A stretch of 43,870 bases of DNA, from the NCBI GenBank assembly GCA_902802105.1, contig CADCKR010000021.1, positions 1 to 43,870 of the forward strand, in the 5' to 3' direction. Positions 1 through 43,870 of the stretch are shown piece after piece. The stretch is from an uncultured Ruminococcus sp. GTDB lineage: Bacteria > Bacillota > Clostridia > Oscillospirales > Acutalibacteraceae. Position 1 is the first letter of the stretch; each line of letters begins with the position of its first letter. The position numbers and the translations under genes were made by a program. The notes under the pieces were generated by a model. The model saw nothing but the letters and a program-made list of their open reading frames with translations. It was not told where the DNA came from and did not search any database.

Positions 1-1
1 G

Positions 2-1054
2 CTCGGCGATATGCAGTACCGTCTGCCCGACAGCGGCACTCAGCCGACACTCATCTACCCGATCTTCACGGAAGAGGATGTTCAGACGCTTGAAGCCGGC
101 GGCGAGACCATCTATGCTCAGGATACTCTGAACAGAGTTGATGAAACTCAGATCGCAGAGTATGCGAAGTCCGAGACGGCGACGCTTCCGACAAGCACAG
201 CTCAGAATGTCACACCGGTGCTTTATGAAACACCTGACAGCAAGGTGACATATCAGTGGACTTCCAACAGGATATACTTTGAGACCCAGACAGGCTGGAC
301 GAATGTTACCTGTACATTTATGAACGGTACAGATACAGTATCCGTTCAAACCAAATCGGGTTCCGGCACTCTGGACTTTAACATTCCGAATGCGACTGTA
401 AATAAAGTGGTATTCTCAAACGGTACTGATTCCGCTGAATTTACGCTTGACAGCACCAACGCATACGGCGTAAACCAGATATGCAAGTATGAGCAGAGCG
501 GAACGGGTAGTGGTTATACAAAGCAAAACTATATTTACTTCAAGCGTCCAAATGATACTGGATATAAGAGACCTGAGAATACAAGTCAGGGCGCTAATAA
601 TGCTTGGAATGACAAGGCAGCATATATTAGCAAAACCGTTAATGGTCGGGAAATTGGCGAAACTAAATCTATTTCAGAGGAATCGGTCAAGCTCAAATAT
701 GAGAATGGCAGCGAAATTGGATACGTTACTGCTTGGAAAGTTGCTATTGATCCAGATGATAAATGGGAGAAGATTAAATTTTATGATGCTGATACAGATC
801 ATCCCAGTTGGACGTATCAAGACGGAGGTAGTATATATACTTATTACAGAGGCAGTACATCCGTAGGAACTTTGTATGATAATGGAGTTGGAAACTATTT
901 TACATTGGTTAATGATTATTTCGTTCCTGGGGATTTACAGAATACTATGAACACGGTTCAAATAGTGGAAGAGTGGAGTTCCATTTCTTCCTACGATTGG
1001 GCTCTCAGCGCGTATGCTTCCGGCTCATCAGTCGGCTACACGGCATCTTACTAG
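2..1054 (+). pseudogene. Large surface/adhesin-like protein, fragment 1 (5' end outside window, ends at in-frame TAG)
   Basis: This is the upstream piece of a very large secreted protein. The reading frame is open from base 2, so the gene begins before the window; the first Met at 11 is internal. The product is rich in Thr, Ser, Asn, Gly and aromatic residues, as in beta-sandwich surface modules, and has no Cys-rich or membrane segment apart from one isolated Cys. It stops at TAG (1052-1054). The same frame continues without a break from 1055 in the same compositional style, so the TAG interrupts one gene instead of ending it. Bases about 490-1010 are clearly more AT-rich and use different codons from both flanks, which suggests an exchanged segment. 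Family assignment is inferred from the downstream fragments. No catalytic domain was recognised. Confidence 0.7.
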
Positions 1055-1123
1055 CCAGAAGACCGCTATGCTTACATAAGCGATATAAGCGCAGCTGATG
1101 ACGAGAACGACTTTATCAAGATA

Positions 1124-2500
1124 GTGACCACAATGCCCGACCCGTACATCAAGTTCCTTGATTCAAGCGATACTGTTGTCGGCACATACAGCCCTGCAAG
1201 CGCAAACGGCATTCCGCTTAAATACACCGGACAGACAGGCGACGGCACTGCAGCAAGTCCTTATATCATACGTATGCCCAAGAATGCCGCAAAGTTTACG
1301 CTTACAAGCGCAGGCAAATCTGTAACCCAGAACCTCTATGAAAATGTACCGTACACCACTGCAGGCGGCGAGAGCATAACGCTTACTAATTTCCACCATG
1401 CAGGAACGACCTTCACGGTGACGGACGGCGGCGGAACTTCTCTGGCAGTTTCCAAGACTCTCCGCACAGGCTTCACAGTAGGTAAGCACGATGAGATGAC
1501 CGACCCGCTGAATCCGAGAACAGATGCAGATTATGTATTTTTTACCGATACAAGCAACACGTTCGGCGGCAACGGCGCAACCAAGACCGTCTACGCTTAC
1601 TTCTACGGCGATGCTGACGGCGAATACAAGGCATGGCCGGGCAGCAAGGCTTCTACAACTGTAGGTGCAAAGGAAGTTCCCACGACCTACACCGACAACG
1701 GCGGAAATACGGTCTATATGTTCCGCATACCCAAGGGCGATGACGGCAAGTACAAGAAGGTCATCTTTACTGACGGCGTAACAACTACAGCCAGAAAGAT
1801 CACCAAGGCTATGGATATCGAAACCGGAAAGAACTACGTCTTAGGCGAAAAGCTCACAACCGGCGGCGAAACTCCGACAGATATCAAGTACGGCACATTC
1901 TCCGATAATGTCTATGATGTTGAAACAGAGAAAAAAGCCGGCAGTCCCACACAGTATTACAGCACTGTAAACGGCAAGTATATCTACATCATCAACAACG
2001 GTACGCAAGACCTGACCGGAAGCAACATCGAACCTACACGCACAGTCTTTGACGAAATGCACGTTACCTTCTATGATGCCAACAAGCAGCTTCTCGGCTA
2101 CGATCCGGCGGGCTATATCCCCGATCTCCTGACAGGATATTACGATGAGAATAATGCTTGGGTAAATGCTCCGTCGAATAACGTCTGCCGTATACAGGTA
2201 CCGAACGATGCAAGCTATTTCCAGATCAACAACGGTGTCAACAAGGGTGACGGCACACCGAACAGGGAGCGTCATTCCGTTATCGAACCCATTACGCCTA
2301 ACGGTTTGTATCAGTTTGTAACGGCGGCTGACCTGACAGCGGCAGAAAAAACTAATGAATCGGCGAATTATCTTGCTGAGGGCAGTACGGTTCCCGCAAG
2401 TGCGAACAGCCGCCATAATCCTGCCTACCTGCTAACGCTTGTCAACAAGGTGAGATCATCCCCGTCAGAACCAGCATCATCAAGCTGGCTACTGTCGTGA
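1124..2500 (+). pseudogene. Large surface/adhesin-like protein, fragment 2 (starch-binding-like module; ends by frameshift)
   Basis: This is the middle piece of the surface protein. The GTG at 1124 is only the first possible start after the TAG and has no convincing ribosome site; the frame is open from 1055. Around bp 1530-1800 is a module resembling CBM26-type starch-binding domains: an F-T-D-T-S-N strand, then VYAYFYGD, a K-A-W-P-G motif, then a strand with VIFTDG. A second beta-rich segment follows (about 1900-2400). Near 2447-2452 the coding signal jumps from this frame to the next one. Adding one G after AACAAG would turn the local reading into N-K-G-E-I-I-P-V and join fragment 3. The last 17 or so residues of this fragment are therefore out-of-frame readthrough. 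It is either a one-base deletion or a sequencing error; no slippery heptamer is visible. Confidence 0.7.
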
Positions 2501-4299
2501 CGGATGAGACCGATACTAATCCGGGTAAGATCAAGCAGATCGAGTGGCTGAAACCCGAAGAGGGAGCTCCTGATGATCTCTCAACAGTAGATAGAGAATA
2601 TCTTGACCATGTTCCGAGTGATATAAGAAATACGTCAGTTACCAAGGTAAAGGTTGTAAAGACCGGCACCTACTACTGGGAAGAGAAAACACCGCCCGCA
2701 GGTTATAAGCTCAACGAAGAAAAGCTGACCTTCGAGGTCAAGGATGACGGCGTTTACTACTACGATGAGAATAACAATCTTGTCAAGGTAGACAGCTCAC
2801 ATCCGATGGTATTTATCAACGAAAAGCAGGATGAGCCTGAGGGAGAAGTTATCCTCACCAAGACCGCCAAAGAAAAGGTCGGCACAACGGATATCGGAGA
2901 TGTACTTGCAGACGCAAAATTCAAGCTTGTTGATGTAAATAACCCTTCAAGCGAGATAAAGTTCAGTCTGACAGCGAAGGCAAGCGAAGATGTATCCGGC
3001 AAGCAGACAAATGTCTATACAGTCAGCAGCGGCGGCACATATAATGTTGCATCGAACTCAACATGGCTTGAGACCGGCGAGGACGGCAAGCTGCATATCA
3101 AGGGACTTCCCGTAGGCGACTACTATCTTGAGGAGCAGAAGGCTCCGAACGGCTATTCACATCTGGATAATGCAAGCGGCGTTCCGCAGAAGAGAAAGGT
3201 TTACTTCTCAGTCGGCGCAAACAGAGCCGTTAAGGAAATATCCTGCTCCGATGAGATGGAGCCTGCTTACATCAAGCTGTATGAGCATATCAGCGAGAAG
3301 CGCAGCGAGTGGGGCGACCCGACGTTCGTATTCAAGATCAAGCAGACAGGCTATTATGATTACACCGATCCGGCAGATCCGGCGATCATCTCTACAAGCG
3401 GCAAGGAGATACTTGTTGCACTGACAGTTGATGATAACGACAATATTAAAAATGTTGTCAAGTGGTTCGGTGCGGACGGTTCAACTCCGACAAAGTTTGG
3501 TGATGGATTTGACGATCCTATCAACACGGATTATAATAACTGGCTTGTTGAAGGCACGACAGACCTTGCGGATTATCAGGGTATCTTCAATATCGACAGC
3601 AAGGGACGCATCCGAGTAGAGCCCGGTTCCTACGAGATAACAAGACTGCCTGTATCGAGGTACAAGTTCGTTACTAACGGCAAGACAGCCGCTTATCCGA
3701 ACGATGCCGAGCCGACAGATTGGACTGGGTACACCGACCCCGCCACCAGTGAACCGTCTGAGCTGATGAAGCTTGAAGTTCCGAAGGGCAACACCGTTGA
3801 CGTACACTACTACGACACAGTGGATTACTACGACAAGTTCACGCAGGTAGACGAGAATATCAACAAGTTCTACAAGCGCGGTGACGGCACAAACGGAACC
3901 AAACTCGGCACAAACTACACCGTCAAGGGTATCCGCATAGAAGATTACCATCAGAAGGGTAAAGGCGTTGACGGCGACACTGATGTCGATGACAAGATGA
4001 CCGTTAATGTTTCCGATCTCACGATCTACAAGATCATGTCTGACGGTTCTGAGGCTGCAATGACACCGGAAGAAAAAGCTGCACTTACAAACTTCAATAT
4101 CACCTATAACTATGCTGAAGGGGATAAACAGGAGTTTGGCGGCGCATCTTCACCGGCTGTTGTTCCGAAGCAGTTCTCTTACAACAATAACAAGATAACC
4201 GTCACCGGCGCATCAACCTTCGCAAAGGGCGTTTACACGCTCAATGCAAGCTATAACGGCTGGAGTACAAAGTTCGATATCGTCTTCTTGACAGCTTAG
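2497..4299 (+). pseudogene. Large surface/adhesin-like protein, fragment 3 (SpaA/Cna-B-like domains, C-terminus)
   Basis: This is the C-terminal piece of the surface protein. The true frame is open from about 2449; the GTG at 2497 is internal. It carries SpaA/Cna-B (prealbumin-like) modules: one ending in YYWEEKTPPAGY (about 2670-2710), one starting VILTKTAKEK with L-A-D-A-K-F-K-L-V-D (about 2847-2935) and ending DYYLEEQKAPNGY (about 3118-3156), and a longer divergent one (about 3255-3690). In this family the Lys near the start and the Glu of the L-E-E motif form a self-made isopeptide bond. The last 150 residues form another beta module. There is no LPXTG sorting signal, no C-terminal membrane helix and no dockerin, so anchoring is unknown. 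The gene ends in tandem stops TAG TAA (4297-4302), and a strong terminator follows. Confidence 0.75.
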
Positions 4300-4330
4300 T
4301 AACTCTACAGGCAAAACCAAACACAAAAAA

Positions 4331-4373
4331 CGACTGTCTGTCGGATGCTCTCCGGCAGACAGCCGCTTTTTAC
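4331..4373 (+). terminator. Rho-independent terminator after the surface-protein gene
   Basis: A 12-bp stem (4334-4345 with 4351-4362, one G-U pair) and a 5-nt loop are followed by CCGCTTTTT. It lies 30 bp after the stop at 4299 and just before the ribosome site of the lipoprotein gene. Confidence 0.8.
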
Positions 4374-4391
4374 AAGAAATGAGGAAATACA

Positions 4392-4793
4392 ATGAAAATA
4401 ACAAAAAGACTGATTACTATAACCGCGGCGCTTGCTATGGTATGCGCTTTTGCGGGCTGTAATAAAAATGACGGCGAAACTGCGGAGAGCAGCGCGCCTT
4501 CTGCCGTCTCCGAGGAATCCGTACAGGAAAGCGCCGACCCCCTTGCAGGTCAGTGGCAGTCGGAAAAGCTGCCAGATTACGTTTACACCTTCAACGGCGA
4601 CGGCACAGGCAAGTATGATATGGCGGGAAACACTCTCGACCTGAATTATGCCACTGAAAACGATAAGATAACGATCACCTTCCTTGCAGAGGGCTATACG
4701 CCTATTACGCTTGATTACGTTTTAGAGGGTGACCGCCTCAACATAAAGGATTCCTTCGGAAACGATACCTTCTATGTAAGGGTCAAGGAATAA
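4392..4793 (+). CDS. Small secreted lipoprotein, DUF5640-like
   Basis: A 133-residue lipoprotein of unknown function. Residues 1-22 are a signal peptide with a K-R start, a hydrophobic core and an A-F-A-G-C lipobox; Cys23 would be lipidated and hold the protein on the outer face of the membrane. A Ser/Glu-rich linker (24-50) leads to a compact beta domain starting D-P-L-A-G-Q-W and containing Y-T-F-N-G-D-G-T-G-K-Y. That pattern matches the small lipocalin-like DUF5640 domain common in Clostridia. The ribosome site GAGGAAA lies just before the ATG. It has terminators on both sides, so it is probably transcribed alone or by readthrough of the upstream terminator. No ligand can be inferred. Confidence 0.85.
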   Translation: MKITKRLITITAALAMVCAFAGCNKNDGETAESSAPSAVSEESVQESADPLAGQWQSEKLPDYVYTFNGDGTGKYDMAGNTLDLNYATENDKITITFLAEGYTPITLDYVLEGDRLNIKDSFGNDTFYVRVKE

Positions 4794-4850
4794 GTGCCGC
4801 AGTACAATTAAATGACAGGTGTTTACATCCGAGTAAGCACACAAACCGGA

Positions 4851-4885
4851 AAACAGCGTCGGATACTCTCCGATAGCTGTTTTTC
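4851..4885 (+). terminator. Rho-independent terminator after the DUF5640-like lipoprotein
   Basis: An imperfect stem (AACAGC and TCGGA arms, separated by a small bulge) with loop TACTC is followed by TTTTT. It lies 58 bp after the stop at 4793. Confidence 0.75.
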
Positions 4886-4929
4886 GGTATATAGGCATAA
4901 ATGATTTGTGATTTGCGATCATGATTATA

Positions 4930-4991
4930 ATACTGATTCCTGATAAAAATCAGACCGCAAAAATTGTCTGCTTTTTGTTAGGTATTAGTAT
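4930..4991 (+). repeat. Short inverted-repeat element, family 1, copy A (internally deleted, 62 bp)
   Basis: It starts ATACTGATTCCTGATAAAAA and ends with the reverse complement of ATACTAATACCTAACAAAAA. The inner part CAGACCGCAAAAATTGTCTG is shared with copy C (21732-21815) and, reversed, with copy B (14582-14739). The left inner arm present in B and C (AGCAGACTTA and beyond) is missing here. It is non-coding and carries no transposase. No clear target-site duplication was found. The remaining bases from 4886 to 5082 hold nothing recognisable. Confidence 0.75.
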
Positions 4992-5082
4992 CAGAACGGT
5001 CAAGGTCTTTTGTTTGACGGAAATATGTGAGGTGATTTGGTTCCATACGGACGAGCAAATTTGAAAATGATAATAGTCAGGC

Positions 5083-5271
5083 TCATAAGTCCGAAGGATC
5101 CTTCGTTTTATTTTCCTTACAGTACAAAGCTCTTTGTGCCGCAATAGTTGCAAGAGTGTCACCAAGCTGTGTCAGTATAAGCGCAAGTATTCCAAGATCA
5201 TCATCATTGAATTTGCAGGCTATGGCATTTGCAGCGGCCGTTATCGAAGCCGTAAGCTCACAGGCGTTCAT
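5083..5271 (-). CDS. Small helical protein, DUF6774-like (62 aa)
   Basis: The product is a tiny, soluble, Ala/Leu-rich helical protein containing ACELTASITAAANAIACK and LTQLGDTLATIAAQ. This pattern fits a short Clostridial family of unknown function that I recall as DUF6774; the family name comes from memory. The start was placed at 5271, although the frame is open to 5400, because a GGGTGA ribosome site lies 5 nt before this ATG and the family's conserved part begins here. The upstream 43 codons look non-conserved. The stop is TGA. A perfect 14-bp palindrome (5092-5105) lies inside its last codons. It is monocistronic, downstream of the sensor kinase on the same strand. Confidence 0.6.
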   Translation of the reverse strand: MNACELTASITAAANAIACKFNDDDLGILALILTQLGDTLATIAAQRALYCKENKTKDPSDL

Positions 5272-5407
5272 AATTATCACCCGATACCATAATATTCGCA
5301 TCGGCGGCATTTTGTCAGTCAGGCGGCATAAATTGAGAATGATCTCACTGTGCTTGCTCCAAAACAAGCTGTTATTGTCGGCGCGCTTATATCTTTGCAT
5401 AATGCAT

Positions 5408-5445
5408 ACAAGGCTCCGACAGTGAAACTCCTGTCAGAGCCTTGT
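5408..5445 (-). terminator. Hairpin downstream of the sensor kinase
   Basis: A 15-bp stem with one mismatch (5408-5422 with 5431-5445) and an 8-nt loop lies 41 bp past the kinase stop. There is no clear U-tract on either strand, so termination is probable but not certain. Confidence 0.5.
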
Positions 5446-5485
5446 ATCTTACAAATTTATTTCTGTAAACATCATGCTATAATTA

Positions 5486-7006
5486 TCATTTCTGCTTTCC
5501 GATCAGCTTATCCAGCATTTTCATCATAGCAGGAACATCGTAGGGCTTTGCAAGATGTCCGTTCATACCTGCTTTAAGCGCAAGCTGACGGTCTTCTTCA
5601 AAAGCATTCGCAGTAACGGCAACTATAGGTATATTGGCCTTATCATTGTCGTCCAGTGCTCTTATCCTCTTGGTGGCTTCATAGCCGTCCATGTTAGGCA
5701 TCTGAATATCCATCAGAATAACATCATAAGTGCCTGCGGGAGCATCCGTCATCTTCTGTACGGCGATCTGACCGTCTTCGGCTATATCCACCTGAAAACC
5801 GGCTTTAGTCAGTATTGCCTCCGCGATCATCTGGTTTATTTTGTTATCCTCAGCCAAAAGTATCTTTTTGCCGGAGAAGTCTATATTTTCAGGGGCTTTT
5901 TCTGTCTTTTTCTCATCCTTTCGGAATGGCTCTGCAAGGGTAGCCCTCAGTTCGGACATGAACAGAGGCTTGTTGCAGAAGGCTGTAACACCTGCTTCTT
6001 TCGCTTCGTCCTCAATATCTGCCCAATCGTAGGCAGTCATGATTATGATAGGCACCTTGTCGCCGATGACCTTCCTGATGCGCCGGACGGTCTCGATACC
6101 GTTCATATCCGGCATTATCCAGTCTATTATGTATACGCTGAAAGACTCTCCGTGTTCCTGCGCCTCCTTTGTCCTGATAACAGCCTCCTTGCCGTAATTC
6201 GTCCAGTCGGGGCGCAGACCGATATCACGCAGCATAGAGCAGACCGAAAGACAGGTATCGGTATCATCATCCGCCACAAGAGCACGGCAGTTTTTGAGCT
6301 CGGAGAGCGGCTCTGTTTTTGCGGGTGTTCCGTTTATCCTGAAGGTAAGAGAAACTATAAATTCCGTGCCCTTGCCCTCCTCAGAATTAATGCTGATAAC
6401 GCCGCCCATCATATCCACAATGGTCTTGGTGATAGCCATACCAAGGCCTGTTCCCTGGATTCCGCTGACTGTACTGGTCTTTTCACGGGTGAATGCTTCA
6501 AAGATGGTTTTCTGGAATTCCTTGCTCATACCGATACCGTTATCCTTGATACGGAATTCAAAGCTTGCAAGGTCCTCTGCAGGCGAAGGCTTTTCAATGA
6601 TACGGAATGAGATCCTGCCGCCGGCGGGCGTGAATTTGATCGCATTGGAGAGGATATTCAGCAGTACCTGATTCAGGCGCAGCTTATCCGTTATAATATC
6701 CTCGTGGACAACATCCTGTGTATCAATGCACAGTTCAAGCCGCTTTGAAGACACATTAGACTGTATGATCGTCTTTAGATCGTGGATGATCTCGGGCAGG
6801 TGTACCTCGGATTCGTCAATAGTCACCTTGCCGCTTTCTATACGGCTCATATCCATAACATCATTGATAAGTGAAAGAAGGTGCTGGCTGGATACGTCTA
6901 TTTTTTTAAGATAATCCTGTACCTGCTCCTTATTGTCGATATGTGAAGCCGCCAGCGCAGTAAATCCGACTATAGCATTCATCGGTGTGCGTATGTCGTG
7001 AGACAT
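5486..7006 (-). pseudogene. Hybrid histidine kinase, cytoplasmic half (HisKA-HATPase-REC-REC), cut off from its sensor by TAG
   Basis: This is the intracellular part of an EvgS/BvgS-like hybrid kinase. The H-box is SHDIRTPMN with His3 as phosphate acceptor. The ATPase has an N-box (L-L-N-I-L-S-N, about 114-121), DNGIGM (155-160) and GTGLGM (185-190). The first receiver (about 241-360) has D246-D248, phosphoacceptor D295, T324 and K346. The second (about 381-502) has E386/D387, D433, T465 and K487. The Met at 7006 lies inside the H-box and has no ribosome site; the same frame is open without another start codon up to 7093, where it meets TAG 7094-7096 and then the sensor half. It is therefore a nonsense-interrupted gene (about 1,075 codons if TAG were Gln). 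No Hpt domain and no partner regulator were found in the window. Confidence 0.8.
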
Positions 7007-7093
7007 ATTATTGAGGAATATAGTCTTTGCCTTGCTTGCCGCCTGTGCCTCTTCAAGGGCAGTATTGAGCGCGGACTGCAGCTTTTCTCTTTC

Positions 7094-8713
7094 CTAAAGA
7101 CGGCGTTTTATGCGTTCTGCCCTTTGTATCATCAGCAGAACTATAACAAGTGCAATAATAACTACCGAACCAATGACCAGCAAAAGGTTATGCCTCAGAA
7201 ACAGTATCAGTGAGAAATTTTCCTCAGTCCATGACCAGTTGAGCAGCTCTGACTGAACCTTTTCAGACGGTACCAGCCCTGCGGCCTTGTTCAGTATATA
7301 ATAAAGATTGCCGTCATTTCTTCTGACCGCAAAAGAAAAGCTGATCGTTTTGCCTGTAGGGATTGATACAAGCTCATATTGTTCCATCAGTGTTTCCGTA
7401 TGAGTTATGCGGTAATTGCTCAAAAGCACACAATCCGCTTTTCCTTTGCTTACGGCGTGAAAGCTTTCATCAAGTCCGCTGCAATATAAAATATTCCAAT
7501 CCGGAAAGTATTCCTGCAGGAACACTTCATAATTCAGGTTCCCTTTGTTTACGGCCGTTGTTATTTTCTGCTCTGAGATAATTTCGTGAGATGTGTTTTT
7601 TCTTACCGCTGCCGATATCTCCGAATATATAAACGCGGTCGTGACCGATACCCCTGCTTTTTCTCCGTCATAGCTGCTGAGATTGACAGGAAATACACAG
7701 TCTATCTCACCTGATTTCAGGGCATCCAGTGCAGCCTTAACCGAGGGATATGCCTCAGCAGAAAATGTGATCGACGCATTTTTTGCGCAATGTGAAGCAA
7801 GCTCAAGATGGTCCTTCAAAGCGCCTGTCAGCTGTCCTGTTTTAGGGTCGCTGGCGCAAAAGGGAAGGTAATTTTCAAGATAACCGACGCGGACTGTTCC
7901 GTGTTCCGAAAGCCATTGTACTTCTTCCTCCGAAAAGTAATTGTTTATTCCCTGAAAGCGGACGTATTTATCATAGAGTTGCTGGTTATATGACCTGTTT
8001 TCATTATTTATCTTACCCATGCTTGCATCCAGCTCCGACAGAAGATCATTCCTGTCTTTATTTACTGCGAAAAAGAATTCCGACTGTCCTATCTTGAATA
8101 CCGGAATAAACAGTTCGCTTTCCGTATAGATATCTATGGTGACAAAGGCGTCTATTTCATTGTTTTTCAGCATTTGCATTGATTCTTCCTGCGAAGTCAT
8201 CAGTTCTACGATCTCCGCATCTGTATTATATTTTTTTATCCAGTCAATGAAAAGCTTTTCCTGATAGCTGCCCTTATTTATACCGATTTTTTTGCCTTTC
8301 AGAGAAGTGACATCGCCCGCTTTTATGCTTGTGGAGTCCGCAACTACGTAGATGTAATATTCCTCTGCTCCCATAGGCTGTGAGGAAAACAGCATTTTTC
8401 CTGTGCGTTCCTCCGTATATGAAACATCGCTAAGCAGATCTATCTTTCCTGCTTCCAGCATTTCAAGCAGTTCAGGGAAGCTGCCCTCCACATATTCGTA
8501 CTCCCAGTTTGTATAGCCTGCGATCTTTTGCTGATAATCATAGGCGTAACCCGAACGTCTGCCGTTGCTGTCCATGATATTGAACGGTGACTCATACCAG
8601 CCGACACGCACTTTTTTAGATCCGGAGCTTGCCGCGTTTGCTGCTGCCGGCTGTATACACCATAATCCGATAATGACACATATCAGAAGCATCAGCATAT
8701 TCTTTATACGCAT
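7094..8713 (-). pseudogene. Hybrid sensor kinase, extracellular half (two SBP domains plus TM), ends at in-frame TAG
   Basis: This is the sensing half of the same kinase, 539 residues. Residues 1-27 are a signal peptide. Two tandem periplasmic-binding-protein (SBP_bac_3) domains follow, about 35-255 (starting K-V-R-V-G-W-Y-E-S-P-F) and about 268-500 (starting G-T-V-R-V-G-Y-L-E-N-Y). A transmembrane helix spans about 507-530. The protein then stops at R-R-L-TAG, exactly where the cytoplasmic linker should run into the H-box region. Family knowledge: such SBP-SBP-TM sensors bind small solutes such as amino acids or organic acids. The ribosome site GGGGAGGA lies before the ATG. If TAG is a true stop, a membrane-anchored binding protein with no kinase is made. 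Confidence 0.8.
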
Positions 8714-8791
8714 TTATTTTTCCTCCCCGAACATTTATTTTAGCTATACGATCAAAAGCCATGACCAAAAATGTATTATACTTGTTATTAA

Positions 8792-8820
8792 ATTGTATCA
8801 TAGCTGTTGATATATTTCAA
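8792..8820 (-). promoter_or_regulatory. Predicted sigma-A promoter of the sensor-kinase gene
   Basis: On the minus strand the -35 is TTGAAA (8815-8820), the spacer is 17 bp and the -10 is TACAAT (8792-8797). It is about 80 bp before the kinase start, leaving a short leader with a good ribosome site. Confidence 0.6.
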
Positions 8821-8854
8821 GCGGCAAGTTTCTGTCCCCGACTCCGCTTGTTCC

Positions 8855-9029
8855 TTATACTGAGCAAAAGGAATGGTTCGAGGTGGTATGTGATACATCC
8901 ATATTCCCCAAGGAAAAGTGCAGATCATGCTCATCGGCATTCCATATAAGACAGGAAAGGCATATAATCATTGTCGTAGTATTTTATAATAAGCTCTGTC
9001 GAAAGCTCCGCGACCGCCTGTATGTTCAT
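8855..9029 (-). pseudogene. Decayed N-terminal relic, probably of a LytTR-type regulator
   Basis: On the minus strand an ATG at 9029 with GGAG upstream reads MNIQAVAELSTELIIKYYDN and on to SYMECR-TGA (8931). A second frame from 8935 reads DEHDLHFSLGNMDVSHTTSN and on to a TAA at 8855. Both pieces look like the NTF2-like N-terminal domain I recall from LytTR-type regulators of Ruminococcaceae. About 25-30 residues between them and the whole DNA-binding half are missing, so an internal deletion and a 3' truncation are inferred. The relic lies between the sensor-kinase promoter and the esterase gene. The family link is from memory; the coding-like character of both pieces is seen directly. Confidence 0.5.
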
Positions 9030-9098
9030 TTGATACACACTCCAATAAATATATCGTTTATTGTTTTTCGCATCTTTTTTCAGCCGTTTCAATTTGAG

Positions 9099-9130
9099 GC
9101 TGACAGCCCGTTTTGTTACGGACTGTCAGC
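9099..9130. terminator. Hairpin after the esterase gene
   Basis: A 12-bp stem with one mismatch (9099-9110 with 9119-9130) and loop TTTTGTTA lies 14 bp beyond the esterase stop. A U-tract is lacking, so the terminator call is tentative. Confidence 0.4.
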
Positions 9131-9143
9131 TGAGAGCTATGTA

Positions 9144-10964
9144 TCATTCTTTATAGTCTGACCATGTTCCGGCATGATAACAGAATTTCGTCTTTTCGAT
9201 TCCTTTTCCGGCTTCGGGCTTCTGAGACAGATCTATTTTATAAATTTTTCCGGCAAATCTCGAAACGGAAAATGAAAGATCGTCTGTCTGATAGGCGGTT
9301 GCTCCGCGCTTCACTTCTTCATCGGTCACGCCTGAATCGAACAAAAATCCTATCGGGCCCAACTGAACCGCTATGCGGTAAATATCGGTCCCTTCGATCC
9401 TTTCCATCTCGTATCCCGGCCAATCAGTTGAATAATCCTCGCCTGTTATCTTGTTTACTGTTTTGAAGCCCCACCAGAAGGCATAAACCTTTTCCCACTT
9501 GGTCTCACTGTTGTCAAAATAGATATAATCCGGCAGGGTATCGAGATCAACATTCTTGTCCTCTTCGGACAGCGTTACTTCATTCGGAGAAGTTCTGTCC
9601 TCATACTTGACCTCAGCGCCTTCTTCAAGACAGTTTAGCCTGCCGGAAAATGCGGCTTCCAGAAATTCAGGGAAAACACTTCTCCAGAAGTCCTCGTTAT
9701 GCTGGCCGGGCTCATATTTGCTGAAAACGATTTTTTCCTTCGGGTAGCCCCTCTCGATAAGGCGGTTATTCATAGATTCGCACGCATCGCCGTTATCGAA
9801 CCCGTAGCTTCCTGCATAAAAATACAGGAAAGGAGAACTGCTTCCTATATTACAGCCGTCAAGGAATTTTTCCCAGTCTTCCTGGTAAAAGAGGCTGAGA
9901 GTAGCAGAGAATATCCCGCCTGCGCCAAACTTGTCAGGATGTGCAAGAACAGTATAGAAGGTTTCCAGACCGCCAAAAGAGCTTCCTGCAAGGAATGTAT
10001 GTTCTTTGTCATCATAAACATTATATTCCTTTTGTATTGCAGGCATAAGCGTATCGCATACAAAGTCTGCAAATGCCTCACCGCGCTTTTTTGATTTTAC
10101 CTTTACTTCCTCCGGCATACCTTCAGGTTCATTAAATACACCTAAGTCAGGAATAAGTTCATCATCTCTTGTTGCAGTTTTGTTATCCGGCGATCCGGTC
10201 GTTTCTATTCCGACGATAATGGCTTTATGCTTTGTTAACGACATCATGCTTTCAACGCTTTCGGCAGCATTCCAGCACTTTGACATTGAGTTGAGTTTTT
10301 TATCTATAGCGTTCTGACCGTCGATCATGTATATAGTAGAATATTTTTCCTCTGACTTTGCATCATAGTCATCAGGTGTCCATATATAGACATTTTTATC
10401 GTATCCGTCAAACTGAAAAACTTCCGTTTTGTATTTTGGCGCATAATCCGGAGTTTCTCCTTCTACATAAGGAAGAAGCGCATTGTTTTTGAGATACCAG
10501 CCGTTTGCAAATTTATTGAACGCGACCGGCTGCAAAGTGTTGTCTCCGTATTTTATGCGTATCATGTTGTATTTGGCTGTATCTCCGTTACAGGAGTAGG
10601 TGATATATTCATCGTTTTCGCTGACCTTTGTCATCGCTGCATCTTCGGTTTTTCCGCTTACATTATTCAGGAAGAAAGCAGTCAGCTCAGGGTGCTTGCC
10701 GGTATCCCTTATATAAAGCGTATGCATATTGTTTTCAGTATCCGAAGTCTGACTGTTTTGTCCGGGCTTTGGGCTGTCTTCAGCCTGACTGACCGAATTA
10801 TCTGAGTTTTCGGCATCTGCGCTGCTGCTGTCAGCAGTCCGGCTTTGTTCGGCTTGTGTGCGGCTATTAGTTGTTTCTTTTCCCGCGTTGTTTGAACACG
10901 CCGAGAAAACTGACAGACACATAACTGCCGCAATAATTGCAGAAAGTGCTTTTTTTGTGTTCAT
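9144..10964 (-). CDS. Secreted esterase lipoprotein with C-terminal starch-binding-like module
   Basis: A 606-residue lipoprotein: signal peptide 1-22 with lipobox V-F-S-A-C (Cys23), then a low-complexity Ser/Glu/Asp linker to about residue 78. An N-terminal beta domain (about 80-175) precedes a putative-esterase alpha/beta hydrolase domain (about 180-445, PF00756 type, as in feruloyl and enterochelin esterases). The nucleophile is Ser329 in A-G-S-S-F-G-G and the likely catalytic His is H422 in P-G-Q-H-N-E-D-F-W. The C-terminal region (about 480-578) has YIYFDNSE, VYAFWWG, D-W-P-G-Y-E-M and FLFDSGV, the strand and aromatic pattern of CBM26-like starch-binding modules. It would act outside the cell, possibly removing ester groups from starch-associated polysaccharide; the substrate is not shown. 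The ribosome site is AGGGGG. Transcribed alone. Confidence 0.8.
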   Translation of the reverse strand: MNTKKALSAIIAAVMCLSVFSACSNNAGKETTNSRTQAEQSRTADSSSADAENSDNSVSQAEDSPKPGQNSQTSDTENNMHTLYIRDTGKHPELTAFFLNNVSGKTEDAAMTKVSENDEYITYSCNGDTAKYNMIRIKYGDNTLQPVAFNKFANGWYLKNNALLPYVEGETPDYAPKYKTEVFQFDGYDKNVYIWTPDDYDAKSEEKYSTIYMIDGQNAIDKKLNSMSKCWNAAESVESMMSLTKHKAIIVGIETTGSPDNKTATRDDELIPDLGVFNEPEGMPEEVKVKSKKRGEAFADFVCDTLMPAIQKEYNVYDDKEHTFLAGSSFGGLETFYTVLAHPDKFGAGGIFSATLSLFYQEDWEKFLDGCNIGSSSPFLYFYAGSYGFDNGDACESMNNRLIERGYPKEKIVFSKYEPGQHNEDFWRSVFPEFLEAAFSGRLNCLEEGAEVKYEDRTSPNEVTLSEEDKNVDLDTLPDYIYFDNSETKWEKVYAFWWGFKTVNKITGEDYSTDWPGYEMERIEGTDIYRIAVQLGPIGFLFDSGVTDEEVKRGATAYQTDDLSFSVSRFAGKIYKIDLSQKPEAGKGIEKTKFCYHAGTWSDYKE

Positions 10965-11012
10965 AATTAGTCCCCCTTTTATTTCCGTTTTTTGGAGCGT
11001 ATTGTTGTATAA

Positions 11013-11042
11013 ATTATATATAATTTAATGCAGCGGTGTTAA
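11013..11042 (-). promoter_or_regulatory. Predicted promoter of the esterase gene, overlapping an AT palindrome
   Basis: On the minus strand the -35 is TTAACA (11037-11042), the spacer 18 bp and the -10 TATAAT (11013-11018). A perfect 16-bp palindrome AAATTATATATAATTT (11011-11026) covers the -10 and could be an operator or only AT-rich sequence. Confidence 0.45.
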
Positions 11043-11257
11043 TATATATTTATAAAAAATCACAGAGATCAATTTTGCGTCGGCGGGTTACACCGGGGGA
11101 ACTCCTTGAAGCAAGAAATATCATTACCGTCACGCTGAAAAATTTCGGGCTTGTCAGGTATTAGTATCATAGATCAGCGAGGATAAAAAGATAAAGCTGA
11201 GAGTGTTTATGGATCAGAAAAATGACTGAATTTTGACAGTTCTTAAAGATTTGGTTA

Positions 11258-11286
11258 TTGTCTTATGGTCCATTATGTGTTATAAT
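11258..11286 (+). promoter_or_regulatory. Strong promoter-like sequence upstream of flotillin
   Basis: -35 TTGTCT (11258-11263), 17-bp spacer, -10 TATAAT (11281-11286). The flotillin start is about 280 nt downstream. A GCAGGC/GCCTGC hairpin (about 11298-11318) lies at the start of the predicted transcript. This could give a long flotillin leader or a separate small RNA. The rest of the 600-bp gap (10965-11564) holds short coding-like scraps with stops (for example around 11060-11165 and 11176-11229) and a piece resembling the end of repeat family 1 (about 11153-11170); I could not identify a gene in it. Confidence 0.45.
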
Positions 11287-11564
11287 ACAGAGTACAGCAG
11301 GCAGATCAAAAGCCTGCACGACCTGTCTTATGAGATCCGGTAATAAAATCATAGTAGTTTAGCAGCCGCTGAATATTCTCTTGAAAAGCTTGCTGCGGAA
11401 TTTAAGACGATCGTATAGAATTAGTCGGACTGATACAATTATTTTGTTGATATTATAATTTTTTTACGATATAAAAATATATAAGATTTATTATAATATT
11501 ACTTGTAAGGAACAAATCAACCGTGGACCGATAATAATCGGTTTATATCAAAGGAGGAACAACA

Positions 11565-13106
11565 ATGTCAGGAGTCGTTATCCCGATCTTAATAGGAGCT
11601 GCAGTACTTATTGCAGTTATAATTTTTTTCTGCTGCATTTACAAGGTCGCAGATATTGACAAGGCGCTGATAATTACCGGCGGCAAAACACCAAAGATAA
11701 AAGTCAGCGGCGGCAGCTTTGTTATACCGATCTTCAGAAAAGCTCAGTATTTTGATCTTTGTATGCTTACTGTTACTGCCGACCGTGACGAAGTAAAAAC
11801 CAAAACCGCCGTGCCGATCATAATTGACTGGACAGCTCAGATCAGACCTGATGTAAACGATATGAACAGACTTAAAAAAGCTATCATGTCGTTCAAAGAA
11901 AGAGGTCAGAACGGTATTATCAATGATGTTCGCCTTACACTTACAGGTGCGGTACGCGATATAGTAGCATCAATGACTCCGGAAGCTGTGCTTATGGACA
12001 AGCAGACCTTTACAGAAAAGGTAAAAGAAATAGTTTCTGACGAAATGGTCAACATGGGCATGGAGCTTGTATCACTGAATATTCAGGATATTACAGACAA
12101 CAACGGCTACTATGACAATATGGCTGCTCCGGATATGCAGGAAAAGAGAAAGACTGCCGAAACAACGACCGCAATGGTCGATCAGGAGGTACGTACCCAG
12201 AAGGCCGCTGCAGAAAAGACGGCAAAACAAAATGAGCTTGCATCTCAGCTTGAGATCGCAGAAAAAGAAAGAGACAACAAGCTGAGACTTGCCGAATTCA
12301 AATCCCAGACAGACAAAGCCGAAGCAGACGCCGCTATTGCAGGTGAGCTTCAGAAAACGGTTCGTCAGCAGGAGGTAGCTGAACAGCAGGGTAGAGTTGA
12401 GGTCGTAAGACAGGAGCAGGCAAACCTTGCTGCGCAGAAGGAAAAGGACGTGATCGCTACCAGAGCAGAAGCAGAAAAACAAAGGAAGCAGATCGAAGCC
12501 GAGGCTGCCGCTAATATCAAAAAGATAGACGCTGAAGCTCAGGTACAGGTTGCAGAAAAAGAAGCAAATGCCATAAAGATCAAAGCGGAGGCAGAAGCAG
12601 AGAGGATCAAAAAAGAAGGCTCTGCAGAAGCTGAAGTTGCAAAAATGAAGGGTATTGCCGAAGCAGAAGCCGAAAAAGCCAAGCTTATGGCAAAAGCAGA
12701 AGGTGAAAGAGCCCTTGCAGAAGCCCGCGCATCAAATGAAAAGGTCAACTTTGAGATCGAAAAGGTAAAGATCGAAACTCAGGCAAGGATAGAGATAGCT
12801 ACAAAGACCGCTACGATCATGGCGGAGCTTGGCAAAAATGCGCAGTTTGTAAATATCGGAGGAAGCTCACAGGGAGGTTCTACGGGAAATGCCCTGCTTG
12901 ATACTCTTGCGGGTATTCCTGAGCTGATGAAGATCCTTGATACTAAAAATCAGGCTCTTAACGGAAAAAGCTTTAATGAAGAGCTTAACGGTCTTGTAAA
13001 AGCAGCAGCCGAGCCTGTCAAGGGAATGCTTTCTACTTCTACTACCGAAAATATTACAAACAACATCACCGAAAAATCGAGTGCTGTTCAGTCCGATAAA
13101 TCATAA
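11565..13106 (+). CDS. Flotillin-like SPFH-domain membrane scaffold protein
   Basis: A 513-residue flotillin/FloT-type protein that organises membrane microdomains from the inner face. One N-terminal hydrophobic helix (about 4-27) is followed by an SPFH/Band-7 domain (about 28-200, with I-T-G-G-K, S-F-V-I-P and D-L-C-M-L-T-V). A long Ala/Glu/Lys coiled coil (about 200-420) carries repeats of K-A-E-A-E-A-E type, which drive oligomer formation in this family. A Gly/Ser-rich C-terminal segment follows. Length agrees with Bacillus FloT (about 510). No NfeD-type partner gene, which often accompanies flotillins, is adjacent. The ribosome site AAAGGAGGAA sits before the ATG, preceded by an AT-rich promoter region and a small ACCGAT/ATCGGT inverted repeat (11527-11542). 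It ends at a bidirectional terminator. Confidence 0.9.
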   Translation: MSGVVIPILIGAAVLIAVIIFFCCIYKVADIDKALIITGGKTPKIKVSGGSFVIPIFRKAQYFDLCMLTVTADRDEVKTKTAVPIIIDWTAQIRPDVNDMNRLKKAIMSFKERGQNGIINDVRLTLTGAVRDIVASMTPEAVLMDKQTFTEKVKEIVSDEMVNMGMELVSLNIQDITDNNGYYDNMAAPDMQEKRKTAETTTAMVDQEVRTQKAAAEKTAKQNELASQLEIAEKERDNKLRLAEFKSQTDKAEADAAIAGELQKTVRQQEVAEQQGRVEVVRQEQANLAAQKEKDVIATRAEAEKQRKQIEAEAAANIKKIDAEAQVQVAEKEANAIKIKAEAEAERIKKEGSAEAEVAKMKGIAEAEAEKAKLMAKAEGERALAEARASNEKVNFEIEKVKIETQARIEIATKTATIMAELGKNAQFVNIGGSSQGGSTGNALLDTLAGIPELMKILDTKNQALNGKSFNEELNGLVKAAAEPVKGMLSTSTTENITNNITEKSSAVQSDKS

Positions 13107-13118
13107 ATAACCATACAT

Positions 13119-13156
13119 AAAAAAAGAGTCAGGCGGCGCTGTCGTCTGACTTTTTT
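13119..13156. terminator. Bidirectional terminator between flotillin and MATE genes
   Basis: An 11-bp stem (13127-13137 with 13141-13151, two G-U pairs) and a 3-nt loop are flanked by an A-run on the left and TTTTTT on the right. It serves the two convergent genes. Confidence 0.8.
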
Positions 13157-13189
13157 ATGTATTCGCTCCGGCCTGCCTGCGGGGTAATA

Positions 13190-14563
13190 CTATTGTTTGC
13201 CGCCTGTCAGGTTGTTGATCCATATACCTTTTTTTATCATTACGGCGCCGATAGTTATTTTGATTATGTCTATGCTTTGCACGATGGCATAAACGGCAAG
13301 CACCGGAAGTCCGGTCAGCGTACAGAGAATGATCGCGGCAGGGAGAGTTACCGTCCATGAAAATACGCTGTCAAAAATGAAGGTGATGAGCGTTTTGCCG
13401 CCGGAACGCAGTGTGAAATACAGGGTGTTGAGTATGCCCTGAACAGGAAAGAACAGGGCGGTTATCGTAATGAAGCCGGAAGCTAAGGAACGCACCTCGT
13501 CGCTTGTGTCGTAGAGCTGAGGAAATGTGCCGGAAAGCGCGATAAGCCCTGCCGTCAGGCCTGCGCAGAGAGAGGCGGTGAAGATAGTCAGCAGGAAGGA
13601 GTCCTTCTTTGCCTGTTCAAAATTGCCGGCGCCTAACTGCTGCCCTACGAGTATGCCTACCGAATGTCCGAGCGCGACAAAGACTACGTTGAACAGGTTG
13701 CACAGGACATTGGAAATGTTTATGCCTGCTACGACCGACAAGCCGCGGCTCGAATAGCATTGTGTCAGCGCAGCAAGCCCTGCCGCCCAAAGAAATTCAT
13801 TGCATAATATCGGTATAGTTTTGACAAGTATCTTTTTCCATATCTCTTTTGGTATGCGGAGCGTGCTCCACAGTCCCTGTATGAACGTGTGATTTTTTCT
13901 TTTTGCGTATGCCCAGAGTACGATCACGCCCATTTCAAGATATCTTGCTATCACAGTCGCTGTCGCCGCGCCTCGTACTCCAAGCTGCGGGAACCCAAGA
14001 CTGCCGTATATCAGCAGGTAGTTGAAAATAATATCTGCACCTACCGAAACGATGCCGGCAAACATAGGCTTTATACTGTCGCCTGTCTCGCGCAGTGAGG
14101 TGGAATATATCTGAGTTACAGCCATTGCAGGCAGCCCGATAAGCATTATGTGCAGATATTCGCTTGCGTATCGTACAGTCAGATCTGAGTTTATCTCAGA
14201 GCTTTCGCCGTGAAGATACAGGCTGAAAAGAGCGTTTTCTCCGATAAGAAATACCGCTATGCCGGCAGCGGTTATTGCAGCGCATATTATAGCCTTCATT
14301 CGCGTGGATGCCCGTACTCCTTCGGTGCTGCCCTGACCGTAGAACTGAGCCGTGAAGATGCCCGGCCCCGATAATCCCCCGAAGATCGCAAGCGTGAACA
14401 CGAATATGAGCTGCCCGACAATGGAAACGGCTGTCATTGCTTCTGTGCCAAGACTGCCTACCATGATATGATCCACAAGCCCGACAGCGTTGGTTATGCC
14501 GTTCTGTATCATCATGGGCACTGCAAGTATCAGCGCGCGTTTAAGAGTGTTTTTGCGGTCCAT
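13190..14563 (-). CDS. MATE-family multidrug/sodium antiporter
   Basis: A 457-residue integral membrane protein with about 12 predicted helices in two MatE halves. The N-terminal half has ALILAVPMMIQNGITNAVG and VDHIMVGSLG; the second half begins near K-T-I-P-I-L-C-N-E-F. MATE proteins export drugs or metabolites in exchange for Na+ or H+; the substrate is unknown here. The ribosome site AAGGAAAGG lies 8 nt before the ATG. It ends in a TAG that appears to be a genuine stop, because the frame beyond it runs straight through the terminator. A family-1 repeat (14582-14739) lies between its promoter and its start, so it is part of the mRNA leader. Confidence 0.9.
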   Translation of the reverse strand: MDRKNTLKRALILAVPMMIQNGITNAVGLVDHIMVGSLGTEAMTAVSIVGQLIFVFTLAIFGGLSGPGIFTAQFYGQGSTEGVRASTRMKAIICAAITAAGIAVFLIGENALFSLYLHGESSEINSDLTVRYASEYLHIMLIGLPAMAVTQIYSTSLRETGDSIKPMFAGIVSVGADIIFNYLLIYGSLGFPQLGVRGAATATVIARYLEMGVIVLWAYAKRKNHTFIQGLWSTLRIPKEIWKKILVKTIPILCNEFLWAAGLAALTQCYSSRGLSVVAGINISNVLCNLFNVVFVALGHSVGILVGQQLGAGNFEQAKKDSFLLTIFTASLCAGLTAGLIALSGTFPQLYDTSDEVRSLASGFITITALFFPVQGILNTLYFTLRSGGKTLITFIFDSVFSWTVTLPAAIILCTLTGLPVLAVYAIVQSIDIIKITIGAVMIKKGIWINNLTGGKQ

Positions 14564-14581
14564 TAAAAATTTCCTTTCCTT

Positions 14582-14739
14582 ATACTAATACCTAACAAAA
14601 AGCAGACAATTTTTGCGGTCTGATTTCCGCAATGCTTTGTTGTCGTTCCCGGAATCCGTCAGGATTCCTGCGTCCTCTGCCGCGTCTTGCGAAAATCATC
14701 CTCGCAAATCTAAGTCTGCTTTTTATCAGGAATTAGTAT
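14582..14739 (-). repeat. Short inverted-repeat element, family 1, copy B (longest, 158 bp)
   Basis: The left end is ATACTAATACCTAACAAAAA and the right end, reverse-complemented, is ATACTAATTCCTGATAAAAA. The match continues inward as AGCAGAC on both sides. The centre contains a GGAATCC-GTCA-GGATTCC hairpin. Copies A and C are shorter internal-deletion forms. It is non-coding and lies in the predicted 5' leader of the MATE gene. No clear target-site duplication flanks it. Confidence 0.8.
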
Positions 14740-14759
14740 TAAATTTTCCGATACTGTTG

Positions 14760-14788
14760 ATTCTATCAGAAACCATTCCGGAAATCAA
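14760..14788 (-). promoter_or_regulatory. Predicted promoter of the MATE gene, upstream of the repeat
   Basis: On the minus strand the -35 is TTGATT (14783-14788), the spacer 17 bp and the -10 TAGAAT (14760-14765). A transcript from here reads through repeat copy B before reaching the MATE start at 14563. Confidence 0.55.
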
Positions 14789-14951
14789 GTGTCTGTCAGC
14801 AATTATTAAAAGATGCAGGTCCTATGTCCTGGCAGGATAAAGCCCTGAGATCTCAGCACTTACTCAAAAGGCATTAAAGTACAAAAATACCAATAACAGG
14901 AAATACAAGGAGCAGGAATAAAAAATATTGATTATAAGAGAGCTTTTACTG

Positions 14952-14980
14952 TTGACTTAACGGCTTGTTTTGTTTATAAT
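14952..14980 (+). promoter_or_regulatory. Consensus sigma-A promoter of the 2-hydroxyacid dehydrogenase gene
   Basis: -35 TTGACT (14952-14957), 17-bp spacer, -10 TATAAT (14975-14980). The ribosome site AAGGA (14988-14992) and ATG follow directly. Apart from this promoter, a 12-bp palindrome CTGAGATCTCAG (14846-14857) is the only structure noticed in 14789-15003. Confidence 0.8.
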
Positions 14981-15003
14981 TTAATTGAAGGACAGTGATA
15001 ATA

Positions 15004-15951
15004 ATGAAAATAGTATTGACAGATGCACAGACAGTAGTTGACGGCCTTGTAAGCGCAGAAAGGCTCAGTGAATTCGGAGAAGTTGAGCAGTACGGTCTGC
15101 TCAGATATGATGAGGTAGCCGAAAAAATAGCCGATGCGGATATGGTCATATGCAACAAGACGCTTATGGATGCGGGCAGTCTCAGGCTTGCGCATAAGCT
15201 GAAATATATCGGGCTTTTTGCTACAGGTTACAATAATATTGATATCCCATATTGCAGGGAACACGGCATAACCGTATGCAATGCAGGCTCGTATTCTACA
15301 AGCGCAGTTGCCCAGCACACCTTTGCACTGATACTTGAGCATTACAATAAGGTCTCTATGTATAATACCTACGTTGCCGAGGGCAGATGGAAGCGCAGCC
15401 CGACATTTTCACCTTTTGTTTACCCGCTGAACGAGCTTTCGGGCAAGACACTGGGTATTGTCGGACTTGGCGCGATAGGTCAGGCTGTAGCCGGAATAGC
15501 CCGCGCCTTTGGCATGAAGGTCGTGGCTTATAACCGCAGCAGAAGGGATGTTGAGGGAGTAAGTCAGGTAAGCTTTGATGAGCTTCTGAGAGTGAGTGAT
15601 ATTGTTACAGTGCATTGTCCGCTTAATGAAGACTCAAAAGAAATGTTCAACAGAAAGAGCTTTGCTGTGATGAAAAAAGGCGCTCTTTTTGTGAATACTG
15701 CAAGAGGCGGAGTTATATCCGAAAAAGACCTGTGTGATGCACTGAACAGCGGTCACCTCGGAGGCGCCTGCATAGACACGATAAATGTTGAGCCTATGGA
15801 GGAGGACTGTATCCTTATGCAGGCTAAGAACTGCATTATGACGCCGCACATAGCATGGGCACCTGTTGAAACGAGAGAAAGACTGATGAGCATTGTTGCG
15901 GGAAATATCAGGGCATTTCTTGCGGGAACACCTGTAAATGTAGTAAGCTGA
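15004..15951 (+). CDS. D-isomer-specific 2-hydroxyacid dehydrogenase (hydroxypyruvate/glycerate dehydrogenase-like)
   Basis: A 315-residue NAD(P)H-dependent cytosolic enzyme that interconverts 2-keto acids and D-2-hydroxy acids. The Rossmann motif G-L-G-A-I-G-Q (about 155-161) binds the cofactor. The catalytic Arg lies in V-N-T-A-R-G-G, the Glu in N-V-E-P-M and the His in T-P-H-I-A-W-A. The P-H-I-A-W-A form is typical of glycerate/hydroxypyruvate-type members rather than D-lactate dehydrogenases; this is an inference. The ATG at 15004 was chosen over a GTG at 14995 because AAGGA is 11 nt before the ATG but only 2 nt before the GTG, and the family usually starts M-K-I-V. It has a strong own promoter; the GNAT gene follows after 43 bp and is probably co-transcribed. 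Confidence 0.88.
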   Translation: MKIVLTDAQTVVDGLVSAERLSEFGEVEQYGLLRYDEVAEKIADADMVICNKTLMDAGSLRLAHKLKYIGLFATGYNNIDIPYCREHGITVCNAGSYSTSAVAQHTFALILEHYNKVSMYNTYVAEGRWKRSPTFSPFVYPLNELSGKTLGIVGLGAIGQAVAGIARAFGMKVVAYNRSRRDVEGVSQVSFDELLRVSDIVTVHCPLNEDSKEMFNRKSFAVMKKGALFVNTARGGVISEKDLCDALNSGHLGGACIDTINVEPMEEDCILMQAKNCIMTPHIAWAPVETRERLMSIVAGNIRAFLAGTPVNVVS

Positions 15952-15994
15952 GAAGGAATAAGGCTGACTGGACAAAGGGAAAGGGGTGTCGGAT

Positions 15995-16528
15995 ATGAGC
16001 GTTATTATGACTGAAAGACTAAAGCTGCGTCCTTTTATGGAGGGCGATGCCGAGGCGATGTTCCGCAACTGGACAAGCGATGCCGAGGTTGCACGCTTTT
16101 GCCGCTGGTACCGGCACAAGGAGCTTAAAAGTACTCAGTGGCTGCTTAACCATTATCTTAAAGAGGCTGCCGAGGGCTTTGAGTATCGCTGGGCAATAAC
16201 AATGAAGGACGATGACGAGGCAGTCGGCTGTGTTGATGTAGTCGGATTCAGGGATCACGACCGATGCGCAGAGATCGGCTATGTTATTGCAAGGCGGCTC
16301 TGGAACAAGGGATATATGACAGAGGCAGTAAAGGCTGTTATCAATGAGCTGTTCAGGTGCGGATATAATGTTGTCAGTGCAAGGCACCACACTGACAATC
16401 CTGCATCCGGCAGAGTGATGGAGAAATGCGGAATGCACTTTGTAGGCATGGACAGGGAATTGAGAAAATTTTCCGAGTATGATATGTGTGATGTCATGGT
16501 CTATGAGATAAGCAGGCCGAAAAGCTGA
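15995..16528 (+). CDS. GNAT-family N-acetyltransferase, RimJ/RimL-like
   Basis: A 177-residue acetyl-CoA-dependent acetyltransferase. It starts T-E-R-L-K-L-R-P-F, the usual opening of RimJ/RimL-type GNATs. The core strand E-I-G-Y-V-I-A leads to R-R-L-W-N-K-G-Y-M-T-E-A, the acetyl-CoA pyrophosphate-binding turn. N-P-A-S-G-R-V-M-E-K-C-G-M follows, the conserved C-terminal part. The acceptor could be a protein N-terminus or a small molecule and cannot be told. ATG 15995 was chosen because AAAGGGG lies 8 nt upstream; a GTG at 15986 overlaps that site. It lies 43 bp behind the dehydrogenase gene and ends at a terminator shared with ackA. Confidence 0.85.
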   Translation: MSVIMTERLKLRPFMEGDAEAMFRNWTSDAEVARFCRWYRHKELKSTQWLLNHYLKEAAEGFEYRWAITMKDDDEAVGCVDVVGFRDHDRCAEIGYVIARRLWNKGYMTEAVKAVINELFRCGYNVVSARHHTDNPASGRVMEKCGMHFVGMDRELRKFSEYDMCDVMVYEISRPKS

Positions 16529-16539
16529 AGACAAAAAAA

Positions 16540-16573
16540 GACCGGCAGATTTTTAACGATCTGTCGGCCTTTT
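16540..16573. terminator. Bidirectional terminator between the GNAT gene and ackA
   Basis: An 11-bp imperfect stem (16540-16550 with 16559-16569) with an 8-nt loop is preceded by AAAAAAA and followed by TTTT. It serves the convergent genes. Confidence 0.75.
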
Positions 16574-16594
16574 GTTATGCGGTCCTGATCCTGA

Positions 16595-17797
16595 TCACTT
16601 TGTTACGAGTGCCATTGTATCTCTTGCGATAACAAGCTCTTCGTTTGTGGGTATTACATAGACCTCAACAGTTGAGTCTGGTGTTGAGATCTTGCCTTCC
16701 TTGCCTCTGATCATTTCGTCATTAAGCTTGTCATCTATCTTTACGCCCATGAATTCAAGAGCGTGGCATACATTGCTGCGGTGTGAGCACTGATTTTCAC
16801 CGATGCCGGCTGTGAATACGATAGCGTCTACTCCGCCGAGAACTGCGGTGTAGCTGCCGATGTATTTGAGAATGTCATATTCAAGAATGTCAATAGCAAG
16901 CTTTGCTCTTGCGTTGCCTGCCTCTGCTGCTGCGGTAACGTCACGGTCGTCAGATGAAATGCCTGAGATGCCGAGGAAGCCCGACTTTTTGTTCAGGAGA
17001 GTATCCATTTCAGGCGCAGTCATGTGTTCCTTCTCGGCAATGAAGGTAACAACAGACGGATCGAGCGAGCCTGTTCTTGTGCCCATCATAATGCCGTCAA
17101 GAGGAGTAAGACCCATGCTTGTGTCGATGACCTTGCCGTCCTTGATAGCGGTTATTGATGAACCGTTGCCGAGATGGCAGGTTATCATCTTTATATCCTT
17201 GAGATCCTTGCCCATAAGCTCTGCACAGCGTGCGGAAACGTATCTGTGAGATGTTCCGTGGAAGCCGTAGCGGCGCACAGCGTACTTCTCATAGTACTCA
17301 TAGGGAACAGGATAGATAAATGCCTTTTCTGGCATTGTGGAATGGAAAGCGGTATCGAATACAACGACCTCTGGGACCTCTGTACCGAATACGTCGATAC
17401 AAGCCCTGATGCCCTGAACGTGTGCGGCGTTGTGGAGAGGTGCGAGCGGGATAAGGCTCTCAATACCCTTTATAACATCCTCAGTTACGATAACGGACTT
17501 GCTGAAAAGTGAGCCGCCCTGCACGATCCTGTGGCCGATAGCCGATACCTCGTCAAGCGACTTGATAACGCCGTACTCTTCGCTGATGAGAGCATTCTTT
17601 ATCTGGATAAATGCCTCGGTGTGGTTGTTCATGGTAACGTCTGTCTCAAATACTCTGCCGTCACCTGTGCTGTGCTTGAAATGTCCGTCGATGCCTATTC
17701 TTTCGCAGTTGCCCTTTGCAAGAACGCTCTCGTCGGTCATATCAATGAGCTGATACTTCATAGATGAGCTTCCTGCGTTGATTACAAGAATTTTCAT
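16595..17797 (-). CDS. ackA: Acetate kinase
   Basis: A 400-residue acetate kinase, converting acetyl phosphate plus ADP to acetate plus ATP in the cytosol; the main ATP-yielding step of acetate fermentation. Family residues are all present: Asn7 in V-I-N-A-G-S-S-S, Arg90, Asp148 in V-F-D-T-A-F-H, His180 in YGFHGTSHRYV, and Arg241 in M-G-T-R-T-G-S-L-D-P. G-I-G-E-N closes the nucleotide site. Length is as expected for the family. AGGAGG lies 9 nt before the ATG, with a promoter (17851-17879) behind it. No pta gene is adjacent. It is divergent from tmcAL with a 128-bp shared intergenic region. Confidence 0.97.
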   Translation of the reverse strand: MKILVINAGSSSMKYQLIDMTDESVLAKGNCERIGIDGHFKHSTGDGRVFETDVTMNNHTEAFIQIKNALISEEYGVIKSLDEVSAIGHRIVQGGSLFSKSVIVTEDVIKGIESLIPLAPLHNAAHVQGIRACIDVFGTEVPEVVVFDTAFHSTMPEKAFIYPVPYEYYEKYAVRRYGFHGTSHRYVSARCAELMGKDLKDIKMITCHLGNGSSITAIKDGKVIDTSMGLTPLDGIMMGTRTGSLDPSVVTFIAEKEHMTAPEMDTLLNKKSGFLGISGISSDDRDVTAAAEAGNARAKLAIDILEYDILKYIGSYTAVLGGVDAIVFTAGIGENQCSHRSNVCHALEFMGVKIDDKLNDEMIRGKEGKISTPDSTVEVYVIPTNEELVIARDTMALVTK

Positions 17798-17850
17798 TTT
17801 TGTTTATCCTCCTGTTTCTGTTATTGCCAAAATAGCTTTCTGTATATATA

Positions 17851-17879
17851 ATAATAATACAAACTAAAAAATAATTCAA
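17851..17879 (-). promoter_or_regulatory. Predicted promoter of ackA
   Basis: On the minus strand the -35 is TTGAAT (17874-17879), the spacer 17 bp and the -10 TATTAT (17851-17856). It lies in the ackA/tmcAL divergent region. Confidence 0.6.
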
Positions 17880-17925
17880 CATTTTTTTGTATAGTCGGAC
17901 AGTTTTTTCATCGGGGTGACTGCTT

Positions 17926-19161
17926 ATGGTTATTTCAACAATTATATGCGAATTTGACCCGCTGCACAACGGGCACAAATATATTCTTGACTGCATGAGA
18001 GAGAGCGGTGCTGAGTGCATAGTTGCCTGTATGAGCGGAAACTTTACTCAGCGGGGCAGCCCTGCATACTTCGATAAACACAGCCGTGCCGAAGCTGCCC
18101 TGAACTGCGGCGCCGACCTCGTGACAGAGCTTCCTGTCACCTTTGCCTGCGCAGGAGCAGAGCGCTTTGCCTTCGGAGGCGTAAGCATACTGAATGCTCT
18201 CGGATGCGCAGACAGTATTTTTTTCGGGTCTGAGTGCGGCAGTACAGAGCTGCTGAGAAAAGCTGCGCTTGCTCTTGAGGGTGACGCCGTTAAGGACAGG
18301 ATAAGGGAGAAGCTTGTTACCGGCGTTACCTTTGCGTCAGCCCGTGAGCAGGCGGTGCGTGAGCTTTGCGGCGATGAAGCTGCCGATGCTTTGCGCCGGC
18401 CTAATGATATTCTCGGCATAGAATATCTGAAGGCGCTTTCTTTACTGAAAAGCAGCATAACACCGCATACGGTGAAACGTCTCGGAGCATTGCATGACAG
18501 TGCGGAAGCAGACGGCGGCTTTGCTTCTGCGTCACGACTGCGGGAGCTTGCGCTTGAAGGGGCGTCAATACAGGAATACGTACCCGCAGGAGCTTTTGAG
18601 GTTTTCGGCAGGTCTTTGGCCGGAGCGCAGCCGGACCGCATGAAGGCTCTTGAAAGGGTCATGCTTTACCGTCTGCGGATGATGACGCTTTCCGATATGG
18701 CGGTCTTGCCTGAGATAGGTGAGGGACTTGAAAACCGTCTGTATTCGGCTGTGCGCAGCGGCGTTTCCGTTTCGGAGATACTTGCGTCAGTCAAGACAAA
18801 GCGCTACACAATGGCAAGGCTCAGGCGGATATTAACTTATGCCTTGCTTGGCATTACTGCGTCTGATATGCTCCCGTCGCCGCCGTATATCAGGGTGCTT
18901 GGCTTCAACGGTACGGGCAGGCTTGCGCTTTCAGAAATAAAAAAACGCTCGTCTTTGCCGATAATAACGAAAGTTTCCGAGCTTTCAAAGCTGAACGATG
19001 CCTGCCGCAGAGCGTTTGATCTTGAGAGCCGCTGCGATGACATATATGCAATATCCGGAGAAGCTGTCAGACCATGCGGCACAAATCAGACCGGTCAGCT
19101 GATTTCTCCGGGGGGCAAGCTGCCGCGCCCGATTTCGCTGCCTGTTCAACATATACTGTAG
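17926..19161 (+). CDS. tmcAL: tRNA(Met) cytidine acetate ligase (YlbM type)
   Basis: A 411-residue enzyme that uses acetate and ATP to make N4-acetylcytidine at the wobble base of elongator tRNA(Met). The nucleotidylyltransferase motif C-E-F-D-P-L-H-N-G-H is at residues 8-17, followed by A-C-M-S-G-N-F-T-Q-R-G and F-G-S-E-C-G, all typical of TmcAL. Near the end, R-P-C-G-T is the usual family C-terminus. The last 25 or so residues (from about 19090) continue into repeat family 2 and stop at a TAG within it, so the tail is probably acquired sequence. The ribosome site is GGGGTGA. It lies back to back with ackA; acetate is the product of one enzyme and the substrate of the other. Confidence 0.92.
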   Translation: MVISTIICEFDPLHNGHKYILDCMRESGAECIVACMSGNFTQRGSPAYFDKHSRAEAALNCGADLVTELPVTFACAGAERFAFGGVSILNALGCADSIFFGSECGSTELLRKAALALEGDAVKDRIREKLVTGVTFASAREQAVRELCGDEAADALRRPNDILGIEYLKALSLLKSSITPHTVKRLGALHDSAEADGGFASASRLRELALEGASIQEYVPAGAFEVFGRSLAGAQPDRMKALERVMLYRLRMMTLSDMAVLPEIGEGLENRLYSAVRSGVSVSEILASVKTKRYTMARLRRILTYALLGITASDMLPSPPYIRVLGFNGTGRLALSEIKKRSSLPIITKVSELSKLNDACRRAFDLESRCDDIYAISGEAVRPCGTNQTGQLISPGGKLPRPISLPVQHIL

Positions 19162-19300
19162 TCAATAACGCCAGAGTGAGTAAACTATCGTCTGTAAAAG
19201 AATGTTCGTCGAAAGACCGTGAATATATCTGCTTCTGCGGGAATGACTGCAGAATGAGCAGAACAGGCATGGGTGCGCAGGCTCTGCGCTGCCGCCGCGG
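19109..19300 (+). repeat. GC-rich repeat, family 2, copy 1
   Basis: The core (19189-19266), starting CGTCTGTAAAAGAATGTTCG and ending GAATGAGCAGAACA, recurs at 43772-43850 (same strand) and 26575-26655 (opposite strand). GC-rich near-palindromes flank it: GGCAAGCTGCCG on the left and GCTCTGCGCTGCCGCCGCGG on the right. This copy overlaps the 3' end of tmcAL and provides its stop codon. The lipoprotein promoter begins 28 bp beyond it. Confidence 0.75.
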
Positions 19301-19327
19301 ATTAAATTTGTGCTTACTATTGTATTT

Positions 19328-19356
19328 TTGACATTATTATGATAATATGGTATTGT
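19328..19356 (+). promoter_or_regulatory. Predicted promoter of the VQPST-repeat lipoprotein
   Basis: A perfect -35 TTGACA (19328-19333), a 17-bp spacer and -10 TATTGT (19351-19356). The start codon lies 50 nt downstream. Confidence 0.65.
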
Positions 19357-19405
19357 ACAATTATTTTGTACTATTTATTATCTGAGATAAACGGAGGTAA
19401 CTCTT

Positions 19406-19996
19406 ATGAAAAAGCTTACCAGACTTATATCATTTTTTGCAGCTGTTGCCGTTTCGGCAGTGATGCTTACCGCTTGTTCAGGCGGCGGCAGCAATACCGG
19501 CACTTCGACTGCGCCGATGCCTTGGGATATACAGACATCTCAGCAGCAGCCTTCAACAGTTGTGCAGCCTTCAACTGTAGTGCAGCCTTCAACTGTAGTG
19601 CAGCCTTCAACAGTTGTGCAGCCCTCAACGGTCACTCCTACAGGTAAGCAGAGCATCAGAGCCGCTCTTGAAGCCGATGTAGGTATCTCCGGCGTGGCAC
19701 AGATGTTTGCTCAGCAGTACGATACCGACGAACTGAAGATCACAGGTCAGTACAACGGCGAGGATTCACTTGTATTCTTTATGACACTCACCTCGTATGT
19801 TGACCCTAATTCTGAGGAAGTAAGAACAAACATTGCTTCTCTTGCAAATCAGTATGAATCTATGAGCCCGCAGATGGCTCAGACGATCACTCAGCTCGAA
19901 ACTCAGTACAATGTCCGTCCGTTTACGATGGAGTTCCGTCTCTGCAACTCTGACGGTTCTGTGCTTTATACAAGAATATACTCCGATCAGGGCTGA
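19406..19996 (+). CDS. Lipoprotein with tandem VQPST repeat and DUF4854-like domain
   Basis: A 196-residue lipoprotein of unknown function. Residues 1-23 form a signal peptide with lipobox M-L-T-A-C (Cys24). A Gly/Ser/Thr linker leads to five tandem 6-residue units (Q-P-S-T-V-V and variants), encoded by near-identical 18-bp repeats at about 19546-19633; this is a spacer between membrane and domain. The C-terminal part (about 85-196) alternates helices and strands and resembles small DUF4854-type domains of Clostridial lipoproteins; that name is from memory. GGAGG is well placed before the ATG. It is monocistronic, between its own promoter and a strong terminator. Confidence 0.85.
   Translation: MKKLTRLISFFAAVAVSAVMLTACSGGGSNTGTSTAPMPWDIQTSQQQPSTVVQPSTVVQPSTVVQPSTVVQPSTVTPTGKQSIRAALEADVGISGVAQMFAQQYDTDELKITGQYNGEDSLVFFMTLTSYVDPNSEEVRTNIASLANQYESMSPQMAQTITQLETQYNVRPFTMEFRLCNSDGSVLYTRIYSDQG
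19546..19633 (+). repeat. Five 18-bp coding tandem repeats (VQPST units)
   Basis: Consecutive units of the type CAGCCTTCAACAGTTGTG encode Q-P-S-T-V-V. Units 1 and 4 are nearly identical, as are 2 and 3; the fifth is diverged and incomplete. Copy number may vary between strains by slippage. Confidence 0.9.
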
Positions 19997-20014
19997 TATC
20001 TTAAAAAATGCACA

Positions 20015-20061
20015 TTTGCTCTGTGCTCCGGAAGGCTTTCGGAACACGGAGCAAATTTTTT
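20015..20061 (+). terminator. Rho-independent terminator after the VQPST lipoprotein
   Basis: A 16-bp stem (20015-20030 with 20040-20055) with two wobble pairs and a 9-nt loop is followed by TTTTTT. Confidence 0.85.
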
Positions 20062-20106
20062 ATACAAAATTTTATTAAAAAAGCAGATAAAAATATAAAA
20101 AATGTA

Positions 20107-20135
20107 TTGAATATTTGGAAATTATTAGATATAAT
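20107..20135 (+). promoter_or_regulatory. Predicted promoter of glgA
   Basis: -35 TTGAAT (20107-20112), 17-bp spacer, -10 TATAAT (20130-20135). The start codon is about 60 nt downstream. Confidence 0.7.
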
Positions 20136-20196
20136 AAAATCGGTTATATGTATTCGTGTGCGTAAGCATACAGACTAAAAGAACGGAGAAATGATT

Positions 20197-21651
20197 ATGA
20201 GAAACATTCTGTTTGTAGCTTCCGAATGCTATCCGTTTATCAAGACAGGCGGATTGGCAGATGTAGTCGGCGCACTGCCGAAGATGCTCAACAAGGACGA
20301 ATTTGATGTGCGTGTTGTTATCCCGAAATATATGTGCATCCCGTGGGAGTATCGTCAGCATTTCAATTATGTTTCGAGCTTCTATATGGATCTCGGACAT
20401 CTGCCGGATCATAAGTATGTGGGCATCATGGAGTATATCCATGAGGGCATACACTATTACTTCATTGATAACGAGGGCTATTTCGGCGGCGACACACCCT
20501 ACACCAACAACCTTAAATGGGATATCGAGCGCTTTACATTCTTCTGCAAGGCTGCACTTGCTATCCTGCCTACAGTAGGCTTCCGCCCTGACCTTATCCA
20601 CTGCCACGACTGGCAGGCTGCGCTTGTTCCGGTTTATCTCAGAACTATATTCAGAGACAACAGCTTCTACTGGGGCATAAAGTCAATGATGACTATCCAT
20701 AACCTGAAATTCCAGGGTATATGGGATATCAAGACATTCAGACAGTTCACAGGCTTCCCGGAGTATGTATTCTCAACTGAAAATCTTGAATTCAAGCATG
20801 ATGCGAATATGCTCAAGGGCGGCATCGTATTCTGCGACTATGTAACGACTGTAAGTGATACTTACGCAAATGAGATACAGATGCCTTACTACGGTGAGGG
20901 TCTTGACGGTCTTATGCGCCATAAGAACCCCAATCTTTGCGGTATCGTAAACGGCATTGACTATAATGTTTATAATCCTGCTCACGATATACAGATCTAT
21001 GAGCATTACACTACAAAGACCTTTGACAAGAAGGTGCTCAACAAGCGCGGACTCCAGGCTGAGCTTGGTCTGCCTGTCGATGACAACAAGTTTATGATAG
21101 GCATTATCTCTCGTCTTACCGACCAGAAGGGCCTTGACCTTGTTAACCATGTTATCGAGCAGATCACCGATGAGCACACTCAGTTTGTCGTTATCGGCAC
21201 AGGCGACCCGCAGTATGAGAACCTGTTTCGTCATTATCAGTGGAAGTATCCCGAAAGAGTTTCCGCAAACATCTATTATTCGGACAACAGGGCACATAAG
21301 CTCTATGCTGCTGCCGATGCTATGCTTATGCCCTCACGCTTTGAGCCCTGCGGCCTTACACAGCTTATCGCTCTGCGTTACGGCACAGTGCCGATCGTTC
21401 GTGAAACAGGCGGCCTGAAGGATACCGTCCAGCCCTACAACTGGTACGAGAACAGCGGCACAGGCTTCTCGTTCACCAACTATAATGCTGACGATATGCT
21501 CAGTGCTATCAACTATGCAAAGACAGTATACTTTACCCAGAGAGACCGCTGGAACGAGATCGCTGTCCGCGGCATGGAGAAGGACTACTCATGGTCAAAC
21601 TCCGCTCACCGTTACGAGGATCTTTATCGCTGGATCATGTCATGGTGGTAA
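20197..21651 (+). CDS. glgA: Glycogen (starch) synthase, ADP-glucose type, GT5
   Basis: A 484-residue glycosyltransferase that adds glucose from ADP-glucose to the non-reducing end of an alpha-1,4-glucan in the cytosol. The N-terminal K-T-G-G-L-A-D-V (Lys16) is the ADP-glucose-binding motif of GT5. D-L-I-H-C-H-D-W-Q-A follows at about 127-136. The C-terminal nucleotide-binding half has I-S-R-L-T-D-Q-K-G and R-F-E-P-C-G-L-T-Q, with E-T-G-G-L-K-D-T-V. ATG 20197 was preferred to 20191 because GGAG lies 9 nt before it. It has its own promoter and a strong terminator. The other glycogen genes (glgC, glgD, glgB, glgP) are not in the window, so glgA is separated from them here. Confidence 0.95.
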   Translation: MRNILFVASECYPFIKTGGLADVVGALPKMLNKDEFDVRVVIPKYMCIPWEYRQHFNYVSSFYMDLGHLPDHKYVGIMEYIHEGIHYYFIDNEGYFGGDTPYTNNLKWDIERFTFFCKAALAILPTVGFRPDLIHCHDWQAALVPVYLRTIFRDNSFYWGIKSMMTIHNLKFQGIWDIKTFRQFTGFPEYVFSTENLEFKHDANMLKGGIVFCDYVTTVSDTYANEIQMPYYGEGLDGLMRHKNPNLCGIVNGIDYNVYNPAHDIQIYEHYTTKTFDKKVLNKRGLQAELGLPVDDNKFMIGIISRLTDQKGLDLVNHVIEQITDEHTQFVVIGTGDPQYENLFRHYQWKYPERVSANIYYSDNRAHKLYAAADAMLMPSRFEPCGLTQLIALRYGTVPIVRETGGLKDTVQPYNWYENSGTGFSFTNYNADDMLSAINYAKTVYFTQRDRWNEIAVRGMEKDYSWSNSAHRYEDLYRWIMSWW

Positions 21652-21690
21652 TATCAGCGGTGTATGCGGTCTGAATAAAAAGCGTAAAAT

Positions 21691-21732
21691 GATCCCGGTA
21701 AACCTTTTTGTCGGTTTGCCGGGATCGTTTTA
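21691..21732 (+). terminator. Strong terminator after glgA
   Basis: A 14-bp stem (GATCCCGGTAAACC, 21691-21704, with 21713-21726) with one wobble pair and an 8-nt loop is followed by GTTTTA. An A/T run on the other side makes weak use by dnaE transcripts possible. Confidence 0.85.
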
Positions 21733-21815
21733 TACTAATTTACTGATAAAAAGCAGACTTAGGTTTGCGGAAATCAGACCGCAAAAATTATCTGCTTTTT
21801 GTTAGGTATTAGTAT
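21732..21815 (+). repeat. Short inverted-repeat element, family 1, copy C (84 bp)
   Basis: The left end is ATACTAATTTACTGATAAAA and continues AGCAGACTTAGGTTTGCGGA; the right end, reverse-complemented, is ATACTAATACCTAACAAAAA. Its last base overlaps the dnaE stop codon (TAA on the minus strand, 21815-21817). It sits between the glgA terminator and dnaE. Confidence 0.8.
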
Positions 21816-24800
21816 TATTCCACAAGAACAACATTTTCAGGGGAGATGCGCTTTTTCAGTTCTTTTATCATTACGGGGTTCGGGTCAACGAACATAGATG
21901 AAGGAGTGCGCCACAGGCGCCTGCTTTCGGTGAAATATATAAACAACGGGAATGAGCCGTCAAATATATCCGTGATCTGTATAGCCCTGATATATTCGGT
22001 GCAGTGGTCGTTCGGTATGCGCAGGTATAATCCGGGCATTTTAGCTTTCCTTTTTGCACTTGCAGGAGCATTGCCGCTTTTATCGTCAGAGCGGTTCGCA
22101 GCAGTTTCGGGGTCAAGTTTTTTGGGGGCGTTTTGAAGTGTATTGCATATCAGCTTTTTGTCCTCATCTTCACGGCACTGTATCACTCCGCCGATGCGAA
22201 GTATTGCGCCCTCACGCAGGATGCCGCCGTATTCCGCAAGCGTTTTGGGGAATACTATCATTTCCATTGAACCGTATTTGTCCTCTATCTGAACAAAAGC
22301 CATCTGCTGGCCGCTTTTGGTGGTTTTTAGTTTGGTGCTGCTGACTATTGCAAACACATCGGCCTTTTTGCCGTCAGTGTAGATGCTGTTTTCCGCGTCG
22401 GTAATATCGCTTATCCTGTCGGCGTGAAGTGCGTTTGCCACACTGTCATATTCGGAAAGAGGGTGGCCTGTCAGATAGATACCTGCGGCGTCCTTCTCCA
22501 TTTCAAGCAGCTCAGAGGGAGAGTATTCGTCAACGGCGGGAAGTTTTGGCTCTGTATGTCCTCCGCTTACCATGCCGAAAAGATCAAGCTGACCTTCGAT
22601 GCCTGTGCTTTTTTCGGCGGCTATCGTACTTAGGAAGGTGTCGCTTGCAAGCATCATCTGTTTTCTGTTTGCGCCGAGGTCGTCAAGGGCGCCGCAGCGG
22701 ATAAGGCTTTCAAGAGCGCGCTTGTTGAGCTCGGTTCCGTAAAGCCGGCTGCAAAAATCGTAAAATGAAGTAAAGCGTCCGTTCCTGCGCTCACGTATTA
22801 TCCTGTCTATTAGCGAGCGTCCGAGATTCTTTACGGCGAGAAGCCCGAACTTTATCATTTTTCCGTCAACGGTAAAGCCTGCATCGCTTGTGTTGACGTG
22901 CGGCGGCGTGACGGTTATGCCGTGACGGGTACATTCGTCTGTATATACAGCGACCTTGCCGGAATTGCCGAGAACGCTTGTCAGCAGTGCGGCAAGATAT
23001 TCGCACGGATAGTGCAACTTTAGATATGCCGTCTGATACGAAATAAGCGAGTAGCAGGCAGCGTGTGATTTGTTGAATGCGTAGGACGCGAAGCTTTCCA
23101 TCTCAGAGAAGATATCCTTTGCGGTGCTTTCGGGAACGCCGCGCCTTACGCAGCCGTCAACAACGACATTTCCGTTATCATCGGTAAGGCCGTAGATGAA
23201 TACGTTCCTTTCCTGCTCCATGACGCTCTTTTTCTTCTTTGACATAGCTCTGCGCACAATGTCTGCACGGCCGAGGGAATATCCCGCAAGTGAGCGGAAG
23301 ATCTGCATTACCTGCTCCTGATACACTATGCAGCCGTAGGTGACTTTAAGGATGGGTTCAAGCAGCGGATGCTTGTATGTCACTTTTTCGGGATGGTGAC
23401 GGTTCTCGATGTATCGCGGTATAGACTCCATCGGGCCCGGACGGTAGAGCGAAAGCACGGCTATGATATCCTCAAGATTTTGCGGACGAAGCTGTGTGAG
23501 CACGTTTTTCATGCCGTTTGACTCGAACTGGAAAACGCCCTCTGTATCGCCTTCTGCAAACAGGCGGTAAACATCCTTGTCGTTATCGGGGATGCGGTTT
23601 ATGTCAAAGTCGGGCTTTTCTTTGCGTATTGTCAGCTCTGCATCGTGTATAACGGTGAGGTTCCTAAGACCGAGAAAGTCCATTTTGAGCAGGCCGAGCT
23701 CTTCAAGCGTTGTCATTGTGAACTGGGTAACGACTGAATCATCGTTTCTTGCAAGCGGCACATAGTCGCTTACGGGCTTTTCGGTTATAACTACTCCTGC
23801 AGCGTGCATTGTCATGTGTCTGGGCATACCCTCAAGTGATGAAGCAGTGTCGATAAGCTTATGCACGGTCGGGTCGCTTTCATACAGCTCTTTAAGCTCA
23901 GCGGATACCGAAAGAGCCTTCTGTATAGTCATGTTCAGGTCGCCCGGAATGAGCTTTGCTATCCTGTCGCACAATGCATAAGGCAGCCCCATTGCCCTGC
24001 CTGCGTCACGCACAGAGCCCTTTGCAGCCATTGTTCCGAATGAAGCTATCTGCGCAACGTGGTCGCTGCCGTATTTTCTGATAACATAGTCTATGACCTC
24101 CTGTCTGCGTTCAGTACAGAAGTCGATGTCGAAATCCGGCATACTTACTCTTTCCGGGTTCAGGAATCTTTCAAAGAGCAGGTCATATTTTATGGGGTCT
24201 ATCCCGGTTATGCCGATGCAGTATGCCGCAAGACTGCCTGCGCCCGAGCCGCGCCCGGGGCCTACGGGTATATCGTTCTTTTTTGCATAGCTTACATAGT
24301 CGTTTACGATAAGAAAGTAATCGACAAAGCCCATTTCATCTATGGTCTTTATTTCATATTCCAGCCTGTCGATGAGTGAGCGTTCCGGAGTGTAGCCGTA
24401 TCTGCGGTGAAGCCCCTTGTAGCATTCCTCGCGGAAATACACGGTATGGTCTTTGCCGTCAGGCACATCAAAATGCGGCAGCTTGCGCACTCCGAATTCA
24501 AATTCCACATTGCAGCGCTGAGCTATCTTTTCTGTATTTTCTATTGCTTCCGGATGCTCAGGGAAGAGAGAGCGCATTTCCTGTTCGCTTTTTACGTAAA
24601 ATTCATCAGTAGGGAAACGCATCGAGTTTTCTTCGTCAAGCGTCTTGTTGGTCTGTATGCAGAGCAGTACGTTCTGCAGCTCGCTGTCCCCGCGCCTGAT
24701 GTAGTGACAGTCGTTTGTGGCAGCAAGCGGGATATTGCATTCCTCCGAAAGCTTTATGATCTGCGGGTTTATTTTTCTTTGCTCCACAATGCCGTGATCC

Positions 24801-25324
24801 TGCAATTCAAGGAAGAAATTATTCTCACCGAATATTCTTTTATATTCAAGCGCAGCCTTTTTGGCGCTGTCGTAGTCGTTCCTCATAAGGGCTTTGGGTA
24901 TCTCTCCTGCAAGACAGGCCGAAAGTGCGATAAGCCCCTCGTGATATTTTTCGAGCAGTTCCATATCTACCCTCGGCTTGTTGTAGAAGCCCTCTGTCCA
25001 TGCAAGTGAGTCAAGCTTTATCAGGTTCTGATATCCGGTATTGTTTTCGCAAAGAAGTACAAGATGGCGGTTTTCTCTGTCAAGCTCCGGTATGCGGTCG
25101 GTATGCTTTCTTGGCGCAACATAGACCTCACAGCCTATGATGGGTCTTATGCCGGCTGCCTTGGCAGCTCTGTAAAAATCTATCACTCCGAACATAACGC
25201 CGTGGTCAGTAACGGCCACAGCATCCTGTCCGAGCTCTTTTACTCTTTGGAAGAGTTCGCTTATCCGGCAGGCACCGTCAAGCAGACTGTATTCCGTATG
25301 CAGGTGAAGATGCGCAAATCCCAT
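21815..25324 (-). CDS. dnaE: DNA polymerase III subunit alpha, DnaE type
   Basis: A 1169-residue replicative-type DNA polymerase subunit. The N-terminal PHP domain starts H-L-H-T-E-Y-S-L-L-D-G (about 6-16) and has V-T-D-H-G (39-43). The polymerase palm has G-P-G-R-G-S-G-A-G-S-L (about 355-365) and the catalytic P-D-F-D-I-D-F (396-402). A helix-hairpin-helix region and an OB-fold (about 990-1080, with Y-G-S-M-E-M-I-V-F) follow. No 3'-5' exonuclease domain is inserted, so it is DnaE, not PolC. The ribosome site GAGGAGG is ideal. The rRNA methyltransferase gene ends 30 bp upstream, so the two are probably co-transcribed. Its 3' end abuts repeat copy C. Confidence 0.96.
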   Translation of the reverse strand: MGFAHLHLHTEYSLLDGACRISELFQRVKELGQDAVAVTDHGVMFGVIDFYRAAKAAGIRPIIGCEVYVAPRKHTDRIPELDRENRHLVLLCENNTGYQNLIKLDSLAWTEGFYNKPRVDMELLEKYHEGLIALSACLAGEIPKALMRNDYDSAKKAALEYKRIFGENNFFLELQDHGIVEQRKINPQIIKLSEECNIPLAATNDCHYIRRGDSELQNVLLCIQTNKTLDEENSMRFPTDEFYVKSEQEMRSLFPEHPEAIENTEKIAQRCNVEFEFGVRKLPHFDVPDGKDHTVYFREECYKGLHRRYGYTPERSLIDRLEYEIKTIDEMGFVDYFLIVNDYVSYAKKNDIPVGPGRGSGAGSLAAYCIGITGIDPIKYDLLFERFLNPERVSMPDFDIDFCTERRQEVIDYVIRKYGSDHVAQIASFGTMAAKGSVRDAGRAMGLPYALCDRIAKLIPGDLNMTIQKALSVSAELKELYESDPTVHKLIDTASSLEGMPRHMTMHAAGVVITEKPVSDYVPLARNDDSVVTQFTMTTLEELGLLKMDFLGLRNLTVIHDAELTIRKEKPDFDINRIPDNDKDVYRLFAEGDTEGVFQFESNGMKNVLTQLRPQNLEDIIAVLSLYRPGPMESIPRYIENRHHPEKVTYKHPLLEPILKVTYGCIVYQEQVMQIFRSLAGYSLGRADIVRRAMSKKKKSVMEQERNVFIYGLTDDNGNVVVDGCVRRGVPESTAKDIFSEMESFASYAFNKSHAACYSLISYQTAYLKLHYPCEYLAALLTSVLGNSGKVAVYTDECTRHGITVTPPHVNTSDAGFTVDGKMIKFGLLAVKNLGRSLIDRIIRERRNGRFTSFYDFCSRLYGTELNKRALESLIRCGALDDLGANRKQMMLASDTFLSTIAAEKSTGIEGQLDLFGMVSGGHTEPKLPAVDEYSPSELLEMEKDAAGIYLTGHPLSEYDSVANALHADRISDITDAENSIYTDGKKADVFAIVSSTKLKTTKSGQQMAFVQIEDKYGSMEMIVFPKTLAEYGGILREGAILRIGGVIQCREDEDKKLICNTLQNAPKKLDPETAANRSDDKSGNAPASAKRKAKMPGLYLRIPNDHCTEYIRAIQITDIFDGSFPLFIYFTESRRLWRTPSSMFVDPNPVMIKELKKRISPENVVLVE

Positions 25325-25354
25325 GAGCTTACCTCCTCAGCTGATGCTTGTTTG

Positions 25355-26485
25355 TTATCCTTTATTTCTCCTGAAATACATATAGAGCTGACATTTTATC
25401 ATGCCGTTGTACAGCTTGCGGCGCTTATCGGCAGGACGTCCGAAGGTATCCTCAAAGCTGTCGTCGGGGCTTATTATGCTGTAGCTCCATCCGTCCCTCT
25501 GTATGAATTTGCTGCCCATTATTTTATAAAGCTCCCTTGCCTGCTGCATATCGAGCAGTCTTTCGCCGTATGGCGGGTTGCATATCACGGCAGCCCTTTC
25601 ATGTTCTGAGCTGAAATCCTTTATATCGCGCACCTGTGCGCTGATGCGGTTCTCAACGCCTGCTTTTCTTGCGTTTTCAAGAGTCAGCTCAACTGCGGCA
25701 GGGTCGATATCATATCCGTATGCCTGAAATTCAGCGTCCTTGTTTATGCTGTCCATAGCGCGTTCTCTTTCAATAGCCCATACGGAGGACGGCACTGCGC
25801 CCCATTTTTCTGCGGCAAAGCTCCTGCGCAGACCGGGCGCGATATTCATTGCTTTAAGTGCCGATTCTATAAGTATAGTACCCGAACCGCAGAAGGGGTC
25901 TATTACAGTGCTGAAATGGCGCACCCTTGAAAGGTCGGCCATAGCCGCAGCAAGAGTTTCTTTTATAGGTGCGGCTGCGGAATTTGCGCGATAGCCCCTT
26001 TTATGCAGTCCGGCTCCCGATGTGTCAAGAAGTATGCTGCATTTATCCTTGATGATAAGGAACTGTATCTGATGCAGGCTGCCTGTCTCTTCGAGCCATG
26101 ATGTGCCGTATTTTGTTCCGAGCCTTTTTGCGGCGGCCTTTTTGATTATTTTCTGGCAGTCCGGCACGCTTGAAAGCTTTGAGCTGACGCTGTGCCCCTT
26201 TACAGGGAATGCGTCCTTTTCGCCGACGAATTCCTCCCACGGCAGGCGGTACACGCCCTGAAACAGATCCTCAAAGCTGTAAACGGGAAATTCACCGAGG
26301 AGTATCTGTATTCTTTCGGCATAGCGTGAACAAAGGTTTGCTCTTGCCAATGCGGAAAAATCGCCCTCAAAAAGCACTCTGCCGTTTTCGGCTCTTACGT
26401 TTTCTATATCAAGTCTTTTAAGCTCATCGGCGCATAAGCCTTCAAGTCCCATAAGGCATGGTGCTGCAAACTGTATTTTTTTCAT
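25355..26485 (-). CDS. THUMP-domain class I RNA methyltransferase (RlmL/YpsC-like)
   Basis: A 376-residue SAM-dependent methyltransferase, probably acting on 23S rRNA guanine N2. The N-terminal ferredoxin-like and THUMP regions (about 1-160) handle RNA. The Rossmann domain has D-P-F-C-G-S-G-T (about 196-203) for SAM and I-C-N-P-P-Y-G-E-R (about 297-305), the N-P-P-Y motif of base N-methyltransferases. It corresponds to the N-terminal enzyme of E. coli RlmL without the second (RlmK) half, as in Bacillus YpsC. The exact target is inferred. AGGAG lies before the ATG. First gene of the probable methyltransferase-dnaE operon; a family-2 repeat lies upstream. Confidence 0.88.
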   Translation of the reverse strand: MKKIQFAAPCLMGLEGLCADELKRLDIENVRAENGRVLFEGDFSALARANLCSRYAERIQILLGEFPVYSFEDLFQGVYRLPWEEFVGEKDAFPVKGHSVSSKLSSVPDCQKIIKKAAAKRLGTKYGTSWLEETGSLHQIQFLIIKDKCSILLDTSGAGLHKRGYRANSAAAPIKETLAAAMADLSRVRHFSTVIDPFCGSGTILIESALKAMNIAPGLRRSFAAEKWGAVPSSVWAIERERAMDSINKDAEFQAYGYDIDPAAVELTLENARKAGVENRISAQVRDIKDFSSEHERAAVICNPPYGERLLDMQQARELYKIMGSKFIQRDGWSYSIISPDDSFEDTFGRPADKRRKLYNGMIKCQLYMYFRRNKG

Positions 26486-26528
26486 TTTATCTACTCCTCA
26501 TTTTACTCACAAATGCATCAAAATTCAC

Positions 26529-26730
26529 CGGCGGCAAGCTGCCGCTCCCTTGTCCGCTCCGCTCGTTTACACTCGCTTTGTTCTGCTCATTCTGTAGTCA
26601 TCCCCGTAGAAGCTGGTGCATTCGCAGTGCTTTGCAAAAACCTCTTTTACAGACGCTGATTTATTCGCTCTGGCGGCACTGACTGCGGTATGCGTTGAAC
26701 AGGCTCTGTGCCGAATCGGGGGCGGCGGTG
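26529..26730 (-). repeat. GC-rich repeat, family 2, copy 2
   Basis: Read on the minus strand it contains AGCGTCTGTAAAAGAGG, CTGCGAATGCACC, CTTCTACGGGGATGACTACA and GAATGAGCAGAACAAAGCGA, matching copies 1 and 3. The end near 26530 has GGCGGCAAGCTGCCGC; the other end has GGGGGCGGCGGTG. It lies upstream of the RNA methyltransferase gene and could affect its leader or promoter. Confidence 0.75.
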
Positions 26731-26768
26731 ATGGTTTAATTTTATACTATACTATTGCAAAAATCAAG

Positions 26769-26966
26769 GCAATACCGCACAAAGATAGTGCCGCAGATGC
26801 GCCGTCAATTTTTTCGTCAGATTGTATAGAAATTTTGAAGGCATACTGACGTATGTCGAGAAATTAGGCATACTGACGTATGTCGAGAAATTTCTGTGCA
26901 AGATGACGGAAAAAGTGCAAGCAGATGTGGTGCTAAGCCGTTAGGCGGTCTTTGTGCGGTGTTGCC
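26769..26966. repeat. Long-inverted-repeat element (MITE-like, ~198 bp) with target-site duplication
   Basis: The two ends are inverted copies: GGCAATACCGCACAAAGA on the left and, reverse-complemented, GGCAACACCGCACAAAGA on the right. Pairing continues imperfectly inward (GCAGATG, TTTTTCGTCA, AGAAATTT), so the transcript could fold into one long hairpin. The flanks carry TCAAG on both sides (26764-26768 and 26967-26971), a likely 5-bp target duplication (4 bp if the element starts one base earlier). It abuts the rmuC stop codon and could act as that gene's terminator. It has no coding capacity. Confidence 0.8.
26840..26892. repeat. 27-bp tandem duplication at the apex of the long-inverted-repeat element
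   Basis: Two adjacent copies of a 27-bp unit beginning GGCATACTGACGTATGTCGA lie at 26840-26866 and 26867-26892. Each contains CATAC-TGAC-GTATG, a small hairpin. Confidence 0.9.
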
Positions 26967-28367
26967 TCAAGTATTACCCGCATCGAGCCGTTCTATGCCG
27001 CTGAGAGTACGGTTGATTTTTCTTGTGCGTGTGCCTACAAGCGCTTCAAGCCCTTCCTCGGCTTTGCGTATGCGGGACTGTGTATCTGTCAGTACCTTTT
27101 CAAAAGCGGCAAATTCCGTCTTGACGTCCGCAAGCACTGACCAGACCTCTCCGCTGCGCTTCTGTACTGCAAGGGTCTGGAATCCCATGCGCAGTGAATT
27201 GAGCATAGCTGCCATTGTTGACGGACCGGCAACATTTATCTTGTATGTGCGCTGCAAATCTTCAACAAGACCGCGCATATTAACGACCTCGGCATAAAGC
27301 CCTTCAACAGGCAGGAACATTATCGCAAACTGTGTGGTAGAGGGCGGCGCGATATATTTTGAGCTGATATCCTTTGCGCACTTGCGTACAGCATCCGCAA
27401 GCTCTTTGCGGCACTGTGCGATCAGTTCCCTGTCGGCTGACTCGTATGCATCCTGTAAGCGGCTGAATGTGTCGCCGTTGAATTTTGAATCTATCGGCAG
27501 GTATACGGTCTGACCTTCCTCAATGCCCGGAAGCTTTACGGCAAACTCGACACGGTTAGAGCTTTTGGGAACGGTGGCTACATTTTCATCATACTGCTCC
27601 GGCGTCAGTATTTCTTTCAGTATAGCTCCGAGCTGTACCTCGCCTAAGATGCCTCTTGTCTTTACGTTCGAGAGCACCTTTTTCAGGTCGCCTACGCCCT
27701 TGGCTACGTTCTGCATCTCACCAAGTCCCTTATATACCTGTTCGAGCCTTTCGCTGACGAGCCGGAACGATTCGTTCATCTTTGCTTCAAGGGTCTGCTG
27801 GAGCTTTTCGTCAACGGTTCCCCTTATCTGTTCAAGCTGCCTGGTGTTGTCCTCTCTTATGCCGCGCAGCTGTGTATCGACAGTTTCGCGTATTGCCTGA
27901 AGTCTTGTCTCAAGACCTGAATCAATGCTTGCAAAGCGTGTTTCAAGCTGCTTTAGCTGATTCGTTATGCTTCTGTCCATATCCGAGAGCTGTTTTTCTG
28001 TGCTTTTCTGCATCAGCGCTATCTGGTCGGTCTGAGAGCTGCCGATGACTGTGAGCTGGCTTTTCTGTGCGGCGAAAAGCTCTGCGGTGTGCCGTGACTG
28101 CTCTGCGGAAGAATGTGTCTGACTGCTTATGAGCTGTTCGCTGAGAAAACGCATATTGTCGTTCATGCTGCCCGAAAGCTCTCTTTTCATTTCCGACATA
28201 GCTTCGCGGCTTTCGTGCTTTTCATTTTCGATCTGCTCACATACCTCGGCCGAAAGCCTTTTTATATCATTGTCTGTAAGGCCTGAACCGCCCGGTCTTC
28301 CTTTGATGATAAGTATCAGCAGCAGTATGATGACCGCCGCCTGCATTATCAGTGATACTATTTCCAT
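26967..28367 (-). CDS. rmuC: RmuC-family DNA recombination protein
   Basis: A 466-residue membrane-anchored protein. An N-terminal hydrophobic helix (about 5-22) is followed by a long coiled coil (about 30-230) and then the RmuC nuclease-like domain (about 240-430). The domain carries K-T-R-G-I-L-G-E-V-Q-L, V-E-F-A-V-K-L-P-G and Y-L-P-I-D-S-K-F, the conserved P-I-D-S-K-F motif of this PD-(D/E)XK-related family. RmuC is thought to limit recombination at inverted repeats and DNA ends. The ATG at 28367 was chosen because the frame upstream (to 28439) reads unlike a protein N-terminus and contains the promoter. The stop TGA directly abuts the long-inverted-repeat element. Divergent from corA. Confidence 0.9.
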   Translation of the reverse strand: MEIVSLIMQAAVIILLLILIIKGRPGGSGLTDNDIKRLSAEVCEQIENEKHESREAMSEMKRELSGSMNDNMRFLSEQLISSQTHSSAEQSRHTAELFAAQKSQLTVIGSSQTDQIALMQKSTEKQLSDMDRSITNQLKQLETRFASIDSGLETRLQAIRETVDTQLRGIREDNTRQLEQIRGTVDEKLQQTLEAKMNESFRLVSERLEQVYKGLGEMQNVAKGVGDLKKVLSNVKTRGILGEVQLGAILKEILTPEQYDENVATVPKSSNRVEFAVKLPGIEEGQTVYLPIDSKFNGDTFSRLQDAYESADRELIAQCRKELADAVRKCAKDISSKYIAPPSTTQFAIMFLPVEGLYAEVVNMRGLVEDLQRTYKINVAGPSTMAAMLNSLRMGFQTLAVQKRSGEVWSVLADVKTEFAAFEKVLTDTQSRIRKAEEGLEALVGTRTRKINRTLSGIERLDAGNT

Positions 28368-28400
28368 TTGCTTGTCACTCGCTTTCCTGTATGTATGGAT

Positions 28401-28429
28401 ATTATACCACAGAGCTGTCAGGCAATCAA
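28401..28429 (-). promoter_or_regulatory. Predicted promoter of rmuC
   Basis: On the minus strand the -35 is TTGATT (28424-28429), the spacer 17 bp and the -10 TATAAT (28401-28406), about 34 bp before the chosen start. Confidence 0.7.
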
Positions 28430-28522
28430 TATAATGCATATCCTATGGGAAATATATAGGACAGCCGATCCGTGAAAATTGCATTCATTTGCTGTTTTTT
28501 GTGAAATTGCTGTCGAATTCAC

Positions 28523-28551
28523 TTGATTATTTGCACAAAAAATATTATAAT
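28523..28551 (+). promoter_or_regulatory. Predicted promoter of corA
   Basis: -35 TTGATT (28523-28528), 17-bp spacer, -10 TATAAT (28546-28551). The transcript would have a leader of about 140 nt before the corA ATG. Confidence 0.7.
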
Positions 28552-28595
28552 AACTATGTATCGTTAAAAATAAAACTATTGCGAGGTGGTCGGCA

Positions 28596-28739
28596 GTGAG
28601 TCCTGGTCCTGATATAAAACGAAAACAGCAGCGATTTACCGCAAACGGGACGTGCGGGCTGACCCGTGCGGCCTTTTTAAAGAAAAGAGGCGTCTGCAAT
28701 GATAAGCTACTACAAAACGATAAACGGAAAAATAGTTGA
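28596..28739 (+). CDS. Possible upstream ORF / leader peptide overlapping the corA start (47 aa)
   Basis: GTG 28596 is preceded by GAGGTGG at 6-7 nt, a better ribosome site than that of many genes here. The 47-codon frame reads through the leader terminator hairpin and overlaps the first 41 bases of corA in another frame. It is basic (start M-S-P-G-P-D-I-K-R-K) and has no recognised domain. It may be a leader peptide that couples translation to the hairpin, or chance. Treat as hypothetical. Confidence 0.3.
   Translation: MSPGPDIKRKQQRFTANGTCGLTRAAFLKKRGVCNDKLLQNDKRKNS
28639..28678 (+). terminator. Terminator-like hairpin inside the corA leader (possible attenuator)
   Basis: Stem CCGC + ACGGG (28639-28649) pairs with CCCGT + GCGG (28663-28671); CC and TTTTT follow. 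It lies after the corA promoter and before the corA ribosome site, so it would stop transcription ahead of the gene unless the leader refolds. No known metal riboswitch consensus (M-box, NiCo, yybP-ykoY) could be matched by eye. Confidence 0.6.
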
Positions 28740-29628
28740 GATAAGAGAATATGAACAGGGCTGCTGGGTAAACTGTATTGCTCCGGAGGATGATGAGGTG
28801 CAGTATCTGCTCGATACCTTCAAGATACCGCCTGAGCTTATGCGCTCCGCACTTGATGAGGAGGAGTCGTCGCATATCGACAGTGAGGACGGCACCACGC
28901 TGATAATCATTGATGCTCCAGTGGTCGAGAAGGTGAACCGCAACATTACCTATTCCACAATGCCTATTGCAATAATGATAACGGATAATAATGTTATAAC
29001 TATCGCTCTTGACGAGAACCCGGTGCTCAGTGAATTTTCTGAGGGAGTAGTCAAGAATGTAATAACCGGATACAAGACCCATTTTGTCCTGCATATCATG
29101 CTGAGGATGGCAACGAAGTATTTGCAGTACCTGAAGCAGATAGACAAGATAAACAACCGCATAGAGCGTGAACTGAGACGTTCGGCGCAGAATAAGGAGC
29201 TTCATCAGCTGCTCGATATCGAAAAGTCGCTTGTGTATTTTTCTTCATCGCTCAAGGCAGACGAACTGACGCTTGAAAAAATAATGCGCGGCAGATATAT
29301 CAAGCTTTATGACGAGGATCAGGATCTGCTTGAGGATGTGCTTATCGAGATAAAGCAGGCTGTGGATATGGCGGCTATACATCTGAACATCCTTACAGGT
29401 ACGATGGATGTGTTCGCGTCCATTATCTCAAACAACCTTAACGTAATAATGAAAATACAGGCTTCTCTGACGCTGCTGGTATCCGTTCCTACGGTAATAT
29501 CGGGCTTCTACGGCATGAACATAGTAACAGGCCTGCCGATAGACAATTATTGGTGGTTCCCGGTACTGCTTTCGGGTATTCTTATGCTTGTAATGTATAT
29601 AATATTAAAGAAAAAGGGAATGTTCTGA
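28699..29628 (+). CDS. corA: CorA-family Mg2+/metal ion channel
   Basis: A 309-residue divalent-cation channel of the CorA family (Mg2+, possibly Co2+ or Ni2+). A large N-terminal cytosolic domain (about 1-240) ends in a long helix. Two C-terminal transmembrane helices follow, the first ending in the family signature Y-G-M-N-I (about 272-276), which forms the selectivity loop. The last residues are basic (K-K-K-G-M-F), as expected for the cytosolic tail. The ribosome site is AAGAGG. Expression probably depends on the leader with its terminator hairpin. It is the first gene of a long plus-strand run; the fusion gene starts 45 bp later with no terminator between. Confidence 0.92.
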   Translation: MISYYKTINGKIVEIREYEQGCWVNCIAPEDDEVQYLLDTFKIPPELMRSALDEEESSHIDSEDGTTLIIIDAPVVEKVNRNITYSTMPIAIMITDNNVITIALDENPVLSEFSEGVVKNVITGYKTHFVLHIMLRMATKYLQYLKQIDKINNRIERELRRSAQNKELHQLLDIEKSLVYFSSSLKADELTLEKIMRGRYIKLYDEDQDLLEDVLIEIKQAVDMAAIHLNILTGTMDVFASIISNNLNVIMKIQASLTLLVSVPTVISGFYGMNIVTGLPIDNYWWFPVLLSGILMLVMYIILKKKGMF

Positions 29629-29673
29629 CAGATCGAATGAGGGCTTATCCTTAACTGCGAGAGGTGTATTGAA

Positions 29674-31443
29674 GTGAATGAAGAAAAACTTTTTCATATA
29701 GGAATAACAAGAGAACAGGGCGCAGGGTATGCTATACTTCCCGGAGATCCGGGCAGAGTGGAGCTTATCGCGCAGTACCTTGACGAGCCGGAGAAGCTGG
29801 CCTCAAACAGAGAGTTCACATCGTGGGCGGGCAGGCTGTGCGGCGAAAGGGTGATAGTCCTTTCAACAGGCATAGGCGGACCGTCGGCGGCTATCGCTCT
29901 TGAAGAGCTGTGCGAAGCAGGACTTCGGGCAGCTATAAGGACAGGCACCTGCGGAGGGATAAGCGAGGGAGTTATACCCGGCGATATCATAGTGCCGACC
30001 GCTGCTGTAAGGATGGAGGGCACATCGAGGGAGTATGCTCCGCTTGAATTTCCGGCCGCGGCTGATTTCGGGATGGTAAAGGCTCTTGCCGAAGCTGCCG
30101 AAAAAAACGGTTTCCGTGTCCATACGGGTATAATACAGAGCAAGGATTCCTTCTACGGGCAGCATTCGCCTGAGATCATGCCTGTTGAATACAAGCTCAG
30201 AAATAAGTGGAGCGCATGGAAAAGGCTTGGCGTGCTTGCTTCCGAAATGGAAACGGCGGCGCTGCTCACCGTAGCTTCTGCAAGAGGCATCAGGATGGGC
30301 TGTGTGCTCCATGCTTTGTGGAATCAGGAGAGAAAGAGCAAGGGCTATGAGGACAGCGATGACTTTGACCTGACGGCGGCCATAAGGACGGCTGTTGATG
30401 CGATGAAAACGATAATCACGGCTGATAAGCATAAGCACAGTGCAAAGGCAGCTAATGCAGCTCCGGTGCAGAAGAAAAAGATGATAGCTGTAGTGGGGCC
30501 TACGGCATCGGGCAAAACCGACCTTGCCATAAAGCTTGCAAAAAAATATGACGGTGAGATCGTTTCCGCCGATTCGATGCAGATATATAAGGGAATGGAG
30601 ATCGCAAGCGCGAAGCCGACAGAGGAGGAAATGCAGGGCATACCGCATCACCTTATGAGCTTCATCTCACCGAGCGACACCTTTTCTGTATCGGACTATG
30701 TAAAGCTTGCTTCGCAGGCGATAGATGATATCATATCAAGAGGAAAGATGCCGATACTGTGCGGAGGTTCCGGGCTGTATATACGTTCGCTGATAGACAA
30801 CATCACCTTTGCTCCGGACGTTCCGGATGAGCAGCTTCGTGAGGAGCTGAACGCAAGATATGAGAGCGAGGGCGGCGAGGCGCTGCTCAGGGAGCTTGCC
30901 GAGTTTGATCCGGAATCTGCTGCGAAGCTTTCACCCAATGACGGCAAGAGGATAATACGTGCTATTGAGATATACCGTTCTACCGGCATAACCATGAGCG
31001 AGCACATTTCGCTCTCAAAGCTTGAACCTTCTCCCTATGACGTTACTGCGATAGGCCTTATCTTCGCAGACAGGCAGCACCTTTACGACAGGATAAACAA
31101 TCGTGTTGACGAGATGCTGAAAAGAGGCCTTGTTGAGGAGGCAAAGAATTTTTATTCTTCGGAGAAGAGCGTTACTTCGTCCGCAGCCATAGGGTATAAG
31201 GAACTCAGACCATACCTTGAAGGAAGGATAACTCTTGAAGCTGCTGCGGAAAAGCTGAAAATGGAATCGCGCAGATATGCAAAGAGACAGATCACCTGGT
31301 TCAGGCGTGATGAATACATCAGCTGGATCGAGGTAGACAAATGTGACGATGTGCTGAGTGAAGCGGAAAGGATAATCGAACAGCACGATAAGGCGGAAGA
31401 AAAGAAGGAGCAGGAGGATGGAAAAGCAAACACCGATCGATAA
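29674..31443 (+). CDS. miaA: Fusion: nucleoside phosphorylase (uridine phosphorylase-like) + tRNA dimethylallyltransferase MiaA
   Basis: A 589-residue single reading frame with two enzymes. Residues 1-248 are a PNP/UDP-type nucleoside phosphorylase: G-D-P-G-R-V-E (24-30, phosphate loop), S-T-G-I-G-G-P-S (64-71), R-T-G-T-C-G-G (89-95) and E-M-E-T (191-194, ribose binding). A linker rich in Lys, His and Ala (about 249-268) leads to a full MiaA (269 to about 570): P-loop G-P-T-A-S-G-K-T (275-282), S-A-D-S-M-Q-I-Y (298-305), G-G-S-G-L-Y and R-Y-A-K-R-Q-I-T-W-F. MiaA adds a dimethylallyl group to A37 of tRNAs reading UNN codons. The start is GTG 29674 with AGAGGTG upstream. Both halves keep their motifs, so both may be active. 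The 3' end overlaps the HlyD-like gene by 26 bp. Confidence 0.92.
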   Translation: MNEEKLFHIGITREQGAGYAILPGDPGRVELIAQYLDEPEKLASNREFTSWAGRLCGERVIVLSTGIGGPSAAIALEELCEAGLRAAIRTGTCGGISEGVIPGDIIVPTAAVRMEGTSREYAPLEFPAAADFGMVKALAEAAEKNGFRVHTGIIQSKDSFYGQHSPEIMPVEYKLRNKWSAWKRLGVLASEMETAALLTVASARGIRMGCVLHALWNQERKSKGYEDSDDFDLTAAIRTAVDAMKTIITADKHKHSAKAANAAPVQKKKMIAVVGPTASGKTDLAIKLAKKYDGEIVSADSMQIYKGMEIASAKPTEEEMQGIPHHLMSFISPSDTFSVSDYVKLASQAIDDIISRGKMPILCGGSGLYIRSLIDNITFAPDVPDEQLREELNARYESEGGEALLRELAEFDPESAAKLSPNDGKRIIRAIEIYRSTGITMSEHISLSKLEPSPYDVTAIGLIFADRQHLYDRINNRVDEMLKRGLVEEAKNFYSSEKSVTSSAAIGYKELRPYLEGRITLEAAAEKLKMESRRYAKRQITWFRRDEYISWIEVDKCDDVLSEAERIIEQHDKAEEKKEQEDGKANTDR

Positions 31444-32746
31444 GCCTGCGGTAATGAAAAACGGTATACTGATAGTGCTGACGATCCTTATAATCACCTA
31501 TGTGATATATCTTGTATACGTTACGAATTTCAAGCAGGTAAAGACAATAAGTGCAAAGGAAACAATAGCCTATGACGCAATAAACTGCGAGGGCTTTATC
31601 ATACATGACGAAACGCTGATAAGCTATGACGGCAGCGGCGTCATATCCTATACTGTGGGAGACGGTGACAAGGTGTCGGTCAACGAGCCGGTCGCAGGCG
31701 TGTTTGACAGCGTGGATTCGGCAGGAACGAAGCAGGAAGCCGAAAGACTGAAAAAGAAGATAGATTCCCTGAAGCTTTTGCAGTCAAATTCCGATACCAT
31801 AACAAAAACACCGGACGTTCTTGACAAGAATATCCGTTCATCACTCATAAAGGCAAATTCTCAGGTAAACATGGGGTGGATATCCGAAGCCGGACTTTGC
31901 GCCGATGATGTGCTGTATTACATCAACGAAAGACAGATCGTTACGGGCAGGGCTGCGGATTTTACCGAAAAGATAAACCAGCTTGAAGCAAAGTACAAAG
32001 AGCTTGAAGCAAAGCTTAAAAAGGGCAGGAAATCGAAGGATATAAGATCTCCTGCGACCGGATATTTCGCATCGGGTGCAGACGGCTACGAAAATCTGTT
32101 CAAGGTGGCTGATCTTGAAAATATCATGCCCGATGACATGAAGCCCGAAAATATAAAGCCCGCTGCCGTAGGTGAAAATGTTATCGGCAAGACGATAGAG
32201 GGCGTGTATTGGTATGCTGCCTGTCCGGTGAGCGCCGAGAACGCTATCAAGGTAAAGAATGCCGGAACGCTCAAAATGGATATACCTATGGTGTCCAGCG
32301 ACAAGATAGATGTTGAGCTTGTATCTATAAATCAGAAAACAAAGTCGTCCGATGCGGTAGTCATACTCAGAGGGACCTACATGAATGATGAGATGGCTTC
32401 GCTGAGAAAGGGCAGCTTTTCTATCATACTCCGTACCTATGACGGGATATATATACCCAAGTCGGCAGTGCACAACGGTGAATTCACGCGCACTGTTGAG
32501 GACAAGGACGGAAATGAAAAAAAGGAGACAAAGACCCTCACGGGAGCTTATGTCAGGATCGGCAATGAGGTCGCTTTCAGAGAGATCGTACCGCTGTATT
32601 CCGGTGAGAACTTTGTTATAAGCAAGCTTGTGCCCAAGCCGGAGGAATACTTCTCAAAGAAGGTCGGAGTGGTGCAGGTATATGACGAAATAATCGTGGA
32701 GGGAGCTAATCTGTATGACGGAAAGATCATTAACCGTGCCGGCTGA
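31418..32746 (+). CDS. HlyD-like membrane-anchored protein of the ylm/division cluster
   Basis: A 442-residue protein with one N-terminal membrane helix (about 15-36) and an outside region. That region begins with a barrel-sandwich (biotinyl-lipoyl-like) half (about 50-100: G-F-I-I-H-D-E-T-L-I, V-G-D-G-D-K-V-S-V-N-E-P-V-A). A coiled coil follows (about 105-215), then the second sandwich half and a beta domain, as in HlyD-type adaptors of efflux or secretion systems. No ABC transporter or outer-membrane partner is nearby, as expected for a Gram-positive. Its place between miaA and ylmE suggests a role in envelope assembly or division; this is inference. It overlaps miaA by 26 bp and ylmE by 32 bp, so translation is coupled. 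The ribosome site is AAGGAG. Confidence 0.75.
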   Translation: MEKQTPIDKPAVMKNGILIVLTILIITYVIYLVYVTNFKQVKTISAKETIAYDAINCEGFIIHDETLISYDGSGVISYTVGDGDKVSVNEPVAGVFDSVDSAGTKQEAERLKKKIDSLKLLQSNSDTITKTPDVLDKNIRSSLIKANSQVNMGWISEAGLCADDVLYYINERQIVTGRAADFTEKINQLEAKYKELEAKLKKGRKSKDIRSPATGYFASGADGYENLFKVADLENIMPDDMKPENIKPAAVGENVIGKTIEGVYWYAACPVSAENAIKVKNAGTLKMDIPMVSSDKIDVELVSINQKTKSSDAVVILRGTYMNDEMASLRKGSFSIILRTYDGIYIPKSAVHNGEFTRTVEDKDGNEKKETKTLTGAYVRIGNEVAFREIVPLYSGENFVISKLVPKPEEYFSKKVGVVQVYDEIIVEGANLYDGKIINRAG

Positions 32747-33449
32747 GAAGCTTGAGTATGTAAGGAGCAGCTATCTTGATATCACATCAAGGATCGCAAG
32801 GGCTGCCGAGGCGTCCGGAAGGAAGGCTGAGGACATAACGCTTCTGGCGGCTACCAAGACCGTAGAGCCGGAAGTGATAAACTATGCTGTTTCGCTTGGC
32901 CTGAGATATATCGGCGAAAACAAGGTGCAGGAGCTTTTGTCAAAGTATGAATACTACGACCTTGAACACTGCGACCTGCAGTTCATCGGTCATTTGCAGA
33001 CAAATAAGGTGCGTCAGATCGTCGGCAAGGTTTCTATGATACAGTCTGTTGACAGTTTTAAGCTTGCGGGCGAGATATCGAAGCAGTCGGCAAAGAACGG
33101 AATAACTACCGATGTGCTGATAGAGGTGAATATTGGCAGAGAAGAAAATAAATCGGGCGTTATGCCGGAGGAACTTGAAGAACTGATAGCTCAGAGTGCC
33201 GCTCTTGACAGCATCAGGATAAGAGGATTGATGGCTGTGCCGCCTATTTGCGACAAAAAAGCCGAAATTTGTAATTTTTTTGATAAGATGCATCATTTAT
33301 TTATTGACATTTCAGACAAAACATTAGATAATGTAAGTATGGACTTCCTTTCAATGGGAATGTCTGACGATTTTGAGGAAGCGATCCTTTCAGGCGCAAA
33401 TATGGTGAGAGTCGGTTCAAGGCTCTTCGGCGCAAGAATATACAGATAA
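32715..33449 (+). CDS. ylmE: YggS/YlmE-family PLP homeostasis protein
   Basis: A 244-residue, single-domain TIM-barrel protein that binds pyridoxal phosphate and balances vitamin B6 and amino-acid pools; no catalytic reaction is established. The PLP Lys is in L-L-A-A-T-K-T-V (about residue 48). I-G-E-N-K-V-Q-E, F-I-G-H-L-Q-T-N-K and S-M-G-M-S-D-D-F are family motifs, and V-R-V-G-S-R-L-F-G closes the barrel. It overlaps the end of the HlyD-like gene; GGGAG lies before the ATG. In Firmicutes ylmE stands directly before sepF, as here. Confidence 0.93.
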   Translation: MTERSLTVPAEKLEYVRSSYLDITSRIARAAEASGRKAEDITLLAATKTVEPEVINYAVSLGLRYIGENKVQELLSKYEYYDLEHCDLQFIGHLQTNKVRQIVGKVSMIQSVDSFKLAGEISKQSAKNGITTDVLIEVNIGREENKSGVMPEELEELIAQSAALDSIRIRGLMAVPPICDKKAEICNFFDKMHHLFIDISDKTLDNVSMDFLSMGMSDDFEEAILSGANMVRVGSRLFGARIYR

Positions 33450-33465
33450 CGGAGGATAATATATT

Positions 33466-33939
33466 ATGGCAGGATTTATGGGAAAATTCAAGAATATGCT
33501 GAAACAGCCCGATGAGGATATGGATTACGAGGAGTATTACAGCTCTGAGGAGGAGCAGGAGCCGCACACTGCCGATCCGGCTCCGGCGGATGATTATGAG
33601 CCGATGGAGGAGGCTCCGGCGGAGCCTGCTGATAATGTTATCAGCTTCAAGGACAATACAAAGGTGCAGTTCGTGCTCTTCAAGCCTGAGACCTTTGACA
33701 AGGACGTAACTGCTATGGCTGATGAGTTTATAAAGAGAAACACTGTTATCCTTAATATGGAGCAGACAAACAAGGACGTCGGCAAGAGGATAATCGACTT
33801 CCTCAGCGGTGTTGCCTATGCGCACAACGGCAAGATCAGCCGTGTGGCAGAGGATACCTACATCGTGATGCCGAGCAATGTCAGACTTTCCGGTGAGGAC
33901 GTAATGGACGAGGTGGAGAGCGACAACATTTACTTCTGA
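33466..33939 (+). CDS. sepF: Cell division protein SepF
   Basis: A 157-residue FtsZ-interacting division protein. The N-terminus (M-A-G-F-M-G-K-F-K-N) is the membrane-binding amphipathic helix. A long acidic Pro/Glu linker (about 15-57) leads to the SepF domain (about 65-145) with V-I-L-N-M-E-Q-T-N-K-D-V and R-I-I-D-F-L-S-G-V-A-Y-A, followed by I-V-M-P-S-N-V. SepF forms rings that bundle FtsZ filaments and tether them to the membrane. It lies 16 bp after ylmE with ACGGAGG upstream, in the same operon. Confidence 0.95.
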   Translation: MAGFMGKFKNMLKQPDEDMDYEEYYSSEEEQEPHTADPAPADDYEPMEEAPAEPADNVISFKDNTKVQFVLFKPETFDKDVTAMADEFIKRNTVILNMEQTNKDVGKRIIDFLSGVAYAHNGKISRVAEDTYIVMPSNVRLSGEDVMDEVESDNIYF

Positions 33940-33969
33940 TATTAACTATGAATAGAAGGGAATATGTGT

Positions 33970-35085
33970 ATGCTTACAGTTGAAGAAATAGTAAACGTCA
34001 GCTTCAGAAGAGCAGGACTGAGCGGCTATAAGATCGAAGACGTTGATGATTTCGTTGACGGCGTTATCGACAAGGTAAAAGAGATGCAGCTCACCAACAG
34101 GGAGCTGCAGGCAAGGGTAGAGCAGCTCAATGAGAAGGTAATGAGGTATGAGCAGCAGGCTTCGAGCGTTCAGGAGGCAATAATCACTGCCGATATGGCC
34201 GCAAAGAGGATAACGCATGATGCTGAGATACAGGCTGAGGCTATGCTGAACGATGCAAAGGTCAAGGCCGATTCAATGCTCAGGGATGCAGAAGAGGCGT
34301 CCTCACAGAAGATGCTTGATTCGGAGCTCAGGGCGCAGACCATACTTGACAATGCGCTTTCACGCTCAGCAAGCAGCATTGACGAGAACAACAGGATAAT
34401 AGAGCAGCAGAAGCAGCACATTATTCAGATACAGTCTGAGGTGACACGCTTCAGAGAGGCTCTTATTGATTCTTACAAGAATCATCTGAGGATCATCAAC
34501 TCTCTTCCCAAGGAGGAGGAGTTCAGACAGTATCAGGCAAATCTTGATGCGGCTTACCCGATGGAGACTCCCGTAACGTCCGATATGCTCGGACAGGAGA
34601 TAATGGATGATGCCGACAGAGCTGTAGAGCAGGCAAAGGCAGAAAGTCCGCAGATAACCGTAAGCGTTCTTGACGCCGACAAGGTAAAGGAGATCGCTGA
34701 GGAGATGCGCAACAGCAGCAAGGTCCAGGCCGAGCTTGAAAGTGCTCAGGAGGCTGAAAGAAGGATCCATGAAATGGCTGACGTGAATGTCAGCGAGGAG
34801 CCTGCCGGGAATGCTGCTGACGAAAACAACGCTGACAATAATGATGAAAATGATGATACCGTCATACTGTTCAAGCAGGTAAGACCTGATCTTGTCGAAC
34901 AGCCCGACAGCAACGCCGATGAGATCATGGCTGCCGCTAACGCCGCAGCCGAAAAGCACGATCAGGAGCCGATGCCCACAAGCATAGACGAGATAGGCAA
35001 CGGTCTGATCTTCGGTACGGATGAAAGCGCCGCAGAAAACAGCGACAGCAAGCCTGCGGATGCAGACGAGTCAAAGAACAGCTGA
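33970..35085 (+). CDS. divIVA: DivIVA-domain cell division/polar growth protein
   Basis: A 371-residue DivIVA protein. The N-terminal domain (M-L-T-V-E-E-I-V-N-V-S-F-R-R and V-D-D-F-V-D-G-V) recognises negatively curved membrane at septa and poles. A coiled coil (about 30-200, with Ala/Glu/Asp heptads) drives oligomerisation. The C-terminal 170 residues are an acidic, Asn/Ala-rich, probably disordered extension, longer than in Bacillus (164 aa in total). ATG 33970 was preferred to 33964 since AAGGG lies 9 nt before it and the family starts M-L-T. sepF and divIVA are separated by only 30 bp; ylmG and ylmH, usually between them in Bacillus, are absent here. Confidence 0.9.
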   Translation: MLTVEEIVNVSFRRAGLSGYKIEDVDDFVDGVIDKVKEMQLTNRELQARVEQLNEKVMRYEQQASSVQEAIITADMAAKRITHDAEIQAEAMLNDAKVKADSMLRDAEEASSQKMLDSELRAQTILDNALSRSASSIDENNRIIEQQKQHIIQIQSEVTRFREALIDSYKNHLRIINSLPKEEEFRQYQANLDAAYPMETPVTSDMLGQEIMDDADRAVEQAKAESPQITVSVLDADKVKEIAEEMRNSSKVQAELESAQEAERRIHEMADVNVSEEPAGNAADENNADNNDENDDTVILFKQVRPDLVEQPDSNADEIMAAANAAAEKHDQEPMPTSIDEIGNGLIFGTDESAAENSDSKPADADESKNS

Positions 35086-35124
35086 ACCTGTTCTGCTTTT
35101 GCAGATAAAATAATAATTCCGCTG

Positions 35125-35160
35125 ATTTTATCCGGCACAATTTATGGTGTCGGATAAAAT
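35125..35160. terminator. Hairpin between divIVA and ileS
   Basis: A 14-bp stem with one wobble pair (35125-35138 with 35147-35160) and an 8-nt loop; the outer part of the stem is A/T-rich and acts as its own A- and T-run. It may attenuate transcription into ileS. No T-box anticodon or AGGGUGG-type motif was seen. Confidence 0.5.
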
Positions 35161-35206
35161 TGGCTTGTATAGATTTTCCATTTAAAAGAAAGAGGAGAGA
35201 AAAACA

Positions 35207-37975
35207 ATGCCGCAGGACTACAACAGCACGTTAAATCTGCCAAAGACAGACTTCCCTATGAGAGCCGGTCTTCCCAAATCGGAGCCGGAAACTCTCAGAC
35301 GCTGGGAGGAAGAAAAGGTATATGACAAGCTCATGGAGCACAACGAGGGCAAGCCCCTTTATGTTCTTCATGACGGACCTCCCTATGCAAACGGCAATAT
35401 CCATCTTGGCCACGCTATGAACAAGGTGCTGAAGGATATTATCGTAAAGTATAAGAATATGACAGGCTTCAAGTCGCCCTATGTTCCCGGCTGGGATACT
35501 CACGGCCTGCCTACAGAGCTTAAAGCAAGAAATAAAGCAGGCGTAGGAAATTCAACGTCTATTTCAGTCGTAGAGCTGAGAAAGATCTGCCGTGATTTCG
35601 CGCTTGGCTACATTGACGATCAGAGAACACAGTTCAAGCGTCTTGGCGCTGTCGGTGAGTGGGACAATCCGTATATCACCCTTACACACGACTATGAGGC
35701 AAAGCAGATCAGACTTTTCTCTGAGATGGCCTGCAAGGGCTACATTTACAGAGGCCTGAAGCCCGTTTACTGGTGCCCTGACTGCGAAACGGCTCTTGCA
35801 GAGGCTGAGATCGAATATGCCGAGGATCCCTGTCATTCCATCTATGTAAAGTTCAGGGTCACAGACGACCTTGGCAAGCTTTCGGCTCTCGGTGCAGATG
35901 TAAACAATACCTATTTTGTTATCTGGACGACCACTACATGGACTCTTCCGGCTAACGTGGCTATCTGCGTGGGTCCGAGATTCAACTACAGCGTTATCAA
36001 AAGCGGCAGTGAATATTATGTCATGGCAGAGGAGCTTTATGCTGCTGCTATGGAAGCTGCCGGCATTACAGATTATGAGGTGATCGGTACGATCAAGGGC
36101 GCAGAGCTTGAATACATGAAGACGGCTCATCCCTTCCTTGACCGCACATCACTTGTTATCGTCGGCAACCATGTTACTCTTGAAAGCGGTACCGGCTGCG
36201 TTCATACAGCTCCCGGTCACGGCGTTGACGACTATGAGGTATGCAGGAACTATAAGGAGCTTCCTATGGTAGTGCCGGTAGACGCTCACGGCAGACTGAC
36301 TGAGGAAGCAGGTATGTTTGCAGGTCTTATGACAGAGGATGCAAACAAGCCTATTGCAGAGTATCTTGAAAAAACAGGCGCACTTTTTGCACTAAAGAAG
36401 ATCATTCACCAGTATCCTCACTGCTGGAGATGCAAGAAGCCGGTTCTCTTCCGTGCTACAAAGCAGTGGTTCTGCTCTGTTGACGACTTCAAGGATGAAG
36501 CTATTGAGGCTATCAAGGGCATTGAGTGGATCCCCGGCTGGGGCGAGGACAGGATCACCTCAATGGTAAGAGAAAGAAAAGACTGGTGTATCTCACGTCA
36601 GAGAAAATGGGGTGTGCCTATCCCGATCTTCTTCTGCAAGGACTGCGGCGAGCCTGTTATTGACAGGAAGGCTATGGATGCGGTTGCCGATCTTTTCGCA
36701 AAGGAAGGCTCCGATGCATGGTATGCTAAGGATGCAAAGGATATAATCCCTGCCGATATTTCCTGCCCCAAGTGCGGCTGCAAGGAATTTGACAAGGAAA
36801 AGGATATTATGGACGTCTGGTTCGATTCTGGCGTTTCCCATGCTGCCGTATGCGGTGAAAGACCCTACCTCAAATGGCCGGCCGATCTTTATCTTGAAGG
36901 CGCCGACCAGTACAGAGGATGGTTCCAGTCGTCACTGCTGACAGCTATCGCCACAAGCGGTCAGGCTCCGTATAAGGCTGCCGTTACTCACGGATGGGTC
37001 ATTGATATGGAGGGCAGGAAGATGTCCAAGTCTCAGGGCAACGGTCTCAGCCCGCAGGCTATCATTGACCAGTACGGCGCTGATATCCTCAGACTCTGGG
37101 TAGCTTCAAGCGACTATCATTCAGATGTGCGCATTTCAAACGATATCCTGAAGCAGCTTTCAGAGGCATACAGGAAGATCAGGAATACAGCGCGTTACAT
37201 CCTTGGCAATATCAGCGATTTTGATCCCGACACTGACAAGGTGGATATGAGCGAGCTGCTTTCGATTGATAAGTGGGCGCTTTCAAAGCTTGATGCGCTG
37301 AATGTCAAGGTAAGAGACGGCTATGACAGGTTCGATTTCCATCAGGTATATCAGGCTATTCATAACTTCTGCGTTGTGGATATGTCCAACTTCTATTTCG
37401 ATGTACTTAAAGACAGACTTTATACAGAGAAAAAGGACGGCAAGCTCAGACGTGCAGCACAGACGACTATCTACATCATTCTTGACGCTATGGCAAGAAT
37501 GATCGCGCCTATACTTGCCTATACCTCAGACGAGATCTGGAGATTCATGCCGCACGACAAGAACGCAAACGCTGAAAATGTTCTCTTTAACGATATGCCC
37601 GAAAAGACAGGCGTTGAGCTGGACGAGAGCTTTGTCACTATGTGGGACAAGATCCATCAGACAAGGGACGAGGTAAAGAAGGCTCTTGAAGTCGAAGTCA
37701 AGAACAAGACTATCCGTGCATCTCTTGAAGCAAAGGTGACACTTTCAGCAGCAGGAGAGCAGTATGACTTCCTGAAGGAAGCTGAAAAGGAGCTTGCAGC
37801 ATCGTTCATCGTATCGGATGTGGAGATCGTAAAGACAGACGCTGAAGGCCTTGGCGTAAAGGTGGATCATGCAGAGGGCGAAAAGTGCGAGCGCTGCTGG
37901 GTATACAGCAAAACAGTAGGACAGAACCCTGAGCACAAGACTCTTTGTGCAAGGTGCGCAGCAGTTATAGGCTGA
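35207..37975 (+). CDS. ileS: Isoleucyl-tRNA synthetase
   Basis: A 922-residue class I synthetase charging tRNA(Ile). HIGH motif H-L-G-H at 66-69 within D-G-P-P-Y-A-N-G-N-I; KMSKS at about 605-609 in E-G-R-K-M-S-K-S-Q-G-N. The CP1 editing domain (about 190-390) has W-T-T-T-T-W-T-L-P-A-N and G-T-G-C-V-H-T-A-P-G-H-G. The C-terminal zinc finger has C-E-R-C-W (about 37885-37899) and C-A-R-C. The C-terminal finger and length fit the bacterial IleS1 type. AGAGGAG is before the ATG. It sits in the division/envelope cluster followed by lspA, as in many bacteria. Confidence 0.97.
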   Translation: MPQDYNSTLNLPKTDFPMRAGLPKSEPETLRRWEEEKVYDKLMEHNEGKPLYVLHDGPPYANGNIHLGHAMNKVLKDIIVKYKNMTGFKSPYVPGWDTHGLPTELKARNKAGVGNSTSISVVELRKICRDFALGYIDDQRTQFKRLGAVGEWDNPYITLTHDYEAKQIRLFSEMACKGYIYRGLKPVYWCPDCETALAEAEIEYAEDPCHSIYVKFRVTDDLGKLSALGADVNNTYFVIWTTTTWTLPANVAICVGPRFNYSVIKSGSEYYVMAEELYAAAMEAAGITDYEVIGTIKGAELEYMKTAHPFLDRTSLVIVGNHVTLESGTGCVHTAPGHGVDDYEVCRNYKELPMVVPVDAHGRLTEEAGMFAGLMTEDANKPIAEYLEKTGALFALKKIIHQYPHCWRCKKPVLFRATKQWFCSVDDFKDEAIEAIKGIEWIPGWGEDRITSMVRERKDWCISRQRKWGVPIPIFFCKDCGEPVIDRKAMDAVADLFAKEGSDAWYAKDAKDIIPADISCPKCGCKEFDKEKDIMDVWFDSGVSHAAVCGERPYLKWPADLYLEGADQYRGWFQSSLLTAIATSGQAPYKAAVTHGWVIDMEGRKMSKSQGNGLSPQAIIDQYGADILRLWVASSDYHSDVRISNDILKQLSEAYRKIRNTARYILGNISDFDPDTDKVDMSELLSIDKWALSKLDALNVKVRDGYDRFDFHQVYQAIHNFCVVDMSNFYFDVLKDRLYTEKKDGKLRRAAQTTIYIILDAMARMIAPILAYTSDEIWRFMPHDKNANAENVLFNDMPEKTGVELDESFVTMWDKIHQTRDEVKKALEVEVKNKTIRASLEAKVTLSAAGEQYDFLKEAEKELAASFIVSDVEIVKTDAEGLGVKVDHAEGEKCERCWVYSKTVGQNPEHKTLCARCAAVIG

Positions 37976-38015
37976 TGATCCTGATAGGATCGTCCTACAA
38001 AAGATCAAAAAATAA

Positions 38016-38060
38016 AAGGGGCTGTCACAAAATTTTCCGTTCTGCGACAGCCCCCTTCTG
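38016..38060 (+). terminator. Terminator after ileS
   Basis: A 9-bp perfect stem GGGGCTGTC/GACAGCCCC (38018-38026 with 38046-38054) encloses a 19-nt loop; a weak C/T tract follows. A second hairpin AACCGG-CAGCTT-CCGGGTT followed by TTTTTT (38111-38133) stands 50 bp further on. Confidence 0.6.
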
Positions 38061-38110
38061 GTATACGGGAAAATAAGATCCTGATATTTTATTTTTTTAA
38101 GCAATAAAGA

Positions 38111-38133
38111 AACCGGCAGCTTCCGGGTTTTTT
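38111..38133 (+). terminator. Second terminator-like hairpin after ileS
   Basis: AACCGG (38111-38116) pairs with CCGGGTT (38123-38129) around a 6-nt loop, with TTTTTT after it. Confidence 0.6.
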
Positions 38134-38259
38134 CGACGGAAAAGGGTCTCCCCGGGGTAATTCATCGGCGCAAAAAAGGCTTTAGCAAATTAATTTTATG
38201 ACATTGCCCTTTCAGGGGAGCTTCAACGGAGCTGTGTACCGGTTTTTTCATCACTCCCA

Positions 38260-38292
38260 AGGTCAGTGAGCAAATTATCACTGGCCTTTTTT
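38260..38292 (+). terminator. Terminator-like hairpin directly before lspA
   Basis: A 10-bp stem AGGTCAGTGA (38260-38269) with TCACTGGCCT (38278-38287), one wobble, 8-nt loop, then TTTTT. It lies only about 30 bp before the lspA ATG, so it separates ileS from lspA or attenuates lspA. The region 37976-38320 contains no gene. Confidence 0.75.
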
Positions 38293-38320
38293 CAATAAAA
38301 CTATAATTGCAGGTGATCTT

Positions 38321-38845
38321 ATGGTATTGACTGTTATTCTGGCGGCTGCGGCAGGTATTGTCGCTATAGACCAGCTTATCAAGTATTTTATCGTTCAGGG
38401 CCTTGCACCGAACGGGAGCTTGTCTGTCATAGACGGGCTTTTTTCGCTTACCTACGTTGAGAACAGGGGCGTTGCCTTCGGAATGTTCCAGGATCATGTG
38501 GCAGTGTTTGCCGTGATAACCGCTGTGCTCATTGCGGCATTTATCTGGATGATAATAAAAAAGAAATTTACAGGAATGACCTTTTATGTTTCTGCGGCAC
38601 TTATGATAGGCGGCGGCATCGGCAACCTGATCGACCGTATTTTCAGGGGCTTCGTAGTGGATTATCTTTCACTTTCGTTTTTCCCGCCGGTGTGCAATTT
38701 TGCGGATTACTGCATAACCATCGGTGCTGTGCTGCTTGTTGTTGTGCTGCTGTTCAAAACCGGCAGAGAAAAGCCTGCTTTGAGCATTGAGGATGCAGAA
38801 AATACGCAGGAGCCTGTTTCAGATGGTGACAGCGATGGAGAATAA
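38321..38845 (+). CDS. lspA: Lipoprotein signal peptidase (signal peptidase II)
   Basis: A 174-residue inner-membrane aspartic protease that removes the signal peptide from lipidated prolipoproteins, such as the lipoproteins in this window. It has four predicted helices, with I-D-Q-L-I-K (about 18-23), V-E-N-R-G-V-A-F-G-M, G-G-I-G-N-L-I-D-R-I and V-V-D-Y-L-S-L. The catalytic Asp pair is in the V-V-D-Y region and in N-F-A-D-Y. A charged C-terminal tail (about 150-174) is a short extension. The ribosome site is AGGTGA. Its end overlaps the start of the rluD-type gene by 11 bp. Confidence 0.95.
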   Translation: MVLTVILAAAAGIVAIDQLIKYFIVQGLAPNGSLSVIDGLFSLTYVENRGVAFGMFQDHVAVFAVITAVLIAAFIWMIIKKKFTGMTFYVSAALMIGGGIGNLIDRIFRGFVVDYLSLSFFPPVCNFADYCITIGAVLLVVVLLFKTGREKPALSIEDAENTQEPVSDGDSDGE

Positions 38846-39749
38846 GCGCTTTGAAGCCCTTGAGGAAAACGCAGGTATGCGCATAGACAAATTTCTTTCG
38901 GAATGCGGTACCGGCCTTACCCGTTCTGCTGCGGCAAAGCTTATTGAGGACGGCGCGGTGACTGTGGGAGACTCTGCACCCGGAAAGAACTACCGCATAA
39001 GAGTTGGTGATATTATCACTCTGCAGCTTCCCGACCCGGTACTGCCGGAAGCAAAGCCGGAGAATATCCCGCTTGATATCGTTTATGAGGATAATGACCT
39101 TCTTGTGGTAAACAAGCCGCGCGGAATGGTAGTGCATCCTGCTGCCGGCAATCCGGACGGAACGCTTGTGAATGCGCTTCTTTATCACTGCGGAGATTCG
39201 CTTTCGGGCATAAACGGCGTACTCAGGCCGGGCATAGTACACCGCATCGACAAGGATACGAGCGGTTTGCTCATTGTTGCAAAGAACGACCGTTCGCATA
39301 AGCTTCTTGCTGAACAGATAAAAGAGCACAGCTTTACACGTAAATATCAGGCGGTTGTTGTGGGCAATATAAAGGATGACGAGGGTACTGTAAACGCACC
39401 CATCGGACGGCACCCGACAGACCGCAAGAAAATGACCGTCACGCTGAAAAACTCCCGTGAGGCTGTCACTCATTATAAGGTGCTGCGGCGCTTCGGCTCC
39501 TATACGCATCTTGAACTGACGCTTGAAACAGGGCGCACGCATCAGATACGTGTGCACATGGCGTATATCGGGCATCCTGTTGCGGGCGACCCCGTATACG
39601 GCGGGAAAAAGTATCTTGCTTCACTTGGAGGGCAGTGCCTTCATGCGTATTATATCTCATTCGTTCATCCGGTTACAGGCAGGGTGCTTACCTTGTCGGC
39701 TCCTTTGCCGGATTATTTTACATCGTTTCTTGGCTCTCTGGAAAAATAA
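38835..39749 (+). CDS. rluD: RluD-family 23S rRNA pseudouridine synthase
   Basis: A 304-residue pseudouridine synthase. An S4 RNA-binding domain (about 12-70: M-R-I-D-K-F-L-S-E) precedes the catalytic domain. That domain has P-R-G-M-V-V-H-P-A, H-R-I-D-K-D-T-S-G-L with the catalytic Asp, and G-R-T-H-Q-I-R-V-H-M. These are the RluA/RluC/RluD-type motifs. The frame is open from 38787, but ATG 38835 was chosen because GGTGA lies 5 nt before it and M-E-N-K-R-F fits the family. It overlaps lspA by 11 bp, so is translationally coupled to it. RluD in E. coli modifies helix 69; the precise target here is inferred. Confidence 0.9.
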   Translation: MENKRFEALEENAGMRIDKFLSECGTGLTRSAAAKLIEDGAVTVGDSAPGKNYRIRVGDIITLQLPDPVLPEAKPENIPLDIVYEDNDLLVVNKPRGMVVHPAAGNPDGTLVNALLYHCGDSLSGINGVLRPGIVHRIDKDTSGLLIVAKNDRSHKLLAEQIKEHSFTRKYQAVVVGNIKDDEGTVNAPIGRHPTDRKKMTVTLKNSREAVTHYKVLRRFGSYTHLELTLETGRTHQIRVHMAYIGHPVAGDPVYGGKKYLASLGGQCLHAYYISFVHPVTGRVLTLSAPLPDYFTSFLGSLEK

Positions 39750-39788
39750 CGATCAATGCTCAGTTCGTCAGGCGTTTTTTGAGATAGG

Positions 39789-39813
39789 AAAGTCGGAGCG
39801 TTCTGACTTTTTT
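39789..39813 (+). terminator. Terminator closing the division/translation cluster
   Basis: An 8-bp stem (39790-39797 with 39802-39809, one wobble) and a 4-nt loop GCGT are followed by a T-run. Confidence 0.75.
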
Positions 39814-39839
39814 GGTTCCTGAGCGGACCGTCATTTATA

Positions 39840-39868
39840 TTGACAAAGCGGCGGCATAATAGTAAAAT
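39840..39868 (+). promoter_or_regulatory. Promoter of the two-TM protein / SBP-VWA / TelA operon
   Basis: -35 TTGACA (39840-39845), 17-bp spacer, -10 TAAAAT (39863-39868). The first start codon is about 45 nt downstream. Confidence 0.75.
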
Positions 39869-39913
39869 TATTTATAGAGCGGTAATAAATTTTTGTTGAT
39901 GGAGGAAACCGGA

Positions 39914-40672
39914 ATGAAAAATCGTGCTGTTAAGATCATCATCCTCAATCTTTGTATCGCTCTTCTGAACGTTTTGATGTTTTCAAAGGGTCTTTTAGGG
40001 CTCACGTTTGCAGGAGAGGCTTTCAAGGTTGCTTTGGCTGTTACGGTGGTCGTGATGAGTCTTGTCGCTTTTTTCTACGGGAATTATGTTCTTCTTTTCA
40101 GCGAGAAAAAGGAGCCGCCTGTTATTCTGCTGAAAGGCACCGAACTGACAAAGCCCGAGGATTATGTTCAGTCCCTTATTGAAAAAAGAGGCAGGGGCGT
40201 TTTTGATGAAGATATCAACACTGCGATCGAGCAGATAGGCAGGATGGAGGATAAGGACAGGGCGCTTGACAGCATCCTTGAACAGTTCTTTACTCCGCAG
40301 GAGATCACCTTTACAAGATTTCAGAATGCTATCAATTCAGTGCAGGCTATCTTCTATAACAATGTAAAAAAGATGATAAACAGAATGATCATCTTTGACT
40401 ATAAGGACTACAGCAAGCTCCTTGAAAAGGTAAAGGAATCAGGCTACAGCACAGTTTCACGTTCTGTTGATACTCAGATGAGCATTTACAGCGAGCATAT
40501 CACATACGTGAGAGGACTTGTCAGCATGAACGAGGATATACTCATCAAGCTTGACGGCCTTCTGCTTGAAATATCGAAGCTTGATGACCTTGACGAGGAG
40601 GGTCTCGAAAACATGGCTGCCGTTCAGGAGATCAACGATCTGATCGAGCAGACAAAATTCTACAAGGGCTGA
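39914..40672 (+). CDS. Two-TM membrane protein, XpaC-like by layout, first gene of the TelA operon
   Basis: A 252-residue protein with two N-terminal membrane helices (about 6-28 and 40-62) and a helical cytosolic domain (about 70-250) that has no enzymatic motif. In Bacillus, xpaC stands directly before the TelA-type gene yaaN, and XpaC also has N-terminal helices followed by a helical domain. The placement and architecture here fit that model, but the sequence match is not convincing by eye, so the name is tentative. ATG 39914 was chosen because GGAGG lies 8 nt upstream. The next gene starts 84 bp later, after a small GC hairpin (CCCCGC/GCGGGG) without a T-run. Confidence 0.6.
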   Translation: MKNRAVKIIILNLCIALLNVLMFSKGLLGLTFAGEAFKVALAVTVVVMSLVAFFYGNYVLLFSEKKEPPVILLKGTELTKPEDYVQSLIEKRGRGVFDEDINTAIEQIGRMEDKDRALDSILEQFFTPQEITFTRFQNAINSVQAIFYNNVKKMINRMIIFDYKDYSKLLEKVKESGYSTVSRSVDTQMSIYSEHITYVRGLVSMNEDILIKLDGLLLEISKLDDLDEEGLENMAAVQEINDLIEQTKFYKG

Positions 40673-40756
40673 TGCAATGCCCCGCGGCTCTGATCTCCGG
40701 GACTGCGGGGAATTGTCAGATATTATGACAGGCTTTGCCGGAAAGTGAGGAAAACA

Positions 40757-42451
40757 ATGAAGCCTTCAAACGGAAAAAAGATCGCAATATTTGTCGGTAT
40801 TGCTGTAGTGGTGTTCCTTGGTGTGTTTCTTGGAATAACCATGACACAGGATATCGGAAAAACCGAAGAACAGATAACCACAGAAAAAGCTGAACAGACG
40901 CTGAACAATCTTCTTGGAAGCATTAAAACAGAAACTGTTTCGGCAAGAAAATCAGCTATCAGCGACAGCGACGTACTTTCGGACGATCAGGAGCTGCCTG
41001 ATATCAAGAGCTATCCCCTCAGCGTGAACGGCACCGGAGATATAAACATTGAGATATTCTCGTCTCCCGAAAAAGCCGGCACCGGCACAGACGGCTGGCT
41101 GAATGAGATCGCGCAGAGATTCAACGGCGAGATCAAGACCGTAAACGGCAAGAGCGTTTCAGTGTCTGTGCGCTCGGTATCGTCAGGCCTTGCTATGGAC
41201 TATATCAAGTCCGGAAAGTATGTTCCCGATGCATTCACACCGTCAAATGAGTTCTGGGGCAGTATGCTCAACGCAGGCGGAGTAAAGACTTCGCTTATCG
41301 AAAAGAAGCTTTGCGGCAATGTTGCGGGCATACTTCTTTCAAAGGAAAAGCACAGCGATATGGTGAGCAAATACGGCTCTGTAAACATGAAAACTGTTTC
41401 TGAGGCTACTCAGAGCGGTGATCTGCTTATGGGCTACACAAACCCGTTTGTAAGCTCTACCGGACTGAATTTCCTGGTGAATACACTGTATACATACGAT
41501 TCGGACGATATTCTCAGCGAAACGGCTGCAAACGGTTTCAAGACATTCCAGAAGAATGTACCGCTCGTCTCCTATAATACACTGCAAATGAGAAATGCTG
41601 CCGAGTCCGGTTCGCTTGATGCAATGGTCATGGAGTATCAGTCATACGTGAACGACCCGACATTAAAGAATAATTATGTGTTTACGCCCTTCGGCGCAAG
41701 GCATGACAACCCGCTCTATGCTGTGGGTGAGCTTTCAAAGGAAAAGACAGAAGCCTTGAAGCTCTTTGCACAGTATTGCATGAGTGCCGAATCACAGAGC
41801 TATGCAGAGGCCTGCGGATTTAACCAGAACAATAAGTATATAAGTGAGCTTCCCGATATAAGCGGCGACAAGCTCATTAGTGCTCAGAGGTTCTATAAGG
41901 AAAACAAGAACAGCGGCAGACCGATCGCAGCTGTATTTGTTGCCGATATTTCCGGCAGTATGATAGGTGAGCCTATCAATGCACTTAAAACCTCGCTGAT
42001 AAACTCAATACAGTATATCACAAAGAGCAACTATGTAGGTCTTGTATCATACAGCAATAAGGTAAATATCAATCTTCCTGTAGCGAAGTTTGACCTCAAT
42101 CAGCAGGCATACTTCAAGGGCGCTGTTGAGGATCTTGCTGCAAGCGGATCGACTGCTACATACGATGCTGTCATTGTGGCGCTTGACATGGTGCTGAAGG
42201 CTAAGGAGGCCGATCCTCAGCTGAAGCCTATGATCTTCCTTCTCAGTGACGGTGAGCAGAATGTCGGCCATTCTCTTAACGAGATCGAGGCCGTGCTGAG
42301 AGCCTACGAGGTACCTGTTTATACTATAGGCTACAATGCAAATATCGACGCACTGAAAATGATATCCCAGATCAACGAGGCTGCAACGATAAATGCAGAC
42401 AGCGACGACATTGTATACAAGCTGAAAAATCTCTTTAATTCTGAGATGTGA
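40757..42451 (+). CDS. Membrane-anchored substrate-binding-protein / von Willebrand factor A fusion
   Basis: A 564-residue protein with an N-terminal membrane anchor (about 7-28; uncleaved-looking, no lipobox Cys). A region of about 85-380 has the fold pattern of an extracellular solute-binding protein (I-E-I-F-S-S-P-E-K, S-G-L-A-M-D-Y-I-K-S-G, P-D-A-F-T-P-S). A C-terminal VWA domain (about 390-560) carries a complete MIDAS: D-I-S-G-S (Asp397, Ser399, Ser401), the Thr in G-S-T-A-T-Y-D, and the Asp in L-L-S-D-G-E. A metal-dependent adhesion domain fused to a binding protein suggests that it holds a partner or ligand outside the cell. ATG 40757 was chosen because GAGGA lies 6 nt before it. It lies between the two-TM gene and telA. 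Confidence 0.8.
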   Translation: MKPSNGKKIAIFVGIAVVVFLGVFLGITMTQDIGKTEEQITTEKAEQTLNNLLGSIKTETVSARKSAISDSDVLSDDQELPDIKSYPLSVNGTGDINIEIFSSPEKAGTGTDGWLNEIAQRFNGEIKTVNGKSVSVSVRSVSSGLAMDYIKSGKYVPDAFTPSNEFWGSMLNAGGVKTSLIEKKLCGNVAGILLSKEKHSDMVSKYGSVNMKTVSEATQSGDLLMGYTNPFVSSTGLNFLVNTLYTYDSDDILSETAANGFKTFQKNVPLVSYNTLQMRNAAESGSLDAMVMEYQSYVNDPTLKNNYVFTPFGARHDNPLYAVGELSKEKTEALKLFAQYCMSAESQSYAEACGFNQNNKYISELPDISGDKLISAQRFYKENKNSGRPIAAVFVADISGSMIGEPINALKTSLINSIQYITKSNYVGLVSYSNKVNINLPVAKFDLNQQAYFKGAVEDLAASGSTATYDAVIVALDMVLKAKEADPQLKPMIFLLSDGEQNVGHSLNEIEAVLRAYEVPVYTIGYNANIDALKMISQINEAATINADSDDIVYKLKNLFNSEM

Positions 42452-42491
42452 TCAGCAAAATGATAAAAATAAAAATCAGGAGGAGAACACT

Positions 42492-43655
42492 ATGGCATTT
42501 TCAATGGACCTGCCCGATGTAGAAAAAGTGACTGAGGAAGTAAAGGACGAGCTTGTCCCTGCGCCCGAAACAAAGGAAAAGCTTGAAAAGGTAGCAGAGA
42601 ACAACACCGAACAGCTTTTTACCTTCGATCTTGGCTCACTCCAGGACAGAAGAGAGATCGTGTCATCAATAGACACCTTCGGCAACGATATAGTAGAAAA
42701 ATCCACCCAGAAGAACGAGCTTCTTAATGTCCGTCTTGTTGACCTCAGCAAGATGGGCGGCGAAAACGGCGAGATCGTCAACGGACTTTCACAGCTGCAG
42801 ATGCAGATGAAGGATCTTGACCCGTCAGGCATTGACTTTGCCAAGAAGGGTTTCATGGGCAAGATGTTCAACCCGATCAGAAACTATTTTGCAAAGTTTG
42901 ACAAGGCTGATGCGGTTATTGCCACAACGATACAGTCACTCGGCAAGGGCAAGGAGGTACTCAAGCGTGACAACACAACTCTTGAGGTAGAGCAGCTTGC
43001 GCTGCGTGACCTGACAAAGAAGCTTTCTCAGCAGATCGAGCTTGGCACACAGATGGATGATGCTATCAATGCAGCCATTGAAAAGGCCAAGGTCGAGAAT
43101 GTTGACGAGGAGAGGATCAAGTTCGTTGAGGAAGAGGTCCTCTTCCCGCTCAGGCAGAAGGTCATGGATATGCAGCAGATGCAGGCTGTCAATATGCAGG
43201 GCATCATAGCAATGGAGATCGTCCGCCGCAACAACAAGGAGCTTATCCGTGCGGTTGAACGTGCCGAGAATGTGACCGTATCTGCATTGAGGATCGCAGT
43301 TACCGTTGCAAGTGCGCTGTATAATCAGAAGATCGTTCTTGAGAAGGTAAATGCCGTAAACGAGGCTACCAATAAGATCATAGGCGCAACTGCCAAGATG
43401 CTTAAGGATCAGGGCTCAACAATACAGCAGCAGGCTATGGAGGCAAATATCTCTGTAGATACACTCAGAGCTGCCTTTGCCGATACGTTTGATGCTCTCG
43501 ATTCTGTAACGGAGTACAAGAGCAAGGCACTTCCGCAGATGAGAACGACTATTTCCGAATTCAAAAAGCTTGCCGACGAGGGCGAGAAGCGCATAGAGAA
43601 GATGGAGGCAAGGGAAGCAGCGCTTGCACTTCAGAACAAAAACAATAACGGCTGA
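42492..43655 (+). CDS. TelA/YaaN-family toxic anion resistance protein
   Basis: A 387-residue cytosolic helical protein. It keeps the TelA layout: an N-terminal acidic segment, then R-L-V-D-L-S-K-M and P-I-R-N-Y-F-A-K-F-D-K-A (about 133-144). Long helices in the C-terminal half include N-M-Q-G-I-I-A-M-E-I-V and S-A-L-Y-N-Q-K-I-V. TelA-type proteins were named for tellurite resistance on plasmids, but most chromosomal members have an unknown role in envelope stress. AGGAGG lies before the ATG. It is the last gene of the three-gene operon, so a link with the VWA protein and the two-TM protein is likely. Confidence 0.9.
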   Translation: MAFSMDLPDVEKVTEEVKDELVPAPETKEKLEKVAENNTEQLFTFDLGSLQDRREIVSSIDTFGNDIVEKSTQKNELLNVRLVDLSKMGGENGEIVNGLSQLQMQMKDLDPSGIDFAKKGFMGKMFNPIRNYFAKFDKADAVIATTIQSLGKGKEVLKRDNTTLEVEQLALRDLTKKLSQQIELGTQMDDAINAAIEKAKVENVDEERIKFVEEEVLFPLRQKVMDMQQMQAVNMQGIIAMEIVRRNNKELIRAVERAENVTVSALRIAVTVASALYNQKIVLEKVNAVNEATNKIIGATAKMLKDQGSTIQQQAMEANISVDTLRAAFADTFDALDSVTEYKSKALPQMRTTISEFKKLADEGEKRIEKMEAREAALALQNKNNNG

Positions 43656-43662
43656 TCATTTT

Positions 43663-43698
43663 TCCGGCGGGTCTGGAAAAGACCTTGCCGGATTTTTT
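43663..43698 (+). terminator. Terminator after the TelA-family gene
   Basis: A stem TCCGGC + GGTCT (43663-43674, with a bulged G) pairs with AGACC + GCCGGA (43680-43692, with a TT bulge); TTTTTT follows. Confidence 0.8.
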
Positions 43699-43731
43699 GT
43701 GCTCATCTTTGCAGCATAAATTGAGCTTTAT

Positions 43732-43870
43732 CCGGCGCAGAGCCTGCGCTGCCGCCGCGGCAAGTAAATCGGCGTCTGTAAAAGAATGTTCGGCAAAAGA
43801 CCGCGAATGCACCTGCTTCTACGGGGATAACTAAAGAATGAGCAGAACAAAGCGAGTGTAAACGAGCGGA
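43732..43870 (+). repeat. GC-rich repeat, family 2, copy 3 (runs off the window)
   Basis: It starts with GCGCAGAGCCTGCGCTGCCG and continues CCGCGGCAAG; its core (43772-43850) matches copies 1 and 2. The 3' part AAAGCGAGTGTAAACGAGCG equals copy 2 but not copy 1. The element continues past 43870. Confidence 0.75.

Follow-up and report, generated by a model that had tools for sequence, protein, structure and literature searches.

Does a single protein of an uncultured Ruminococcus really join a nucleoside phosphorylase to a tRNA-modifying enzyme and, if it does, how did the two come together and what might their union achieve? The question is raised by an open reading frame in a 43,870-nt stretch of DNA from an uncultured Ruminococcus sp. 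(assembly GCA_902802105.1, contig CADCKR010000021.1, positions 1 to 43,870; genome label G000). This whole stretch is referred to here as the window. The initial annotation had described the frame as a uridine-phosphorylase-like enzyme joined in frame to a full MiaA through a Lys/His/Ala linker. The features of the locus are:

28699..29628, + strand: corA-like gene, 45 nt upstream of the fusion gene (ORF list, family match)
29660..29664, + strand: AGAGG, a Shine-Dalgarno-like sequence 9 nt ahead of the GTG start (sequence reading)
29674..31443, + strand: udp::miaA fusion gene, 589 aa, GTG start (ORF list, Pfam, NCBIfam)
29692..30417, + strand: uridine phosphorylase (UP) half, TIGR01718 residues 7-248 (NCBIfam, structure, residue columns)
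30418..30480, + strand: interdomain linker, 21 aa, residues 249-269
30481..31440, + strand: MiaA half with a C-terminal charged helix (Pfam, NCBIfam, AlphaFold model)
30496..30519, + strand: MiaA P-loop GPTASGKT, residues 275-282 (motif alignment)
31418..32746, + strand: HlyD_2-family gene, overlapping the 3' end of the fusion gene (ORF list, family match)

Domain composition and family assignment

Pfam places PNP_UDP_1 at residues 19-231 (E 8e-44) and IPPT at residues 303-546 (E 3e-88) of the 589-aa frame. Among the NCBIfam models, the MiaA equivalog TIGR00174 is passed clearly (313.7 bits against a cut-off of 148.65) and the NP-I uridine phosphorylase equivalog TIGR01718 narrowly (284.9 against 280.3). 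The protein scores 219.8 bits with a second, narrower UP equivalog, NF008383, for which 262 would be needed, the DeoD models lie far below their cut-offs (NF004489, 113.5 against 230; TIGR00107, 84.8 against 232.25), and models for AMP nucleosidase and MTAN match far under theirs. With both equivalog cut-offs passed within one frame, the description of a UP-type phosphorylase joined in frame to a complete MiaA is upheld.

The AlphaFold model of the fusion protein, based on an alignment that used 61 of 101 prepared rows, contains two well-formed domains (mean pLDDT 91.1, pTM 0.70), and its last UP helix (residues 234-261) continues into the linker. The first seven Foldseek matches to this model are chains of 3qpb, the UP of Streptococcus pyogenes, followed by the MiaA structure 3exa. 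The latter superposes with an rmsd of 9.9, which probably reflects a different position of a moving subdomain; by sequence, the MiaA half matches 2qgn at 7e-86. The tRNA (adenosine(37)-N6)-dimethylallyltransferase MiaA (TIGR00174; 2qgn/3exa) is matched over its full length, but in the fusion protein it has a UP in front of it. Scans of the DNA at the locus gave 5 promoter hits against 4.5 in shuffled sequences and 4 terminator hits against 2.5 (sd 1.6), and Rfam returned nothing above the gathering score in 26000-36500.

Fused and separate udp-miaA pairs in the genus

In a survey of 64 genomes of the genus, the junction was read wherever both genes were present and fusions were counted by a stop scan. 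udp lies directly upstream of miaA, on the same strand, in 61 of the 64, and this adjacency holds down to about 58-60% identity to the halves of the window. The remaining three genomes were left unscored, G018 and G056 having no strong match to the pair and G051 a contig that ends inside udp. The pair forms one open frame in 15 of the 61 (G000, which is the genome of the window, G045, G005, G030, G033, G001, G021, G043, G013, G029, G020, G053, G055, G032 and G022, the last counted as fused though its contig ends inside miaA) and separate genes in 46. That the genomes are drafts could speak for an assembly or base-calling artefact, but 14 other species-level genomes also have an open frame across the junction, and their proteins are 69-89% identical in alignment to that of the window and carry different in-frame linkers. 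These genomes refute the artefact, to which we give practically no credence, and with it a sequence error near codon 250 is ruled out. The udp::miaA fusion is therefore real and is kept across its branch of the genus.

The unfused pairs share with the fusion their gene order, strand and two families (46/61 genomes); they differ from it in having at least one stop between the genes and a MiaA start of their own. In 30 of the 46 pairs this start, taken as the best-paired one near the P-loop, lies before the udp stop codon is complete, so that the genes overlap; it follows the stop by 10 nt or less in 12 and lies further away in 4. The two genes are in different frames in 40 pairs and in the same frame, with at least one stop between them, in six (G012, G036, G062, G061, G004 and G060). 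In G012 (locus L012) a single TGA is all that separates them. Together with L012, the loci L013 (G036), L014 (G062) and L015 (G061) were observed as same-frame pairs with one stop between the genes, each one stop short of a fusion. At three loci, L018 (G004), L025 (G019) and L137 (G002), udp aligns in two pieces beside an unbroken miaA, as a decaying gene or an assembly error would.

Long open-frame values returned automatically for some MiaA relatives were considered as further fusions and rejected, for stop-to-stop reading gave frames of 309 (G377), 328 (G633) and 313 (G319) codons. The automatic values can far exceed the frames actually read (919 against 309 in G377; 647 against two genes of 306 and 310 in G060) and are therefore unfit, on their own, for calling fusions. 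The open frame of 672 in G669 is taken as a chance open frame in GC-rich DNA, and no motif-bearing frame was found in the stretches of G427 and G530 examined as possible MiaA fusions.

Outside the genus, no match spanning UP and MiaA occurs among the best matches listed for 300 genomes of the family, which include four from the genus, and for 398 genomes of the phylum, in searches where a long-linker fusion would appear as two rows. The flanks of 86 loci were also inspected, six from the family search and 80 kept from a set of 112, the latter being the only route by which other phyla were sampled. In 62 of the 86, MiaA is present but the retrieved sequence contains no UP; less sequence was available at loci close to a contig end. 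At locus L034, miaA follows an ORF read as mutL. A search of the open-licence literature found no paper on a fusion of UP, or of a nucleoside phosphorylase, with MiaA; one review mentions each of the two enzymes a single time. Both families are well known; it is their pairing that appears to be new, and the original remark that the pairing was not known as a standard architecture agrees with what was seen in these genomes and papers.

The origin of the fusion was examined in two trees. The MiaA tree contains all 61 MiaA halves, including those of G002, G004 and G019, whereas the two-gene tree leaves out these three, with their udp in two pieces, and has 62 rows, 58 from the genus and four from the outgroup. 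In the MiaA tree the 15 fused rows fall on one side of a branch whose SH-aLRT of 85 does not reach the 95 that the tool marks with a star; they are adjoined by a split trio, G012, G044 and G019 (98). A quick search for the two-gene tree placed the split G012 and G044 among the fused rows with a support of only 46; when the fused rows were held together, the 62-row tree was 3.26 lnL better, with a p-AU of 0.574. No reversal to the split state was seen inside the fused clade of 15 rows. Since the fused rows form one clade, the fusion probably arose once, from an operon pair, and has been kept since. Separate, same-frame-with-stop and fused states all occur within one genus, which makes this a clear case of evolution from operon to fusion.

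The linker and the two halves

The Lys/His/Ala linker named in the initial annotation is present in the genome of the window (TADKHKHSAKAANAAPVQKKK), where it is short and charged, but it does not stand as a conserved feature. Across the 15 fused genomes the linkers range from 19 to 89 aa in 13 different lengths, and their sequences vary, the commonest residues being Lys, Ala, Pro, Glu, Val and Ser. Together they comprise 650 codons without a single in-frame stop, against 25 and 47 stops in the other two forward frames; the reverse-strand frames hold merely 4, 6 and 21, so the stop-free linkers are less striking than the forward frames imply. An open frame is the very criterion by which a genome was called fused; more telling is that no member of the clade has closed it despite 13 linker lengths. 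The linker evolves fast, with a dN/dS of 0.395-0.490 in the three of nine fused pairs for which dS is finite. Its freedom in length, together with the overlap of the unfused genes in 30 of 46 genomes, favours a tether and co-expression over a channel or a fixed contact between the halves.

We also looked for internal starts from which MiaA might be translated separately. In the window, just two possible start codons (ATG, GTG or TTG) occur in the 29 codons that precede the P-loop, an ATG at a distance of 5 codons and a GTG at 10, and both pair weakly with the anti-Shine-Dalgarno sequence (-1.9 and -2.3 kcal/mol, respectively). G021 and G055 have no such codon over that distance, and MiaA therefore seems dependent on the fusion there. 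The median pairing of the best candidate is -3.5 kcal/mol in the 15 fused genomes against -5.55 kcal/mol in the 46 split ones, the fused genomes having been scanned over more codons, a bias in their favour. Pairing is fair in G032 (-8.8 kcal/mol, 24 codons upstream), G013 (-6.9) and G020 (-5.8), so some free MiaA may be made in these three.

These observations bear on the idea of a neutral fusion, in which a stop was lost by chance, with neither good nor harm, and the halves act as before. It differs from the explanation that we favour below solely in denying an advantage, and the odds of the two overlap. We hold it to be possible, if doubtful: the sister G012 is just one same-frame TGA away from fusion, and the linkers resemble fast-evolving disordered spacers, but the frame has been kept in 15/15 rows of the clade through all 13 linker lengths and 650 stop-free codons. 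The apparent dependence of MiaA on the fusion in G021 and G055 also speaks against neutrality, although such dependence would equally retain a fusion that was born neutral.

For the UP half, residue columns, 15 defined on the enterobacterial enzyme and a further two on that of S. pyogenes, were read over 58 rows, 15 fused and 43 split, G002, G004 and G019 again being omitted. In the numbering of the window, His8, Gly24, Arg28, Arg46, Arg89, Phe160, Gln163, Glu191, Met192 and Glu193 are invariant in 58/58 rows, and Thr92, the Thr94 of the enterobacterial enzyme, is kept in 57/58. The window thus has every one of the enterobacterial residues His8, Gly26, Arg30, Arg48, Arg91, Thr94, Glu196, Met197 and Glu198, which we take to be those that bind phosphate and ribose, and the earlier claim that these motifs are intact is borne out. 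Their roles in UP are described, in part, in a paper that also says that the uracil-side Gln166 and Arg168 tell UP from PNP (PMC7271239). The column of Gln166 retains Gln in 58/58 rows. That of Arg168 has Ser in the window and in 33/58 rows, and Arg in 2/58; that of Arg223 has Gln in the window and in 57/58 rows, and Pro in one. Lys157 and His164, by which the rows resemble S. pyogenes UP, are found in 58/58, fused or split, while the Ile220 column varies and the Val221 column is Trp throughout (58/58). Since Phe160, Gln163, Lys157 and His164 are the same in fused and split rows, the fusion brought no change at these positions.

S. pyogenes UP, described in the title of its structure (PDB 3qpb) as a subclass of the NP-I superfamily, is both the best sequence match of the N-terminal half (E 3.6e-77) and its nearest solved structure (51% identity, TM 0.94 by target, rmsd 1.6 in Foldseek). 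The two enzymes have in common the phosphate and ribose residues, Lys157 and His164, and both are without the enterobacterial Arg168 and Arg223; at the positions of enterobacterial Gln166, Arg168 and Arg223 the S. pyogenes enzyme has Gln, Glu and Gln. They differ at position 216, which is Trp in the window and Gly in 3qpb, and in that S. pyogenes UP was solved as a stand-alone enzyme whereas the UP of the window carries a C-terminal MiaA. The shared Lys and His belong to the base-pocket loop, where they are presumably important in the S. pyogenes enzyme. Given this nearest solved relative and the shared Lys/His pair, the UP half is assigned by sequence and fold to the S. pyogenes-type UP subclass.

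This assignment weighs on the suggestion, made at the outset, that the UP half splits N6-prenyladenosine released by tRNA decay. In its favour are the union of the two domains and the absence of the two enterobacterial uracil-side arginines. Yet the protein passes the UP equivalog TIGR01718 and falls far below the DeoD models, Phe160, Gln163, Lys157 and His164 are present in 58/58 rows and common to S. pyogenes UP, and the genome encodes its own DeoD and MTAN elsewhere. We accordingly consider prenyladenosine splitting very improbable and do not retain it.

The MiaA half carries in the window the core motifs GPTASGKT (P-loop), DSMQIYKGM, IGYKE and RRYAKRQITWF, a set of our own choice. Among the fused rows, GPTASGKT is found in 14/15 (GPTATGKT in the other), DSMQIYKGM in 13/15 and IGYKE in 15/15. 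The Thr of GGTGLY is replaced by Ser in the window (residue 366, 30769-30771). Over the 15 fused genomes this column holds Ser in 9, Ala in 2 (G021 and G043) and Thr in 4; over the 43 split rows it holds Thr in 41 and Ser in the sisters G012 and G044, and Thr is kept in the four aligned PDB relatives. A change driven by the fusion was considered for this position and rejected, since Thr persists in four fused genomes and Ser also occurs in two split sisters. The Ala of G021 and G043 could change catalysis.

Substitution ratios (Nei-Gojobori) were calculated for nine fused and eight split pairs picked for closeness. The dN/dS of the UP half is 0.026-0.058 in the fused and 0.058-0.114 in the split pairs, and that of the MiaA half 0.024-0.050 and 0.069-0.111, respectively. 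dS is at least 1.0 for both halves in all nine fused pairs, so the ratios are rough, and the lower values of the fused pairs may be a mere effect of high dS. Judged by these ratios, both halves are under purifying selection, and this, like the fusion itself, its spread in one clade and the kept motifs, can be read from the sequences.

Genomic setting and a proposed role

The pair sits within a larger conserved block. Among the loci of the genus whose flank on the side in question exceeds 500 nt, a corA gene lies upstream in 26 of 27 and an hlyD-like gene downstream in 25 of 29; the adjacency of udp and miaA is therefore weak evidence of a functional link. Elsewhere in the window, an ORF at 19406-19996 (+) is lipoprotein-like and has a short repeated peptide, QPSTVV. 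Another, at 2497-4299 (+), is surface-protein-like with matches to SpaA prealbumin-like folds, and the two ORFs preceding it resemble parts of the same kind of protein.

In the genome of the window, which is 89.5% complete, neither a second MiaA nor a second UP was found; its two other PF01048 proteins are an MTAN (NF004079, 217.3 against 169) and a DeoD (TIGR00107, 289.9 against 232.25). No pyrimidine-nucleoside phosphorylase reaches the cut-off in any of the 64 genomes of the genus, G000 included, and a weak match present in 51 of the 64 is probably a TrpD relative. At this completeness the absences from G000 are not proof. The genes upp, cdd (cytidine deaminase) and miaB are above cut-off in G000.

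With a probability of roughly 75%, we propose that the protein is a bifunctional enzyme with two independent, tethered active sites in equal amounts, derived from a single fusion of the udp-miaA pair. In the ancestor of the clade, within this Ruminococcaceae genus, the two genes of a tightly packed pair would have come to share a reading frame, and the stop codon between them would have disappeared. By family membership, the N-terminal half is expected to convert uridine to uracil and ribose 1-phosphate by phosphorolysis, for pyrimidine salvage, and Upp would turn the uracil into UMP; the route would thus run from cytidine through uridine and uracil to UMP. On the same grounds, the C-terminal half would prenylate A37 of tRNA with DMAPP, to be followed by methylthiolation by MiaB. 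The active sites would work independently on a flexible tether, and the fusion would fix the ratio of UP to MiaA. Hexamers are the usual form of bacterial UPs, and if the UP half is hexameric, several MiaA modules would be displayed on one UP ring. Co-transcription, the oligomer and the independence of the sites are what we infer in this proposal.

A closer relation between the halves can be imagined, in which uridine, uracil, ribose 1-phosphate or phosphate at the UP half tunes MiaA and i6A37 follows nucleoside supply or RNA decay. The adjacency of the genes in 61/64 genomes of the genus, down to about 58-60% identity, the retention of the fusion in all 15 rows of its clade and the single copy of either enzyme found in the genome of the window are in keeping with such regulatory coupling. 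A linker of 19-89 aa that is unconserved and evolves fast (0.395-0.490 in 3/9 pairs) is hard to reconcile with a fixed contact, however, and the wider synteny may explain the adjacency, which leaves the coupling improbable. Slightly more speculative still is a six-armed hub, a hexameric UP ring that would sense the pyrimidine-nucleoside or phosphate state and adjust the prenylation of tRNA A37 by MiaA; if it were true, nucleotide salvage would be directly and physically linked to the decoding of UNN codons. The modest reading favoured here, of equal dosage, a tether and perhaps a hexameric hub, is enough.

In this branch of a genus of uncultured gut bacteria, then, a salvage enzyme and a tRNA modifier are carried on one chain, and the genome of the window yielded a second copy of neither. 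If the halves had no effect on one another, the protein would be an architectural oddity, and one easily misannotated wherever a protein is named after one half alone. An influence of the salvage half on the modifying half, if there were one, would tie nucleoside supply to tRNA decoding.
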